Assembly (NCBI RefSeq): GCF_019753045.1
Contig: NZ_JAIELN010000014.1
Location: 1 to 64,000 of the forward strand
Source: Hyphomicrobium sp.
GTDB lineage: Bacteria > Pseudomonadota > Alphaproteobacteria > Rhizobiales > Hyphomicrobiaceae
Length of the DNA stretch: 64,000 nt
Direction: 5' to 3'
In this document: positions 1-64,000 of the stretch, piece by piece
Layout: every line of letters begins with the position of its first letter
Position numbering within the stretch: the stretch's first letter is position 1
The notes under the pieces: model-generated
What the model was told of the DNA's origin: nothing
The model's input: the letters and a program-made list of their open reading frames with translations, nothing else
Databases searched by the model: none
Translations under genes and position numbers: made by a program

Positions 1-1
1 T

Positions 2-430
2 CCCTATAGCACCGGCATGACGGTTCTCAGCGCGGTTGCCAAGGCGGGCGGCCTCTTGGACCAGCGCGCAAATCCATCGCAGATGTTCATATACCGCGGA
101 GAGCGACGTCAGACGCTCGAAAAATTGGATGTGAATCTCGCCAAGTTCGCACCCAATCAACAGTTCATACCGACTGTTTACAGGGTGAACTTCCGCGACC
201 CCTCGGCCTTTTTCATGGCCCAGAAGTTCCAGATGCGGGACAAGGACATCCTCTACGTTGCCAACGCGGATTCCGTCGAGGTCGGGAAGGCGCTTAATTA
301 CATGACCCTCTGGAGCGGCTCTGCGGCCGGTTACATAGGAAATGCCGCGACTGTCCTGACGAGCGCTCAGATCCTCGGGGGCGGTGGCCCAGCTACAGCT
401 TTGGTCGTCGGAGGACGGGCGACGCCCTGA
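2..430 (+). CDS. Polysaccharide export protein (Wza-type), 3' end only
   Basis: This is the C-terminal part of an outer-membrane polysaccharide export protein; the frame is open to the left edge, so the gene starts outside the window. The first residues (TVLSAVAKAGGL) look like an SLBB repeat, followed by the typical run MRDKDILYVANADSVEVGKA found near the end of Wza/ExoF-like proteins. Known role of the family: an octameric periplasmic/outer-membrane channel that exports EPS made by the Wzx/Wzy route. It marks the left flank of the EPS locus that follows. N-terminal signal and the main export domain cannot be seen. Confidence 0.85.
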   Translation, partial: PYSTGMTVLSAVAKAGGLLDQRANPSQMFIYRGERRQTLEKLDVNLAKFAPNQQFIPTVYRVNFRDPSAFFMAQKFQMRDKDILYVANADSVEVGKALNYMTLWSGSAAGYIGNAATVLTSAQILGGGGPATALVVGGRATP

Positions 431-772
431 TCGGTCTGCCATCCCCAATGCCTAAATTGAATCCGGTTATTTGGGGGCTCAATCTCTAATTCTAGGGTGA
501 CTTAGGCCGTCTTGTCGGGGTCGCGCGGCGGCCGCGACGGCACGCGGTATCGTGTCATGTTCGCCTTTCGCTGTCTTGTCGTCGTTCTCACTGAGATTGC
601 GATGAGCCCGAAACTGTCACCTTCACAATCGGCTCGATCTGGCCCGGCGGTTCTGACGAGGACCGTTCAGAATCCTAAGCGGATCCCCGCTTTGTGTGCC
701 GAACAGTGATGACATCAAGGATAACGTTCGGGCGCTACTTAACCTCAGTGTGCTGAGCGATTTGCCTGACGG
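431..772. other. Intergenic region without a supportable gene
   Basis: A 342-base gap between the export protein and the UbiA-family gene. A weak inverted repeat (CCCCAA at 443-448 with TTGGGG at 471-476, 22-base loop) lies just after the export gene and could slow transcription, but it lacks a T run. A 65-codon frame at 512-709 has no family resemblance and no convincing ribosome binding site. Confidence 0.5.
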
Positions 773-1753
773 ATGACTTCAAGTAATATCGTCACGGCAA
801 AACAATCGCGGTCACCATTCCCTTCGATGATGGCGCTGCACCAGAAACGATTGCGCATCTGGCTGAGGCAGCTGCGCGTGCACCAGTACGTCAAGAACCT
901 GCTTGTCTTTGTGCCGGTGATCACGGCTCATGAATTCAATGCCGATGCGCTGACGAAGAGCTTTTTGGCAGCCGCCGCCTTCTCCTTGTGCGCGTCCGCC
1001 GTGTACATTTTAAATGATTGGTGGGATCTGCAGGCAGATCGCGCTCATCCAACCAAGCAGTTTCGGCCTCTCGCGGCCGGAAAGATTAAGGTGCGGGACG
1101 CGCTCGCCGCGATTCCGGTTCTCCTGACCGCATCGGCTTGGATCGCGCTGTCGATATCGGGACTCTTCGCGATAATCATCGCCGCGTATTTTGTCATGAC
1201 GACCGCATATACGTTCCTCATAAAGAGGAAGCTTATTGCTGATGTCGTCCTGCTCGCCATGCTGTACACCATCAGAGTCATCGGCGGGGCTGTGGCGATA
1301 TCCGTACCGATCTCCGAGTGGCTCCTCTACTTTTCAATTTTTGTCTTTGCCTCCCTCGCGCTCGTCAAAAGAACAATCGAACTATTTGATTACGCGGATT
1401 TGGGCAAAGATCCTTACCCATCGAGGGGGTATTACGCCTCTGACGTCGGCACCGTTACCGCTCTTGCGGCAGCTGCCAGCATGAATGCGGTGACGGTCTT
1501 CGCGCTTTACCTGTCGTCGAGCAGCGCGGCGGGTCTCTACGCTCATCCAAAGTTTCTGTACTTGTTATGCCCGATCATGATTTTTTGGCTATTCCGCCTG
1601 ATTGCACTGGCTCAGCGGAAGATCATTCACGACGATCCCATCGTGTTCGCCATCAAAGATCGGGTAAGTTGGATGACATGCTTGGTGACCGCAGTCATTT
1701 TGCTTCTCGCTTCAGTAAAATGGACCTGCGATTATGCGATTTGCATCAGTTGA
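773..1753 (+). CDS. UbiA-family polyprenyl-phosphate phosphoribosyltransferase-like protein
   Basis: A 326-residue integral membrane prenyltransferase of the UbiA superfamily. Residues 25-45 carry the VHQYVKNLLVFVP stretch, and the first Asp-rich motif is NDWWDLQADRAHP, followed by KQFRPLAAG. That pattern fits the decaprenyl-phosphate phosphoribosyltransferase (Rv3806c-like) branch better than quinone-pathway UbiA. The family joins PRPP to a polyprenyl phosphate, giving a lipid-linked pentose donor. About eight membrane segments follow. It lies in an EPS locus beside a small SMR transporter that could flip such a lipid. The exact substrate is inferred. Confidence 0.75.
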   Translation: MTSSNIVTAKQSRSPFPSMMALHQKRLRIWLRQLRVHQYVKNLLVFVPVITAHEFNADALTKSFLAAAAFSLCASAVYILNDWWDLQADRAHPTKQFRPLAAGKIKVRDALAAIPVLLTASAWIALSISGLFAIIIAAYFVMTTAYTFLIKRKLIADVVLLAMLYTIRVIGGAVAISVPISEWLLYFSIFVFASLALVKRTIELFDYADLGKDPYPSRGYYASDVGTVTALAAAASMNAVTVFALYLSSSSAAGLYAHPKFLYLLCPIMIFWLFRLIALAQRKIIHDDPIVFAIKDRVSWMTCLVTAVILLLASVKWTCDYAICIS

Positions 1754-1835
1754 GCTGCGCGCCATGGAACATGCGGCCCGCCTAAAACGGGTTCCGGCTG
1801 GAAAGTGCATCGTAACCGAAAGGTAGAGTCCGCGG

Positions 1836-2222
1836 ATGAAGGGAGAAGCTTGGAACTTTGGCGCGATAATTCTAAGCGTGTGCTTGACTGCCAGCAGCCA
1901 ACTCATCGTACGAGCCGGCATGCTGCACACGTCGCTCGCGGCTGAAATGACCAAATCAAGCAGCGCTTGGGAAAAGATCAGTCTGCTGATCTGGTCGCCC
2001 TATATTGTTTCGGGACTTCTGTTGTTTGGGCTGAGCGCGGGAACCTGGCTCGTCGTATTGAGCCGGACCCCTGTGTCGCTTGCTTATCCATTCGTCGGAC
2101 TTGGGATCGTGCTGACGACGCTAGGCGGTTGGTTCCTGCTCGGTGAAGCGGTATCGGGATCGCGGTTGTTGGCCATAGGCGTCATTCTGCTCGGACTGAT
2201 CTTGCTCGGAGCGAGCAAGTAG
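1836..2222 (+). CDS. Small SMR/EamA-type membrane transporter (ArnE/ArnF-like)
   Basis: A 128-residue protein with four hydrophobic segments, the size and pattern of the small multidrug resistance/EamA superfamily. The segment VSLAYPFVGLGIVLTTLGGW followed by a membrane-flanking GE resembles the ArnE/ArnF subunits that flip undecaprenyl-phosphate aminoarabinose. It starts 82 bases after the UbiA-family gene on the same strand, so co-transcription is likely. In this context a lipid-linked sugar flippase is more probable than drug export, but that is inference. Confidence 0.65.
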   Translation: MKGEAWNFGAIILSVCLTASSQLIVRAGMLHTSLAAEMTKSSSAWEKISLLIWSPYIVSGLLLFGLSAGTWLVVLSRTPVSLAYPFVGLGIVLTTLGGWFLLGEAVSGSRLLAIGVILLGLILLGASK

Positions 2223-2247
2223 CTCGTGATAGCGCGGAAGCGGCCAG

Positions 2248-3267
2248 CTATGACCTCGCCGCATCAAGCCGAAGTCTGAAACGACGGATCGCGATCTCAA
2301 CGTCTCGCATGACGACGATGCTGACGATGGGCAGTATCTCGTACAGGTTCCGCACTTCTCCTGGTTTCGCGCCGAGGAGCACCAGGATCACTTGAGGCGC
2401 GATCATGGCCACAGCGGCTCGGCGCAGGAATTGCGGGCATTCCGGCAGGCGAAATACAAGCCAAGCCCCAAGCCCCGCGAATACAAAAAATCTGACGATA
2501 TGTTCGCGGTAATAGGGGAGCTGCTCAAACAGCCATGGTTCCATGCCCCAGCCGGGATTGTCCTGATAGACCCATCGAACCGTCCCGTACACGATCGCGA
2601 AGATGAGGACTTGGCATGAGATATCGAATATCCGTTGCCGAAGCGGGATCTTGTCCCAATAGACGGCGCCGTACGCAAACACGGCGAGAATAGCGGTTTC
2701 CTTATTTAGGCAGGCAAATATGAAGACAGCGAAGTAGAGCGCCCGGTTGCCAAGATGCATCGCCAGCAAAAGCATCATCATGAAAAACAGAACGGTGAAA
2801 TCGTAGATGTGCCCGAGCTTTTGGCCAAGAAACGGCAGCAGAATTGCAAGCTGCAGGGTTCCGAGACACGCAATCGACTCGCTGCCGGGAAACAGTTCGG
2901 AATAAAGGGCGGTGCCAGCCAGCAAGTAACCGATCAGCGAGAGCGTGAGTATGGGAGCGAGCCAGAGAATTGCGCGAGGATGCTCGTTTGTGATCCCGGC
3001 GACGACCCCCGTCGCTTCTTCAACTTTGATTGCGATCTGATCGAGCTGCGAAGAGACAATGGCTGGAGTTAGGTTGTCGAGTCCCCGCAGTACGGTCGGA
3101 ACCAAAACTCTGTATGCGAACGGACGACGAGCCTCTCCATCGAGATACAAGTCGAGCGAAGTGCGGGCCTCGCTCAGCATATTTGTCCTGAACAGCTGAA
3201 GTATGACCAACAGTCCGATGAGCACCGCGCTCGATATGCGACATACAGTTCCTCTAGAGGCTTGCAA
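2248..3267 (-). CDS. Multi-pass membrane protein, possible GT-C-like enzyme
   Basis: A 339-residue protein with about eight to nine hydrophobic segments. After the first segment comes an extracytoplasmic stretch with RRPFAYRVLVPTVLRG; later conserved-looking motifs are CLNKETA and GEVRNLYEILPI near the C-terminus. These occur in a poorly characterised group of bacterial membrane proteins in polysaccharide loci, and the topology is compatible with a GT-C glycosyltransferase. I cannot name a family with certainty. It is convergent with the upstream SMR gene (25-base gap) and divergent from the GMC oxidoreductase. Confidence 0.6.
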   Translation of the reverse strand: MQASRGTVCRISSAVLIGLLVILQLFRTNMLSEARTSLDLYLDGEARRPFAYRVLVPTVLRGLDNLTPAIVSSQLDQIAIKVEEATGVVAGITNEHPRAILWLAPILTLSLIGYLLAGTALYSELFPGSESIACLGTLQLAILLPFLGQKLGHIYDFTVLFFMMMLLLAMHLGNRALYFAVFIFACLNKETAILAVFAYGAVYWDKIPLRQRIFDISCQVLIFAIVYGTVRWVYQDNPGWGMEPWLFEQLPYYREHIVRFFVFAGLGAWLVFRLPECPQFLRRAAVAMIAPQVILVLLGAKPGEVRNLYEILPIVSIVVMRDVEIAIRRFRLRLDAARS

Positions 3268-3613
3268 TTGTCACCTCATATCGATTGAGCACTGTCGTTA
3301 GGCGAATGCGTAGATTTCAGTTGAGCGTTCGCTTGGAAAGCCCCAACGCTGACAAGCGATGTCGTTGACGCTGGTCAAACGCTTTGTGGTTAAATTTACT
3401 CATTATGGGTAGGGAGGATGAAAGAGCTTTATCGAGGCGGCTTTTCGGGCGCCATTACTGGCAATGGGCCGAAAAGCCGTCACCTACAATATCGGGGGGA
3501 AATCACACCCGCAACAGTAGCAATATTTTTTGGTAATTGACGCCTATGGCGGCGGTAGCCGCTAAAGAAACATTCCGCTAGGTATCGAAGGCGAAGGGAC
3601 ACAGAGGAAACGC
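3268..3613. other. Divergent intergenic region upstream of the GMC oxidoreductase gene
   Basis: A 346-base region between the minus-strand membrane protein and the plus-strand GMC oxidoreductase. It holds the strong hairpin listed separately at 3438-3479 and a possible -35-like TTGACG at 3365-3370 without a good matching -10. No gene is supported; the small frame at 3480-3665 on the minus strand overlaps the GMC start. Confidence 0.5.
3438..3479 (+). repeat. Strong two-part hairpin in the leader of the GMC oxidoreductase gene
   Basis: The arms CGGCTTTTCGG (3438-3448) and CCGAAAAGCCG (3469-3479) are perfectly complementary over 11 bases. A second stem, CCATT (3452-3456) with AATGG (3463-3467), lies inside, closing a six-base loop. 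No T run follows, so it is not a typical intrinsic terminator. It lies 135 bases before the ATG at 3614 and may be an RNA leader element or protein binding site. Confidence 0.6.
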
Positions 3614-5092
3614 ATGGCCGATGATCGCCGCGTCGTTGTTGTGGGGAGTGGTCCCGCTGGCGCAATGGCTGCGCTCGAACTTGTTCGCAAGGGCATTCCC
3701 GTAACGCTGTTGGAAACCGGAAACGAAATCCAACACGGCGTGCTCGTCAGAATTGGTGGAAGAAACCTCTATCGCCGCCTTCCGCCAATGCGAAAGGATG
3801 ATGGCTTCGTTGTAACGGGCGATCCGGACACCAATCTGGATTACACGTACGCGTTAGGTGGCCTTTCAAACCAGTGGACGGGCGCCGTGCCGCGCTTTTG
3901 CGCCGAGGACTTCACTGCTGGCGAGCAGGTTCACGAGAAATTCCGATGGCCGGTGACCTATGACGAACTCGCGCCGTATTACGAGATCGCCGAACGGACC
4001 ATGAGGGTGACGGCCGCTCCGGGAAGCGTCCCAAGCTTGCCCTCCGGCTACTCAGACTACCGGCATCAGATTCCAAGCGACTGGCAAGCCGTTGCTCGCT
4101 CGGCATTGAAGCATGGCCAAGGGCTTACCACGATGCCGCTTGCCGACGGGCCGCCGTTCCTGCTGCTTCGTCGGGGTACAGCGTTCAATAGCTTCTCGGT
4201 TCTATTGGAAAAGCTTCTCGAAGAACCCTCTTTCCGCCTTATCAGGGGCGCGCACGTTTTGCAGCTCGAATGGGACCGGGCGAAGAAAAGGGTGGCGGCT
4301 GCGGTCTACCATGACAACCAGACGAAGACCCAAAATCGCATCAGCGCTAGCGCGTTTGTCATCGCTTGCGGTCCGCTCAATTCACCCAAACTTCTGTTCA
4401 ACTCGGCCTGCAGCGATCATCCTGACGGCCTTGGCAATAGCACTGGGTTGCTCGGCAAGTACCTCCACGATCACCCTCGCGAGTGGTGGGCCGTGGACGT
4501 CGATAAGCCGATCACCTCTTTGTCGCCGCCGGCGTATCTGACACGACTTCCCCATAAGGCATCCGACCCGCTCATGGCGTGCTCGTGGACAATCGGCGCC
4601 TTCGACACGATCGGAAAGATCAAGAGTCGCTTCGGACAAAAGACCAGATCATTTGGCGTGCAGGTTTTCGGGACCATGATTCCCGATGAGAAGTACTACG
4701 TCCGCCCATCCAAAGATCAGAAGGACGAGTTCGGATTTCCAACGCTCGAGGTTCACATCAAATTCGAAGAAGAGGTTCTGGCTAACGTCATTGGCGCTCG
4801 GGAGCACTTCCTGCGACTGATGGAAGACGCCGGTTACAAAGGAAAAATTCGGGACATCGTCCCGCAGCTTTTTCCGGGAACGGCTAAGCACTACGGCGGG
4901 GCGACGCGCATGCATGCTTCGCCGAAGTATGGCGTGACGGACAGCTACCAGCGGCTGCACGACGCTCCGAACGTCATCGTGGTTGATGCAAGCTCTTTCA
5001 CGACCGGCGCGGAAAAAAATCCGACCCTGACTGTGATGGCGCTAGCGGCGCGATCGGTCGACCAGCTTGCGCGCGACCTGAAAGCCGCGTGA
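3614..5092 (+). CDS. GMC-family FAD-dependent oxidoreductase
   Basis: A 492-residue flavoprotein. The N-terminal VVVVGSGPAGAMAALELV is the Rossmann ADP-binding motif. The C-terminal part has the GMC_oxred_C pattern: HYGGATRMH, then NVIVVDASSFTTGAEKNPTLT, with the His and Asn that usually form the catalytic pair. The family oxidises alcohols or sugars using FAD. The start is well supported by GAGGAAA just before the ATG. Only 16 bases separate it from the aldo/keto reductase, so the two are probably one operon and may act in sequence on a sugar hydroxyl. The substrate is unknown. Confidence 0.85.
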   Translation: MADDRRVVVVGSGPAGAMAALELVRKGIPVTLLETGNEIQHGVLVRIGGRNLYRRLPPMRKDDGFVVTGDPDTNLDYTYALGGLSNQWTGAVPRFCAEDFTAGEQVHEKFRWPVTYDELAPYYEIAERTMRVTAAPGSVPSLPSGYSDYRHQIPSDWQAVARSALKHGQGLTTMPLADGPPFLLLRRGTAFNSFSVLLEKLLEEPSFRLIRGAHVLQLEWDRAKKRVAAAVYHDNQTKTQNRISASAFVIACGPLNSPKLLFNSACSDHPDGLGNSTGLLGKYLHDHPREWWAVDVDKPITSLSPPAYLTRLPHKASDPLMACSWTIGAFDTIGKIKSRFGQKTRSFGVQVFGTMIPDEKYYVRPSKDQKDEFGFPTLEVHIKFEEEVLANVIGAREHFLRLMEDAGYKGKIRDIVPQLFPGTAKHYGGATRMHASPKYGVTDSYQRLHDAPNVIVVDASSFTTGAEKNPTLTVMALAARSVDQLARDLKAA

Positions 5093-5108
5093 CGGAAAAG
5101 GGGGCGCG

Positions 5109-6110
5109 GTGCAGTACAGAGTGTTCGGAAAAACCGGTTGGAAGGTCTCTGAGATCGGCTTCGGGGGCGCGCGGATCGGCGGGCTTCTCGCTCAAGACGG
5201 CGGCCGGAAGGCGTCCCTCGCGACCCTCGCCGCAGCATTGGACGCCGGCATAAATTTCTACGACACGGCGGATATGTATTCGCAGGGAGAGAGCGAAGTC
5301 CTTATCGGGAAGGCATTTCGGAAAGCGCGAGACAAAGTCTTCATCGCGAGCAAGGGTGGCTATTGCACGCCTGCGGGGAAGAAACTCATTCAGTTCGTGA
5401 AGCCACTCGCCAAGCCCATTGTCCAAGCGCTTGGTCTTCGGCGCGTGCGGGCGCCGTCATCGGGTGCCGGTCCGATTCCGCAGGACTTCTCACCGGGCTA
5501 TCTGCGCAAGGCCGCCGAGGCGTCGTTGCGGCGCTTGGGGACGGACTACATCGATCTCTACCAAATGCACAGTCCATCGCCGGAGATGCTGCGCAGCGCG
5601 CAATTTCAGGACACGCTCGGACTATTGGCTGAGCTTAAGGCGGAAGGGAAAATACGCCACTACGGCATTGCGCTCGATGCGGTGGACGATGCGCGGCACT
5701 GCTTCGGCCTCGAGGGTATTTCAAGCTTGCAAATTCCCTTCGGCATTCTCGACATGGAAGCGCTCGACGACGGCGTTTTTGAAGAGGCTTCGAAACGCCA
5801 ACTCGGCATCATCGCGCGCGGCTGCTTTGCCGGCGGGGCGCTGAAAGGATCGCTCACTGAGGCTGAGCTTCGAGCCTCGGAACCCAAATGGGAACGCGTT
5901 CTGAAACTGCGGCGCCTGGTCGAGAGGTTAGGTCGTTCACCGACCGAGGCCGCGTTGCAATTTTCGCTGCGCGAGCCCCGCATCGGCGTCAACATTATCG
6001 GGATGCGAACTCTCGATCAGCTCGCAACCAATCTCCAACACTATTCGCGGCCGCTCTCGGATGAAGAGTTTCACAAGCTTTTGACGTATCGTTCTGCTGC
6101 TGAGGCGTAG
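5109..6110 (+). CDS. Aldo/keto reductase
   Basis: A 333-residue NAD(P)H-dependent aldo/keto reductase with a GTG start. The catalytic tetrad can be read: Asp in INFYDTAD, Tyr in MYSQGES, Lys in IASKGG and His in DLYQMHSPS. A longer insert (about residues 90-125) separates the Lys region from the His region. It directly follows the GMC oxidoreductase, so an oxidation plus reduction on the same substrate (net epimerisation, for example) is possible; this is inference. It converges on the GT2 gene with a 21-base gap. Confidence 0.85.
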   Translation: MQYRVFGKTGWKVSEIGFGGARIGGLLAQDGGRKASLATLAAALDAGINFYDTADMYSQGESEVLIGKAFRKARDKVFIASKGGYCTPAGKKLIQFVKPLAKPIVQALGLRRVRAPSSGAGPIPQDFSPGYLRKAAEASLRRLGTDYIDLYQMHSPSPEMLRSAQFQDTLGLLAELKAEGKIRHYGIALDAVDDARHCFGLEGISSLQIPFGILDMEALDDGVFEEASKRQLGIIARGCFAGGALKGSLTEAELRASEPKWERVLKLRRLVERLGRSPTEAALQFSLREPRIGVNIIGMRTLDQLATNLQHYSRPLSDEEFHKLLTYRSAAEA

Positions 6111-6131
6111 CCTGCCTTACGCCACCACGCG

Positions 6132-7178
6132 TCAGCCAAGAAAAGACGGGGTTTGGGTCTTGGCCATCTCGTCGCGCAGGCCTCTATAATATTGAAGATT
6201 GAATAAGCCGCTGTATGCAATTTCTTCGAGTCTTTCGACACGGAGCATGCCCGCGGCATTGGCCGCGAGCTTAAGGGCGGACGTCGTGAGAGATGTAAGT
6301 TGCGGTCTGCCCTTACACACGCCAACAAGCGAGCGGATCAGAACGTGACGCTCGTGAAACTCATTCTCGATGGCCGACAGCAACCATTTCTGGTTCCGGT
6401 CGCGCGCAAAAATGACGTCGTTGCCGCCATAGGTGTACGCGGCGTTGAGCCACGACGTGAAACTGCGCTCGGCGAAATGCATGCCCACGGCATCCATCGC
6501 GAAAACGAAATCCAAGCCCCGGTCGGCGAGGCGATACGCAAGCTCGACATCTTCCGCACGACGGAATTTTTCATCGAAGCCGCCCGCGGCCAAAATGCGA
6601 GCCCGAGGGACTGAGGCGTTGCCGGTATAGAATTGTCGAGCCGACGCCTGCCAAACGCCACCTTGCAAAGCTCGGTACTGCTTCATAAGCATCTCTTGCT
6701 CCCAGCGAACCCAGGGAGACATCACGAAGCCGTCAGGCGAAAGCAGTGGTCCGATGACGGCGACATCGCGCTCCACCTCACTGCGAGCCCGCATATGCGC
6801 CGCCAGAAGCATCGGATCCGCTACGACGTCGTCATCGACAAAGACGATAAGCTCTCCTTCTGCCTTAGCGATGGCTAAATTGCGCGCAGCGGCCGGGCCG
6901 CTATTGGCTTGCGTGAACCATCGCAAGTTTCTCTCGGAGCGATACGCTTTCAAATAGTCATCGGTGCCGTCGCTAGAGCCGTCGGATACAACGATGATCT
7001 CGTAGCATTCTGCCGGATACTGCTGGCGCTCGAGGGCCGAGATGACATGCTGCAGTCTGCCAAGGCGATTGTAGGTCGGCACGACGACGCTGATTTGAGG
7101 GGTGCTTATCTGCACTGCTTCTATCCCGCGGGTATGCCCCCTTCGGATTGACCCTGTCGCCAAACCAAAGTCGAGCAA
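6132..7178 (-). CDS. Family 2 glycosyltransferase
   Basis: A 348-residue GT-A fold transferase. The N-terminal region has ISVVVPTYNRLGRL, IIVVSDGSSDGT and the metal-binding VDDDV motif (about residue 115), the classic GT2 signature. A likely acceptor-side motif, RRAEDVELAYRL, follows near residue 210. There is no membrane segment, so it should act on the cytoplasmic face, adding one sugar to the lipid-linked EPS repeat unit. It lies downstream of the PhyH-like gene on the same strand after a 218-base gap. A start about 20 codons downstream, near VQISTPQ, is possible. Confidence 0.85.
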   Translation of the reverse strand: MLDFGLATGSIRRGHTRGIEAVQISTPQISVVVPTYNRLGRLQHVISALERQQYPAECYEIIVVSDGSSDGTDDYLKAYRSERNLRWFTQANSGPAAARNLAIAKAEGELIVFVDDDVVADPMLLAAHMRARSEVERDVAVIGPLLSPDGFVMSPWVRWEQEMLMKQYRALQGGVWQASARQFYTGNASVPRARILAAGGFDEKFRRAEDVELAYRLADRGLDFVFAMDAVGMHFAERSFTSWLNAAYTYGGNDVIFARDRNQKWLLSAIENEFHERHVLIRSLVGVCKGRPQLTSLTTSALKLAANAAGMLRVERLEEIAYSGLFNLQYYRGLRDEMAKTQTPSFLG

Positions 7179-7396
7179 AAAGCGCTCGTTGTGCTAACTA
7201 GTTTTCATCAAGGGTGGAGACTGCTAACACGCGAGCTCGCGCGTTGTCAGCGTTCTGCGGCACAAAATGATTGAGACCGCACTCTTCGCCAACCGACAGC
7301 CCAGAGTTCATGTTGCAGAAATCGCTGCGTCCGCAGCTTCGTGCCCGCCGGGCGCTCCCGACGGCCACGACCGGACGCTTCTTCTGCATGATGTTC

Positions 7397-8233
7397 TCAA
7401 TACTCTTTGTCCACGAGAGAGCGTGCAAAACGTAAGGCCGCATAGCTAGCCGGGACCTTCACAAACAGTTGCTCGCGAATTCGTCCCGCTCTGGTCGGCT
7501 TGAACCAGTTCGGGAGGAATCGGATCTTCCCACCCTCGGCTGCAAACGGATCTTCAAGGTTGTTGCCGCCGTCCTCCCAAGTCATCGCGAGCATCGGGCG
7601 CGGAACCGATGTGTGGTTCGCCGTCCCGCGATGCCACACGTTCGAGGTTCGAACCAACACGTCGCCCCGCTTCAGTGGAACGCGCACACTGTTGCGTGCA
7701 ACACGCTCCAGGACGAACTGGGTATACTTATAAAATCGCTTGTGCGTCCCCGGGATTGCCTCCATGGCGCCGTTCTCGATCGTCGAGTCGACGACGGCGA
7801 CGTTGGCGATCATGAAGTCGCGCGTGAACGGACGGTCGAGGTGGTAATGCTGCGTGTGGCTGCCGGGCAGATTGAAGTTGCAACCCACGTTCGGCATGCG
7901 AACGACCCTGGGATCGAGCTCCTTGATCAGGTCGATGATCCCGCGTTCTTCCAGGGTGTCGTAGACGAACCGCGCACCTGCACCAGGGAAGCAGTTGAGA
8001 TGGCCGCTCTTGAGGCCTCCTCCCGAGAATAGCGCGCCCGACTTCGATGCCGCGTCGAATTCCTGCTCGAGGGATCTATGCAATTCGGCAAGCCGCTCCG
8101 GCGAGACGACATTGCGAATGACAAAATAGCCATCGCGATCGAACGCCTGCTTCAAGTCTTCTTTTTCGCTCGCCGTGAGCGGGCCGCTCTTCGCGCTTCC
8201 TGCGCGAGTGCTGTCGTCTGCTGTTAACATCAT
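7397..8233 (-). CDS. Phytanoyl-CoA dioxygenase (PhyH) family protein
   Basis: A 278-residue non-haem iron/2-oxoglutarate oxygenase of the PhyH type. The iron-binding HxD is seen at about residues 131-133 (QHYHLDRPF) and the distal His at about 201 (NVWHRGT). The family hydroxylates small molecules, lipids and some sugars. Its start codon overlaps the stop of the upstream GT4 gene by four bases (ATGA), which suggests translational coupling and a joint role, for example hydroxylating a sugar or acyl group of the EPS unit. The substrate cannot be read from sequence. Confidence 0.85.
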   Translation of the reverse strand: MMLTADDSTRAGSAKSGPLTASEKEDLKQAFDRDGYFVIRNVVSPERLAELHRSLEQEFDAASKSGALFSGGGLKSGHLNCFPGAGARFVYDTLEERGIIDLIKELDPRVVRMPNVGCNFNLPGSHTQHYHLDRPFTRDFMIANVAVVDSTIENGAMEAIPGTHKRFYKYTQFVLERVARNSVRVPLKRGDVLVRTSNVWHRGTANHTSVPRPMLAMTWEDGGNNLEDPFAAEGGKIRFLPNWFKPTRAGRIREQLFVKVPASYAALRFARSLVDKEY

Positions 8234-9462
8234 GGACCTCCATTGACTCCCAATGAATTCGGAATGCTTCGCAACGCTTCGCCTCTGGAAGCAGCGACGA
8301 TATTTTCGTAGCGCCTCGCGACCTCGCTACACTGCAAGCGCGGCGCAAAGCGAAGGCGGATTGTTTGCCGGGCGCGCTCTCCCAATCGCCGGCGGAGTTC
8401 TGGATCGCCCATCAGCATCGCGATTTCCATTGCGACCGCCCCAGCATCACGTTCCGCAACGAGCCGGCCGTCCACGCCGTGCGTAATGATTTCGGGAACG
8501 CCGCCGGTGCCGCAGGCTATGACTGGCTTTTGCATCGCCATCGCCTCGGCGATCGCCAGACCAAAGGGCTCGCCATACGAAGGATGAACGAACAGATCGA
8601 ACGCGCGAAGAAACGGCCGGACATCTTTTTGAAATCCACCGAAATGCAGGCGATCGGCGATGCCACCCTCGCGTGCTCTCTTCTCAAATTCCGCCCGGAC
8701 CTCTGGTACATTGGAGCCGAGGATCATGATGTGCAGGTCGGGGTGGGTTTCTCGCAGGAGCGCCACCGCACTAATAAGCTCGAGCTGTCCCTTCCAAGGA
8801 TTCATCCGCGCCGCAATTCCAAGGAGCGGTGCATTTTCAGGAATGCCGAACTGCGCCCGAATGGCCTTCGGCCTTTCAGCTTCTCTTTGAGGGTCGAAGT
8901 GATCGGTGTCGACGGCGTTATAGACCGTATGGATTTTGTCCAGATTAAATCCCATATCGCCTAGGCCGCTTCGGATATAATTCGAGATCGCGAATATGGC
9001 TTTGGCATTCCGCATTCCCCAAAGTGTCGGGCCCGTGTGGTAATTCCCAAGGTGCGAATGCATATGTACAACAGACGCGGCCCCGGTCACGCGCCCGAGC
9101 AAGCTGGCGTAACTGGCATCTCTCGGCCTGTCGGTGGCGTGAATGATTTGTATGCGGTTACGCTTGATGAACGCCGCAGCCCGCGCCAATGACGCAGCGC
9201 TCGGTCCATAGGCAAACGCTTTGCCCAGTATGCCTCTGCTCGCCAGCGCGTCGGCCGGCTTTCCAAGCGGCAGAAACGCGCTCGAAACATGAGGCATCTC
9301 GGCGAAGCGAACTCGCATATCTTCTGCATCTGCCGCCTCGCTGTTGGATAGGACAAAGATCTTAGCTTCGTCGGGCGCGAAATTTTTCATAAGCGCCATG
9401 TGAACTGCAACATCCGCGCCACAGCTGTCGCGAGTATTTAGGAACAGTACGCGGATTGGCAT
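8230..9462 (-). CDS. Family 4 glycosyltransferase
   Basis: A GT-B fold transferase of about 410 residues. It begins MPIRVLFLNTRDSCGAD and ends with the GT4 donor-site signature GEPFGLAIAEAMAMQKPVIAC plus GGVPEII. I chose the ATG at 9462 because the extra 36 residues of the longer frame (from 9570) do not look like a GT4 N-terminus. The first gene of a three-gene minus-strand group with the PhyH-like protein (overlap ATGA) and a GT2. The donor sugar is not predictable. Confidence 0.85.
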   Translation of the reverse strand: MPIRVLFLNTRDSCGADVAVHMALMKNFAPDEAKIFVLSNSEAADAEDMRVRFAEMPHVSSAFLPLGKPADALASRGILGKAFAYGPSAASLARAAAFIKRNRIQIIHATDRPRDASYASLLGRVTGAASVVHMHSHLGNYHTGPTLWGMRNAKAIFAISNYIRSGLGDMGFNLDKIHTVYNAVDTDHFDPQREAERPKAIRAQFGIPENAPLLGIAARMNPWKGQLELISAVALLRETHPDLHIMILGSNVPEVRAEFEKRAREGGIADRLHFGGFQKDVRPFLRAFDLFVHPSYGEPFGLAIAEAMAMQKPVIACGTGGVPEIITHGVDGRLVAERDAGAVAMEIAMLMGDPELRRRLGERARQTIRLRFAPRLQCSEVARRYENIVAASRGEALRSIPNSLGVNGGP

Positions 9463-10175
9463 ATAGTGCCCCGTCGACCCTAGGAGTTTGATATCACCCC
9501 AGAATGCGTTTTTGGCATTCTCGCACGAGAGATAGCACTCTGTCTCGCGACCGCTTATCCCAAGTGCCAACTATGACAAGCAGTCTGCTCACATGTGGAT
9601 AATTGGAAAACGTCTCTTTATTGGACAGTCGAATTGCCAATTCCGGCGAAGTCGACGACCGTAAGGCGTTTGTTCAGAATGCTATTGCGGATTTGATCTC
9701 TTCATAGCCGGCTGCCCAAGTCTCATCACCGACTATAAGCCGTATTTGAGTCCGACCCGCATCATTTTCTAGGCAAAAAGTTAATAGCACAAAGGGTGAT
9801 CCTGCGCACATGGAATTCCACTTGCGGGGGCTCGTGCATTTCGCCCGTCCGATACCGACGGAGATATGCAACCAGATTAACACCGGTTACTTTGACGGTT
9901 TTGCGAACGAAAGTGGAGCAAGCCGGTGAAGCGGCATGGTTTCAGCTGAAAATGCCACGCGAACTTGGTGACGATTGGAATTTCCCGGTGTCACACGCTG
10001 CCGCTAATTATCTTGAGCAGTAGAGTCTTTGAGAACAGCAGCAAATCACTATAATTCATTGACAGTATGTCCGTTACTGCCTCACTGAGATACTTCCCGT
10101 ATTTGGGCCGTCGGACCGACAAACTTAGCCTTCTCGACGCACCGTAACTTCGGATCTGAAACAAGGGACGCCCGT
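9463..10175. other. Long divergent intergenic region
   Basis: About 700 bases between a minus-strand GT4 and a plus-strand acyltransferase, with visibly lower GC than its neighbours around 9570-9800 and 10020-10080. It must hold promoters for both directions, but none is clear. On the minus strand, two adjoining frames around 9674-9980 give protein-like text only if a frameshift near 9800 is allowed. This could be a decayed gene but is not strong enough to call. Confidence 0.45.
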
Positions 10176-10802
10176 ATGTTTGCTCCGTTGGGGCGCCTTC
10201 TTACCGGAGGTTTGGTGACGACTGAACGTAAGATGACGACAGCCGAACTGCTGGACGACTCGCTCGCGCTGTTGCGGGCACGGTGGTATCTCCGCAACGC
10301 GACTTCACTCGGCGAACGCGTGCGCGTGTGGGGCCGGCCCGTTGTTCGAAATTCCGGCAGCCTGATTATTGGTCAGCGGGCCAGCCTGGTGTCAGGCGCG
10401 ATCCCCATTCAGCTCCGCACCGAGCGCGACGGAAAGCTTGAAATCGGGGCGCGAACGTTCATGAACTACGGCTGCTCCATTGAAGCGACGAAGCTCGTCA
10501 GCATCGGGCCGAACTGCAAAATCGGGATGGAAGTCCTCATGATGGACAATGATTTCCATCAGATCGACCCGGTCGAACGAGGCATTCGACCGCCCTCCGC
10601 ACCGATCGTTCTGGAGGAAAACGTATGGCTCGGCGCGCGCGTCATCGTGCTTAGTGGTGTCACGATTGGAGCCAACAGCGTCGTTGCCGCGGGGAGTGTC
10701 GTGACACGCGATATACCCCCACGTTCTGTTGCTGCCGGTCAGCCAGCACGAGTCATTAGATCAATAGATAATTCGGGCAGCACGTCAGCGAGACCCGAAT
10801 AG
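10176..10802 (+). CDS. Left-handed beta-helix acyltransferase (WcaF/maltose-acetyltransferase-like)
   Basis: A 208-residue hexapeptide-repeat acyltransferase. The repeats are seen from about residue 60 on (GSLIIGQRASLVSG, KLEIGARTFMNYG, LVSIGPNCKIG, ENVWLGARVIVLSGVTIGANSVVAAGSVVTRD). MMDNDFHQIDP carries the likely catalytic His. AAGQPARVIR is the usual C-terminal signature. Known members O-acetylate sugars with acetyl-CoA. AAGGGA precedes the ATG. It heads a plus-strand run with GT4, Wzx and the BNR protein. Confidence 0.85.
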   Translation: MFAPLGRLLTGGLVTTERKMTTAELLDDSLALLRARWYLRNATSLGERVRVWGRPVVRNSGSLIIGQRASLVSGAIPIQLRTERDGKLEIGARTFMNYGCSIEATKLVSIGPNCKIGMEVLMMDNDFHQIDPVERGIRPPSAPIVLEENVWLGARVIVLSGVTIGANSVVAAGSVVTRDIPPRSVAAGQPARVIRSIDNSGSTSARPE

Positions 10803-10824
10803 GCATGATCGACGGCCATCCTGA

Positions 10825-11940
10825 GTGCCGTTCGACAATCATACTGGGACTGTCGTGCAAACTGAACAAAGTGATCGAACAAAGCAGGTATTGCTGACGG
10901 TATCCGGGACTATCCCGCAGGATCTGCCCGCTCAGATAGCGGGCGGCCAACGTCCGCGTGCAGACTACTTGGAGCTCGCGCGCGGTCTCAAGGCCGATAT
11001 TCTTGACTACACGAAGGCAAGAACTGTTGTTGGAGGCTTGGCGCCGGTTCTAGAGCGGCTGGGCGGAGCGAACTTGGTCCTCGCATACGCCTGCTGGAAA
11101 CTGCGTTCACAGTATAGATTGATACTCACTGACGGCGAACAGATCGGATTGCCGTTAGCCGCGTTAATGAAGGTTACGCCAGGCTATCGGCCGCGCCATT
11201 TCATGATTACGCATATCATCTCAGTCCCCAAGAAGGCGCTGATCCTGGACGTTCTGAGGCTACACAGTCAGATCGATGGTTTTATCGTCTATAGCCGCTG
11301 GCAAAAGCGTTTCATCAAAGACCGCTGGCGCTTAGACGACAGTCGGGTGCTTTTCACACCTTTTATGGTGGATGATCAGTTCTTTGCCCCGGGCAAAGTC
11401 GAGCCCAAATCGTCACCTCGACCGCTCATTTGTGCGGTGGGACTCGAACGGCGTGACTATCCGACACTGCTCAAGTCGGTAGAGGGTCTGGATCTTGACT
11501 TAGTGATTGCGGCGGCGTCGCCATGGTCCAAGCGAAAGGACTCGACGACTGGGCAGCACATCCCCGGCAACGTCACTGTACGTAAATTCGACCAGTACGC
11601 GTTGCGGCAGCTTTATGCGGATGCCCGCTTCGTTGTCATGCCGCTGGAGCCGGTCGACTTTCAGGCGGGAGTGACCGCCATTCTCGAAGCCATGGCCATG
11701 GGCAAGGCAGTCATTTGCTCGCGCGTTCCCGGCCAGACCGATGTCATCGTCGATAACGAGAATGGCCGTTATGTACCCGTGGGCGATGCGTCAGCATTGC
11801 GTGAAGAAATCTCGCGCCTCTTGGCCGAACCAGAGGACGCTGCGCGTCTCGGCAACAATGGGCGCAGGCTCGTCGAAAATGAGATGAACCTTGACCATTA
11901 TGTAAATCGCCTGGCCAATTTCCTGAACGCGGTGCCATAA
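10825..11940 (+). CDS. Family 4 glycosyltransferase
   Basis: A GT-B transferase of 361-371 residues. The C-terminal half contains RPLICAVGLERRDYPTLL, a variant of the GT4 linker, and then FQAGVTAILEAMAMGKAVICS with GQTDVIVDNENGRYVP, the donor-binding site. The annotated GTG at 10825 could be replaced by a GTG at 10855 (VQTEQSDRTK); the first ten residues look unlike the family. It starts 22 bases after the acyltransferase gene, so these are likely co-transcribed. It adds a sugar to the EPS unit; donor unknown. Confidence 0.85.
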   Translation: MPFDNHTGTVVQTEQSDRTKQVLLTVSGTIPQDLPAQIAGGQRPRADYLELARGLKADILDYTKARTVVGGLAPVLERLGGANLVLAYACWKLRSQYRLILTDGEQIGLPLAALMKVTPGYRPRHFMITHIISVPKKALILDVLRLHSQIDGFIVYSRWQKRFIKDRWRLDDSRVLFTPFMVDDQFFAPGKVEPKSSPRPLICAVGLERRDYPTLLKSVEGLDLDLVIAAASPWSKRKDSTTGQHIPGNVTVRKFDQYALRQLYADARFVVMPLEPVDFQAGVTAILEAMAMGKAVICSRVPGQTDVIVDNENGRYVPVGDASALREEISRLLAEPEDAARLGNNGRRLVENEMNLDHYVNRLANFLNAVP

Positions 11941-12133
11941 GATTGATTAGGAATATTGAGATACTCTGAATAGGGCTAGGCAATCCGGTATCGCTTGGAA
12001 CAGCAGGCCAACGGACGAAATAGTGCTGCGCCCAATTAGCCTTGGATACGGCTGACGCTTCACAATTTATGGCACTGCGATATATGGTTCAGCCTGGCCG
12101 AGTATCGATTTTTTACCACGACCGGAGCAGCCC

Positions 12134-13627
12134 GTGAAATCAAACACCACTAGGCTTCTGGTTCGTAACGTCTTTCACCTTGGAATTGGCCAAGTCGCAT
12201 CCACGATCCTCGGCGTCCTTCTGACTGCGGTCCTTGGGCGCGCGTTGGGCGCCGCAGATTTTGGCGTTCTTTACTCCGTTTTAGCAATTACAGCATTCGT
12301 CGCCGTGGCAATCGATTGGGGCCAAACCCAATATCTCGTAAGAGAGGTGGCCCGAGGGCGCCCTGACGAACCCGAGTTGATTGGAAGTGCGCTCGCAATT
12401 CGACTGGCAACAACCGTCGTCGGCTGTGCGGTCGCGGTCGCCATTGCGTCGGCTCTGGGTTACAGCGAACACATAGTACTGCTGACGCTCTTGGCAATGA
12501 TCGCCGGGTTGCCGGTCATCCTATACGCTCCGCTCAGCTTTAAATTTCGCGGCAAAGACCGGATGGATATCGATGCCTTTGCCAATATCGCTGGTAAGGC
12601 ACTGACGCTGATCGCTTGCGCCATAGCTTTGCACTTTGGCGGTGGGCTGACGGATGTCATTCTGATGCAAGGCGTTGGCGGCATCTCAACGCTATTGGTC
12701 GGAGCATTCTTTGCCCTGCGGCTGGGTTTTGAAGTCAAAGCTCCCAGCACGAAAGTGGTTCGTGAAATTATGGAGCACGGGGTCCCGATCACGGCATTTT
12801 CGCTTGTGATCGCCTCGCAGCCCTTTGTCGAAATAATGATGCTGTCTGCCTTCGCCGGGCCGGCAGTCGTCGGATGGTACGGCGCGTCTCGTACCATATT
12901 CGGCATAATCAGCTCGCCGGCGACGATCATGCTAACGGCCTTCTTTCCTGAGCTTTCGCGTGCGTCGCGCTCGTTGCCGGACCTCCGGCGCATGATCGAT
13001 GCGACCGCACGGGTCCTATTCATTGCAGCCGCACTGGCGTCCTCAGCTCTCTATCTTTTCGCCGATCACGTCGTTGCGATCATCTACGGGAAGGGCCACT
13101 TCGAGCAAACCGCATCGATACTGCGCGCGAGCGCCGTCTTTATCCCTCTGTTGTTCTTCGTGCTTTTGCTGGCAACCGCCATGACCGCGGTTGGCCGGAA
13201 TAAGGCAATGGTCGGTATAAGTATTGTCAGGATCGTATTCTGTGTGGTTCTGGGCTGGTTCCTGATCGGCTACGGACAGCAGCACTACGGCAATGGGGCC
13301 ATTTTCCTCGTGATTATAGCTGGTGTCGCGGAAATACCGGCAATGATTGCGTGTTTGGTTTTGCTGCCGCGGGGAGCAGTCGGGAAAACCACAACTTTGA
13401 ATCTGGTGCGGGCTTGCGTTACCGCGATCTGCACGGTTCTGCCGCTTGCGCTCGTGGGGCCACTGCAGCTCTGGTACCTCATACCGCTCTTTGCGCTGAT
13501 GTTCGCACTGGCTGCGATGGCTACTAGGCTCGTTTTGCCGAGCGATCTACAGCACGCGTTGGATATAGCTCGCGAAGGAGTGTCAGGCCTTCGGAGACCG
13601 AAACCCCAGCTGACGCCCGGCGCCTGA
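12134..13627 (+). CDS. Wzx-type polysaccharide flippase (MOP superfamily)
   Basis: A 497-residue protein with 12-14 hydrophobic segments, the size and pattern of the polysaccharide transport branch of the MATE/MOP superfamily. The N-terminus NVFHLGIGQVASTILGVLLT and GRALGAADFGVLYSV are typical. It should move undecaprenyl-linked repeat units across the inner membrane for polymerisation by the Wzy-like protein at 15148-16476. A GTG start is used, with GGAG 7 bases upstream. It is followed after 31 bases by the secreted BNR protein. Confidence 0.9.
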   Translation: MKSNTTRLLVRNVFHLGIGQVASTILGVLLTAVLGRALGAADFGVLYSVLAITAFVAVAIDWGQTQYLVREVARGRPDEPELIGSALAIRLATTVVGCAVAVAIASALGYSEHIVLLTLLAMIAGLPVILYAPLSFKFRGKDRMDIDAFANIAGKALTLIACAIALHFGGGLTDVILMQGVGGISTLLVGAFFALRLGFEVKAPSTKVVREIMEHGVPITAFSLVIASQPFVEIMMLSAFAGPAVVGWYGASRTIFGIISSPATIMLTAFFPELSRASRSLPDLRRMIDATARVLFIAAALASSALYLFADHVVAIIYGKGHFEQTASILRASAVFIPLLFFVLLLATAMTAVGRNKAMVGISIVRIVFCVVLGWFLIGYGQQHYGNGAIFLVIIAGVAEIPAMIACLVLLPRGAVGKTTTLNLVRACVTAICTVLPLALVGPLQLWYLIPLFALMFALAAMATRLVLPSDLQHALDIAREGVSGLRRPKPQLTPGA

Positions 13628-13658
13628 AGGCGTTAGTTGGGAAAAAAGGGATATTCGC

Positions 13659-15137
13659 GTGATGTCGCTCGTGACGGTCTCTGCCGCACTCTTGGTGGCG
13701 GCTCAAAGCAGCAGTCCGCTCAAATTTCAGCTACAGGGCCTGGGCCAGGGTCATTCAACGCAAGTCGCCGCTTCGGATGCTTCGCCCGCTCCTTCGGAAG
13801 AGGCGTCGGCATCACAGCAGAAGCCGGCCGTAATCATTCTCCAGGGCGACATCGCGCTCCAGCCCAATAAATCCTTGAAATTCACTGCGAGCGTGAGCGG
13901 AAATCCGAGCGGCGAGGTCATTTGGTCCATCCGGGAGTCCGCCGCCGGCGGATCGATCTCGGCCGACGGCGTTTACAGCGCCCCAGGTACGCCGGGCGTC
14001 TATCATGTCGTGGCGACGAGTGCCGCGCTCACCAAGAGCGATGAGGTCACAGTCACTGTGGCTGATGCAATTGAATGGCAGAATATTACTCCGCCGATCT
14101 CGCTTGATTTCAATAATCCGCCGAACAATTACGGCACGCAGATCGTTCTCTCGAGCCCGTCGGAGCCCACCACGCTCTATGTCGGCACAAATTACCAGGG
14201 CGTCTGGAAGAGCTTCAACAGCGGGAAAACCTGGTTCAAAGCCAACGTGGGGCTGCCGTCCGACCCTAACAATATCTATTTCGACGCCGATGGTCGTAGC
14301 GCCGGCAAAGGCGATGGCTGCGCAAGCATTGAACACAGAAATTGGGCGATGGCGATCGACCCGACGGATGCCGACGTCGTCTACACGAGCGATGGATTTG
14401 GCTGTGCGCAGGGCCTTTGGAAAACCACGAACGGCGGGGCAACGTGGCAACAAATGTTTTCACCCGACGTCGTCAAGCAGACGACGAATGACATCGGTTC
14501 AATCCATATCGATCCGTCGAACCATTTGCACATCCTCGTCGGGTCCCATAGCGCTTGGGCTCGAACCCCCGGCGCGGCCGGCGTTTGGGAAAGCGAGGAT
14601 GGCGGCAAGACCTGGAAACTTCATCCGCTGCCGGAGGCACTCGGGCCGTCGTACCATCATGCGCTTTTCCTGGATTCGAAAACTTGGATCGTGAATACGC
14701 AGGATGCAGGAATCTGGCGTTCAGCTGACTCTGGCATGACGTGGAATAAGGTCAGCTCCTTCAGCAAACCCCACGGAGGAAGCAACCTTTACCGTTCCCG
14801 AAACGGTGTGTTTTTTCTAGGTGGCAACAATCGCCTCCTTCGTTCGGAGGACTTCGGGTTGACATGGTCCGACGCCGGAGCGCCCTTCACCCAGGACGGC
14901 TACATGGGCGTAATTGGAGATGGGACCTATATCTACACAGCCACCGCCAACACCGGAAAGAGCACCACCGGCCCGGTTCAATATCTCTACTCGCTTGAAT
15001 CCGATGGCGCGAACTGGAAGCCTTACAATTCGCAAACGTTCGGCAACGGCCCAATGAGCATGACCTCCGATGCTCAAAACGGCGTGGTGTTCTCATCGAA
15101 CTGGAACGCCGGGGTCTGGAAGCTCACGGGGCGCTAG
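13659..15137 (+). CDS. Secreted BNR/Asp-box beta-propeller protein with Ig-like domain
   Basis: A 492-residue protein with a short hydrophobic N-terminus that could be a signal peptide. About residues 55-130 look like a bacterial Ig-like domain (ISADGVYSAPGTPGVYHVVAT). The rest carries five Asp-box motifs of the SxDxGxTW type: SFNSGKTW, TTNGGATW, SEDGGKTW, SADSGMTW and SEDFGLTW. This is a sialidase/VPS10-like propeller. The family binds or cleaves glycans; no catalytic set can be named. It follows the flippase gene closely, so a role in trimming or binding the secreted polymer is plausible. Confidence 0.8.
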   Translation: MMSLVTVSAALLVAAQSSSPLKFQLQGLGQGHSTQVAASDASPAPSEEASASQQKPAVIILQGDIALQPNKSLKFTASVSGNPSGEVIWSIRESAAGGSISADGVYSAPGTPGVYHVVATSAALTKSDEVTVTVADAIEWQNITPPISLDFNNPPNNYGTQIVLSSPSEPTTLYVGTNYQGVWKSFNSGKTWFKANVGLPSDPNNIYFDADGRSAGKGDGCASIEHRNWAMAIDPTDADVVYTSDGFGCAQGLWKTTNGGATWQQMFSPDVVKQTTNDIGSIHIDPSNHLHILVGSHSAWARTPGAAGVWESEDGGKTWKLHPLPEALGPSYHHALFLDSKTWIVNTQDAGIWRSADSGMTWNKVSSFSKPHGGSNLYRSRNGVFFLGGNNRLLRSEDFGLTWSDAGAPFTQDGYMGVIGDGTYIYTATANTGKSTTGPVQYLYSLESDGANWKPYNSQTFGNGPMSMTSDAQNGVVFSSNWNAGVWKLTGR

Positions 15138-15147
15138 GCCCAAATTA

Positions 15148-16476
15148 TCAGCGAGCCCGCGGCACTGCAGGAGCGCTCCGGGCAGCTCCTACAAGGCGTC
15201 TATTGCCAAAATTCCTCGTTGACTGGATCGCCGATTGCCCCGGACGCAGTGCTGGCCGCATGCTCGGCAGCGAATCTCGAACCGATGCCGCTACCACGAT
15301 GAGGTACAAGAACCAGACAGGCGTTGTCGTGAGCCACGCGGAATCCGTGAGGTTGATGAGAATGACAAAGAGCTCGATTGATAAATAGCCCCATGCCCGG
15401 ACTGGATCCTTGCGCCTCACGCGTTCCAGGTAATGCAACGATGCGTAGATAAAAATCAAAAATATCCAATAGCCGATCCGGCCGGTTTCAAGTTTGACCT
15501 GCAGATACCCGCTATGGCTTGAGGGCATGTCCTTGATGTATCCCGGCGCCTGCTCTTGCGGCGAATTCGGGACGAAGTAATACGAGTGAAATCCCCATCC
15601 AAGCCAAGGCCTGTGCGATATCTGATAGTTTGTGAAACCCCATATGCCCGTACGCCCGGTGAGGGTCGCGTCTCCATAAAGCCTGTAGCCAATCTTCTCG
15701 ATGGGATTGCTGACGAACAACGACGCAAATACGACGGCGGCTACGATGTAAGCGGGAGTGATCCGGAGTCTTTTGCAAGCAATCAACATGAGCCACGAGC
15801 AGCCGATGGAGAACAGTGCAAATGCCGTGGCGCTCTTTGATTGACTTGCCAGAACGAGCCAGACGCCCATTCCAATCGTGACAAGAGCGAGGTACCTCCG
15901 CCAGCCGCGGAACAACAGCTCATGACTCGAGAGAATAATTCCCGACGCGGCAAGGATGCCGAGCTCCTGCTTGTGTGTGAAATATCCGGGATGACCGATC
16001 GGACTGGCCGGCGTGGTCAAGACATAGATACCGCTGATCGCAAGAGCGATAGCAGTGCAAACGTGCAATCCAGGGATGATGTGCGACGTGCGGATGGGCA
16101 GGGCGAATGGCGCCACAATGACAATCGTGGACAGGATTGCGACGACAACACGACTGAAGGCGAAATACGGACTGTACGCCCAAATGACGCTTGCGGCCGC
16201 GAACAAAAAATACGCGACCAGACTCAAGATCGGTACGGATCGGAGGAACCGGCTATCTACTCGCGGCAAATTCTGCAGAACGAGTGTCAGCGTGACCGCG
16301 GCCACTATTGGCCACAACAGAATGTTCTCCGTACGCCCCTTTCCGTCATCGGGCATAAACGGCAGCACCAGCAATATATAAAAAAATGCGAACACGGGCA
16401 TGGCTGCCAGCATTGCGGCGCCCGGAAAACTGCTGCTGGGGGATTGGGCCGTTCTCGCGCGGGAAATGTTTGGCAT
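15148..16476 (-). CDS. O-antigen ligase/polymerase family protein (Wzy-like)
   Basis: A 442-residue membrane protein with about ten to twelve segments. A large periplasmic loop holds LTGRTGIWGFTNYQI, HRPWLGWGFHSYYFV and PSSHSGYLQVKLETG, the Wzy_C/WaaL signature including the conserved Arg and His. It should polymerise the flipped repeat units or ligate the chain. It converges on the BNR gene (10-base gap) and is divergent from an acyltransferase gene. With Wzx and the WcaJ-type transferase it completes a Wzx/Wzy assembly line. Confidence 0.9.
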   Translation of the reverse strand: MPNISRARTAQSPSSSFPGAAMLAAMPVFAFFYILLVLPFMPDDGKGRTENILLWPIVAAVTLTLVLQNLPRVDSRFLRSVPILSLVAYFLFAAASVIWAYSPYFAFSRVVVAILSTIVIVAPFALPIRTSHIIPGLHVCTAIALAISGIYVLTTPASPIGHPGYFTHKQELGILAASGIILSSHELLFRGWRRYLALVTIGMGVWLVLASQSKSATAFALFSIGCSWLMLIACKRLRITPAYIVAAVVFASLFVSNPIEKIGYRLYGDATLTGRTGIWGFTNYQISHRPWLGWGFHSYYFVPNSPQEQAPGYIKDMPSSHSGYLQVKLETGRIGYWIFLIFIYASLHYLERVRRKDPVRAWGYLSIELFVILINLTDSAWLTTTPVWFLYLIVVAASVRDSLPSMRPALRPGQSAIQSTRNFGNRRLVGAARSAPAVPRAR

Positions 16477-16828
16477 TCCGGAGCCACTTGTGTTCGAAAT
16501 TGAAGCTTCGGAAACTCGTCTAAGTATCCGGGCGACCGTGAAAGGCAGAACCGATATCGACGCTTACTTGAAGGTTTTCACAATATTTTTCCTCTACAAA
16601 GCCTAATACACTGTGACACGCGCCGAGTGTCAACGTGCGTGAGATATCAGTCTAAATGGGCGGCACGACGGTCACTCCAGATCGGGGGCGTAAAGAAATT
16701 GCTGCGGCATTCGAGCGGTCACTTCTTTTCCTCGTTATCGATATGCGACGGCCTTCTGCCAATGGATTAAGCGACCGATGTCGGGAGCCTCCGGGAGCTG
16801 CTTCGCCCAGTTGAAGAGGAAGTGTTAA
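16477..16828. other. Divergent intergenic region
   Basis: A 352-base gap between the wzy-like gene and a plus-strand acyltransferase gene. It must contain promoters for both, but I see no clear -35/-10 pair, repeat or RNA gene. A 68-codon plus-strand frame (16400-16606) overlaps the wzy start antisense and is not supported. Confidence 0.5.
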
Positions 16829-17374
16829 GTGATCAGGCTTCTTGACGTGCCCCTTAGCCTATGGGCCACGGCCAAATTTCGCCTAGCCGGTGCCCGTTCT
16901 GCCATCGTGACGGTGGACGGGAAGCGGCCGGTGATCCTCGCTACCGGATCGATCTCGTGTGGACGCTTGTTTCTACGCTGCAAGACTGTGCCGGTTGAAA
17001 TCGGCGCCGGCAAGAATGCGTCGCTGGTGCTCGGCGAGCGCGTCTTTATCAATACCGGCGCGACCGTCATCGCCACCCAAAGCATCGTCATCGGCGACGA
17101 CTGCCTGATCGGGGATTTCGTCGCCATCTTCGATACGGACCACCATCAGCTCGAGCCGTCACGGCCAATCCGGGTTGCCCCTGTCCGCCTCGGCAAAAAC
17201 GTCTGGATCGGCCGTTCTGCAACGATCCTTCCCGGGGTGACTATCGGCGATCATGCGGTTATCGCCGCGGGATCGATCGTGACGGAAGATGTTCCGGCGC
17301 GGACCGTAGTAGGGGGGGTACCGGCTCGGCCGATCCGCACGCTGGATATTCCTGATGGTTGGCGCCGCGAGTGA
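16829..17374 (+). CDS. Left-handed beta-helix acyltransferase
   Basis: A 181-residue hexapeptide-repeat protein with GTG start and AGAGGAAG upstream. Repeats run through the middle (VEIGAGKNASLVLG, SIVIGDDCLIGD, KNVWIGRSATILPGVTIGDHAVIAAGSIV). IFDTDHHQLEP holds the likely catalytic His. VVGGVPARPIR is the usual end motif. It resembles the acyltransferase at 10176-10802 in layout but is shorter and not a recent duplicate. It may O-acetylate the EPS. It is a lone plus-strand gene between two minus-strand groups. Confidence 0.85.
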   Translation: MIRLLDVPLSLWATAKFRLAGARSAIVTVDGKRPVILATGSISCGRLFLRCKTVPVEIGAGKNASLVLGERVFINTGATVIATQSIVIGDDCLIGDFVAIFDTDHHQLEPSRPIRVAPVRLGKNVWIGRSATILPGVTIGDHAVIAAGSIVTEDVPARTVVGGVPARPIRTLDIPDGWRRE

Positions 17375-17402
17375 CGAAGGCAACCGCAGCGCTAGCCTCC
17401 TC

Positions 17403-18779
17403 TTAGGCGATACGAGCCTTCGCTTCCTCTCCCGGCAGCAGCGCCCAAGTCTTTTCTGGGGTGCCCTGCACCAGGAATTCAGCGACCTCAACGCCTTGCA
17501 TCACCGAATGGTCGGTGTTGCCGATCTCATAGCGCCAGGCCCCAAACCGGCCCCGTGAATAGATCCCTTGCTGGGTGAACCACGGGTGGATTTTCGCCAA
17601 GGCACTATCGCGCCCAATTGTAGGGACCGGATAGGAGTAGGGGACCCGCATCAGTTGTCGGCTGACAATCTTGTGCTCGGCTTGCTCGGGCGTCAAAAGC
17701 TGGCTGCTCACCATACCCTTGATCGTGCGGTCGACGACGTCGTCCGCGTTCTCGTGCTTGAAGGGCGAGGCGGACACCTCGGCCAGCAGCGAGAAATGCG
17801 GACCCGGCGGCGTCATCTTCGGCGAGTAATTCGAAAGATAAGTTACGCGGTAGAATGGCGAGTCCGACTCCGGGAAGTACATCCAGCACTTCGTACTGGG
17901 GCACGGACCGGCAACGCCAATTCCAATGAACATACCCTCGGTATGATGCAGGTCTCGCGTTGCCGCGTGAATCTCTTCCGGGCAACCTTTGATTTTCTTA
18001 ACGAGCTCTTTGATCGGCATCGTATTGATCAAGAGATCGTAGTTGGTCGAGCGGCCGCTCGCGAACGTTACGACTTTCGCCGCCGGGTCGATCGACACCA
18101 CCTCCTGACGGAGATTGACCGGCTTGGGCAAAGCCTCGGCCATGCGGTCATAAAGCATTCCGGTGCCGAGCAGCGGAAACTTGAATTTGTTGTTTGGCCC
18201 CCACGATACATCATCGCGGTTCTCGAGGTGATTTTCGAGAATGCGAGCGATATCGACGCTGGGCACACGATCACCCTGCCAGGAGGCCGACATCATCTCG
18301 AGCGGATGGGCCCACACTTTGAAATTATAAGGCATCATGAAGTATTTCGCGATGCCGGCGCCGAAAACCGAGTTGATCCAGTTCTCGAAGTTGTCGCGCC
18401 CTAACTTGCCCTTCTGCGCCTCGATGATGCCCAAAACGCACTCGAGGAACACTTTCGGGGGTAGGCGGTGGATATTGTTCTGGAACGGGTAGGGCACGAA
18501 CCGATCGAACATCCACACCCATGCTTCGCGCATATGCTGATCGTAGTCGCCGCGGAGCATCTTTTCGACGAGGTCGTCGAAATAGCTGTAATGGCTGAAC
18601 ATGACGTGTCCGCCATGGTCCCAGATGAAGCCGTGTTCATCGGTGAAGCTCGAAGCCAGGCCGCCCACATGGTCGTCGCGCTCGAACACCTCCCAGTCTT
18701 CATGACCGAGTTCGGCTAATCGATATGCTGCACCAAGTCCTGTCGGTCCCGCCCCGATAATAACGATCTTCTTCCCCAC
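17403..18779 (-). CDS. Eukaryote-type UDP-galactopyranose mutase homologue (FAD protein)
   Basis: A 458-residue flavoprotein. I start it at the GTG at 18779 (GAGGGA upstream); the longer frame to 18965 runs into the neighbouring GT2. The N-terminus VIIGAGPTGLGAAYRL binds FAD. GGHVMFSHYSYFDDL, VPYPFQNNI, YNFKVWAHP, WGPNNKFKFP and, near the end, RGRFGAWRYEIGNTDHS match fungal/protozoan UDP-galactopyranose mutases more closely than bacterial Glf, as I recall them. The predicted reaction is UDP-galactopyranose to UDP-galactofuranose. A GT2 lies 14 bases upstream on the same strand. Other FAD sugar enzymes of the amine-oxidase fold remain possible. Confidence 0.7.
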   Translation of the reverse strand: MGKKIVIIGAGPTGLGAAYRLAELGHEDWEVFERDDHVGGLASSFTDEHGFIWDHGGHVMFSHYSYFDDLVEKMLRGDYDQHMREAWVWMFDRFVPYPFQNNIHRLPPKVFLECVLGIIEAQKGKLGRDNFENWINSVFGAGIAKYFMMPYNFKVWAHPLEMMSASWQGDRVPSVDIARILENHLENRDDVSWGPNNKFKFPLLGTGMLYDRMAEALPKPVNLRQEVVSIDPAAKVVTFASGRSTNYDLLINTMPIKELVKKIKGCPEEIHAATRDLHHTEGMFIGIGVAGPCPSTKCWMYFPESDSPFYRVTYLSNYSPKMTPPGPHFSLLAEVSASPFKHENADDVVDRTIKGMVSSQLLTPEQAEHKIVSRQLMRVPYSYPVPTIGRDSALAKIHPWFTQQGIYSRGRFGAWRYEIGNTDHSVMQGVEVAEFLVQGTPEKTWALLPGEEAKARIA

Positions 18780-18793
18780 GCGGGATTCCCTCT

Positions 18794-19717
18794 TCAGTTT
18801 TTCTCGGTGTACAGCAGTGTCGTCCGGTCGACGCTGAACTTGAGCCCGCCGCGAACCCCTTGGACGAATCCCGTGAGGTAATCGACTTCGGCAGGGCGGC
18901 GTCCCAGTGCGCGTTTGATGATGACCTTGGTGCCCACCGTGATGAAATTCTTCGCGGCCAACCACGTAGCGTATGCATCCCGGCAGCGCGCATGCTTGGA
19001 GTAGAAAGCGCCGTCTCCAAAGCCGTAGGCGCGAAGCAATGCCGGCCAGTCTTCGATCTCGCGACGGCCGTCGTGGCGGACGATGACCTCGGGCCGCAAG
19101 AGTATGACCGCGTTCCTCCGGAAGGCGCGATATGCCAAATCGAAGTCCTGGGAGGATTTGAGCGGCCCACCGCCTCCGAGCGCCTCATCGAATAATCCCG
19201 TTCGCTCGAACAACGATCGTCGCGCGGCGAAATTCGCGCCCATGCCGAAGACCCGGAAGCCGTTCGCCCGGTCAAGCCGTTCGGGTTTCTCGATGCGCAG
19301 CAGCGGTGTCAGTGCCTCTCCGTTATTTTCAGGATACGCGGGGACAACCTGACCATAGATCAATTCGCCGTCTGGCTGATCCTCGAACGCCGACACGATC
19401 TTTTCGATCCAGTCAGCGGGCACAAGGCAGTCATCGTCAGTGAACGCGATAATCGGACCGGTCGTGCTTGCGATTGCCAGATTATACGCCCGCGACAGTC
19501 CGGATGTGCTCATTCGCTTGTAGCGGACACGTCCGTCGCGTTCTCCGATGCGGCGGACTATGGCCTCCGTCTCGTCGTTGGTGCTTTGATCTATGATCGT
19601 GAGATCGAAGTTCGAATACGCATTGGCCAGAATGGTTTCGATCGCGTTCCCGATCTTGTCGGGGCGGTTCCTCGTGCAGATGACGGCAGAGACGAACGGC
19701 AAATGAGTGTTTTCCAT
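18794..19717 (-). CDS. Family 2 glycosyltransferase
   Basis: A 307-residue GT2 enzyme: FVSAVICTRNRPDKI at the start, LTIIDQSTNDET, and the metal-binding FTDDDCLVP at about residue 95. SSQDFDLAYRAF near residue 195 matches the acceptor-side ED-type motif. It is translated just upstream of the UGM-like gene, so it may use UDP-galactofuranose, an inference from position only. No membrane segment is seen. Confidence 0.85.
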   Translation of the reverse strand: MENTHLPFVSAVICTRNRPDKIGNAIETILANAYSNFDLTIIDQSTNDETEAIVRRIGERDGRVRYKRMSTSGLSRAYNLAIASTTGPIIAFTDDDCLVPADWIEKIVSAFEDQPDGELIYGQVVPAYPENNGEALTPLLRIEKPERLDRANGFRVFGMGANFAARRSLFERTGLFDEALGGGGPLKSSQDFDLAYRAFRRNAVILLRPEVIVRHDGRREIEDWPALLRAYGFGDGAFYSKHARCRDAYATWLAAKNFITVGTKVIIKRALGRRPAEVDYLTGFVQGVRGGLKFSVDRTTLLYTEKN

Positions 19718-20082
19718 TTCGCTTCTTTGATCAAAACGGCATGAGGCTGCATATCCGATGCGGTGAGCCTAATACCAGCTACGCCTATAGACCTCGTTAA
19801 TCCTCCGCCGACCCCGTACCATTTTCAAATCGGTTCGGCGCTTTCCGGTTGATGCACGCGAATAACGTGCCAGTTTATTTGCTGCCCGTGACAGTCCATT
19901 TCTCGTTCATCCGCGACAGATTCGACATCATTTCCGGACATCGAACGAAGGGTTGTGCCGAATTGAACAAGAAAACGGTGACGGGTCGGAGATACAATCT
20001 TGGCCGCCTCCGGAGACGCCTTTTATTATTTTAATCGGCCGACATTGGGGCTTCGTTACTTTCGGCATCGATAGGGCATCGC
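19718..20082. other. Intergenic region without a supportable gene
   Basis: A 365-base gap between the GH9 gene stop and the GT2 start, both on the minus strand. It probably carries the promoter for the GT2/UGM-like pair. I see no repeat, RNA gene or clear terminator; a 61-codon plus-strand frame at 19849-20034 has no support. Confidence 0.45.
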
Positions 20083-22140
20083 TCAATTGACATAGGGTGC
20101 CAGAGCCAAAATGTAGGCCGCCTGATATCCTGTGCTTGGTTCAGTGACTGCCCAAGAATTTGCCGGCCAAGGGTCGTTAAACTGGAGGTAAGATTTCGCG
20201 GGCGGTTGACCGAGCGGAGGTGAGAAGCCTTGGCGGCACAAGGAAAAAGCGCCCGACATGTAACATTTGAAGTTGGGCGCGCCGGAAGCCGCAAAGCAAC
20301 ACGGGTCGAGCGAATAATACGGGTTCGGCCCCCCGACCAGAAAGCCCGGCGCTGGGCCTGGATTTAATCCGCTCACTGTCGACCAGCGTCGGGAATTGTA
20401 TGCGAACCAGGAGTGGTACATCGTATTGGCTGAATTTTCAGCACCTGCGGCTTTCATATTCGTCAGGTAAACAAGGCCGAGCGGGTTCACGCCATGGATG
20501 TAGTTCAGAAATCCGAGCCCAGCAGATTTTGCCAAAGCCGCTAAGTTCGGGTCGGGAGCGTAAGATGCGAGGAGCTCGTACAATCTCGCCTGTGTCGCCT
20601 TCGAGAAGTTACTGCCCCAGGTAAAATCCTTCATGGGCGCGCGATACGGGTCGTTCTTGCCAATGACCATTGGCAGTTGGTCGCCATTTTGCGTCATCCG
20701 GGTAGCGAATTTCGCGATGATCGCCGACTTGACGCTGTCGCTCGCGCCGGGAAGTCGTGCGTAATAGAGTAATGCTTCCTGGCCGACGGCATCCCACTGA
20801 GACGGACCCCACTCCGGCACGATCGACGCAAAATTCGCCTCCACCAATTTCGCGTATTCTGCATCGTTCGTGATCTCGAAGAGATAGACAGCGGCCTCGA
20901 AGCGCGCGGCCAAACGATGGGCGTCGTCCATTTCCTGTTGACCAGCCGCAAGTCCCTGCGAACCGGGCTGCTTCCCATCGTCATTGTTGTAATAAAGGAC
21001 GCTTGGATTTTTCGAAGCCCATGTCCACGCTTCTTTTGCGCGTTTGGCCAGATCCGCCCCATAGGCTTTCAGTTCCGGTTCGGCGCGAGCCGAAAACACT
21101 TTGGAGGCATAAGCAAATACCGCAGCGCCCATCAGCGTAGCGCCGGTGGTCGGAGGACCATAAAAGCTTGGCCCCTTCGCTGCCGAGGGCGGACTCCCGT
21201 CTGCCAGAGATTGGACGGAGAGCAGAGAGCCGTCCGCATTCTGCATGCGTTCGAGCCAATCCAAACCCCATTTGGCTTCGTCGAGAATGTCCGGAATTCC
21301 GTTGCCTGATTCCGGAATGTCGAAGTCGTCCCCAAACGCGGCAGGGTTCTGGTCGTAGGCGCGCAGCAAAGAGATGATGTTGCGGGCCGCCCAGCTCGTA
21401 TACTTGTTGTAGTCGCCGGCATCGTACCAGCCGCCTCTCAGGTCTTTCTCTTGAGACGGGTCGTCTTTGGCGAGCCATGAGCGGGTGAAAGGATCTTGCC
21501 CCGGGCCGAGATGGCTCGCCCGATCGGCCCATGATTGACCGGCTGTCTTCTCAGTCTTCTCGAAGCCGGCGCGCTGGTAGAAGAACATTCTTACCGCGTG
21601 CTTGAGAACCCGGCGGTAAATGTGATCGTCGATCTCGAACTCTACCGACCGCTGATTGTGCTCGGTGTCGACGATCGCATATGTGCCCGGCGTCTTCACG
21701 TCGGAGAAGTCGAACCACCAAACCTGATCGCCTGAAACGGTATCCGTCGCGCCGTTATTCCACGGCGTCGGCGCGCCGCTTTTTACGATTTTTCCCGTGC
21801 TGCGATCGACCACCTGATATTCGCGGCCCGGTTTGAAGGATGCGTCGATGTCGTATCCCGTTTGAGGATTTCGAATGACGGCGACCTTGGTGCTTTGCGT
21901 CGGGTAGCCGAATTGGTCGACGACGATGACGGGGATCGGTCCATTGGCGCCGGACTTCAATCCCTCGCGCCATGATGTGTCGGTACTTGGCTTATCTGCC
22001 GAAGCGGCAGTTGCCGCTTGCGTCTGGTCGGCTCTCGCGGCGGCAAAGGAGGCGTCTGAGATCACTATACAACTGATGGCGATCCAGAAGGCTGATCCGC
22101 AAAGCGCCAGATTTCGCATCGACCTCATGCCTACGTCCAT
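20083..22140 (-). CDS. Secreted glycoside hydrolase family 9 (endoglucanase-like)
   Basis: A protein of about 685 residues. I chose the ATG at 22140, which places a signal peptide (MRNLALCGSAFWIAISCIV, ending near SFAAARA) at the N-terminus; the frame continues to 22215. Residues 65-175 resemble the Ig-like CelD_N domain (VDQFGYPTQSTKVAVI). The catalytic domain shows GGWYDAGDYNKY with the DAGD Asp pair, IPDILDEAKWGLDWL, and VTEPSTGYQAAY near the end with the likely catalytic Glu. GH9 enzymes cleave beta-1,4-glucans and related polymers. In this locus it may trim the EPS during export. Confidence 0.88.
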   Translation of the reverse strand: MDVGMRSMRNLALCGSAFWIAISCIVISDASFAAARADQTQAATAASADKPSTDTSWREGLKSGANGPIPVIVVDQFGYPTQSTKVAVIRNPQTGYDIDASFKPGREYQVVDRSTGKIVKSGAPTPWNNGATDTVSGDQVWWFDFSDVKTPGTYAIVDTEHNQRSVEFEIDDHIYRRVLKHAVRMFFYQRAGFEKTEKTAGQSWADRASHLGPGQDPFTRSWLAKDDPSQEKDLRGGWYDAGDYNKYTSWAARNIISLLRAYDQNPAAFGDDFDIPESGNGIPDILDEAKWGLDWLERMQNADGSLLSVQSLADGSPPSAAKGPSFYGPPTTGATLMGAAVFAYASKVFSARAEPELKAYGADLAKRAKEAWTWASKNPSVLYYNNDDGKQPGSQGLAAGQQEMDDAHRLAARFEAAVYLFEITNDAEYAKLVEANFASIVPEWGPSQWDAVGQEALLYYARLPGASDSVKSAIIAKFATRMTQNGDQLPMVIGKNDPYRAPMKDFTWGSNFSKATQARLYELLASYAPDPNLAALAKSAGLGFLNYIHGVNPLGLVYLTNMKAAGAENSANTMYHSWFAYNSRRWSTVSGLNPGPAPGFLVGGPNPYYSLDPCCFAASGAPNFKCYMSGAFSLCRQGFSPPLGQPPAKSYLQFNDPWPANSWAVTEPSTGYQAAYILALAPYVN

Positions 22141-22420
22141 CACCTTGGTTGGTTCATACGATGGCGACCGGAGATTTCGCGATGTCTCGCGAGCACGCAC
22201 CAGTTTTTCGATCAAAGATCAGTAACGATGAATGCCATCCGCTGGTGCCTCAACTGAAATCGTTCTTAACTCCCGGCTTTTCGATGCCGAACTGCGGGAA
22301 GGGCAAACCAGTCAAAAGATGGCATTTGGGGCGTCCATCACTCCCTTAGGCCCGAGGGCCGACCAACGCAAAAGCTTCACGAAGAAATTCGGAGAGAACG
22401 AGACGCAGCCAAAAGCGTCG

Positions 22421-23896
22421 TCAAAACGCCCCGCGAAACAGGACGAAAATCGTGCGGATCATGATCTCGATGTCGAGCCATATCGACCAGTTGTCGATGT
22501 AATAGAGATCGTGTTCCACGCGCTTGCTGATATCCAAGGTCGTCTTGGTCTCTCCCCGAAAGCCATGAACTTGCGCCCATCCCGTCAATCCCGGACGAAC
22601 GCGCCGGCGAAGCGAAAACAGGTCGAGCTGCTGATCGAATAATTGATCGTGAGCCAAGGCATGCGGACGGGGCCCGACGATCGACATGTCTCCAGTCAAA
22701 ACGTTGATCAGCTGCGGAAGCTCGTCGAGGCTCGTGCGCCGTAAAAACCATCCGATGCGTGTAACCCTCGGATCGTTACGTTCGGCCTGCTTGATGTGCG
22801 CTCCATCCTCGGCAACGAACATCGTTCGGAATTTGTATATCCGGAAGATGCGGTTGTTCTGACCGTATCGGCGCTGCCGGAAAAATACGGGTCCCGGGCT
22901 GTCGAGTTTGATGGCGATCGCAATAAGAATGAGGAGGGGCGACAAGAGGAACAGGCCGACGCCTGCCAAGATGTAGTCGAGGGCCGCCTTGAGAACGCGA
23001 TTGCTTTCCGACTGCGGCACCAAATTGACGATATCGGCGCGAAGCGTTCCGATATGCCGTGCGCCGCGGACAATGAGTGGTTCGCGTTCGAGCTTCGTGC
23101 AGAGAAGCAGTTCCGTGGAATACGACGCCAAATCGTTCACGGCCGCTTTGATAGACTGAGTCTGTTCCGCCGGGAAACCGATTATGATCGTATCGTACCG
23201 TCTCCGCTCTATCGCGTTCTTGAGTTCGTCGAGCCCGCCATCGGAATGAAGGTCCTCGGAACGAGCGCTCGTCGGCGCCAGATAAATCCCTTCGATCGCG
23301 GGTGAAGGATCAGCGATTTCGACGCTGGCTTTCATGGCGGCAATGAAATCTGGATCGCCGAACATAGCAATCCGTTGCCGAATTCTGCCCTGGGTCACCA
23401 TCCGGCGCACACAGTGCATTCCAACGATCCGTACAGTGATCAACAGTAGCGCGCTTATGACGAACCACGAGAGGAACCACCCTCTCGAGTACCAATCCGC
23501 AACCTTGAGAATGTATAGAATTCCGAGAAGAAGAAGGAACGAAGTCACCAACACACCGAAGATCCTGCCATATGGCACGGCCGGTTGGCTGACAGAACTC
23601 GCGTCGTAGAGGTCAGCCCGCTTCAAGAAAAGATAAAGCGTGGTCGCCAATAGGGGCGCTGGCGCTAGATACGGCCACCACGGCTGCAGCCGGCCGATGA
23701 AGAGATCGATGTAGAGAAATTTGGCAGCGGCTGCCGCCAAAATTACCGATGCAGCTTCGAAGATTGCGAGCACGGAAACGCAAGTCTCGATCTTCGAAAA
23801 CATGGAAGCCCAGGCTCGCGGAAGACGGGAAAGTTTTTGGCGAGGAAGGCCGCCAAGCTCAACGCGGGCACTAGTGTTAGCCATATACGCCGCCAC
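22421..23896 (-). CDS. Polyprenyl-phosphate hexose-1-phosphate transferase (WcaJ/ExoY type)
   Basis: A 491-residue membrane enzyme. Four to five N-terminal membrane segments are followed by a CoA-binding-like cytosolic domain ([10 protein letters not shown], about residue 185). The C-terminal bacterial sugar transferase domain starts near residue 315 ([18 protein letters not shown], then [50 protein letters not shown]). It transfers a hexose-1-phosphate to undecaprenyl phosphate, the first step of EPS repeat-unit assembly. The 205-base gap before the GH9 gene leaves co-transcription open. Confidence 0.93.
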
Positions 23897-24663
23897 ACAG
23901 CTAAAATTAGATCATCTTCAGAAGAACCGCGCGGAGGGCTTGCTCACCCTCTCGGAAATTGGCACCCGATCTCTTTGAAACTGTCGCTATTTTTAAAGAG
24001 GATATTTAGCTCGGGTTAAGCATTTCGCAAGTATTAGCATGGAGCATGATTAAAGCGCTATGACAATTGGTCTCTTTCGTTGGTCGATGCCAAACCGAAT
24101 AGCTCGTCGTTTTTCTTTCGAACTCTTTTCGCGAAAGTGCTGACCGCTTTGTCGGTTCGCGATCTGGACCTTTTAGTCTCCCGCGCCGCGAATTGACCCG
24201 TCACCTCAATTGAACGGTGTCTCGGAAGTACAATTGGATTACTGTCCGTAGGCTGAGGAAACGTTCGGACCATCGTTCGCTTCGCTTCACTTGAAAAGCG
24301 AAAGGCGGATTTCTAACCTGTTGCTTAGCTTGGCGATTTGAGAGAAAGCCCAAAAAGTCGCTGCAAAAGTCTGATCCAGCGCAGTGCGGATTGAGCCAAA
24401 AAACTTGGCGAATTACGAATTACCTGCTCCGTCTATCGGCGCTGCCGGTGGCTTTGAATGAAATATCTGTTGTATTGCTGCAGAATATCGCGCGTACGTT
24501 GAAACGGATGAATGGGGGATATTTTGCACGCACATGAACGATAACGATTTTAATTTACCCGCGCACTCACCGGTGGTGCTAAACGCAAACTACAATCTTA
24601 AATCCAGCAATTCGCTCGACTTAATAAACATCGATCTCCGTCGCGCTCCGGAGCTAGCCAGCG
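23897..24663. other. Long divergent intergenic region between the EPS initiator and the PPTase gene
   Basis: A 767-base region marking the border between the EPS block and the NRPS/PKS island. It has low-GC stretches (23980-24060 and 24530-24620), which suggests promoter DNA or older sequence loss. Two small frames (minus 24058-24273 and plus 24534-24749) have no family resemblance; the second ends inside the PPTase coding region. No RNA gene or clear repeat is seen. Confidence 0.5.
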
Positions 24664-25422
24664 TTGGTGCTGAATTCGCGTCCGTGGCAAACCTCGCGGC
24701 GGGACGGCGCCAACAACCTAAGGCTCGCTCCGGGCGTCGTGTGGACTAATGCCGTGAAATTCTTCGCAGAGTTGCTCGATCCTAGAATTGCGATCGCCGA
24801 AGCCCCGCTCACGGGTGAACCTCCTGACCTCTTGGCCGACGAAGCGCTCGTCGTTACTCGTGCCGTTCCGCGCCGCCGTTTGGAATTTGCGATCGGTCGG
24901 GATTGCGCGCGCAAAGCCATGGCGGCCCTGGGCCACGCGGACGTGGCCTTGCCCCGGGGGCAGGATCGAATGCCGGTCTGGCCGGTCGATCTTGTCGGCA
25001 GCATCACGCATACCGGCGGGTGGGCGGCTGCGGCCGTCGCGCGTCGCGACCAGGGCTTCGTGGCGATCGGCATCGACCTCGAGCCGGCAGACGAACTCGC
25101 GTCGGATCTATGGGATTCGGTTTGCTCGGCCGAGGAGCGGGTGAAGCTGGCTGTCGTTTGCGGAGCAACGCCGGGCATCGCTGCTCACCTCATCTTCTGC
25201 ATGAAGGAGGCAGCCTTCAAGTGTCAGTATCCGCTCAGTGGGGCAATGTTGGAGTTCGCTGATTTGGCAGTCGACGTCGACGCTCGAGCCGGTACATTTG
25301 CGGTGACCTATCAGAGGGCCGTACCGCAGTTCCAGATGCATGATAGACTCATCGGACGTTTCGCCATCAGAGACGGTTATATTGCGAGTGCGGTCGTCGT
25401 GACGTCGGAGCGCGCGTCGTGA
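24664..25422 (+). CDS. 4'-phosphopantetheinyl transferase (EntD/Sfp superfamily)
   Basis: A protein of 222-252 residues. The EntD-like signature is clear: AVPRRRLEFAIGRDCARKAM, SITHTGGWAAAAVA, GIGID-like AIGIDLEP with the metal-binding Asp, and FCMKEAAFKC for the second Mg-binding Glu/Lys motif. It would transfer the phosphopantetheine arm of CoA to the serine of carrier domains, here most likely the ACP and PCP of the PKS and NRPS next door. The TTG start has CGGAG ten bases upstream; GTG at 24739 or 24754 would better fit the family N-terminus. Its stop overlaps the next gene start by four bases. Confidence 0.88.
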   Translation: MVLNSRPWQTSRRDGANNLRLAPGVVWTNAVKFFAELLDPRIAIAEAPLTGEPPDLLADEALVVTRAVPRRRLEFAIGRDCARKAMAALGHADVALPRGQDRMPVWPVDLVGSITHTGGWAAAAVARRDQGFVAIGIDLEPADELASDLWDSVCSAEERVKLAVVCGATPGIAAHLIFCMKEAAFKCQYPLSGAMLEFADLAVDVDARAGTFAVTYQRAVPQFQMHDRLIGRFAIRDGYIASAVVVTSERAS

Positions 25423-26558
25423 GACAGGCGCGTACGGGCTGGCTGGTCGCTCTAGCAGCCCTGATAATCTTCACTGGCAACGGAGGCTTGGCCATGAGCG
25501 AAGAGGCGCGTGGGGCTCCCGGCACGCGGGCATGGGCGCCCAAGGATCACGTTCGCGCCTTCTATTCCGGCCACAGCCTCAGCGAAGGCGTTCCAGAGGT
25601 CGTCGAGCAGATCGCGCGGTCTCTCGGAAACCGCTTGGATTTCGAGGTGCAGGTTCTTGGCTACTCACTTTTGCGCCAACGGACGAAAGGGGAGGTGGCT
25701 TCCGCCTCCGAGTGGACGGGATATAGCGCTGGTCACAATCGGCAGGGTGCCGGCTTGAACGTCGCCGAGGAGTTGCGATCGCCCCGGCGCTTGTCGCCCG
25801 GCGACAAGTACGATGTGCTGGTGGTCACCGAACGTCACGACCTCCCGGCCATCGCGCGCAAAGAGCGTACGGCATTCTATTTGACCGAGATGGCAAAGCA
25901 GCTATTGGCGGGTAATCCCGATGCCGAGGTCCTGCTCTATCACACGTGGCTCAACGTGGACCCTGACGCGCCTTGGCCCTGGATCAATTACGAGCGGACG
26001 GTTTCGTTGATGTGGGAGTGCATCGCGAGCCGTGCGAACCTCGACTTGCCCGCGCGCGGCGATGTTCCGCGCGTACGCGTGTTGCCGGGTGCAGGCGCAC
26101 TGGCGGAATTGGCGGCCGCCCTTTGGGAAGGCAAGGTGCCGGGCATCGCGGCCACTTCTCCCGGTGCGCGAGTGCGCCTCCTCTTCTCCGACACCGTTCA
26201 TTTGAGCGACGTCGGACGTTACTATCTGGCGCTGGTTCACTATGCGGTTCTCTTTGGCCGGAGCCCCGAAGGTGCCGCGGTTCCCGCGCCAATTTCTCCT
26301 GAGACAGGCCGCTACATGCAGACGCTGGCGTGGAAGTATGCCGTCGCGTACGGCGAGCGCGCCAATGCCGCCGCGCGGCGCGGCATGGCTGACTGCCGGG
26401 AACTGATGCAAGACAAAGTCTGTCCGGCCTACGCAAACTTTCTGCATGGTTCGGGTATGCCGGTGGTGAGCGCAGTGAGGCGTCAGCTTGTCACCAATGC
26501 GTGCAGGCGCGACTACGCTGGGGCCCAGGATTCTGAGAACCCCTTCGCGTCACCGTAG
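25419..26558 (+). CDS. Secreted SGNH-hydrolase-like protein
   Basis: A 379-residue protein with a GTG start overlapping the PPTase stop (GTGA), so the two are translationally coupled. Residues 1-26 form a signal peptide. FYSGHSLSEGVPE has the position of the GDSL block I Ser, and SDTVHLSDVGRYYLA looks like the DxxH block V. These suggest an SGNH/GDSL esterase or acyltransferase-type fold, acting outside the cytoplasm on an acyl or acetyl ester. Coupling to the PPTase ties it to the NRPS/PKS product or to its attachment to EPS. The specific substrate is unknown. Confidence 0.65.
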   Translation: MRQARTGWLVALAALIIFTGNGGLAMSEEARGAPGTRAWAPKDHVRAFYSGHSLSEGVPEVVEQIARSLGNRLDFEVQVLGYSLLRQRTKGEVASASEWTGYSAGHNRQGAGLNVAEELRSPRRLSPGDKYDVLVVTERHDLPAIARKERTAFYLTEMAKQLLAGNPDAEVLLYHTWLNVDPDAPWPWINYERTVSLMWECIASRANLDLPARGDVPRVRVLPGAGALAELAAALWEGKVPGIAATSPGARVRLLFSDTVHLSDVGRYYLALVHYAVLFGRSPEGAAVPAPISPETGRYMQTLAWKYAVAYGERANAAARRGMADCRELMQDKVCPAYANFLHGSGMPVVSAVRRQLVTNACRRDYAGAQDSENPFASP

Positions 26559-26605
26559 GATGATCGAAGCGATAGGCTCGCCCAGGGCGGCAGCGATGCC
26601 GCCCC

Positions 26606-29600
26606 TTAAATCGCGCTCGCGTCGGATAACTCCGCGCTGCTGTCGAAATGGAAAACCGCAGCCGGTCCGGCTTGATCACTGGGCTTAGCGCACGCCTTTT
26701 CCAGAGCTCTGTTGAGGTGCCCCATCAGCACTTGGGAATTGGCTCCGAGCATAAGGGTATCGTGATTGCCGGGGATCACTACGGTTTCAACGCCGCCCGT
26801 TATCACCTTGTCCCAACCATAGGAGAGTTCTTCGCTTCTGAAGACGTAACTCGCGCTTGCCGCCCGGAACAGGATCGCTCGGCCGGACCACGGCTCAGGG
26901 TGGTATTTCGAAGCCGCGTTACCGAAATTATCCGTAAGATGACGATTCCGGAGGTGCAGGGGAACAATCTTGTTTTGCCGGATGCAACGTGAGATCTGCC
27001 AGCGCTCGCGTGCTTCGCGGAGCCAATGAAGTCTGACTGATACGATGTCCCTGAGGTAGCCGAGGCCTTCATTACGCAGGCGCGAAACCTTGCGCGCGAA
27101 GTCTACGGTCTGGATGGGCATTTGCGGATGATAGGTATCGAAGAAGACGACGAGAGGTACGTCTTCGCCGAGTTCGGTCAACTGCCGCGCCATTTCGAAC
27201 GCGACCACACCCCCGCCGGAATAGCCCGCCAGCAGATAGGGACCATGTGGCTGCTGTATGCGGATTTCCTCGAGATAGGCCTTAGCCATCTCTTCTATAG
27301 ATTCGTGCGGCCGGCTCGTCCCATCGATGCCGCGGGCCTGCAAACCAAAGAATGGCTGTTCAACCTGCAGCCCCCGGGAAATATCGCGGAAGTTGAGGAC
27401 GTTGCCGCCGGCGCCATGGACGCAGAACAGGGCCGGGCGATTTCCGCCTTTGGCAATGCTGACCAGATACTGAAAGCGCTTCGGCGCGGGTTGTGTTCTT
27501 GCGCCAGCCCCGGCCGCTGTTTCCAACGGTTTGATGCTTGTCGCAGAATCCGTAGCCGGCGGCGCGTCGCCTGCGGCGGGCGGCGATGAAGCTTCTGCTT
27601 CGTCCGCTTTGAAAGGACCGCGCAGCAGTTCCGCCGTCGCGGCAATCGTCGGAGCCTGAAACAGAACGGATAGTGGCAACTCGACCGCGTAATGCTTGCA
27701 GATCCGATTGAGGAGACGGACTGCGATCAGCGATTGACCCCCGAGTTCGAAGAAGTCGTCCGTGATCGAAATATGCGGTACGCCGAGCATCTCCTTCCAC
27801 ATTGCCGCCAGTTCCCGCTCGACTGTGTCGCGGGGCGCGACGATATCGGTGTCGCTGCGCGCAGCGTCGGCCGAAACTTGGGCTGTGGTCGACCGCGCTC
27901 CAGACACGCGATGAGCGCCGGTATTCAGCCGGGAAAGCCAAAGTTCGACGTCGAGCGTCGAGGCAATGATTTGGGGAGAGATATCATTGGCAAGAATGCG
28001 GTCGAGCGCTTCCAATCCTTCCGAAGGCGTCATGCCTTCGCGCAGGTAGCCTTCCGCGGCGCTCTCCGCGACCCGCGGCTTGGCCGAAGCGGCGGTGTCT
28101 GAGACGGCGACGCCCGTCGTCGCGAACGATTGTGCGCGGCGCATGATATAGCGCTCAACGGATACGAGCACATTGCCGTGCTCATCGAGCAAGGTGGCAT
28201 CGAAGATCGCGCTTTTGCCGTCCGCGGAGCGCAATCTCACATGACTGTAAAGTTTCGAGGTAAGACCTTGGCGCACCAGAACGCGGCCGTATGAAAACGG
28301 CACGTAGAATTCCTCGAGGGCGTTGAAGCCCGGGATAAGCATCTGCGCTGCGCCCGTCGCCATGTCGAGCATACCGGGGTGCAGTGCGCACTCTGCAAGA
28401 TCGGAACTGTAGGCGTCCGGTAACGCGATGTGGATGAGCGCCTCGTTCTCTCCGAATTGGATCGACTCGATGTTGGCCCAGCGTGGACCGAAATCCATGA
28501 AGTGCTGCACAAGTCGACCGTTCGGCACCTCGACGGAACGGGAACAACGCTGGCGGATGGCCGGCACCGATTCCTGGGGCGCCGCCGGCGCATCGAAATA
28601 CGCTACGTGAGCCGTCGCGAAAGGCTGCTCCTTTGAATCGCCAAACGCAGTGAAGATATGATCGCCATTGCGGCTCAGCGTGATATTCAACGTACGCGTC
28701 TCATCGACGCCGACAGTAAACGGCTGCAGGAAAGTAAGGTCGCGGATCTCGATAGGTCTGTCTTCGGGCCGATGGGCCAAAGCCGCGCGCGCAAGCTCCA
28801 GGTATCCTGTGCCCGGCATCACCGATTGGCCGCCCTTGACGACATGATCCCCGAGCACCCAGTGCGTCTTCCGGCTCAGCGCCGAGCGGAAACGCGACTG
28901 TTCCGCGTCATCGCTCAAACACTCGCCGAGCGGGGGACCTGTATGGGCGACGGCTCGAACGCCATGCTGTTGCGGCTCGCGAACCAGTGTCGCAAGCATG
29001 CCGACTTTCCATGCGTTCCAGTCGATGCTGATGGTCCGCGTGCGGCAACCGCGTGCCGCGCGGGCCTTCGCGAGTGAGTCGAGGAAAGCATTCGCAGCCG
29101 TGTAGTCCACCTGTCCCGGCAGACCGAGAACCGAGCTGACCGACGAGAACAGCACCAGGAAATCCAATTCGCTCTCACCGAAGAGCGACTGCAATACCAA
29201 GGCGCCCTTGGCCTTGACATCGAGAACAGCCGAGTGGGCGACTGGCGGTCTGAGCGCGATCAGCTGATCCTGCAGCAGGCCGGCGCTATGGAAGACGCCA
29301 TTGATCCGGCCGAAACGCCGCCGCGCCTCTGAAATCACACCCGCCATGGCTCTGCGATCCGTGACGTCGGCCTCGGCCAGCATCACCTCGGCTCCCATGG
29401 CACGGAGCTTCCTGACGCCCCTGATCTTGCGCGAGGTATCGTCATCCTCGCCGTGGTCGTTCAGCCAGGAATTCCAGGCCGCTTCTTCAGGAAGCGCGGA
29501 GCGGCCGACGCTTACGAGACGGGCTTTCCCATGAAGCGCCAGATGCTCCATGACCTCTAAGCCAATGCCGCCAAGTCCACCCGTGATGAGGTAGACGCCG

Positions 29601-32600
29601 CGCTCCCGCAGCCAGGCACGCTGCGTCGGCGCCGGTTCAAGCGGCAATTGTTCGAAGCGTTGGACCCAACGGCCGTTCTTGCGAAGGACGACGAGGGGGC
29701 TGCGATTGTCGCCTTGCACCTCGGCCAGAAGCCGATCCGCGAGTTGAGCTTCGGCGTCCGACCCGGCTGGAGGGACGACCACATCCACAACGGAACATGA
29801 GGCTTCGGGCGTTTCGCGCGGCAAGACTCGGCAGACGCCTGCCAAGGTCGCCTTTTCAGGATGCACCTCTCGCTCGCCTTCGAGCGCTTCTATCGCCGTA
29901 CCGATTGCAGTCAGCCGGAAGCTATCCCCGCCCAAGGCAAACGCTTGCGATAAGTGAAACAGGCTATCGTAGTAACGAACGACGTCGCGATCCCAGGCGG
30001 CAAGATCAGCATCGGGTGCGGAACGCAAGAGCCGCCATGGACGCTGCGCCAAAGCCCAGAGGTGCACGACATGTGCAGGGCTCGCGTTTTCCTGGCGTAA
30101 CTCTGCCTTCAGTCGTGCGTAGTCTTCAGCGTTCGACGGATCGATGCCGAAGGCCAGTCCGCCGCGCACGGCGAAGCGGGATGCCGCCTCCACGGTCGCA
30201 ACCGTCGCGCCGGATCGGCGAAGACGTGTCACGAGCGCGCTCGCCAACGACGAGCCGTCCGTAAATATCAGCCAAGGCTTGCCGAGCTCTTCCGGCGACA
30301 GCGGATCGGGCTGAACAGAACGATGGAAGGATGGCGCAGAGAACCAGGTTGTTAGATCGTTCCTCCGTTTCAGCTGAGGCTGAGCGGAAGGGGCCACGCC
30401 CTTTTCAATCCAATACCGCTGATGCTCGAAGGGATACGTGGGGAGCGGCACCCGGCGTTGAGAACCGCGCTCCAACCGGCTGAGATCAATGTTGCCGCCA
30501 GCGGCCCACACCTTACCGACGGCTTCCAACAGGAACCCGACGTCGGACACGCTCTCCTGAGAATGGCGCAACGTATTGGCGACGACCGCGGCCTTGACCG
30601 GCTGCTGCCGGCATAGGCTCGAAAGCGTGCGTCCGGGACCTACCTCAATCAGTGCAACGCCACGGGTTTGCAACAACGTTGCCGCGCCTTCGTCGAAGCG
30701 CACCGTATTGCGCAGATGGCGAACCCAGTAGGTAGGGTCGGTTGCTTCGGCGTCGGTGATCCACGTTCCCGTCAAGTTGGAAACGAACGGGATCCGCGGC
30801 TTCTGGAACGCAATCTTCCGGCAGTAGCGTTCGAACTCCGGCAGGATCGGCTGAAGCATCGCCGAGTGCGCAGCGACATCGATGTGAACGCGCGTGAACT
30901 CGACTTGAGCGGCGGATAGCTTCTGCTCGAGGTTCGCGATCGCGCGAACGGGACCCGATGCGACGCACAGCGCCGGACCGTTGATCGCGGCGATAGAGAG
31001 TTCATCGCAGAGGAATGCGCGCGCTTCCGCCTCGGGAAGCGGGATGGATAGCATCGCACCACGGGGCAGCTTTTCGAACAGCCTGCCGCGCATCGCGACC
31101 AGAGAAATCGCATCGTGCATCGAAAGAACGCCGGCGACGCAAGCCGCCGCATACTCGCCCGCGCTATGGCCGATCAGGGCAGCAGGCGTCACGCCCCACG
31201 ATGCCAGCAGTTTGGCCAGCGCGTATTCTGTTGCGAAAAGAGCAGGCAGGGCGAGTGATGGCGCGGCGAGTCTCAGGTTCGAGATCTCAGCCGAGCTCGG
31301 GGGCGCGAACATCAGCGAGCGCAGATCGACACCAAGTTCTGGCTGAACGACGGCAAGACATTCGTCGATCGCCTTGCGATATTCAGGGAACTTTTCGTAA
31401 AGCTCCGCCCCCATTCCGCAATACTGCGCCCCGCCGCCGGGGAAAAGAAATGCCGTGGAATGAGGCTCGCGCGCGGCCTTGCCCGTGAACACTCGGCGCA
31501 CATCGTTCTCATCGAGCAATAGAGCGGCTGAGGCCGCGCTGTTCGCGACGAACGCCCGGCGACACTCGAAGCTCTCACGTCCATTCATCAGCGTGAAGGC
31601 GACGTCGTCGAGCCGTTGTTGCTGATCTCCGCGCAAGTGATCGGCGAGGTTCTTGGAAGCCGCATCGAGCGCCTTGTTGCTGCGCGCCGAGAGCACCAGC
31701 AACTGCGGTTCGTTTTCACGGCCGACGGTTGCCCTTCGCGGCGGTGCCTCTTCGAGCACGAGATGCGCGTTGGTGCCTCCAGCACCTAAGCTCGTGATGC
31801 CCGCGATCCGCCGCTTGCCGGACCGGACGTTCCACGGCTGAAGGTCGGCATTGACGAAAAACGGCGTGTTCGACAGATCGGCCTGCGGATTTGGCTTTCG
31901 GTAGTGAAGACTTGCTGGAAGCTCGCGGTGCTCGAGTGCGCAGATCACCTTGATGAGGCCACAAATGCCGGAGGCCTCGCCTGCGTGCCCGATATTGGAT
32001 TTGAGCGAGCCGATGGCGCACGACTGCTTCGGCACTTCCGGACCAAACGCCTCGACAAGCGCCGCGACCTCGATCGGATCGCCTATCAGCGTACCGGTTC
32101 CGTGGGCCTCAATGTACGATACGTCACTCGGGTCGATACCGGCCAGATCGAGTGCTTCGGAGATGACCCGTGCCTGCCCGCTGACGCTTGGCGCAAGATA
32201 ACCCACCTTGTCGGAACCGTCGTTGTTGACGGCAGAAGCCCGTATCACTGCACGAATGCAATCGCCGTCGCGGATGGCGTCCGAAAGCCGCTTCAGCAGA
32301 ACGCAACCCGTAGCCGAAGCCATGACGGTTCCACTGGCATCCGCGTCGAAGGGGCGGCAATGGCCGTCAGGCGAGAGGATCTCTCCGGGCCTATAGAGAT
32401 AACCGGTTTGCTCCGGATAGATCGTTGAGCCGCCAGCCAGCGCCACATCGCATTCGCCGTTGAGAAGGCTCTGACATGCGACGTGCACGGCGACGAGCGA
32501 CGACGAACAGGCCGTCTGCACGTTCATGCTCGGGCCGCTGAGGTTCAGCTCGTATGAAACCCGTGTGGCAAGGAAATTGGAGTCGTTGCCGGTATGGCGC

Positions 32601-33061
32601 AAAAGCCATGCGCCGATCGTTTCCAGCACCTCTTGGTTCGTGACGAGATTGTAAGTGAAATATTCGGTGGCGCCGGAGGAGGCAAAGACTCCGACCCGTC
32701 CGTCGATTTTTTCGCCTACGTAGCCCGCGTCCTCGAAAGCTTCCCAAGAGCATTCCAGAAAGAAACGGTGCTGCGGATCAAAGACCGCGGCATCGCGCGG
32801 CGACAATCCGAAGAATGCAGCATCGAATTGGTCTATTCCGTCCAGATAGCCGCAAGCTTTGACGTATGCCGGATCGCGAACGGTTTCGAGTGAAACGCCG
32901 GAGGCAAGTAATTCTTCTTCGCTGAATACGCGAATGGACTCGCGACCTTCTCTCAGGTTTTTCCAGAAGGTGGCGACGTTGGATGCACCTGGGAACCTGC
33001 CCGAAATGCCAATGATCGCTATCGCATGATCTTGGTCGTCGTTCCGATCCCCCTGTGTCAT
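26606..33061 (-). CDS. Modular type I polyketide synthase, KS-AT-KR-DH-ACP-TE
   Basis: A 2151-residue megasynthase. KS (10-440) has Cys185 in QTACSSSL and His320/His359 in EAHGTGT and NIGHA. AT (535-835) has Ser633 in GHSAGE and His732. Residues 905-1100 look like the structural half of a ketoreductase. KR (1150-1330) has TGGLGGIG, Tyr1320 and Asn1324. DH (1375-1645) lies after KR, with His1406 and Asp1566 in HPGMLD; its first motif has one extra residue (HVVKGGQSVMP). ACP Ser1777 is in LGGQSL. The TE (1865-2125) has Ser1948 (GYSGGG), Asp1975 and His2100. It makes one or more reduced, dehydrated extensions and releases the chain itself. It is divergent from the NRPS gene. Confidence 0.93.
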   Translation of the reverse strand: MTQGDRNDDQDHAIAIIGISGRFPGASNVATFWKNLREGRESIRVFSEEELLASGVSLETVRDPAYVKACGYLDGIDQFDAAFFGLSPRDAAVFDPQHRFFLECSWEAFEDAGYVGEKIDGRVGVFASSGATEYFTYNLVTNQEVLETIGAWLLRHTGNDSNFLATRVSYELNLSGPSMNVQTACSSSLVAVHVACQSLLNGECDVALAGGSTIYPEQTGYLYRPGEILSPDGHCRPFDADASGTVMASATGCVLLKRLSDAIRDGDCIRAVIRASAVNNDGSDKVGYLAPSVSGQARVISEALDLAGIDPSDVSYIEAHGTGTLIGDPIEVAALVEAFGPEVPKQSCAIGSLKSNIGHAGEASGICGLIKVICALEHRELPASLHYRKPNPQADLSNTPFFVNADLQPWNVRSGKRRIAGITSLGAGGTNAHLVLEEAPPRRATVGRENEPQLLVLSARSNKALDAASKNLADHLRGDQQQRLDDVAFTLMNGRESFECRRAFVANSAASAALLLDENDVRRVFTGKAAREPHSTAFLFPGGGAQYCGMGAELYEKFPEYRKAIDECLAVVQPELGVDLRSLMFAPPSSAEISNLRLAAPSLALPALFATEYALAKLLASWGVTPAALIGHSAGEYAAACVAGVLSMHDAISLVAMRGRLFEKLPRGAMLSIPLPEAEARAFLCDELSIAAINGPALCVASGPVRAIANLEQKLSAAQVEFTRVHIDVAAHSAMLQPILPEFERYCRKIAFQKPRIPFVSNLTGTWITDAEATDPTYWVRHLRNTVRFDEGAATLLQTRGVALIEVGPGRTLSSLCRQQPVKAAVVANTLRHSQESVSDVGFLLEAVGKVWAAGGNIDLSRLERGSQRRVPLPTYPFEHQRYWIEKGVAPSAQPQLKRRNDLTTWFSAPSFHRSVQPDPLSPEELGKPWLIFTDGSSLASALVTRLRRSGATVATVEAASRFAVRGGLAFGIDPSNAEDYARLKAELRQENASPAHVVHLWALAQRPWRLLRSAPDADLAAWDRDVVRYYDSLFHLSQAFALGGDSFRLTAIGTAIEALEGEREVHPEKATLAGVCRVLPRETPEASCSVVDVVVPPAGSDAEAQLADRLLAEVQGDNRSPLVVLRKNGRWVQRFEQLPLEPAPTQRAWLRERGVYLITGGLGGIGLEVMEHLALHGKARLVSVGRSALPEEAAWNSWLNDHGEDDDTSRKIRGVRKLRAMGAEVMLAEADVTDRRAMAGVISEARRRFGRINGVFHSAGLLQDQLIALRPPVAHSAVLDVKAKGALVLQSLFGESELDFLVLFSSVSSVLGLPGQVDYTAANAFLDSLAKARAARGCRTRTISIDWNAWKVGMLATLVREPQQHGVRAVAHTGPPLGECLSDDAEQSRFRSALSRKTHWVLGDHVVKGGQSVMPGTGYLELARAALAHRPEDRPIEIRDLTFLQPFTVGVDETRTLNITLSRNGDHIFTAFGDSKEQPFATAHVAYFDAPAAPQESVPAIRQRCSRSVEVPNGRLVQHFMDFGPRWANIESIQFGENEALIHIALPDAYSSDLAECALHPGMLDMATGAAQMLIPGFNALEEFYVPFSYGRVLVRQGLTSKLYSHVRLRSADGKSAIFDATLLDEHGNVLVSVERYIMRRAQSFATTGVAVSDTAASAKPRVAESAAEGYLREGMTPSEGLEALDRILANDISPQIIASTLDVELWLSRLNTGAHRVSGARSTTAQVSADAARSDTDIVAPRDTVERELAAMWKEMLGVPHISITDDFFELGGQSLIAVRLLNRICKHYAVELPLSVLFQAPTIAATAELLRGPFKADEAEASSPPAAGDAPPATDSATSIKPLETAAGAGARTQPAPKRFQYLVSIAKGGNRPALFCVHGAGGNVLNFRDISRGLQVEQPFFGLQARGIDGTSRPHESIEEMAKAYLEEIRIQQPHGPYLLAGYSGGGVVAFEMARQLTELGEDVPLVVFFDTYHPQMPIQTVDFARKVSRLRNEGLGYLRDIVSVRLHWLREARERWQISRCIRQNKIVPLHLRNRHLTDNFGNAASKYHPEPWSGRAILFRAASASYVFRSEELSYGWDKVITGGVETVVIPGNHDTLMLGANSQVLMGHLNRALEKACAKPSDQAGPAAVFHFDSSAELSDASAI

Positions 33062-33391
33062 GCAACCTCCGAGAATTTACCCCATACCGACTTCCCGATA
33101 GCGAATTCCCCATCGATGTGTTGGACGAGAAGGCTTGAGTAAGGCGTCAACTGAACCTGCATCAGCCTTTAATCAATGCCGGCTATTATACGCGAAGTGT
33201 TGATTTAAAATTAGTGTAAGGATGGATAGGTTGACTTGCATCAAAATGCGACTGGTTTGCATGTCCCACACTCTAGGCCAAAAGGCATAGGCCCTGCAAA
33301 AAATTCCGTTCAACATCGGACTTCGCTGTCCGGGTATGAATCGCGGATTAATTAATTTTGCATTGCAGACATCCTATTGAAAGTTCGAACA
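33062..33391. promoter_or_regulatory. Shared divergent promoter region of the PKS and NRPS genes
   Basis: About 330 bases separate the PKS ATG (33061, minus) from the NRPS ATG (33392, plus); both genes must be driven from here, so joint control is likely. The middle (33170-33300) is AT-rich compared with its flanks. I see only short inverted repeats (CGGAC 33317-33321 with GTCCG 33328-33332) and no clear consensus promoter or known operator. Confidence 0.55.
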
Positions 33392-36300
33392 ATGATCGAA
33401 GATTTGTATCCCCTTTCCCCCCTCCAGCAGGGAATGCTGTTCCACCATCTCGAGGCGCAAACTCCCGGTGTTGACGTGGAGCAGCTCGAGGTCGAACTCA
33501 ACGAGACGATCGACGCTAACCTTCTGGCGCGCGCCTGGGCCATTGTCGCCGCGCAGCATCCGATCCTTCGCACCCGCTTTAGCTGGAAGGATTTGCGAAA
33601 CCCCATTCAGGAAGTTTTAAGCGAGGTTAAAATCCCGCTCGACGTGCGGGATTTATCGGCATTGTCGCCTGACGAGCAGGTAGCGGCGCTCAGAGCCTTC
33701 CTGACGGAAGATCGATTGACGGCTTTGCCTTTGGACGTGGCGCCGCTCTGGCGTGTAACTCTATTTCACCTTGGTGCAGACCGGCACCAGCTTGTTTTCA
33801 CCTACTCCCACGCGATCCTCGACTCCTGCTTCGCGTTCATTGTCCGGGACGTGTTCGATACGTACGCCGCCCTTGGGCGAGGCGAACAACCGTCCTTTTC
33901 ACATCGTCCGCCGTATCGCGATTTTATAACCTGGCTCGGCGAGCATCTTGCGTCGAGCGCTGATGCTGCCGAGACTTTCTGGCGGACTGCCCTCGCGGGG
34001 TTTCAGACGCCGACCAACTTGGAGGCACTACGCCTTTCAAGTAGCTCGGCGCGCACATCCGGACCTCACGCCACGCTCGAGTTTGCGCTGTCTCCGGCGC
34101 ACACGGCGAAGCTTCACGCACTCTGCGATAAGGCTGGTCTGCGAACGTCGACTGTCATAGAGGCCGCCTGGGCGCTCGTGCTTTCGGCGTTTTCCGGCCG
34201 TGACGATGTCGCTTTTGGCGTTACGCGGACTTGCCGCCGGTCATCGATCAAGGACGCCGATCGGATCGTCGGGCTTTTCATCAATACCTTGCCCGTGCGG
34301 GTCAAGCTTGACGGCGATCTGAGTGCGCTCGAATTCTGCCAGCAAATGCGGCGCAATCAGATTGAAACGCGCGCCTTCGAGCATTCGCCCCTGCCGGATG
34401 TGCTTCGTCACAGCGAGCTGCCCCGCTCGCAGACTCTCTTCGACACGATTATCGTCTTCAACGCAGAGACCAACGACGCGCGCTTCAAGTCGTTTGGACC
34501 TGAGTGGCAACTCCGGCATTTCAAGCTGCACGACCAGACGAACTTTGCGTTCAACGTGATGGCCTACGACGGCCCTCAGATTACGTTCAAGCTCTCTTAC
34601 GATGCGGGCTGCTTTTCCCGATCGGCGGCGGACAGGATCGGCGACATGCTGCAAGTGGTGCTGCACGCGATCGCCGACAATCCGGATGCGAAGATTGCCA
34701 ATCTGCCGCGTCTCCCATCGCATGATGAGCAATTGGTGCTGCAGACCTGGAACGCGACGGACAAGCCGTTGCCCGGCCCCGGCTGCATTCACGAGGCCTT
34801 TGAAGCGCAGGTCGATCGTACGCCGGATGCAGTAGCGCTTGTCGATGGCAACAGGTCGATCACCTACCGCGAGTTGGACAAACGCGCCAATCAGCTGGCC
34901 CACGAGATCCTCGCCCAAGGCGTGAAGCCGGATCAGATGGTCGGAATTTTCATCGAGCGTTCCATCGAGATGATGGTGGGCCTCCTCGGCATTTTGAAAG
35001 CCGGCGCGGCGTATGTGCCGATGGACCCGTCTTACCCGAGCGAGCGCCTCGCGATCATTCTCGAAGACACGCAAGCGCGGATCGTCGTTACGACATCGGA
35101 CCTGCGCACCAAATTGCCCGTGGGATTGAATGTCATTTGCGCAGACCCAGCCGGTCAGAATGGAAATGACGAGCGGCCGCGGGTTGCGGTGAACGCCAAC
35201 AACCTGGCGTACGTGATCTTCACGTCCGGCTCCACGGGACGCCCCAAAGGCGTGATGCTGGAACACCACAACGTAACGAGCTTCTTCACCGGGATGGATC
35301 ATGCCCTCGGAACAGCGCCCGGCGTGTGGCTCGCAACAACCAGCATCTCGTTCGACATCTCGGTGCTCGAGCTGTTTTGGACGTTGGCTCGCGGATTTAA
35401 AGTGGTGATCCAGAAGGAAGCTGAGCGCGAGGCACGCGCGGCCCAGCAACGAGCCAGCGCCACACCCATCGATTTCAGCTTGTTCTATTTTGCAGCCGAC
35501 TCCGACGATGCCGCCGGCAAGGCCAGCGGCAGATACCGTCTGTTGCTTGAGGGCGCAAAATTTGCTGACGAGAATGGCTTTTCCGCTATCTGGACGCCGG
35601 AACGGCACTTCCATCCGTTTGGCGGTTTGTACCCGAACCCCGCGGTAACAGGTGCGGCAGTCGCGGCCGTCACGCGGCGCGTCGCCATCCGCGCCGGTAG
35701 CGTCGTGCTCCCCTTGCACAGTCCATTTCGTATCGCCGAAGAGTGGTCGATGGTGGACAATCTCTCCAACGGCCGCGTCGGTCTGAGCTTCGCCTCTGGC
35801 TGGCACGTACGCGATTTCGCTTTGCAGCCTCAAAACTACAAAAGCCGGCGCGAGCTTTTTGCCCGCGGTATCGAAACGGTCAAAGCGCTGTGGCGCGGCG
35901 AGGCCGTCGAAACGATCGATGGCGACGGGCAGACGGTTCAGCTGAAGACCTTCCCGCCGCCGGTGCAGAAAGAACCCAAATTATGGGTAACTGCCAGTTC
36001 GCATCCCGATACGTTTGCGCTCGCAGGGCGAATGGGCGCCAACGTCCTGACGAACCTTCTGGTGATGAAGCCCGAGCAGTTCATCGAGAACGTTGCCGTT
36101 TATCGCAAGGCCTGGGCCGAAGCGGGCCATGAGGGGCGGGGATCGGTGTCGCTGATGCTCCACACCTTCGTCGGTGCAGATGAAGAAGAAGTGCGGCGCA
36201 AGGTTCGCGGCCCCTTCATTGAATACCTCAAGACGTCGACCGACTTGGTCGCGAAGATGCGGTGGGAGTTGACTCCCTTTGCCAAGCGCGATGACCGCGA

Positions 36301-38974
36301 TGCTTCCGACCCGCGTATGGCTTTGTCGGATCTGCAGCCGGAAGAACTCGACGCCATCATGGAGCACGCTTTCGCGCGCTACTTCGAAACGGCAGGCTTA
36401 TTTGGAACGCCGGCATCTTGCGTCGCCAAGATCGAGAAACTGAAGGCGTATGGCGTCGACGAAATCGCCTGCTTGATCGATTTCGGCATCTCGACCGAAG
36501 ACGTGTTGGCTAACCTTCCGCACCTTGATGAATTGCGCCGGATGACCAATCCCATCGGCGAAGAACTGAACCAGGATATCCCTTCACAAATCGTCCGCCA
36601 CGGCGTGAGCCATATGCAGGCCACTCCGTCTCTTGCGAGCATCCTGGCGTCCGACGATGCCTCACTCAATACGCTGGGACATTTGCGCATGCTGCTGCTG
36701 GGCGGCGAGGCGCTCCCGCGTGTGCTGATCGATCGATTGCGTTCCAGATACCAGGGACCGATCCACAATATGTACGGCCCGACCGAGACCTGCATCTGGT
36801 CGACGACAGCCAAGGTCGGCGGTGCTGGCGATCAGATCACCATTGGCGGCCCGATTGCGAATACTCGTGTCTACGTGGTCGATCAATTCATGCGTCCACT
36901 GCCGATTGGCGTGCCCGGTGAAATTGTCATTGGTGGCGCGGGCGTTGCGCGCGGCTATCTGGGACGGCCAGAGCTCACCGAAGAACGGTTCGTCCCCGAT
37001 CCGTTCGGCCGGGACGACGGGCGCCTCTACCGCACGGGCGATCTCGGGCGCTGGCTCCCCAATGGCACGATTGAATACCTCGGCCGGCTCGATCAGCAGG
37101 TAAAGATTCGCGGTCATAGGATTGAGCCTGGCGAGATCGAGTCGGTGCTGAGCCGGCATCCCTCGGTGAAGCAAAGCGCTGTCGTCTCGCGGTCCGACGA
37201 AGGCAGCAGCGAGCAACGCCTCATTGCCTATGTCGTGCCTGTCGCCAATAGCAGCGGAGCGTCTGCCGCTCCGAGCACGGCGCATTGGGAAACGATCTGG
37301 GACGAGACCTATCGCGGCACGGGTGACGCTGTCTCTGAAACGGTGGGTTGGCGGAGCAGTTACACCGGCGAACAAATCCCCGACGCTGAAATGCAGGATT
37401 GGATCGAGCGGACGGTTGAGCGAGTCCAGGATCTCCGGCCACAACGCATCCTCGAAATCGGCTGCGGAACGGGCATGATCCTTTTGCGCGTTGCGCCCAA
37501 CTGCGATCGCTACCACGGCATTGACCTCTCCGCGGCTGCACTTGCGCGCGTGAGAAACGAAGCTGATCGGAAGGGGCTAGGCAACGTCGTTCTCGAGCAG
37601 CGGGCGGCAAACACGGTCGCTTCCATGGACGGCGGGCCGTTCGACACGATCGTCATAAATTCCGTGGCGCAGTACTTTCCGAACGTCGAGTACTTCATCG
37701 ATGTACTCGAGCAGTGCATCGAAAAGCTGGCGCCGGGCGGGGCGATCTTCGTCGGCGACGTGCGTAGCCGGGCCCTTCTTGAGGTCATGCTGGCGGAAAT
37801 CGAACTGCTCAAGGCCTCGCCGGACACGCAGGCGGACGAGCTTCGCACGCGTCTGCGCAAGCGGGTCGATGACGAGGCGGAACTGGTGCTGGACCCGGAG
37901 CTGTTTCGGGCACTACTGAAGTTCATTCCCTCGGTCGAAAGTGTCGAAGTGGAACTGAAGACCGGGCGCGCGCAGACCGAGATGACGCGCTTCCGCTACG
38001 ACGTCGTCATCCGTAAGCAAGGTGGAATATCGCTTTCGCCCCTCGCAACGACGGCAGTGCAGGCGCCGCAACCATGCACGGTCGAGGCGTTGGGCGACAT
38101 CTTGCGATCTGCACAATCACCCATCCGCGTGACCGGTATCCCGAACGCCCGCGTGGCATCGGCGATAGCGGCGCTTGACCAGCTCAATGCACTGTCACCT
38201 TCGGCAAAACTAGGTTCTCTGGCGGGTCATTCCGACAACAGCCGTCAGCATTCCGTTGGGATCGACCCCGAAGACGTCAGATCGCTCGCTGAAAAGGGCG
38301 ATGTCGCCATCGAGTGGTCAGCCGCCGGACGGGAATTCTTCGATGCAGTCTATCGTCCTCGCGTGCCGGGGGTGACACACGCGACCGATACGGGCGTCAT
38401 TGGTGTTGCAAACTCTGATGACGGCGCTTCGCCGGATTGGTCTCAGTATGCAAATCGCCCAGTGCTCCGGGCCGCAGGGGAAGATTCGCTCATGCCGGCT
38501 CTGCGTCAGCATCTGCGCAAGGCGCTCCCGGAGTACATGCTGCCGTCGGCATTTGTCTTGCTCGATGCGTTGCCTTTAACTCCCAACGGCAAGCTCGATC
38601 GGCAAGCTCTGCCCGCGCCCGATCGCGCCCGCCACGAAACAGCGACAGCCTTTGTCGCGCCGGCGACGGACGTGGAACGCGAGCTTGCAAGTATCTTCCA
38701 GGACGTTCTGGGGTTGGCCGAGGTCGGGCTCGATGACAACTTCTTTGACCTCGGCGCCAGTTCCCTGACGATGGTCAGTGTCGTCGAGAAGATCCGCACG
38801 CGGATGGGAACGAAAGTGTCGCTCGTGCGCCTGTTTCAGTTCCCAACGTTGCGAAGCTTGGCCGCTTCGCTCGCAAACCGCGAGCGTGAGGCAGCAACGG
38901 TCGCGCCGGAACAGAGCCGCGCCAGCTTCCGCAAGGACTCGATGCAGCGCCGGCGCGAAGCACGTGCTCGATAG
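33392..38974 (+). CDS. NRPS, C-A(luciferase-like monooxygenase)(methyltransferase)-PCP
   Basis: An 1860-residue synthetase (ATG 33392; an upstream TTG at 33377 would add five). C domain at 3-445, with motif SHAILDS instead of HHxxxDG and intact VGLFINTLPVRV. The A domain starts near 465 and has A3 IFTSGSTGRPKG, A4 FDISVLE, A5 MYGPTET, A7 YRTGDLG, A8 GRLDQQVKIRGHRIEPGE and A10 NGKLD. Between A4 and A5 (about 35459-36550) sits a full FMN-type luciferase-like monooxygenase domain (GFSAIWTPERHFHPFGG, NGRVGLSFASGWH). Between A8 and A9 (37265-38020) sits a SAM methyltransferase (EIGCGTG). The PCP serine is in LGASSL (about 38762). No TE, so the chain should pass to another protein, probably the PKS. 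The code looks glycine-like. Confidence 0.93.
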   Translation: MIEDLYPLSPLQQGMLFHHLEAQTPGVDVEQLEVELNETIDANLLARAWAIVAAQHPILRTRFSWKDLRNPIQEVLSEVKIPLDVRDLSALSPDEQVAALRAFLTEDRLTALPLDVAPLWRVTLFHLGADRHQLVFTYSHAILDSCFAFIVRDVFDTYAALGRGEQPSFSHRPPYRDFITWLGEHLASSADAAETFWRTALAGFQTPTNLEALRLSSSSARTSGPHATLEFALSPAHTAKLHALCDKAGLRTSTVIEAAWALVLSAFSGRDDVAFGVTRTCRRSSIKDADRIVGLFINTLPVRVKLDGDLSALEFCQQMRRNQIETRAFEHSPLPDVLRHSELPRSQTLFDTIIVFNAETNDARFKSFGPEWQLRHFKLHDQTNFAFNVMAYDGPQITFKLSYDAGCFSRSAADRIGDMLQVVLHAIADNPDAKIANLPRLPSHDEQLVLQTWNATDKPLPGPGCIHEAFEAQVDRTPDAVALVDGNRSITYRELDKRANQLAHEILAQGVKPDQMVGIFIERSIEMMVGLLGILKAGAAYVPMDPSYPSERLAIILEDTQARIVVTTSDLRTKLPVGLNVICADPAGQNGNDERPRVAVNANNLAYVIFTSGSTGRPKGVMLEHHNVTSFFTGMDHALGTAPGVWLATTSISFDISVLELFWTLARGFKVVIQKEAEREARAAQQRASATPIDFSLFYFAADSDDAAGKASGRYRLLLEGAKFADENGFSAIWTPERHFHPFGGLYPNPAVTGAAVAAVTRRVAIRAGSVVLPLHSPFRIAEEWSMVDNLSNGRVGLSFASGWHVRDFALQPQNYKSRRELFARGIETVKALWRGEAVETIDGDGQTVQLKTFPPPVQKEPKLWVTASSHPDTFALAGRMGANVLTNLLVMKPEQFIENVAVYRKAWAEAGHEGRGSVSLMLHTFVGADEEEVRRKVRGPFIEYLKTSTDLVAKMRWELTPFAKRDDRDASDPRMALSDLQPEELDAIMEHAFARYFETAGLFGTPASCVAKIEKLKAYGVDEIACLIDFGISTEDVLANLPHLDELRRMTNPIGEELNQDIPSQIVRHGVSHMQATPSLASILASDDASLNTLGHLRMLLLGGEALPRVLIDRLRSRYQGPIHNMYGPTETCIWSTTAKVGGAGDQITIGGPIANTRVYVVDQFMRPLPIGVPGEIVIGGAGVARGYLGRPELTEERFVPDPFGRDDGRLYRTGDLGRWLPNGTIEYLGRLDQQVKIRGHRIEPGEIESVLSRHPSVKQSAVVSRSDEGSSEQRLIAYVVPVANSSGASAAPSTAHWETIWDETYRGTGDAVSETVGWRSSYTGEQIPDAEMQDWIERTVERVQDLRPQRILEIGCGTGMILLRVAPNCDRYHGIDLSAAALARVRNEADRKGLGNVVLEQRAANTVASMDGGPFDTIVINSVAQYFPNVEYFIDVLEQCIEKLAPGGAIFVGDVRSRALLEVMLAEIELLKASPDTQADELRTRLRKRVDDEAELVLDPELFRALLKFIPSVESVEVELKTGRAQTEMTRFRYDVVIRKQGGISLSPLATTAVQAPQPCTVEALGDILRSAQSPIRVTGIPNARVASAIAALDQLNALSPSAKLGSLAGHSDNSRQHSVGIDPEDVRSLAEKGDVAIEWSAAGREFFDAVYRPRVPGVTHATDTGVIGVANSDDGASPDWSQYANRPVLRAAGEDSLMPALRQHLRKALPEYMLPSAFVLLDALPLTPNGKLDRQALPAPDRARHETATAFVAPATDVERELASIFQDVLGLAEVGLDDNFFDLGASSLTMVSVVEKIRTRMGTKVSLVRLFQFPTLRSLAASLANREREAATVAPEQSRASFRKDSMQRRREARAR

Positions 38975-39019
38975 TCGATTGGTCCGCAGCAAGCTTCCGT
39001 GCACGCGGGACTTCAACGA

Positions 39020-40294
39020 TTATACGACAAGTAACCCCAGTTTATCCTGAAGCTGGGGAGCTACCAGAGTGGCAGTAATGATTGCTCGGAGCGACCGCTC
39101 GCGGTAGCGGGAAACCATGTCGAACAGAGCTCGGCTTCTGTAGCCTTTGCGGACCGAAAAGCCTCCCGCATAGGAGATGACGTGCGGATCCCAGCGAGCT
39201 TTCGAAATATCGGTTCCGGTAGATAGGTTCACGATCCGCAACTTGTTGTCGATCGCCCATTTGACGGCTTCCACAACGACTGTCGTCATTACACTATAGC
39301 GGCCCCAGCGGGGATCGTAACCGGAGTAGTAGAGATATAATTCGTCGCCGAATCTGAAGCCAATTCTGGTCGCCACGACCTCGTCGTTTATCACGAGCTG
39401 AAAAATTCGGAGCGCTCCGCGCCGAGCGAGTTCCGTGCAGTACTGAAGCATGAAGGAACGGCTGACAGGCGAAGCAAAAACATTGTTGTGTTTGATCGAA
39501 GCGGCTGCATTGGCGCGAGCCGCATGAAGAGCAAAAAGTCGATCAAGCGCTGCTGGTACATCCTCAGGCTTGTCTATGATGCGGAGCTGAGGCGTGATTT
39601 TTTCGCTGGCCAGAGAATTGTAACACTTTCTGATGGCCTGTTTCATATTCCTGGATAAGTTCGCTCTGAACTGCTCCCAGGTCGGTGCCAGATGGAGAAT
39701 ATGAACCGTCGTGTTTAGATAAGGCGTTTGACGGATTCTCGCGGGCAACGTTGTCGCCGCCTGTTGCAATCGCAGTCCGCGCCACTGCACCCAGTCGGCT
39801 CCGTTCGCGTTATCCAAAAAAACAGAGATCGAGCGAACGACTGCGGGTGTGTGCTCGGGCAGACAGAGAGGACCGCGGAATTCTGTGACGTTTGAGTCCG
39901 CTCCGAAAAACTGAAGTTCCTTCGCGCTCAGCGGCCCATAGCCAGGCCGTTGCGTCACAATCATAGGGGCAACCGCGACAAGCTCGCCGCTGTCGTTACG
40001 CAATAGGAAAAGGCGAGGGAAGTCTTTGGCCTTTACATTGTTGCGCTTGTAGTGTTGCCACCAGGTCGAAGCCCATAAGTGCGTCGTAAACGGCAGGCGA
40101 GGCGAAATGCGCTCGTGGAGCGAATCCCATTGCGCAATCAAATCGTTCAGGCCGGAGTCGTCGATTATCGTCTCGACGCTCAGCGTCGGATCGCCTTCGG
40201 CACAAAGATGTGCGGCATTCGCGATGCCTGCCTCTAATTTCATCATTGTCGTTCCGGTCGTAGATATCGCGCCCCGGGTATCGGAATTGAACAC
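39020..40294 (-). CDS. GNAT-fold protein of the CelD/BcsL type
   Basis: A protein of 408-424 residues with a double GNAT-like (FemAB-like) layout. The N-terminal half has LPFTTHLWASTWWQHY and LVAVAPMIV. The C-terminal acetyltransferase domain includes RANLSRNMKQAIRKCYN, HAARANAAASI and LYLYYSGYDPRWGRYSVMTTVVVEAVKWA, typical of CelD/BcsL proteins found in cellulose and EPS loci. It probably transfers an acyl or aminoacyl group onto a sugar or lipid. It is convergent with the NRPS gene (45-base gap), so it is the right border of the biosynthetic island. Starts at 40246 or 40243 are equally possible. Confidence 0.75.
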   Translation of the reverse strand: MFNSDTRGAISTTGTTMMKLEAGIANAAHLCAEGDPTLSVETIIDDSGLNDLIAQWDSLHERISPRLPFTTHLWASTWWQHYKRNNVKAKDFPRLFLLRNDSGELVAVAPMIVTQRPGYGPLSAKELQFFGADSNVTEFRGPLCLPEHTPAVVRSISVFLDNANGADWVQWRGLRLQQAATTLPARIRQTPYLNTTVHILHLAPTWEQFRANLSRNMKQAIRKCYNSLASEKITPQLRIIDKPEDVPAALDRLFALHAARANAAASIKHNNVFASPVSRSFMLQYCTELARRGALRIFQLVINDEVVATRIGFRFGDELYLYYSGYDPRWGRYSVMTTVVVEAVKWAIDNKLRIVNLSTGTDISKARWDPHVISYAGGFSVRKGYRSRALFDMVSRYRERSLRAIITATLVAPQLQDKLGLLVV

Positions 40295-40489
40295 GGCAAT
40301 CTTTGCTCAGCTAGCGGAAAGGCCTTGTAACCACATTCCTAAACCAAAATTCAGAAATTATAGGTGAATCGCGGCGAATAGAGTGGTCGATATGGCAGGA
40401 AAGTCAGCATGCGGCCAATCGCGTTAAGTCGCAAAAAGCGGGCATAGCCAACTCTATTCAGGGAGTGCCGAGGTAACGGTAATGCGGAA

Positions 40490-41365
40490 CTAGCGGCGGC
40501 TCGACGCCTTGCGGAATCCGCCAAAGAAATGACGAGGGAAGGATTCCCAGAGGTGACGCTCTTCCAAAGAGCCCAAGGCATTCAGTGTTCTAATTTCGAG
40601 CCCGCTGTCGTCGATGGCGGCGTCTAACCTCTTTCCGGCGACGGAAGCTGGCGCTTGGTAGCATCCGCTTTTCGAGAGAGCTTCGATTACGATGTTTTCG
40701 GCACGGACCGGATTCGAAACGCGCCAGCAACGGTAAATCCCGAACGTAGTCTCTACGTCTGCTGCCCGATTGATTTCCTTGAGCCGATGCTCGACGGTAC
40801 GGGTCGTCATCCCGGCCGAGATCAGCTCACTTTCGGAATTGGCCAGCATGAAAATCCAACCGGCTTTCGGCTCGTCCGCAATCTTTTTCCGCTTCAGAAA
40901 AGCATAGACGCAGCGGCGAGTGGGAAGCTCGAGAAGGACCTTTCGCGCATCAGCAAAGGCGTCCCGGTCCCTGTCTTTGATTGCTGCACTGAGAGCGCGG
41001 ATTTCCGCAGCAATGGCCGCCGCGAGCCGAGCTGACGGATACCCGAGCTGACCGGCAATGGTAAACCAGTCGAACGAATCCCGCCGCGCGACGCGGCCAA
41101 ACAATCCTTCGACGTCGTTGGCGGACACGAACGTCTCTTCGCGCCAAACCGGCAATAAAAAAGAGCTCAGGATATTGAGTAATCGCCAACAGGACGCTTC
41201 TCGCCGCTTCTGTGTTTCCACCGGCGGCGCCGCCGTTCCGAATGCGCACATCTCTACGGGGCGGTCATTCATCCCGCTCGATCTCAACTGGGGCGACGCT
41301 AGAGGAAGGGCGTCATCCTGATGCCGCCACGGCTGACGAGAAATCCAGCCAGTCATGATCGGCAA
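40490..41365 (-). CDS. T5orf172/MUG113-like GIY-YIG domain protein
   Basis: A protein of 260-291 residues. Residues 165-240 show WIFMLANSESELISAGMTTRTVEHRLKEI in pieces that match the T5orf172/MUG113 branch of GIY-YIG nucleases: an aromatic strand start, GMTTRT, an Arg-Leu-Glu helix, then CWRVSNPVRAENIVIEAL. The first Tyr of the GIY motif is replaced (WIF), so activity is uncertain. The N-terminal 130 residues are not recognised. A start at 41272 (MNDRPVEM) is plausible. It lies between the EPS/NRPS region and the RND operon and has no obvious partner. Confidence 0.6.
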   Translation of the reverse strand: MPIMTGWISRQPWRHQDDALPLASPQLRSSGMNDRPVEMCAFGTAAPPVETQKRREASCWRLLNILSSFLLPVWREETFVSANDVEGLFGRVARRDSFDWFTIAGQLGYPSARLAAAIAAEIRALSAAIKDRDRDAFADARKVLLELPTRRCVYAFLKRKKIADEPKAGWIFMLANSESELISAGMTTRTVEHRLKEINRAADVETTFGIYRCWRVSNPVRAENIVIEALSKSGCYQAPASVAGKRLDAAIDDSGLEIRTLNALGSLEERHLWESFPRHFFGGFRKASSRR

Positions 41366-41513
41366 GGAAACTGAAAGAACGCTATCTTAACAATCGCGAC
41401 TGTGTCGAGGACGATTCCGTCTGTGTGCTGCTGAAATGTAAGGTTTGGCTGATTGTGTGGCGTACTTTCGCCATCCGGGATAGCCGGAACTGCTGGAGAC
41501 CTGGGGCTCTCGA

Positions 41514-44500
41514 TTAGGCGCTTTCGGCCGTGGAGGCCGCCGGCGGAGTCTTCTCGCCGTCGCGCGCAAATCTTGCCTTGAGCTTCTCGAGCAGCAGGTA
41601 GATCACCGGCGTTGTGTAGAGCGTCAGGATCTGAGAGACGACAAGCCCGCCGATGATCGTGATGCCGAGCGGCCGGCGCAATTCCGACCCAGGGCCCACC
41701 GCAACGGCGAGCGGAATGGCGCCGAGCAACGCGGCCAGCGTTGTCATTAAGATAGGACGGAACCGCTGCAGACAAGCGTCGTAGATCGCAGCCTGCGGCG
41801 AGAGCCCGCGCTCGCGCTCCGCATGCAACGCGAAATCGACGAGCATGATGCCGTTCTTCTTCACGATGCCGATCAGCAAAATGACGCCGATGAGCGCAAT
41901 GACCGAGAGGTCCATGCTTGCCATCTGCAACGCAAGCAACGCACCGAGGCCCGCCGAAGGCAGCGTCGAGATGATCGTCAGCGGATGCGCGAGACTTTCG
42001 TACAGAACGCCGAGCACGATATAGATCGCGACGAGCGCCGCCAGGATCAGCAGCGTCTGTTGGTGCGCCTGCTCGACGAACGCCTTGGCGTCACCCGCAG
42101 GTTCACCGTGAATTGTCTCCGGCATATGCAAAGCCTGGAGAGCGGCGTCGATGCCTTGGAGACTTGTATCCATGCTGACGCCGGGCCGCAGATTGTAGTT
42201 GATCGTCACGGCAGGGAACGGGCCCTGATGGTTGACGACCAGCGGCGCGATACCTTCGCTCGTCGAAATGACGCTCGAGAGCGGGATCTGCTGCGTGCGG
42301 TCGATCGTCGGCACATAGATCCGCGATATATCCTTGGGATGCGCCTGGAGCTTCGGATCGATTTCCAGAATGACTTTGTATTGGTTACGATCGCCGTAAA
42401 TCGTCGAGAATTGGGTTTGCGAGAAGGCGTTCGAGAGCGCGTTGTCGATATCGACGATTGCGACGTTCAGTCGTGACGCGACGTCGCGATTGATGTTGAC
42501 GTTGAGTTGCAGTCCCCCGGCCTCGCGATCGGACGTCACGTCCGCAAGTCCAGGAACGGCACGCACCGCATCGATGACTTTCGGCACCCACGCGTAGAGA
42601 TCCTCGGCGTTGATCGCCCACAGTGTATATTGATAGTCGGCCTTGCCGGAGCGTGCTCCGGCCCGAATGTCGCGAGACGGCATGAGCCTCGTCGCCAGTC
42701 CGACGATTTTGCCGAGAGGCGCGCGCAATCGATCGATGACGACTGCGGTCGAAACATTGTGGCGCTCTTCGATCGGCTTCAGGCTGATGAACATGCGGCC
42801 TTGGTTCTGCGTCGGATTGGGGCCGCCGGCGCCGATGGATGAGCCGACGTTGTCGACCGCCGGATCGGCGAGGATCACGTTGAGAGCCTGCTTCTGGAGC
42901 CGGCTCATCTCTGCAAATGACACGTCGGCGTTGGCCTCCGTCGCAGCGATGATCAGGCCGGTGTCGTCCTCGGGCAGGTAGCCCTTGGGCAGCACTGAAT
43001 AGAAATGGATGGTCAGCACGATCGTCGCCAGGAAGACCGCGAGCATCACGAGCTGATTGCGGAGGGCAATTCTAAGCGTGAAGGCATAGCCCCTGACGAC
43101 AAGGGCAAGCGCCCCCTCGAAAATGCGGTCGGCGAGATTCCTGTGTGCCTCGGCTCCAGACTTGATGAAGTGAGCGCAGATCATCGGCGTGACCGTGAGC
43201 GATACGACGGCCGAGATGGCGATGGCGAATGTCAGCGTCAGTGCAAACTCGTGCAGCAGCCGGCCGACGATCCCGGTCATGAACAGAACCGGGATGAATG
43301 CCGCGACCAGCGATACCGAGATCGAAATGACGGTGAAGCCGATCTGCCTGGATCCTGCGAGCGCGGCGGCATAGGGCTTCATGCCCTTTTCCATATTGCG
43401 ATAGACGTTCTCGATCATCACGATCGCATCGTCGACGACGAAGCCAACGGCGACGGCGAGCGCCATCAGCGTAAGATTGTTGATCGAAAACCCTGCGGCC
43501 CACATCGCAGCGCATGTACCCGCGAGCGACAGCGGCACCGTTATCCCCGCCGCAATCGTCGGCGTCGGGCGTCTGAGAAAAACGAACACGACGGACATGA
43601 CGAGCAGGATCGTCAACCCGAGCGTGAACTGCATATCGTGAACGGACGCACGGATAGTCGTCGTCCGGTCGCTGAGGATCGAAATGTCTATCCCAGCAGG
43701 AATCCATTCCTTGAGCTGGGGAAGCAGCGCTTTCACCCGGTCGACCGTGTCGATGACGTTCGCCTCGGGCGTCTTCGTGATGATCAGAAGCACCGCTGGA
43801 GCATGGCCAAACCGCGCGGACGAGCGCGCGTTTCGCGTTGCCTTGATGACTGTCGCGACGTCCCCGACCTTGACGATATCGCCGTTCGGCATGTTCTTGA
43901 CGACGATGTTTTTGTACTCGTCGGGCTCGGTCATCTGCTCGTTCGACTGCAGTATGATCGTTTGCTGTTCCCCATCCACCGATCCGATTGGCGAGAGATC
44001 GTTGGCGTTGGAAACGGCATTCTTCACATCCTCGAAACTGACGCCCATCGCAGCAACGAGCGTGGGATCGACCTGGATGCGCGTCGCCGGTTGGTCCGCG
44101 CCGCTGACAGTCACATCCGCCACGCCCTCGACCTGCGAAATACGCTGGCCGATGACGGTGTCGGCGGTATCGTAGATGGCGCCCGTCGCCATCGTCTTTG
44201 ACGTCAACGCGAGGATGAGAATGGGCGCGGCGGAAGGGTTCGCTTTCCGGAATGTCGGAACTTGCGGAAGGTCGCCCGGAAGATCTGCGGTCGCTGCGTT
44301 CAAGGCCGCCTGCACGTCGCGGCCCGCGCCGTCGATGTTGCGATTGAGGTCGAACTGCATCGCGATAGACGTCGAGCCGAGCGAGTTCGTCGACGTCATC
44401 TCCGTGACGCCAGCGATTTCGCCGAGACGCCGTTCGAGCGGCGAGGCGACGCTCGATGCCATCGTGGTCGGGTCGGCGCCGGGACGCGTCGCCATGATGC

Positions 44501-44636
44501 GCACGGTCGGAAACTCGATCGCCGGCATGCTCGCAACCGGCAGGAGCCCGTACGCAACCGCGCCCGCTAGAAACAGGCCGATGGCGAGCAGCGCCGTTCC
44601 GATGGGCCTCTCGATGAAGATGCGCGAGACGTTCAT
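41514..44636 (-). CDS. mdtC: RND efflux permease, MdtC-like
   Basis: A 1040-residue RND transporter. It starts MNVSRIFIERPIGTALLAI, has 12 membrane segments, two large periplasmic loops, and VVDDAIVMIENV in segment 4 with the proton-relay Asp pair. The MdtB/MdtC/OqxB-type branch is indicated by LPVASMPAIEFPTV and QFDLNRNIDGAGRDVQAAL. It sits third in an adaptor-permease-permease operon, only three bases after the second permease gene, as in mdtABC, where the two permeases form a heterotrimer. Substrates are probably amphipathic compounds; bile-salt or drug specificity is not shown. Confidence 0.9.
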   Translation of the reverse strand: MNVSRIFIERPIGTALLAIGLFLAGAVAYGLLPVASMPAIEFPTVRIMATRPGADPTTMASSVASPLERRLGEIAGVTEMTSTNSLGSTSIAMQFDLNRNIDGAGRDVQAALNAATADLPGDLPQVPTFRKANPSAAPILILALTSKTMATGAIYDTADTVIGQRISQVEGVADVTVSGADQPATRIQVDPTLVAAMGVSFEDVKNAVSNANDLSPIGSVDGEQQTIILQSNEQMTEPDEYKNIVVKNMPNGDIVKVGDVATVIKATRNARSSARFGHAPAVLLIITKTPEANVIDTVDRVKALLPQLKEWIPAGIDISILSDRTTTIRASVHDMQFTLGLTILLVMSVVFVFLRRPTPTIAAGITVPLSLAGTCAAMWAAGFSINNLTLMALAVAVGFVVDDAIVMIENVYRNMEKGMKPYAAALAGSRQIGFTVISISVSLVAAFIPVLFMTGIVGRLLHEFALTLTFAIAISAVVSLTVTPMICAHFIKSGAEAHRNLADRIFEGALALVVRGYAFTLRIALRNQLVMLAVFLATIVLTIHFYSVLPKGYLPEDDTGLIIAATEANADVSFAEMSRLQKQALNVILADPAVDNVGSSIGAGGPNPTQNQGRMFISLKPIEERHNVSTAVVIDRLRAPLGKIVGLATRLMPSRDIRAGARSGKADYQYTLWAINAEDLYAWVPKVIDAVRAVPGLADVTSDREAGGLQLNVNINRDVASRLNVAIVDIDNALSNAFSQTQFSTIYGDRNQYKVILEIDPKLQAHPKDISRIYVPTIDRTQQIPLSSVISTSEGIAPLVVNHQGPFPAVTINYNLRPGVSMDTSLQGIDAALQALHMPETIHGEPAGDAKAFVEQAHQQTLLILAALVAIYIVLGVLYESLAHPLTIISTLPSAGLGALLALQMASMDLSVIALIGVILLIGIVKKNGIMLVDFALHAERERGLSPQAAIYDACLQRFRPILMTTLAALLGAIPLAVAVGPGSELRRPLGITIIGGLVVSQILTLYTTPVIYLLLEKLKARFARDGEKTPPAASTAESA

Positions 44637-44639
44637 CGC

Positions 44640-47600
44640 CTACTCCGCGGCCGCCGGGAGGCTGTTTGCTTTGGCTGTCATCCCGGCAGCAGTTGGCTCG
44701 ATCTCTTCTCTCGTATCGACAGACCGGCCGCCGCCGAGGCGCGCGCGAAGCCGCTCCATCGTCAGATAGATGACCGGCGTCGTGTAGAGCGTCAGGAGCT
44801 GGCTCAAGAGCAGACCGCCGACGATCGTGATGCCGAGCGGATTTCTAAGCTCCGAACCCGTTCCGCTTTCGAGCGCCAGCGGCAGCGCGCCGAACAGCGC
44901 GGCAAGCGTCGTCATCATGATCGGCCGGAAGCGAAGCAGTGCCGCCTCTTTGATCGAATCCCGCGGCGAAAGTCCGCGCTCGCGTTCGGCATCGAGCGCG
45001 AAGTCGATCATCATGATCGCGTTTTTCTTGACGATGCCCATCAGCAGAATGATGCCGATGAGCGCGACGAACGAAAGATCGTTGCCGGTGAGCTCGAGCG
45101 CCAGAGCCGCGCCAATGCCGGCGGACGGCAGCGTCGTCAAAATCGTGAACGGATGGATGAGACTTTCGTAGAGAACGCCGAGAACGATATAGATCGTAAC
45201 GATGGCGGCGAGGATCAGCCAGGGCTGGTTGGCGAGCGACTTCGAGAATTCAGCCGCATCGCCATAGAACGTGCCTGTCACCGATGCCGGCAGATCGACC
45301 TCTTTCTTTGCCGTGTCGATTGCGGCGAGCGCGTCGCTGAGCGACGCTTGGGGCGCCAGATTGAAGCTGATCGTGATCGCCGGGAACTGATCCTGATGGC
45401 TGATCGCGAGTGGCGCCGTATCGTATGCGATGGTTGCGACGGAGGTTAGCAAAACCTGCGTCCCCGTCGTGCTCGACGGAACGTAGAGCCGGTTCAATCG
45501 CGACGGGTCGCTGCGATATTCGGGAGCCGCTTCGAGGACGACGCGATACTGATTGGCCTGCTCGTAAATCGTAGAAACCTGACGCTGGCCGAATGCGTTG
45601 CTCAGCGCATCGTTGACGGCTTGCATCGTGACGCCGAGCCGTCCAGCGGTGACGCGATCGACGTCGATGCGCGCAATGAGTCCGCCGTCGACTTCCTCCG
45701 ATGCGACATTGCGAAGGAACGGTGACGCATGAAGTGCGGCCGCCATCTTCTTCGACCACTCGGAAACCTCTTCGACGTCGGTGCTGGCGAGCGTGTACTG
45801 ATAACGCGCGCGGCTTGACAGCGTCGAGATCTGTACGTCCTGGACAGGCTGGAAGTAGACGATCGCTCCGGGTGTTGGCCTGACGGCGTGCTTCAGGCGC
45901 TGGATCACCTGCACGACGTTCGATTTTCGCTCGTCGCGCGGCTTCAGCATGATCTTGAGGCTGCCGACGTTCTGCGTAGCGTTGAGCTGCCCGATGCCGA
46001 CGATGGACGCAACGCCCGTAACGTCAGGATCGGCCGCGGCGATGGCGGCAACATCCTGTTGCAAGCGGGACATCTCGGCAAATGAGATCTGCGGGCCACC
46101 TTCGACGACAGCCGTGATCGCGCCGGTGTCTTGGTCCGGCAAGAAGCCTTTCGGCATGATGACATAGAGCCAGATCGTGACGACGACCGTCAGCAGCGCG
46201 ACGAGAAGCGTCGCCGTTTGATGCCGAAACACGAATTCCAGTGATCGCCCGTAGCCGTTGATGACGCGCTCGAAGAACCGCCCGATCACGCCTTCCTTTT
46301 CGTCATGGCCGCCGCTGCGCAGGAGCTTCGAGCACATCATCGGCGTCAGCGTCAGCGACACGACGGCCGAGACGACGACGGCGATCGTCAGCGTCATGGC
46401 GAACTCGCGGAACATGCGTCCGACGAGGCCGGTCATGAAAAGCAATGGTATGAAAACCGCGATCAACGACAGCGTCAGCGAGATGACGGTGAAGCCGATC
46501 TCCCGCGCGCCGTCGAGGGCGGCCTTCATCGGCTTTTCGCCCTTTTCGATGTGGCGCACGACGTTCTCGATCATCACGATCGCGTCGTCGACGACGAAGC
46601 CGGTGCCGATCGTCAAGGCCATCAGGGAGAGATTGTCGAGGCTGAAGCCGCAGAAGTACATGACGCCGAACGTGGCGATCAACGACACCGGCAGAGCAAC
46701 GCCCGCAATGATCGTCGCGCGGAAGGAACGCAAGAACAAGAGCACGACCATGATGACGAGGCCGACGCTCAAAACGAGCGTGAACTGCACGTCATTGACG
46801 GACGCTTTGATCGTGCCCGTGCGGTCGCTGACGATTGCGAGATTGACGCCGGCCGGCATGCTGCGTTCGACGCGCGGCAATTCCTGCTTGATGCGCGAAA
46901 CGGTGTCGAGGACGTTGGCGCCCGGCTGCCGCTGAATGTCGACGATGACCGCGGGCTTGCCATTATACCAGCCGCCGACGCGCGTATTTTCGAGACCATC
47001 GGCGACGCGAGCGACGTCCTTGATGCGAACCGGCGCGCTGTTGCGATACGCAATGATGACGTCTTCGTAGGCCTTCGCATGATCGATCTGGTCGTTGGCG
47101 GCGATCGTGTAGGATTGCTTCGCGCCATCGAGCGAGCCCTTGGGCCCGGCGACATTGGCGCTGGCAATGGCGGTGCTGAGATCGGCCATGCTGAGGCCGT
47201 AGCTCGCAAGACGCGAGACGTCGGCTTCGACGCGGACAGCGGGCTTGATGCCGCCCTCGATCGCAACGTGTCCGACGCCCGACACCGAGGCGAGGCGCTG
47301 CGCGAGCAGCGTATCCGCAAGATCGGAAAGCGATCGCAGCGACTGGGTGTCCGACGTCAGCGCGAGCGTGACGATCGGCGTGTCGGCTGGGTTCACCTTC
47401 GAGTAGGTCGGAGGGTAGGGGAGGTTGCGCGGTAGCGTCGAGCCGGCCGCGTTGATGGCGGCTTGCACGTCCTGGGCCGCAGCATCGATATCGCGGTCGA
47501 GATTGAATTGCAGCGTGATGCGGCTGAGGCCGAACGAACTGGTCGACGACATCGACGCAAGCGATTGGATCTGCCCGAACTGGCGTTCGAGCGAAGCGGT

Positions 47601-47789
47601 GACGAGCGTCGACATCGTCTCTGGGCTTGCGCCCGGAAGTTCGGTCGTGACCTCGACGGTCGGAAAATCGACCTGCGGTAGGGACGATATCGGCAAGGCG
47701 AAGTAGCCGAGCATACCGCCGAGAACGGTCGCGACCGCGAGTAGGAACGTCGCGATCGGCCTCTCGATAAAGGGCCGGGAAACGCTCAT
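44640..47789 (-). CDS. mdtB: RND efflux permease, MdtB-like
   Basis: A 1049-residue RND transporter paralogous to the next gene. It starts MSVSRPFIERPIATFLLAV and has FALPISSLPQVDFPTVEV, QFNLDRDIDAAAQDVQAAI and the segment-4 motif GFVVDDAIVMIENVV. Its start overlaps the stop of the adaptor gene by four bases (ATGA), so translation is coupled. By analogy with MdtB and MdtC it pairs with its neighbour in one pump. No tolC-like gene is in the window, so the outer-membrane channel must be encoded elsewhere. Confidence 0.9.
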   Translation of the reverse strand: MSVSRPFIERPIATFLLAVATVLGGMLGYFALPISSLPQVDFPTVEVTTELPGASPETMSTLVTASLERQFGQIQSLASMSSTSSFGLSRITLQFNLDRDIDAAAQDVQAAINAAGSTLPRNLPYPPTYSKVNPADTPIVTLALTSDTQSLRSLSDLADTLLAQRLASVSGVGHVAIEGGIKPAVRVEADVSRLASYGLSMADLSTAIASANVAGPKGSLDGAKQSYTIAANDQIDHAKAYEDVIIAYRNSAPVRIKDVARVADGLENTRVGGWYNGKPAVIVDIQRQPGANVLDTVSRIKQELPRVERSMPAGVNLAIVSDRTGTIKASVNDVQFTLVLSVGLVIMVVLLFLRSFRATIIAGVALPVSLIATFGVMYFCGFSLDNLSLMALTIGTGFVVDDAIVMIENVVRHIEKGEKPMKAALDGAREIGFTVISLTLSLIAVFIPLLFMTGLVGRMFREFAMTLTIAVVVSAVVSLTLTPMMCSKLLRSGGHDEKEGVIGRFFERVINGYGRSLEFVFRHQTATLLVALLTVVVTIWLYVIMPKGFLPDQDTGAITAVVEGGPQISFAEMSRLQQDVAAIAAADPDVTGVASIVGIGQLNATQNVGSLKIMLKPRDERKSNVVQVIQRLKHAVRPTPGAIVYFQPVQDVQISTLSSRARYQYTLASTDVEEVSEWSKKMAAALHASPFLRNVASEEVDGGLIARIDVDRVTAGRLGVTMQAVNDALSNAFGQRQVSTIYEQANQYRVVLEAAPEYRSDPSRLNRLYVPSSTTGTQVLLTSVATIAYDTAPLAISHQDQFPAITISFNLAPQASLSDALAAIDTAKKEVDLPASVTGTFYGDAAEFSKSLANQPWLILAAIVTIYIVLGVLYESLIHPFTILTTLPSAGIGAALALELTGNDLSFVALIGIILLMGIVKKNAIMMIDFALDAERERGLSPRDSIKEAALLRFRPIMMTTLAALFGALPLALESGTGSELRNPLGITIVGGLLLSQLLTLYTTPVIYLTMERLRARLGGGRSVDTREEIEPTAAGMTAKANSLPAAAE

Positions 47790-49132
47790 GGCGATGCGCC
47801 GCTATCCCGGTGAGACTGACTGTGTTTGCCCGAGCGCTTGCCGCCCTCGCTGGTCGAGCCCGTCACGAGAGCTGCTTCCGGTGAGGCCTGAGCCGCAGCT
47901 TGTGCCGCTTGCATGCTGCTCGCGGTTTTGTCCGCATCGGCAGCTTGCTTGCCATCCGACGGCTTCTTCTTTACCGCGGGCTTCTCCGCCGGAGCCGCCG
48001 AGCCGTCGGTGACGGAAACGGCCGCGCCGTCCTTGAGCCGGCCGAAACCGCTCGTGACGATTTTCTCTCCAGCCGTCAAACCTTCGGCGATGACGGCGAA
48101 CTTATCGTCCTGCCGCGAAATTTTCACCTGACGCATCTCGGCTGTGTTGTTGGCGCCGACGACGTAAACATACGTGCCGTCCGGACCCCGCTGCACGGCT
48201 TCTGTCGGAGCAACGACGACGCCCTTCAGCGTATCGACAAGAAGGCGGACGTTGACGAACTGCCCCGGCCAAAGCTGGCGCTTGTCGTTCGGGAACTCGG
48301 CCTTGAGACGGATCGTGCCGGTCTGCTGATCGACCTGATTGTCGATGACCTTGAGCGTACCTGTATCGAGCTCGGTCTGGCTGTCGGTCGACAACGCATG
48401 CGCCACCAGCGTCCCTTCGGAACTCGATTTGGTCAACGTCGGCAACTGTTGTTGCGGCAGCGTGAACACCACGGAGATGGGCTGTACTTGCGTAATGACG
48501 GCGATGCCGCCGGCGTCTCCCCCGCGAACGAGGTTGCCTTCGTCGACGAGGCGGATGCCCGTGCGGCCGTCGAACGGCGCGACGATCGTCGTATATCCGA
48601 GGATCGCGGTCGCATTCTCGATCGACGCCGTATCGGATTTGACCTGTGCTTCCTGCTGCTTGATGAGCGCGATCTGCGTATCGATCTGCTGCTGTGAAAT
48701 AGCCAGCGTACCCACCTTTTGAAATCGTTCGAGATCCTTTCTGGTGTTGGCGAGCAGTGCCTCGTCCAACGCCTTCTTGGCGATGGCTTGATCGAGCTGC
48801 GCCTGGTAGGTCACGGGATCGATCTTCGCCAGCACATCACCCTTCTTGACGTCTTCGCCTTCGGTGAAGTTAATGCTCAAGAGCCGGCCGTCGACCTGCG
48901 CGCGGACCGTTGCCGTGTTGAGTGCTTTGACCGACCCGACACCCTCGAGATAAACCGGCACGTCCGCCGTATCGGCGTTCTTGGCGACCACTGCGACGGG
49001 GCCGCCGGCTCCCATGCCGCTGCGCCGGCTGGCAGCGGCGCCATCAGGCGTCCGGCCTTGCATTGTGTAATAAACGCCACCGGCGAGAGCGCCGACAACG
49101 ACAACCGTAGAAACCCACCGAAGTAGCGTCAT
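47786..49132 (-). CDS. mdtA: RND efflux periplasmic adaptor, MdtA-like
   Basis: A 448-residue membrane-fusion protein. I use the ATG at 49132 (GGAAAAGAG upstream) rather than a TTG at 49153. One N-terminal membrane segment (WVSTVVVVGALAGGVYY) is followed by the lipoyl/hairpin region (VRAQVDGRLLSINFTEGEDVKKGD), a coiled-coil hairpin, then beta-barrel parts (VAPFDGRTGIRLVDEGNLV, FPNDKRQLWPGQFVNVRL). The last 65 residues are a Lys/Ala/Ser-rich tail longer than usual. It links the two RND permeases to an outer-membrane channel and heads the operon. Confidence 0.9.
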   Translation of the reverse strand: MTLLRWVSTVVVVGALAGGVYYTMQGRTPDGAAASRRSGMGAGGPVAVVAKNADTADVPVYLEGVGSVKALNTATVRAQVDGRLLSINFTEGEDVKKGDVLAKIDPVTYQAQLDQAIAKKALDEALLANTRKDLERFQKVGTLAISQQQIDTQIALIKQQEAQVKSDTASIENATAILGYTTIVAPFDGRTGIRLVDEGNLVRGGDAGGIAVITQVQPISVVFTLPQQQLPTLTKSSSEGTLVAHALSTDSQTELDTGTLKVIDNQVDQQTGTIRLKAEFPNDKRQLWPGQFVNVRLLVDTLKGVVVAPTEAVQRGPDGTYVYVVGANNTAEMRQVKISRQDDKFAVIAEGLTAGEKIVTSGFGRLKDGAAVSVTDGSAAPAEKPAVKKKPSDGKQAADADKTASSMQAAQAAAQASPEAALVTGSTSEGGKRSGKHSQSHRDSGASP

Positions 49133-49652
49133 CGTCGCTCTTTTCCGCTTCAATCCTGCCGGATGCCGTCACAACACGGCACGCATCGGCTCTGTTCGTC
49201 CTGTCACCCGGAGATGAAACGCCCGGTTCGGAGAAATCCGTTGCCCCCGCAAGTCCCACATCTATACCCGCCGAGCTTCGCTTGCGACATACAACGCATG
49301 GCGTTGCCGCCGTGCTCCAGACTACCAGGCCAATCTTTCGAAAAAGGCCTACATCCGAGGCCCTTTTATGCTCGGATGGGCTCGTCGCGCGCTGTGCGCA
49401 AGGCGCGAACGCCCCATATTGTAAAATTAGCGTCTTATTTCAAACGGTCAGGACAGCGCTGCGTCGGTAGCACTCAGCCGGGAGCATAACGAGTTCCCCC
49501 ACCGCCCCAGTTATCCGGGCGCAGGCCGGGGTCGAAGGCAGCCACAATGAACACGCTGTCACAAACCAATCCGCGAACCCCGGAACGCAAAAAGCCGCCG
49601 CGAAATTGCGCGACGGCCCATGAAGGGAGTTGCCGGCGGGGAGATTGGGCGA
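49133..49652. other. Intergenic region upstream of the efflux operon
   Basis: About 500 bases between the efflux adaptor start and the end of the msrB gene, both on the minus strand. It holds an inverted repeat, ATCCGAG (49353-49359) with CTCGGAT (49371-49377), that could be an operator for a regulator of the pump, and the msrB terminator listed separately. No gene or RNA is supported. Confidence 0.5.
49589..49617 (-). terminator. Intrinsic terminator after msrB
   Basis: On the minus strand the arms GCCGTCGCG and CGCGGCGGC form a nine-base stem with one mismatch and a six-base loop, followed by TTTTT (the A run at 49589-49593). It lies 36 bases beyond the msrB stop and insulates the efflux operon from read-through. 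Confidence 0.7.
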
Positions 49653-50150
49653 TTAACCGATCGCCTTCGGAATGAACTTCAGGGCCACGCCGTTCATGCA
49701 ATAGCGCAAACCCGTCGGCTTCGGCCCGTCCTCGAAGACGTGTCCGAGGTGTCCGCCGCATCTCCGGCAGTGAACCTCCGTACGCGTCATGAAATAGCTG
49801 TTGTCGGTGGTTGTGGCGACAGCGTTGTCCAGCGGCTTCCAAAAGCTCGGCCAGCCTGTGCCGCTATGGAACTTGGTTGCTGAAGAAAAAAGCGCCAAAT
49901 CGCAACCCGCACAGTCATAAGTGCCGGCGGCGTCATTTTGGTCGAGGGGAGATGTCCCGGCGCGCTCGGTGCCATGCTTGCGCAGAACGTTGAACTGTTC
50001 CGGCGTCAGCTCTTTCTTCCACTCATCATCGGACTTCGTAATCTCGAACGTCTCAGGCGCCGCTTTAGCATACCCTGAAGCCGACTTCAGCATCGCTAAG
50101 GCTCCACCCAGAGCGATGCCCAATCGTGAAAAATCGCGCCGTGAATACAT
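49653..50150 (-). CDS. msrB: Peptide-methionine (R)-S-oxide reductase with Tat signal
   Basis: A 165-residue MsrB. Residues 3-35 form a twin-arginine signal (SRRDFSRLG, then a hydrophobic stretch ending near GYAKAA), so the enzyme is exported folded. The catalytic domain has the zinc CxxC pairs (CAGC and CRRC), [19 protein letters not shown] and the catalytic Cys in RYCMNG. It repairs methionine-R-sulfoxide in envelope proteins. The length fits a single-domain MsrB with no MsrA fusion. Its terminator lies directly downstream. Confidence 0.95.
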
Positions 50151-50258
50151 GGCTCGTCACCTTGGGTTCCGTTTCCTTTTTCGGCGCCCTAACGCCGTCG
50201 TCTTGTGGAGAGTACGTTGGCTCTCTCTTTTTCGTTTCGGCCGTTGTTCGGCTTTTTC

Positions 50259-50981
50259 CTATGGAAGGTCGGCAATCTCGATCCGCTTCTCAACCTCGAT
50301 TTCCATAGGGCTGAGGCGGCACGTATAGCAGAGCATTTCGACTCCGGAAGCCGCCGCGGACCGAAACGCCGCGGCATATGCGGCATCGATATCGGCGGCT
50401 ACCGAGAATTTCTGGGCGTCGCTGCGCTGCACAAGAAACACCATGACCGCGCGATGCCCCTGCTCGACCATGCTCGAAAGCTCGCGCAGATGCTTGGCGC
50501 CCCGCTCGGTTTTGCTATCCGGAAATTCCGCGAGCCCCGACGTCCGCATCAGGTGCACGTTTTTCACTTCGACATAGCAATCGCGGTTATCGGGGCCGCC
50601 CGAAAGAAGAATGTCGATCCGGCTGTTCAGCCCGTATTTCACCTCGCGCCGCAGCGTCGAATAGCCGGAAAGCTCCGTAATGAGCCCCGCCTGAATGGCC
50701 TCGGTCACGAGCGCGTTCGGACGCCCGGAATTGATGCCGACGATATGCGACCCTTGGCCGAGATCGGCTTCGATCATTTCCCACGTATGGCGATATTTCC
50801 GCGTCGGGCTGTCGCTTTCGGAGAGCCAAACCCGCGATCCCGGCGTTGCGAGCCCAAGCATCGAGCCCGTATTCGGGCAGCTGGCCGTCACCGTGACGCC
50901 TCCCGACGTCGTAACGTCGGCGAGGAACCGCTTGTAGCGTTGAATGAGAATGCCGGGGACGAGGGGATGTGCGAATTTCAT
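50259..50981 (-). CDS. sfsA: DNA/RNA nuclease SfsA
   Basis: A 240-residue SfsA-family protein. It starts MKFAHPLVPGILIQRYKRFLAD, with the typical SCPNTGSMLGLATPGSRVWLS, a restriction-endonuclease-like core YGLNSRIDILLS then YVEVKNVHLM, and RGAKHLRELSSMV. The family was first described as a sugar fermentation stimulation protein and later linked to nuclease activity. The gene is divergent from the CinA-domain gene (79-base gap), and its reading frame and length are intact. Confidence 0.95.
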   Translation of the reverse strand: MKFAHPLVPGILIQRYKRFLADVTTSGGVTVTASCPNTGSMLGLATPGSRVWLSESDSPTRKYRHTWEMIEADLGQGSHIVGINSGRPNALVTEAIQAGLITELSGYSTLRREVKYGLNSRIDILLSGGPDNRDCYVEVKNVHLMRTSGLAEFPDSKTERGAKHLRELSSMVEQGHRAVMVFLVQRSDAQKFSVAADIDAAYAAAFRSAAASGVEMLCYTCRLSPMEIEVEKRIEIADLP

Positions 50982-51060
50982 CGCTAAGCCCTTATCGGGC
51001 GGCGGGACCGGCGGGCAAGTGTTTTCGTGCAGCGGCCGGTGATGCTAAGACAAAAGAGCA

Positions 51061-51816
51061 ATGCACATATCGGTGAGCGGCACCTTGGCAGAAGAACGGA
51101 TCGTGACGGCGGCTCTGCTCGTCATTGGCGATGAAATCCTTTCCGGGCGAACCAAAGATCAGAATATCGGAGCGCTGGCCGAGCATCTGACGAATGTCGG
51201 TATCAGGCTCCGCGAAGTCCGCGTCGTGCCGGACGATGAGGCCGATATCGTCGCCGCCGTCGACACCCTGCGCCGCCGCTACGACTATCTCTTCACAACC
51301 GGCGGCATCGGCCCGACCCACGACGACATCACGGCCGACAGCCTGGCGAAAGCCTTCGGCGTTCCGATCGTCAACGACGCGCGAGCCGAAAAAATTCTGA
51401 GCGATTATTACGCCGCCAAGGGCCTCGAATTGACGCCGGCGCGCCTTCGCATGGCGCGGATACCGACAGGCGCGGACTTGATCGAAAATCCTGTGTCGGC
51501 CGCGCCCGGCTTTCGCCTTGGCAATGTTTTCGTCATGGCAGGCGTCCCGAGCATCATGCGGGCGATGCTTCAATGCCTGACGCCGACGCTGGAGACCGGC
51601 GCCAAGCTTTTGTCCATCACGATACCGGTCAATCGTCCGGAGAGCGAAATCGCCGAAATCTTCTCCGCCCACCAGAGCCGCTACCGGGATGTGCAGATGG
51701 GAAGCTACCCGTTGCTGCGCGATGGCCGGCCAGCGTCGGATCTGGTGCTGCGCTGTTCGGATCAAGACCGCCTGACGGAGGCGGCCGACACGCTCAGAGC
51801 GGCGTTGGGCGTGTAA
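51061..51816 (+). CDS. CinA N-terminal (MoaB/Mog-like) domain protein
   Basis: A 251-residue competence/damage-inducible protein A domain protein. LLVIGDEILSGRTKDQN, FTTGGIGPTHDDITADSLA and NPVSAAPGFRLGNVFVMAGVPSIM are the MoCF-biosynthesis-domain hallmarks. The C-terminal CinA deamidase domain is absent, as in many alphaproteobacterial copies. Known full-length relatives act as NMN deamidase/ADP-ribose pyrophosphatase; for this short form the activity is uncertain. It converges with the next gene (16 bases). Confidence 0.92.
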   Translation: MHISVSGTLAEERIVTAALLVIGDEILSGRTKDQNIGALAEHLTNVGIRLREVRVVPDDEADIVAAVDTLRRRYDYLFTTGGIGPTHDDITADSLAKAFGVPIVNDARAEKILSDYYAAKGLELTPARLRMARIPTGADLIENPVSAAPGFRLGNVFVMAGVPSIMRAMLQCLTPTLETGAKLLSITIPVNRPESEIAEIFSAHQSRYRDVQMGSYPLLRDGRPASDLVLRCSDQDRLTEAADTLRAALGV

Positions 51817-51832
51817 GGCACTCCCGATCGCG

Positions 51833-52447
51833 TCAGTTGAGTCGCGCCCGCTCGCTCTCTTCGGCGTCGGACGTGCGCACGTTCGACGTGACCGGCGCAT
51901 CGCCGCCAAAAAGATCGTACTGTACGTCGAGCGCATCGAGAAATGCCGCCGCCATATCGAGTAGCGGGCCGAGAGCGATGCGCTTCGCGATGAGGAAATT
52001 GTCGTCGATCGTCAGATCCGAAGCCACGCGAATAGCCGGGGCATCCAGCGCGATGAGGCCGCGGCTCCGAACGTAGGAGACGATGTCGTCGGCTGTGTCG
52101 AAATCCGAGGCTCTGGCGTCGCCGCTTTCCTCGACGGCATCGAGCAGGATAGCCGTGCCCGAGACGAAGAGCTTTGCAATGGCACGGAAGCGGTCGTCGC
52201 ACTCGGCGAGTGAGCTTGCGTGGGTGCGGGCCTTCAGGATGCGGGCGACGAGCATCAATTCGAAGCTGCGCACCTCTTCCGCAACTGCGCGCTGACGCAG
52301 GATGAAGTCGCTCGGATCGGCAGGCGTCTCGGTAAGCGCGCGCCAGTCGCCGCCGCGAGCCATCAAGTCCTCGCCCGCTGCGAGCGCGGCATCGAGATGA
52401 TCAGCGAGCATGTAAACCGACAGGGGTGCCCGCACCTGCTGTGCCAT
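51833..52447 (-). CDS. Uncharacterised 204-residue protein
   Basis: A soluble, mostly helical acidic protein without a recognised domain. I start it at the ATG at 52447, where GGAG sits six bases upstream; a longer frame begins at 52468. Visible features are APLSVYMLADHLDAALAAGEDLM at the start, a Gln/Glu/Arg helix RAVAEEVRSFELMLVARILKAR, and a variable acidic tail (SDAEESERARL). It resembles small conserved hypothetical proteins of Hyphomicrobiales. Neighbours (CinA-domain protein, unknown membrane-anchored protein) give no clue. Confidence 0.7.
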   Translation of the reverse strand: MAQQVRAPLSVYMLADHLDAALAAGEDLMARGGDWRALTETPADPSDFILRQRAVAEEVRSFELMLVARILKARTHASSLAECDDRFRAIAKLFVSGTAILLDAVEESGDARASDFDTADDIVSYVRSRGLIALDAPAIRVASDLTIDDNFLIAKRIALGPLLDMAAAFLDALDVQYDLFGGDAPVTSNVRTSDAEESERARLN

Positions 52448-52723
52448 CTCTAACTCCGCATTTCTCAAAGATTAATCTGGCCGGAAATTGCCCTGATTCG
52501 CGGGCCCTGAGCCAGCCGGACACCGAGTCGCCACGGAACAATGGGGAGAGATGAGGATAAGGTGTGGACCGTGTTTAGCTGCTTATGCGGAACGTGAGAA
52601 AAACCGCGCAAAACCGAGCGTCTGCTGCTGATCCGGAAGAATCACGATTGAGCAAATGGCGCGCTGAGACGCTTTAAGAAGGTCTGTTTTGGGTGGTTTT
52701 ATCAGCCACAGTCGCACAGAAAT

Positions 52724-53680
52724 TCACAGCTCATTCGCCGCGAGGACGCGATAGCCGCGCGGAGGCACCCCAACGATGCGGGTCTGAGCCTGCGCCGAGG
52801 CCAGAATGTTTTCCGCTCCGGCCTTCCGGCGAATGCGCCGAACAGGTGTTTTCTCCTGCACGCTTCGTTGTGCAAGCACCTTCAATTCCTTCGTGCTTAC
52901 CGCTTCAGGCGGCTTCCGGCTCGTCTTCGGACCCGAAACCACTTTGCGGTTCCGCGATTCCTTGAGGCGAATGTCGAGCCGCGGAGCAATCGCGCCGAGC
53001 TTCCAAGCGCGAAGAAGTTTTGAATCGAACAATTTCGTGCGCGCGACGACGGGAGCGGCAGGCGCGGGAAGATCCGGCGCCTGATCGGATGCTGTCGCAA
53101 CGGCCGGAGCGGCCGGCTCTGCGATAGGCTCCGGCGCGGGCGGTAGCGTGGCCGCGATGCTCGGCCTTTGCAGCACTGTCGGCGGTGGCGATGGAGCGAG
53201 GGTCGCCCCGATGCTCGGCTTCAGCGCCGTGCGGAGTGAAGGCTTTGGCGGTTCTAGAGTTTCCGCGACCGGCTTATCGGCAGCGTCAACGGCTCGGACG
53301 ACGTCGGCCGTCGTGGGCTCGGCGGATGATCGCGGCGAAGAGTAAACCCGGGCAGGCGCCGGCTTCGGCACGTTCGCGGCCACGACTGGGGGCGACGCGG
53401 TTCGCGGCACATCGACGGTCGGGGAAGCAGGTGGAGTTGCAGAAACGGGAAGGGGCGCCGCCGCTTTCGGAGCGACCGCATCTTCTGCTCTATTCGGCGT
53501 GACGCTCGACGATTGCCGGGCTCGGGAACGACGGTCGAGCCAGGAGAAAAACCGGAAAACAAGGCCGCTGGCGACGACGAAGAGCAGAGCCAAGGCGAGG
53601 GCGAGGACTTCCGGCGGCAAAGGAACCTCCAACAGCAACGCTACGATGAACAACGTCCCCAAAACGCCGCGGCGCGTCAA
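52724..53680 (-). CDS. Membrane-anchored Pro/Ala-rich protein with basic C-terminus
   Basis: A 318-residue protein with two closely spaced hydrophobic segments (LGTLFIVALLLEVP and VLALALALLFVVASGLVFRFF). A long low-complexity Pro/Ala/Ser linker follows (about residues 60-210) and then a very basic end (RLKESRNRKVVSGPKTSRK, RRIRRKAGAENILASAQAQ). The start is a TTG without a good ribosome binding site, the only start codon after the last in-frame stop. This layout suits a membrane-tethered protein reaching to DNA, cell wall or another partner. The function is not recognised. Confidence 0.55.
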   Translation of the reverse strand: MTRRGVLGTLFIVALLLEVPLPPEVLALALALLFVVASGLVFRFFSWLDRRSRARQSSSVTPNRAEDAVAPKAAAPLPVSATPPASPTVDVPRTASPPVVAANVPKPAPARVYSSPRSSAEPTTADVVRAVDAADKPVAETLEPPKPSLRTALKPSIGATLAPSPPPTVLQRPSIAATLPPAPEPIAEPAAPAVATASDQAPDLPAPAAPVVARTKLFDSKLLRAWKLGAIAPRLDIRLKESRNRKVVSGPKTSRKPPEAVSTKELKVLAQRSVQEKTPVRRIRRKAGAENILASAQAQTRIVGVPPRGYRVLAANEL

Positions 53681-53733
53681 CAGTCGGCGGCAAAATTATT
53701 CGTACTCACACGGAGAGTTACTTCAGCACAATG

Positions 53734-53765
53734 AAAAAAGGCGCGGCCTACGGGCACGCGCCTTT
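53734..53765 (-). terminator. Intrinsic terminator of the PiT phosphate transporter gene
   Basis: AAAGGCGCG (53737-53745) and CGCGCCTTT (53757-53765) form a perfect nine-base stem with an 11-base loop. Read on the minus strand, a run of six T follows (53734-53739). It lies 43 bases after the transporter stop codon. Confidence 0.85.
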
Positions 53766-53807
53766 CCGAACAAATCTGATTTCCGCCGCCGTCGTGGGCT
53801 TCGAAAA

Positions 53808-55430
53808 TCAGAACACTTTCGAGAAGATAACGTAGAGAGCGCCGGCGAGAACGACCGAGACCGGCAGCGTCAGCACCCAGGCCATGAGCAGGTTGCGCAC
53901 GGTCGCCCACTGCAGGCCCGAGCCATTGGCGGCCATTGTTCCGGCGACACCCGACGACAGAACGTGGGTGGTCGAAACCGGCAGGCCGTAGGCGTCGGCG
54001 GCGCCGATGGTCGCCATCGCGACGAGTTCTGCGGAGGCGCCCTGCGCGTAGGTCAGATGCGTCTTGCCGATCTTCTCGCCCACCGTCACGACGATGCGCT
54101 TCCAGCCGATCATCGTGCCGAGCCCGAGCGCGATCGCGACCGCGACCTTCACCCAGAGCGGGATGAAGCGCGTCGCCTTATCGAGCGAGCCCTTGAACGC
54201 GGTGATCGACTTCACTTCGTCGGCCTTCAGATTGTTGGCCTTGTCCTTGAGCAGGAAGCGGAGGGCTTCCGACGCCAGGTACATGTCGTTACGAACGTTC
54301 GAGACGGCGGCCGCAGGAACCTTGTCGAGCGCGCCGTAGGAGTCGACCTGCTGAGAGATCTCGCGCACCAGGACGGCAAGGCTCGGATATGTGCCCTCGT
54401 TGATTGTGCGCGCCGAGATGTAGGCTTCGACGGCCGGACGCGGATTGCCGAGCACGTTGTAGCCCGAAGCCTGCTTCTCGATCACGGAAGCGGCAGCCGC
54501 GGCGTTCGCCTTGAACTCGACGATCTGCGACGGACCCGGCGTACGGTTCAGAGCGTAGGCCATCGGAACGGTACCGATGAGGATTAGCATGATGAGGCCC
54601 ATGCCCTTCTGTCCGTCGTTCGAGCCGTGTGCGAACGAAACGCCCGTGCAGGTGAGGATCAGCAGGCCGCGGATCCACCACGGCGGCGGCTGCTTGCCTT
54701 CCGGTTCCTTGTAGAGCGCGGGGTTGCGGAGGACGAACTTCAGGATGAGAAGCAGCAGCGCCGCGAAGCCGAAGCCGACGAGCGGAGATACGAGCAGCGA
54801 GGTGCCGATTTCCTGAGCCTTACCCCAGTCGACGCCTGACGTGCCGTTGCCGCCATGGAGCAGCGAGTTGGCGACGCCGACGCCGATAATCGAGCCGATC
54901 AGCGTATGCGACGACGAAGACGGCAGCCCGAGCCACCACGTTCCGAGGTTCCAGATAATGGCCGCGATCAACAGCGCGAAGACCATTGCGAAGCCGGCGC
55001 TGGAGCCGACCTGCAGGATAAGCTCGACAGGAAGCAGCGAAATGATGCCGAAGGCGACGGCGCCCGTCGAAAGCAGCACGCCGAGGAAGTTGAAGAAGCC
55101 GGACCAGAGCACGGCGACGTTGGCGGGCATCGAGTGCGTATAGATGACGGTCGCGACTGCGTTGGCGGTATCGTGGAAGCCGTTGACGAATTCGAAGCCG
55201 AGCGCGATCACCAAGGCCACGCCGAGCAGCAAGAGCGGCACCCAGGTCGTAACCGGAACCTGAGCGGCTTGCATGTCCTCATAGAGGCTGTAGGCAGTGA
55301 AGAATAGGCCACCGGCCAGCAGCGCAAGGAAAATGAAAACCGTAAGCGTGTTGGCACCGTGATCGAGGTTGGGTTTGCCGCTTGGTGCGGCAGCCCCCGC
55401 CAATGCAGCGCTCAACGCCACGTCAGACAT
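53808..55430 (-). CDS. Inorganic phosphate transporter, PiT family
   Basis: A 540-residue symporter. The duplicated PiT signature is seen: GFEFVNGFHDTANAVATVIYT near residue 75-95 and, in the second half, YGLPVSTTHVLSSGVAGTM; SHTLIGSIIGVGVAN also fits. About ten to twelve membrane segments and a large cytosolic loop (300-430) match the family. It imports phosphate, or metal-phosphate complexes, with protons at low affinity. The divergent downstream gene codes for a His/Lys-rich small secreted protein. A 10-base palindrome, CACTATAGTG, lies at 55486-55495 in its promoter region. Confidence 0.93.
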   Translation of the reverse strand: MSDVALSAALAGAAAPSGKPNLDHGANTLTVFIFLALLAGGLFFTAYSLYEDMQAAQVPVTTWVPLLLLGVALVIALGFEFVNGFHDTANAVATVIYTHSMPANVAVLWSGFFNFLGVLLSTGAVAFGIISLLPVELILQVGSSAGFAMVFALLIAAIIWNLGTWWLGLPSSSSHTLIGSIIGVGVANSLLHGGNGTSGVDWGKAQEIGTSLLVSPLVGFGFAALLLLILKFVLRNPALYKEPEGKQPPPWWIRGLLILTCTGVSFAHGSNDGQKGMGLIMLILIGTVPMAYALNRTPGPSQIVEFKANAAAAASVIEKQASGYNVLGNPRPAVEAYISARTINEGTYPSLAVLVREISQQVDSYGALDKVPAAAVSNVRNDMYLASEALRFLLKDKANNLKADEVKSITAFKGSLDKATRFIPLWVKVAVAIALGLGTMIGWKRIVVTVGEKIGKTHLTYAQGASAELVAMATIGAADAYGLPVSTTHVLSSGVAGTMAANGSGLQWATVRNLLMAWVLTLPVSVVLAGALYVIFSKVF

Positions 55431-55726
55431 GATTATTCCGCCCCCGAATGAGAATTTCCGCGGGGAAATAGCGCTCGTTTCATTACACTATAGTGACAAT
55501 TCGCGGAGGGGAGGGCGAAGCATCGGTCGACGGTTTACCGAGAGGAAATAACGTGCACTCGCACATTTCTCGGGAACAAATCGTCAGCGCGTCAGCCCAA
55601 CCATTTCCCGGCCATTCGCTGCGAAAATTTCCTGCTGAGCATTTCACTTTATATTCGTTCGCTTTTGGGAAACCGGTCCCTAGCGTTGGGTGACAGCTCA
55701 GAACGGCTGTGACCAGCTCGGGGAAA

Positions 55727-55984
55727 ATGAAAATGAAGTTCGCGAAATTGGTTTTGCTCGGGGCGTTCGTTTTGGGCGCGAGCATCTCCGCCGAAGCCGC
55801 AACGTCAGCGCCAAAGCTCCATGCTCCAGGCGCGAAGACGCTCGTCTCGCATACGGCGAAGGACGAGAAGAAGAAAAAGCACGTTCACGCGCACCGCGTG
55901 CACAAACACAAGCACAAGGTCGCCGAAGCGCATGCGAAACCCAAACCGCATAAGGCTCACGCGCACAAGCCGAAGAAACACTAA
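55727..55984 (+). CDS. Small secreted His/Lys-rich protein
   Basis: An 85-residue protein, start ATG 55727 (or 55733), with GGGGA upstream. Residues 1-25 form a Sec signal peptide (FAKLVLLGAFVLGASISAEA). The mature part is extremely basic and His-rich: KKKKHVHAHRVHKHKHK and AHAKPKPHKAHAHKPKKH. This suits binding of metals, phosphate/polyphosphate or anionic surface polymer. It is divergent from the PiT transporter gene and followed by a very strong terminator. No named family is recognised; similar His/Lys-rich small proteins are common in Hyphomicrobiales. Confidence 0.75.
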   Translation: MKMKFAKLVLLGAFVLGASISAEAATSAPKLHAPGAKTLVSHTAKDEKKKKHVHAHRVHKHKHKVAEAHAKPKPHKAHAHKPKKH

Positions 55985-56031
55985 CCCCTGATCGCGTTCC
56001 GGCCGGGGGGGCGGGATAGCGTTATCAGCAG

Positions 56032-56090
56032 CCGCCAAAGGGCACTTTCCGTTCCGCGTTCGGAAAGTGCCCTTGGCGGGTTTGGTTTTT
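56032..56090 (+). terminator. Very strong intrinsic terminator
   Basis: The arms at 56032-56051 and 56061-56079 pair over about 19 bases with a single bulged A around a nine-base loop, and TTTGGTTTTT follows at 56081-56090. It ends the transcript of the His/Lys-rich protein gene 48 bases upstream. Confidence 0.9.
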
Positions 56091-56110
56091 GGGCGCAGAG
56101 CTAAAACATC

Positions 56111-56138
56111 GTCATCCCGGCGAAGGCCGGGATCCAGA
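56111..56138 (+). repeat. REP-like palindromic repeat, copy A
   Basis: The 28-base unit begins GTCATCCCGGCGAAGGC and ends GGGATCCAGA. It folds into a perfect eight-base stem ATCCCGGC/GCCGGGAT with a GAAG loop. Identical to copy C at 56633-56660. Translated, the plus strand reads HPGEGRDP, a well-known false N-terminus in alphaproteobacterial annotation. Confidence 0.9.
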
Positions 56139-56175
56139 CAACGCGCAACGCAAAGACTTGCTCGGCCGATCTCAA

Positions 56176-56553
56176 ATGCTGCAGTATTGCGGTCCGAGCG
56201 AGGACCGGCTGGTGCGCAGCAAATCACCGTGCGTCTACATTTTGGCGAGCAACCGAAACGGCACGCTCTACATTGGCGTCACGAGCAATCTTCACGCGCG
56301 GATGGCGCAGCATTCACAGAAGGTGATCCCCGGCTTCACCGCACGATATGATGTGACACGGCTTGTTTACTACGAATTGCATCCAACGTTTGTGCAGGCC
56401 ATCGGACGCGAGAAGCAACTGAAGGAATGGCAGCACCAGTGGAAGCTCCGCTTGATCGAGCAGATGAACCCTCAATGGCTCAACTTGTTCGATCCGCAAA
56501 CCGGCGAAATCAGTTCTGGCCCGTTTGATAAGTCGGAGCAGTTCTTCGAATAA
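56176..56553 (+). CDS. GIY-YIG nuclease family protein
   Basis: A 125-residue single-domain GIY-YIG protein of the UPF0213/YhbQ-like type. CVYILASNRNGTLYIGVTSNLHARMAQH contains the GIY...YIG strands and the catalytic Arg. AIGREKQLKEWQ holds the metal-binding Glu. LIEQMNPQWLNLF is the usual end. I start at the ATG at 56176; the longer frame from 56089 reads through a REP-like repeat. The gene lies between one such repeat upstream and two downstream, an arrangement suggestive of a link between nuclease and repeat. Biological role unknown. Confidence 0.85.
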   Translation: MLQYCGPSEDRLVRSKSPCVYILASNRNGTLYIGVTSNLHARMAQHSQKVIPGFTARYDVTRLVYYELHPTFVQAIGREKQLKEWQHQWKLRLIEQMNPQWLNLFDPQTGEISSGPFDKSEQFFE

Positions 56554-56571
56554 ACGGCTTGCTGCCGCTTG

Positions 56572-56600
56572 TCTGGATGCCGACCTTCGTCGGCATGACG
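56572..56600 (-). repeat. REP-like palindromic repeat, copy B (inverted, diverged)
   Basis: Reads TCTGGATGCCGACCTTC then GTCGGCATGACG on the plus strand, the inverse orientation of copies A and C. The perfect eight-base stem ATGCCGAC/GTCGGCAT carries compensatory changes against the other copies, and the loop CTTC is the complement of GAAG. Stem conservation in spite of base change points to selection for structure. Confidence 0.85.
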
Positions 56601-56632
56601 GTGACGGGATATAGGGGCGCGGATGCACAACT

Positions 56633-56660
56633 GTCATCCCGGCGAAGGCCGGGATCCAGA
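56633..56660 (+). repeat. REP-like palindromic repeat, copy C
   Basis: Identical over 28 bases to copy A at 56111-56138, same orientation. Copies B and C are 32 bases apart in opposite orientation, so they could pair as a BIME-like unit. Confidence 0.9.
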
Positions 56661-56676
56661 TAAGCCAAAAACAAAC

Positions 56677-56700
56677 AAGGCACCCCCTGCGAGGTGCCTT
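56677..56700 (-). terminator. Intrinsic terminator downstream of the nrdJ side
   Basis: AAGGCACC (56677-56684) and GGTGCCTT (56693-56700) form a perfect eight-base stem. On the minus strand it is followed by a T-rich run (from the A-rich 56667-56676). It would end the minus-strand transcript of the small membrane protein and nrdJ. Confidence 0.75.
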
Positions 56701-56788
56701 GAAGGAATTCGGTCGTCTACGACGAGTCTCACGCTAGATCCCCGAACGCGATCGCTCCGCTCACGCGTTCGAGGATGACGAAAGAATG

Positions 56789-57103
56789 TTAGCGCTTTTT
56801 GCGAGGCGTATTTTTGTCGGAATGGGAGGTACCAATCGGGCGATTTAACACCCGAGTAGTTGCCTTTGGCCTTTTCGTCGCGATTGGAGCTGGAAGATGT
56901 TGCCGAGGTTCAGTGCGTAAAAGTGACTTTCCTTCGATCATGGGTGGGATCATTCTGGGGCGTCCCGTGATCTCGTCCGACAATTTATGAGCTAGATCCA
57001 TCGCTTTGCCATCGTTGGCCCGCTGGGCATGGATACACCTCAACGCCCAAGTGAGCGCCCCCGTCAAAGCCAAAATCACCGCACTCAGAACATACTCAAT
57101 CAC
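56789..57103 (-). CDS. Small single-span membrane protein, function unknown
   Basis: A 104-residue protein with GTG start, supported by GGAG eight bases upstream. It has one N-terminal membrane segment (EYVLSAVILALTGALTWAL) and a basic, Pro-rich cytosolic tail. It begins 44 bases after the nrdJ stop on the same strand and is followed by the terminator at 56677-56700, so it may be the last gene of the nrdJ transcript. No family is recognised. Confidence 0.6.
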   Translation of the reverse strand: MIEYVLSAVILALTGALTWALRCIHAQRANDGKAMDLAHKLSDEITGRPRMIPPMIEGKSLLRTEPRQHLPAPIATKRPKATTRVLNRPIGTSHSDKNTPRKKR

Positions 57104-57147
57104 ATTGATCTCCAGCCGCGTTCTAGCTCGCTATCTGCATCCACTCA

Positions 57148-60100
57148 TCAAGAACACCCGCTCGTGCTTCCACACGTGTCACACTTCAAGCACGTGCCGT
57201 TCCGCACCATCGTGAAGTTGTGGCACTCGCTGCACGAGACGCCTTCATAACCGCGCAACTTCGCTTCCGAGACGCGCTGCTTGAAGATCTCCGACTTCGT
57301 CAGAACCGGCGATGAAGATGCAACGGCGTGCATCTCTTCGCTGACCGAGGCGAGGGCGGTAGCGCCATGCGTCAGCGTCTGCTCCACAAACCGCGAACTG
57401 ACGTCGATGCTGCTCTTGCTCTGAATGGCGGCGGCGCTGAGAGACGAAGCTTTCAGTCCGCTCTGAGTCGTGCTGCTGGCAAGCCGAACGATCGGATTGC
57501 CGCGAACAAGACCCTTCGACACGTTCTTCATGACGGCTTCCGGCAGATCGAGTGCGAGCTGCTCATCCGTCGTATCGTCGCTCGAACCGAGCCCCGTCTC
57601 GCCGACGATCTCACGCGGGTCGACGTGGGCCAGATCATGACGGCCGAGGTAGGACACGGCGAGTTCGCGGAAGATGTAGTCGAGGATCGACGTCGCGTTC
57701 TTGATCGTCTCGTTGCCCTGCACGAGGCCCGCCGGTTCGAAGCGCGTGAAGGTGAAGGCCTCCACGTACTCTTCGAGCGGCACGCCGTACTGCAGGCCGA
57801 GCGAGATGGCGATGGCGAAGTTGTTCATCAACGACCGGAAGGCGGCGCCTTCCTTGTGCATGTCGATGAAGATTTCGCCGAGACGTCCGTCGTCGTATTC
57901 GCCGGTGCGGAGGTACACTTTGTGGCCGCCGACGGCAGCTTTCTGCGTGTAACCCTTGCGCCGTCCAGGAAGCTTGGCGCGATCCTGCGAGGATGCTTCC
58001 TCTTTCACGTAGACGATGCGTTCGACGATCTTCTCGACGATCTTTTCCGTAACCGCTGCCGTGCGCGCCGCCATCGGCTGAGACATCAGCGCGTCGGCGG
58101 CCTCTTCCGCGTCATCAACGTCGTCGCCCAGAACCTGGCTGTTCAACGGCTGCGAGAGCTTCGAGCCGTCGCGGTAAAGCGCGTTGGCCTTGAGCGCCAG
58201 CTTCCACGACAGCATGTAGGACTGCTTGCAATCATCCACCGTCGCATCGTTCGGCATGTTGATCGTCTTCGAGATGGCGCCCGAGATGAACGGCTGCGAC
58301 GCCGCCATCATGCGGATGTGGCTCTCGACCGAAAGGTAACGCTTGCCTTTCTTGCCGCACGGGTTGGCGCAATCGAAGATCGGCAGATGCTCGGGCTTCA
58401 GATGCGGCGCACCTTCGAGCGTCATCGCTCCGCAGACGTGCTCGTTCGCGGCGTCGATGTCCTTCTTCGAGAAGCCGAGATGCGCGAAGAGATCGAACGT
58501 CGGATCGTTGAGTTTGTCGGCCGGTACGCCGAGCGTCTCGGTCAGGAAGGCATCGCCGAGCGTCCAGCGGTTGAACACGAACTTGATGTCGAATGCCGTG
58601 CCGAGGCTCTTTTCGATCTTGGCAAGCGCTTCATCCGTGAACCCGCGGGCCTTGAGCGTCTGGGTGTTGATGCCAGGCGCCTGCTTCAGAGACCCATGAC
58701 CGACCGCATAGACCTCGATCTCTGCAATCTGGCTTTCCCGGTAGCCGACGGCGCGCAGCGCTTCCGGCACGGACTGGTTGATGATCTTGAAGTAGCCGCC
58801 GCCCGCAAGCTTCTTGAACTTGACGAGCGCGAAATCGGGCTCGATGCCGGTCGTGTCGCAGTCCATGACGAGGCCGATCGTACCGGTCGGCGCGACGACG
58901 GTCGCCTGCGCGTTGCGATACCCGTGCTCCTGCCCGAGCTCGAGCGCGTTATCCCAAGCACGCTTCGCGGCTTCACCGAGGCGCGCGTCTGTCAACGAGC
59001 CGTGGTCGAGCGGAACCGGCGCGGTCGCGAGCTTCTCGTACAACTCGGTTTCACCGTGTGCCGCCCGGCGATGGTTGCGCATCACGCGCAGCATGTCCTG
59101 CGCGTTCGGCCCGTATCCTGGGAACGGTCCGAGTTCGGCCGACATCTCGGCGCTCGTCGCGTAGGAAACACCGGTCATGATCGCGGAGATCGCGCCGCAG
59201 ATCGCGCGGCCCTCAGCCGAGTCGTAAGGGATGCCCTCCGACATCAGCAATCCGCCGATGTTCGCGAAGCCGAGGCCGAGCGTGCGGTAACGGTAGCTGA
59301 GCTCGGCGATCTGGCGCGACGGGAACTGCGCCATCAGCACCGAAATTTCGAGCACGATCGTCCAGATGCAGCAGCCGTGCTCATAAGCTTCGATGTCGAA
59401 CGACTTATCTTCGCGGCGGAAGCGCAAGAGATTGAGCGACGCGAGGTTGCACGCCGTATCGTCGAGGAACATGTATTCCGAGCACGGATTCGAGGCGCGG
59501 ATCGGCCCCGACTGCGGGCACGTGTGCCAGTCGTTGATCGTGGTGTGGAACTGGATGCCGGGATCGGCCGAAGCCCACGCCGCAAAGCCGATCTGCTCCC
59601 AAAGGTCCTGGGCGCGTATCGTCTTCGTCACTCTGTTCCCGAGACGGGAGCGCAGCTGCCAGTCCTTGTCGTCGGCAACGGCGTTGAGGAATTCGTCGGT
59701 GACGCGCACCGAGTTGTTCGAGTTCTGCCCGGCGACCGTCAGGTAGGCTTCGCTATCCCAATCGGTGTCGTAGGTGTCGAACGTGATGTCCTTGTAGCCC
59801 TGCTTCGCGAACTGGACGACGCGCAGGATGTAGTTCTGCGGAACGCCGTCGCGCTTGGCTTCGCGGATGGCGATCTTAAGCTTCGGATTTTTCGTCGGCT
59901 CGAAGCAGGCATCACCCTCGGCTTCGCAGTTGACGCAAGCCTTCATCACGGCCTTGAGCCGCTTCTGGCAGATCTTGGAACCCGTGACGAGGGCGGCGAC
60001 CTTCTGCTCCTCGCGCACCTTCCAGGTGATGTATTCCTCGATATCGGGATGATCGACGTCGACGACGACCATCTTGGCCGCGCGGCGCGTCGTGCCGCCC

Positions 60101-60909
60101 GACTTGATGGCGCCTGCCGCCCGGTCGCCGATTTTCAGGAAGCTCATCAGACCCGACGAACGTCCGCCGCCCGAAAGCTTTTCATTGGCGCCGCGCAGCG
60201 ACGAGAAGTTGGAACCCGTGCCGGAGCCGTACTTGAAGAGGCGTGCTTCGCGGACCCAGAGGTCCATGATGCCGCCCTCGTTGACGAGGTCGTCGGCAAC
60301 CGACTGGATGAAGCAGGCGTGTGGCTGCGGGTGCTCATAGGCGGACGTCGAGTTGACGAGTTCTCCCGTCTGATAATCGACGTACATATGGCCCTGGCCA
60401 GGCCCGTCGATGCCGTAGGCCCAGTGCAGGCCGGTGTTGAACCACTGCGGCGAGTTCGGCGCCGCCATCTGCATCGCGAGCATATAGCGAAGCTCGTCGA
60501 AGAAGGCCTGAGCGTCGTCCTCGGATGTGAAATAGCCGCCCTTCCAGCCCCAATAGGTCCACGTGCCGGCGAGGCGATCGAATACTTGGCGCGCATCCGT
60601 CTCACCGCCGAAGCGTTCGTTTTCGGGAAGCTCCGCAAGTGCGGCTTCATCGGGAGCCGAACGCCAGAGCCACGAGGGAACCTGCGTTTCTTCGCAACGC
60701 CTCAAGCGGCGCGCAACGCCGGCTTTGCGGAAGTACTTCTGCGCGAGGATGTCTGCTGCAACCTGGCTGAACTGCTCTGGAACGTCGAAGCCATCGAGTT
60801 TGAAAACGATCGAGCCGTCGGGGTTCTTGATTTCGGACGTCGCACGGCGGAACGGGATCGAGGCATAAGGCGAGAGTCCGGCTTCAGTGAAACGCCGCGT
60901 AATCTTCAT
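57148..60909 (-). CDS. nrdJ: Vitamin B12-dependent (class II) ribonucleotide reductase
   Basis: A 1253-residue NrdJ, the usual alphaproteobacterial length. I start at the ATG at 60909 ([12 protein letters not shown]); the longer frame to 61122 has a non-homologous Arg-rich lead. Motifs include [55 protein letters not shown] and a C-terminal zinc-like tail with [10 protein letters not shown] and CLKCDTCGS. It reduces ribonucleotides with adenosylcobalamin and does not need oxygen. A probable pair of NrdR boxes lies about 390 bases upstream. No cobalamin riboswitch is visible in the leader. Confidence 0.96.
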
Positions 60910-61593
60910 ATGTAAGTGCCCCCGAGATTTCGCAGCAAACGGACGCTCGTCCGCTTGCCGTATGGAATGATTGCCTTGCGCTGGACCCTGCTTTCCGGCG
61001 CTTCGGCGTGATGACGACGCATGACTGAGACGCACACAACTTGCCGCGTTTAGAGCGCGCACTTCTCCGCGCCAGCGACGACGGCCAATGGCCGCAATCC
61101 GCCGGCGTTCTGCCGACCACAAAGGTGTTTGGTGGCGACGAGGTGCTCGTGCGCTACGCTGGACGCGACAGGAAATAACGCTCCGAAATGCTTAGTCTCA
61201 ACTCGACGATGGCTTGGTCCACAGCTTCCCCTCGGACTGTCGCACGCTCGCCGAACACTCATCAAAGGTAGGACGATTCGATCCGCTCGTCACGCTTTCT
61301 GGGATATATATTGGGGTAGCAGCCGCAACACATACTATATCTTGTGCTGTTAGTAATTTTGAGCGGATGGCGCTTTTCGCGCTGATTTCCGTATGTTTCA
61401 GGCTGGTTCTAAGTCATTGACCATGTGGATGAGCCGGGATTTCTCGATTTTGCTCACCCTGAAGACCCGGAGCTTAGTGCGATTCCGCACAGTCGCTGTT
61501 GCCCGGCTGCATCTCCTTCCTACAGTCTGGACATAAGGCCCGCGGTGCAGCTAAGTCGAAACAGAGGCGCGGCGGGAAAAGGACCTTCAAGAC
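60910..61593. other. Divergent intergenic region between nrdJ and the NDUFA12 gene
   Basis: A 684-base region, without a supportable gene. It contains the NrdR-box pair listed separately at 61301-61347 and an AT-rich stretch around it, the likely nrdJ promoter. The first 390 bases upstream of nrdJ would be a long leader; I looked for a B12-box on the nrdJ strand and found none. Confidence 0.55.
61301..61347 (-). promoter_or_regulatory. Probable NrdR box pair of nrdJ
   Basis: Two 16-base sites, GGGATATATATTGGGG (61301-61316) and ATACTATATCTTGTGC (61332-61347), fit the NrdR consensus core C-W-ATAT-N-T-W-G in nine and ten of ten positions. Their starts are 31 bases apart, the three-helical-turn spacing typical of NrdR tandem operators. 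NrdR represses ribonucleotide reductase genes when dATP/ATP is high. Confidence 0.6.
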
Positions 61594-61992
61594 ATGGGCT
61601 TACTCAGCGAAATCTTCAGCTGGTGGGGTGGAAATACCTGGGGAACCAGACTTTTCACGCTGCGGAAGGGCAAGCAGGTCGGCCAGGACGAATTTGGAAA
61701 CCGCTACTACGTCCAAAAGTCTGGCGTCGGACCGCTCGGTGTGCCCGCGCGCTGGGTCATATATCCGAAGCTTTCCGAGGCGAGCCAGGTACCGGCCGAT
61801 TGGCACGGCTGGCTTCATTACACCGTCGATACGATCCCGACCGACGAGCGCTATCATCCCCGCCCGTGGCAGAAGCCGCACCAGCCGAATCTGACCGGAA
61901 CGCCGCAGGCGTACCGCCCGAAAGGCTCGATCTTGGGTAAAGGCGAGCGCGCCAAGTCGACCAGCGATTACAAGGCGTGGAAGCCGCACTGA
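61594..61992 (+). CDS. NADH:ubiquinone oxidoreductase subunit NDUFA12 homologue
   Basis: A 132-residue homologue of the complex I accessory subunit NDUFA12 (B17.2), found in alphaproteobacteria and mitochondria. GNRYYVQKSG, RWVIYPKLSEASQVPADWHGWLHY split across the middle, and the C-terminal HQPNLTGTPQAYRPKGS are family hallmarks. AAGGACC precedes the ATG. It is peripheral to complex I and lies upstream of the DUF2155 gene (25-base gap), an arrangement commonly seen in alphaproteobacteria. Confidence 0.95.
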   Translation: MGLLSEIFSWWGGNTWGTRLFTLRKGKQVGQDEFGNRYYVQKSGVGPLGVPARWVIYPKLSEASQVPADWHGWLHYTVDTIPTDERYHPRPWQKPHQPNLTGTPQAYRPKGSILGKGERAKSTSDYKAWKPH

Positions 61993-62017
61993 CCGCCTGA
62001 CCGAAAATTCGCCCGCT

Positions 62018-62659
62018 TTGAGGCTCAATCGAGAGCCTCCGCCGGGCAGCGCCCCCTCACTGGATTCTGAATTGAGAAAGCCGTTGCTTTTGAATTTTGC
62101 GCTGAGCGTACGGCTTAACCGTCGCGGAGCGGCCCTGACGTCGCTGACGCTTTTGCTCGCAGGCGCAATGAGCGCGGCGACGGCGCCCGCCAAGGCCGAT
62201 CGCATCGAAAATCAGGTTGCCGTCTTTTCCGCGCTCGACAAGGTGACGGCGCACATTTCGAAATTCGAGGTGGCGCTGGGCGAAACGGCGACGTTCGGCG
62301 CGCTCAAGATCACGCCGCGCGCCTGCTACTCGCGCCCGCCGACGGAAGAGCCGAAGACGACGACGTTCGTCGAGATCGATGAAACGCAGCTCGACGGCTC
62401 GGAAAAGCGAATTTTCACGGGCTGGATGTTCGCCGAGAGCCCCGGCATCTATGGCCTCGAGCATCCGACCTATGACGTCTGGTTGACCGAGTGCAATAAG
62501 CCGGCGCGCACGATCGTCGAGCAGAAGCCCGTCACGCCCGAGACCGCTCCGGCCGACGCACCCGCGACCGCCGAAGGCCAGCAACCGCCGGATGCGGGCT
62601 ATCAAGACAACGGCGAACCGCCTCCCGACCAAGACTACCGCCGCCGCGTCCGCCGCTAG
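62018..62659 (+). CDS. DUF2155 domain-containing secreted protein
   Basis: A protein of up to 213 residues; the TTG at 62018 is uncertain and a start further in, near LLNFALSVRLN, would give a cleaner signal peptide (AALTSLTLLLAGAMSAATAPAKA). The core VFSALDKVTAHISKFEVALGETATFGALKITPRACYSRP, quoted in part, with TGWMFAESPGIYGLEHPTYDVW and a final Cys in TEC, matches the DUF2155 family. The tail is Pro/Ala/Asp-rich. It is periplasmic by prediction; function is not known. Confidence 0.88.
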   Translation: MRLNREPPPGSAPSLDSELRKPLLLNFALSVRLNRRGAALTSLTLLLAGAMSAATAPAKADRIENQVAVFSALDKVTAHISKFEVALGETATFGALKITPRACYSRPPTEEPKTTTFVEIDETQLDGSEKRIFTGWMFAESPGIYGLEHPTYDVWLTECNKPARTIVEQKPVTPETAPADAPATAEGQQPPDAGYQDNGEPPPDQDYRRRVRR

Positions 62660-62692
62660 TTTGCCATCGCCGTCATACTCGGACGAACGCTG

Positions 62693-63841
<1,149 letters not shown>

Positions 63842-63891
63842 TCAGGGATGACAGCGATGCAGGGCTGGAATGCCGCCGCCCGCAAAGTCCG

Positions 63892-64000
63892 CTAATCGCA
63901 GATTTTGGTAAACTTGCGCTGCGCCATATCGATGTGGAAATGGTTCCGGTGATCCTCGTTCGCTTCCGGCCCAAGCGTCGTTCCGAAGATACGGCATGCG
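63892..64000 (-). CDS. Extensin-family protein, 3' end only
   Basis: A partial frame entering from the right edge and ending with TAG at 63892-63894. The 35 visible residues, including CRIFGTTLGPEANEDHR and NHFHIDMAQRK, match the C-terminal extensin-like domain of alphaproteobacterial envelope proteins, where the HFHxD motif is a metal-binding signature of peptidase-like folds. The rest of the gene lies outside the window. Confidence 0.8.
   Translation of the reverse strand, partial: ACRIFGTTLGPEANEDHRNHFHIDMAQRKFTKICD

Follow-up and report, generated by a model that had tools for sequence, protein, structure and literature searches.

The window, a stretch of 64,000 nucleotides from Hyphomicrobium sp. 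(contig NZ_JAIELN010000014.1), carries on its forward strand a single-module nonribosomal peptide synthetase (NRPS) of 1860 aa at 33392..38974, which is one open frame without a break (ATG at 33392, stop ending at 38974). Profile matches (Pfam, NCBIfam), core motifs and alignment gave the domain order C–A(a1–a4)–LLM–A(a5–a8)–MT–A(a9–a10)–PCP, where a luciferase-like monooxygenase (LLM) and a methyltransferase (MT) interrupt the adenylation (A) domain. On the same strand follow, in order, the condensation (C) domain at 33398..34732 (residues 3-447; PF00668, 5.8e-76), the first A part (a1-a4) at 34799..35428 (PF00501, best stretch 470-679), the second (a5-a8) at 36569..37249 (TIGR01733 stretch from residue 1060, PF13193 to 1286), the last (a9-a10, with NGKLDR) at 38489..38626 by orthologue alignment, and the peptidyl carrier domain (PCP; LGASSL, residues 1764-1825; PF00550, PP-binding) at 38681..38866. 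The AMP-binding match of Pfam is split over two stretches (7.7e-89), and a Pfam scan of the whole protein found no thioesterase (TE). By eye on the orthologue alignment, a4 (FDIS) falls at residues 654-657 just ahead of the LLM, a5 (NMYGPTE) at 1126-1132 beyond it, a8 (RGHRIEPGE) at 1240-1248 ahead of the MT and a9/a10 (LPEYMLP, NGKLDR) at 1712-1737 past it, these being the stretches that fit the consensus of the core motifs. An A domain split twice, as a sequence-only reading of this DNA had proposed, was thus borne out by Pfam, NCBIfam and alignment, with the LLM at a4-a5 and the MT at a8-a9.

The same architecture was recovered by alignment in four other Hyphomicrobium genomes at 87-94% identity, and the NRPS orthologue of Bradyrhizobium rifense is about 67% identical. 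That an assembly chimera, a danger already raised for this frame, or a reading-frame artefact lies behind the double insert is extremely improbable, and we rejected it because orthologues with the same architecture occur in other Hyphomicrobium genomes, in B. rifense and in metagenome-assembled genomes (MAGs) from other phyla.

The first insert (35474..36538, forward strand) is a putative FMN-dependent monooxygenase of the MupA/Atu3671 family. TIGR04020 of NCBIfam spans residues 695-1049 over its full length (model 1-341 of 341) and scores 484.7 bits (cut-off 244.45), and Bac_luciferase of Pfam matches residues 699-1023 (1.4e-49). A flavin-type monooxygenase had been placed between A4 and A5 at about 35459-36550, with TIGR04020 named as the model to run, and the match now sets the insert within the luciferase-like superfamily at this very site. 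The closest solved LLM was PuwE (6ket, E 3.2e-103, over the entire domain), which we take to belong to the puwainaphycin pathway. An LLM lying between a4 and a5 of an A domain places the module with the MtaG/MelG-type embedded monooxygenases (MOX).

The second insert (37277..38191, forward strand) is a putative SAM-dependent methyltransferase of the N-MT type, matched by Methyltransf_12 of Pfam at residues 1354-1451 (6.7e-16) and by several MT models that jointly span 1332-1469. Its top PDB match was 5wmm (E 1.4e-48, residues 3-296 of the 308 searched), presumably the interrupted A domain of TioS with its backbone N-MT. The gap between a8 and a9 measures 410 aa in all four same-genus orthologues measured, and therefore the insert is longer than first stated: its site between A8 and A9 stands, but in place of about 37265-38020 the insert region runs from about 37277 to 38488, with the MT proper reaching about 38191 and a less conserved linker after it. 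Every one of the 19 scanned ORFs with an MT (a count that includes duplicates) keeps the SAM motif (EIGCGTG/EVGCGTG). The EMTRFRYDV motif of the Hyphomicrobium and Bradyrhizobium MTs aligns with 5wmm, and a similar motif was found by a narrow pattern in 13 of the 19. An MT at a8-a9 with an intact SAM motif groups the module with the TioS-type interrupted A domains, and this MT would methylate the amine of the carrier-bound amino acid, as in TioS.

In the comparison with Hyphomicrobium facile, the LLM had a dN/dS of 0.033, the MT 0.127, the C domain 0.146 and the linker behind the MT 0.256, and a9-a10 together with the PCP had 0.011. When seven segments were ranked in each of six comparisons, the LLM was lowest in five and second-lowest in one, and the linker was the highest segment in five of the six (dS toward two Bradyrhizobium-like sequences was near saturation). 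Both inserts are, on these ratios, under purifying selection, and they look intact because of the low dN/dS together with the conserved SAM motif.

The substrate pocket, mapped by hand in PheA numbering, reads DILQLGMIW plus the a10 lysine (K), with D655, I656 and L659 coming from the first A part. In a survey, four MOX-bearing glycine-activating A domains share exactly DILQLGMIWK (PMC12283262). Thirty-nine of 40 aligned LLM modules, the window included, fit DILQ[LMY]GM[IV]W, and the remaining one (L119) reads DIQQLGMIW. With this pocket code the A domain belongs with the glycine-type MOX domains and is predicted to select glycine.

At the start of the module the C-domain active site reads SHAILDS in place of HHxxxDG, with the second His and the Asp kept, in all six aligned orthologues including that of the window. 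The scan that gave the relatives named here was seeded with MT-bearing LLMs, and they are its best 80 of 508 confirmed stretches, so that the share of MTs among them is not a prevalence. An HMM built here found a formyltransferase domain instead of C at the start in 45 of 98 relatives among the matches listed, and Formyl_trans_N of Pfam was present in both formyl-type examples scanned (L080 and L030). Four loci (L080, L082, L084 and L091) join formyltransferase, LLM and MT. Since formyl-type and C-type members both carry LLM and MT, the A(LLM)(MT) unit is predicted to work behind two kinds of starter. Among the genes of the window that were scanned with Pfam and NCBIfam, none was recognised as encoding an acyl donor or a flavin reductase. 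Formyltransferase-A(Gly, LLM)-PCP followed by KS-AT-KR-DH-ACP-TE was also observed as a widespread arrangement in Proteobacteria and in MAGs of other phyla (L070, L071, L084, L085, L105, L113, L136 and others), and we know of no product for this group.

Divergent from the NRPS, on the reverse strand at 26606..33061, lies the partner polyketide synthase (PKS) with the order KS-AT-KR-DH-ACP-TE by Pfam, whose orthologues also stand beside the NRPS. An NRPS without TE thus adjoins a PKS with TE, the arrangement of an NRPS-to-PKS bimodular line, here in divergent orientation. Both genes are common to B. rifense and to G322, a genome of the same order, at 65-67% identity. Among the matches listed, 98 relatives had flanks, and in 39 of them a KS begins 0-200 nt downstream on the NRPS strand (24 formyl-type, 14 C-type and 1 of unknown type); in the rest the KS was divergent (10) or absent from the tested spots (30), or the flank was too short (19). 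Four of the 30 loci without a KS at the tested spots (L030, L032, L034 and L035) have a full PKS in convergent orientation. The 15 double-insert relatives have the KS downstream (4) or divergent (7), are cut (1) or are without it (L073, L079 and L091), the KS of L091 lying about 1.9 kb on. Matches to KS, AT, KR, DH and TE fell in one ORF at 35 of the 98 loci, the window not counted. The KS cysteine was kept in 36 of 36 PKS ORFs and the histidines in every variant listed (the six commonest per motif), and among these commonest variants some relatives have altered KR and TE motifs (GGLGDIALDL, GLCAGG). The usual DH motif is HxxxGxxxxP, and that of the window PKS, HVVKGGQSVMP, is one residue over.

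The NRPS ends in a basic C-terminal tail, SRASFRKDSMQRRREARAR (38882..38971, forward strand), a proposed docking element for the PKS that resembles the tails of relatives. An arginine-rich pattern was found in 59 of the 82 relatives with 20-60 aa past the PCP, and by eye several of the 23 tails outside the pattern are similar too. Six loci without an adjacent KS (L078, L079, L083, L133, L139 and L143) have quite different, non-basic tails, but L031, L033, L141 and L142 have basic tails despite lacking an adjacent KS, so that the link between tail and KS is loose and docking of the NRPS to the PKS through this tail is suggestive only. The chain would move from PCP to KS, which would make the TE of the PKS the point of release.

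Beyond the PKS, as seen from the NRPS, lies a gene for a Sfp/Npt-type 4'-phosphopantetheinyl transferase (24664..25422, forward strand; PF17837 and PF01648 over cut-off, NCBIfam Npt/PptT below cut-off), which likely activates the PCP and the ACP. The next gene (25419..26558, forward strand) encodes a putative exported SGNH-hydrolase-like protein, recognised by eye from GHSLS, DTVH and a signal-like N-terminus, and is the third gene common with B. rifense beside the NRPS-PKS pair. The protein is 68-75% identical in B. rifense and G322 and 72% in L030, a formyl-type locus of the same family. No Pfam family matched it over cut-off, an assignment to DUF4886 was dropped as its Pfam match is far under cut-off, and no sequence match was found among solved structures. 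It could be a hydrolase or an acyltransferase acting on the product.

An exopolysaccharide-type (EPS) cluster (window 1-24000) borders the NRPS-PKS locus, with genes for GT2 and GT4 glycosyltransferases, Polysacc_synt (Wzx-like), Wzy_C, WcaJ, GH9 and hexapeptide-repeat proteins. Among the matches listed and with relatedness ignored, a WcaJ-like gene was present at 11 of 45 formyl-type loci and at none of the 49 C-type ones, and at least one of seven EPS genes at 19 of 45 and 4 of 49, respectively. Left out of these counts are four loci whose start type is unknown, the window itself and the WcaJ genes of its own genus. On the other side of the NRPS, an Acetyltransf_6 (FemX-like) gene at 39020-40294 adjoins it in four of five Hyphomicrobium genomes and was not found at the G060 locus. 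RND efflux genes follow at 41514-49153, comprising an AcrB-family pump, a second similar pump gene and a membrane-fusion protein. They are syntenic in four other Hyphomicrobium genomes, the second pump gene is reflected in two matches to the first pump in each of L025-L028, and the RND genes were unmatched at the B. rifense and G322 loci.

As to the spread of the double insert, five of 22 Hyphomicrobium genomes listed have the LLM and all five carry both inserts; in G043, of the same genus, the LLM is 98% identical. Among the matches listed, both inserts also occur in G322, in B. rifense and in MAGs of Myxococcales (1), Verrucomicrobia (2), Gemmatimonadaceae (1) and Hyphomonadaceae/Henriciella (3) and one further MAG, as well as in a Pedosphaera MAG whose sequence is cut within the insert region. 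In a family sample 16 of 103 genomes had TIGR04020, in an order sample 14 of 397 and in a class sample 13 of 387, the genomes overlapping; an MT was carried by 5, 4 and 1 of these positive genomes, respectively, G094 being left undecided as it is cut before a9. In some of the sampled genomes with TIGR04020 the LLM does not lie within an A domain at a4-a5. At L154 (genome G725) the LLM sits not at a4-a5 but at a8-a9, the site reported for SolF of solanimycin. In Cyanosarcina, an ORF (L128:7766-13174) whose LLM lies at a4-a5 carries some 290 further aa at a8-a9, which give no MT profile match and might be a second insert of another kind.

In a quick tree of 106 LLM rows, all 16 double-insert rows fell in one clade of 18 rows (SH-aLRT 91, not starred) that spans Alphaproteobacteria, Myxococcales, Verrucomicrobia and Gemmatimonadaceae, the other two rows being contig-truncated ahead of a9. 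The window and 123 ORFs made up 124 rows, of which 18 were left out of the tree. Among these, L025, L026 and L028 share their genomes with L066, L067 and L065, and the 4-kb loci L040-L047 repeat longer ones. L055, L056 and a frame of L144 have no A-domain part ahead of the LLM, and in L152-L155 the LLM lies in the A domain at a8-a9 (L154) or outside A domains (the other three). Scored with truncated rows as absent, the MT state changes three times on the tree, and once without the three truncated rows. Within the clade, L077 and L112 seem to have lost the MT, but in both the contig ends there, and the MT of L108 was not counted as it sits in the preceding module. The simplest reading of a tree whose direction, gain vs loss, is not readable would be one old acquisition of the MT and its subsequent spread. 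The statement that both inserts in one module are rare therefore needs a qualifier, as the double insert forms a coherent clade present in several phyla.

From the domain order, the insertion sites, the glycine code, the sequence conservation and the PKS pairing, which are observed directly, we infer the chemistry of the line, including its acyl donor, the order in which methylation and hydroxylation occur, carbinolamide retention, tail docking and the product. The reading that we favour, with a reasonable degree of confidence, is that of a two-protein NRPS-PKS line which begins with this NRPS module and in which glycine would be N-methylated, acylated, alpha-hydroxylated, extended once by the PKS and released by its TE. 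The A domain would load glycine onto the PCP, the MT at a8-a9 would methylate its nitrogen as in TioS, the C domain would add an acyl group (a formyltransferase adding formyl in sister systems), and the LLM at a4-a5 would hydroxylate the alpha-carbon with FMNH2 and O2. The resulting N-acyl-N-methyl-alpha-hydroxyglycyl group would pass to the PKS, aided by the basic C-terminal tail, where one malonyl unit would be added, KR would reduce, DH would dehydrate and TE would release the product. That one glycine would be both oxidised and N-methylated, as had been proposed, follows by homology, and the modified glycine is probably made for the partner PKS. Weighing against this reading are the degenerate C-domain motif, the failure to recognise an acyl donor or flavin reductase among the window genes scanned, the longer DH motif of the window PKS and the altered KR and TE motifs of some relatives, the 30 of 98 loci that lack a KS at the tested spots, and the loose link between tail and KS.

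In myxothiazol and melithiazol biosynthesis, as described in the parts of PMC10204066 and PMC11342130 that treat them, the glycine MOX hydroxylates the alpha carbon and the carbinolamide then breaks, so that retention is not the default. A comparable cleavage here, in which the carbinolamide collapses to an N-methyl amide and a glyoxylyl-S-PCP that is hydrolysed or primes the PKS, is a serious though minority alternative: the window has the same insert at the same site as MtaG/MelG, where cleavage occurs (PMC10204066, PMC11342130; both in part), its code is identical to that of the MOX-Gly domains in PMC12283262, and the MT would account for the N-methyl amide. It fits poorly with an NRPS that has no TE and a partner PKS that has one, and formyl-type members with an MT would by this route release mere N-methylformamide. 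Methylating a formamide nitrogen that is then lost would be pointless, and the retention of the MT in formyl-type members is therefore the strongest argument for keeping the nitrogen. Solanimycin B, in the account given in sections of PMC10204066, sets a precedent against cleavage as well, its hydroxyglycine being kept and the chain extended.

The chemistry of LLM-fold enzymes is diverse, and the formyltransferase starters of many relatives would suit N-formyl-N-hydroxy groups, so the LLM might instead oxidise elsewhere, e.g. the nitrogen to a hydroxylamine or hydroxamate, with the MT then methylating oxygen or nitrogen. We regard this as quite unlikely: an N-methyl N-acyl nitrogen is incompatible with a hydroxamate, no other solved chain comes near the interrupted A domain 5wmm as a match to the MT, and the glycine-embedded MOX domains described in the relevant parts of PMC10204066 and PMC11342130 hydroxylate the alpha carbon. 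About equally improbable is that one insert is inactive and retained merely as a structural part. The degenerate C-domain motif makes the decay of parts conceivable, but dN/dS is well under 1 for both inserts in six of six comparisons and no MT-bearing ORF scanned (19 of 19, duplicates included) has lost the SAM motif.

Going beyond the favoured two-protein line with glycine nitrogen retained, we tentatively speculate that a clade of trifunctional glycine A domains starts a minimal two-protein line leading to gamma-(N-acyl-N-methylamino)-gamma-hydroxy-crotonate-type products, in which the N-methyl group blocks lactam closure, and which may serve a surface component. If so, the products would be a masked fumaraldehydic acid or its aminobutenolide, and as the N-methyl group would block a lactam closure open to the MT-less formyl-type sisters, one insert would decide the product class. 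The line of the window and many formyl-type sisters, lying beside exopolysaccharide genes, might then supply or modify a surface component. The clade and its MT-less sisters with the same kind of PKS offer ready-made pairs for testing how a4-a5 and a8-a9 inserts are jointly tolerated and how N-methylation affects the fate of the alpha-hydroxyglycyl group. A native A domain with two enzyme classes also bears on the artificial trifunctional A domains made by engineers, as outlined in part of PMC11355689. Glycine MOX modules in the sample here often pass to a PKS and not to a chain end, and their annotation should change.

A MOX at a4-a5, an MT at a8-a9 and a double insertion (ColG) have each already been published, and we found no report of a monooxygenase and an MT in one A domain in the literature searched, a body that lies apart from the key reviews. 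The module resembles MtaG/MelG in having a flavin monooxygenase at a4-a5 of a glycine A domain, according to the relevant part of PMC10204066, and differs from MtaG, compared by description, in its second insert (N-MT type, a8-a9), its lack of a TE and its PKS partner. An MtaG/MelG-type terminal module, which is a last module with a TE, was ruled out on the latter two grounds. The comparison with MtaG/MelG offered by the sequence-only reading hence stands for the insertion site (PMC10204066, in part) and the glycine code, but the terminal-amide outcome is not simply transferable because of the missing TE and the PKS pairing.

PuwE (6ket), the closest solved LLM, is in its entry a standalone chain of 362 aa and not within an A domain. 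The corallorazine-like NRPSs of Serratia and Pseudomonas share a MOx within a glycine A domain, but act in a lipodipeptide context, and the part of PMC11342130 that describes them mentions no MT insert. TioS, in the thiocoraline pathway, has an N-MT at a8-a9 to which the MT here is homologous over nearly its full length, but has no LLM; Table 2 and the adjoining text of PMC11355689 list it as N-methylating at a8-a9 and cite a structural paper on how an interrupted A domain N-methylates the backbone. ColG of columbamide likewise has two catalytic inserts per A domain, but in that table (PMC11355689) both are MTs and both lie at a8-a9. Module 4 of SolF (solanimycin) comes near in its proposed outcome, as a glycine A domain with a flavin monooxygenase where hydroxyglycine is kept and the chain continues; unlike the module here, its insert lies at a8-a9, and the sections of PMC10204066 on SolF mention no MT.
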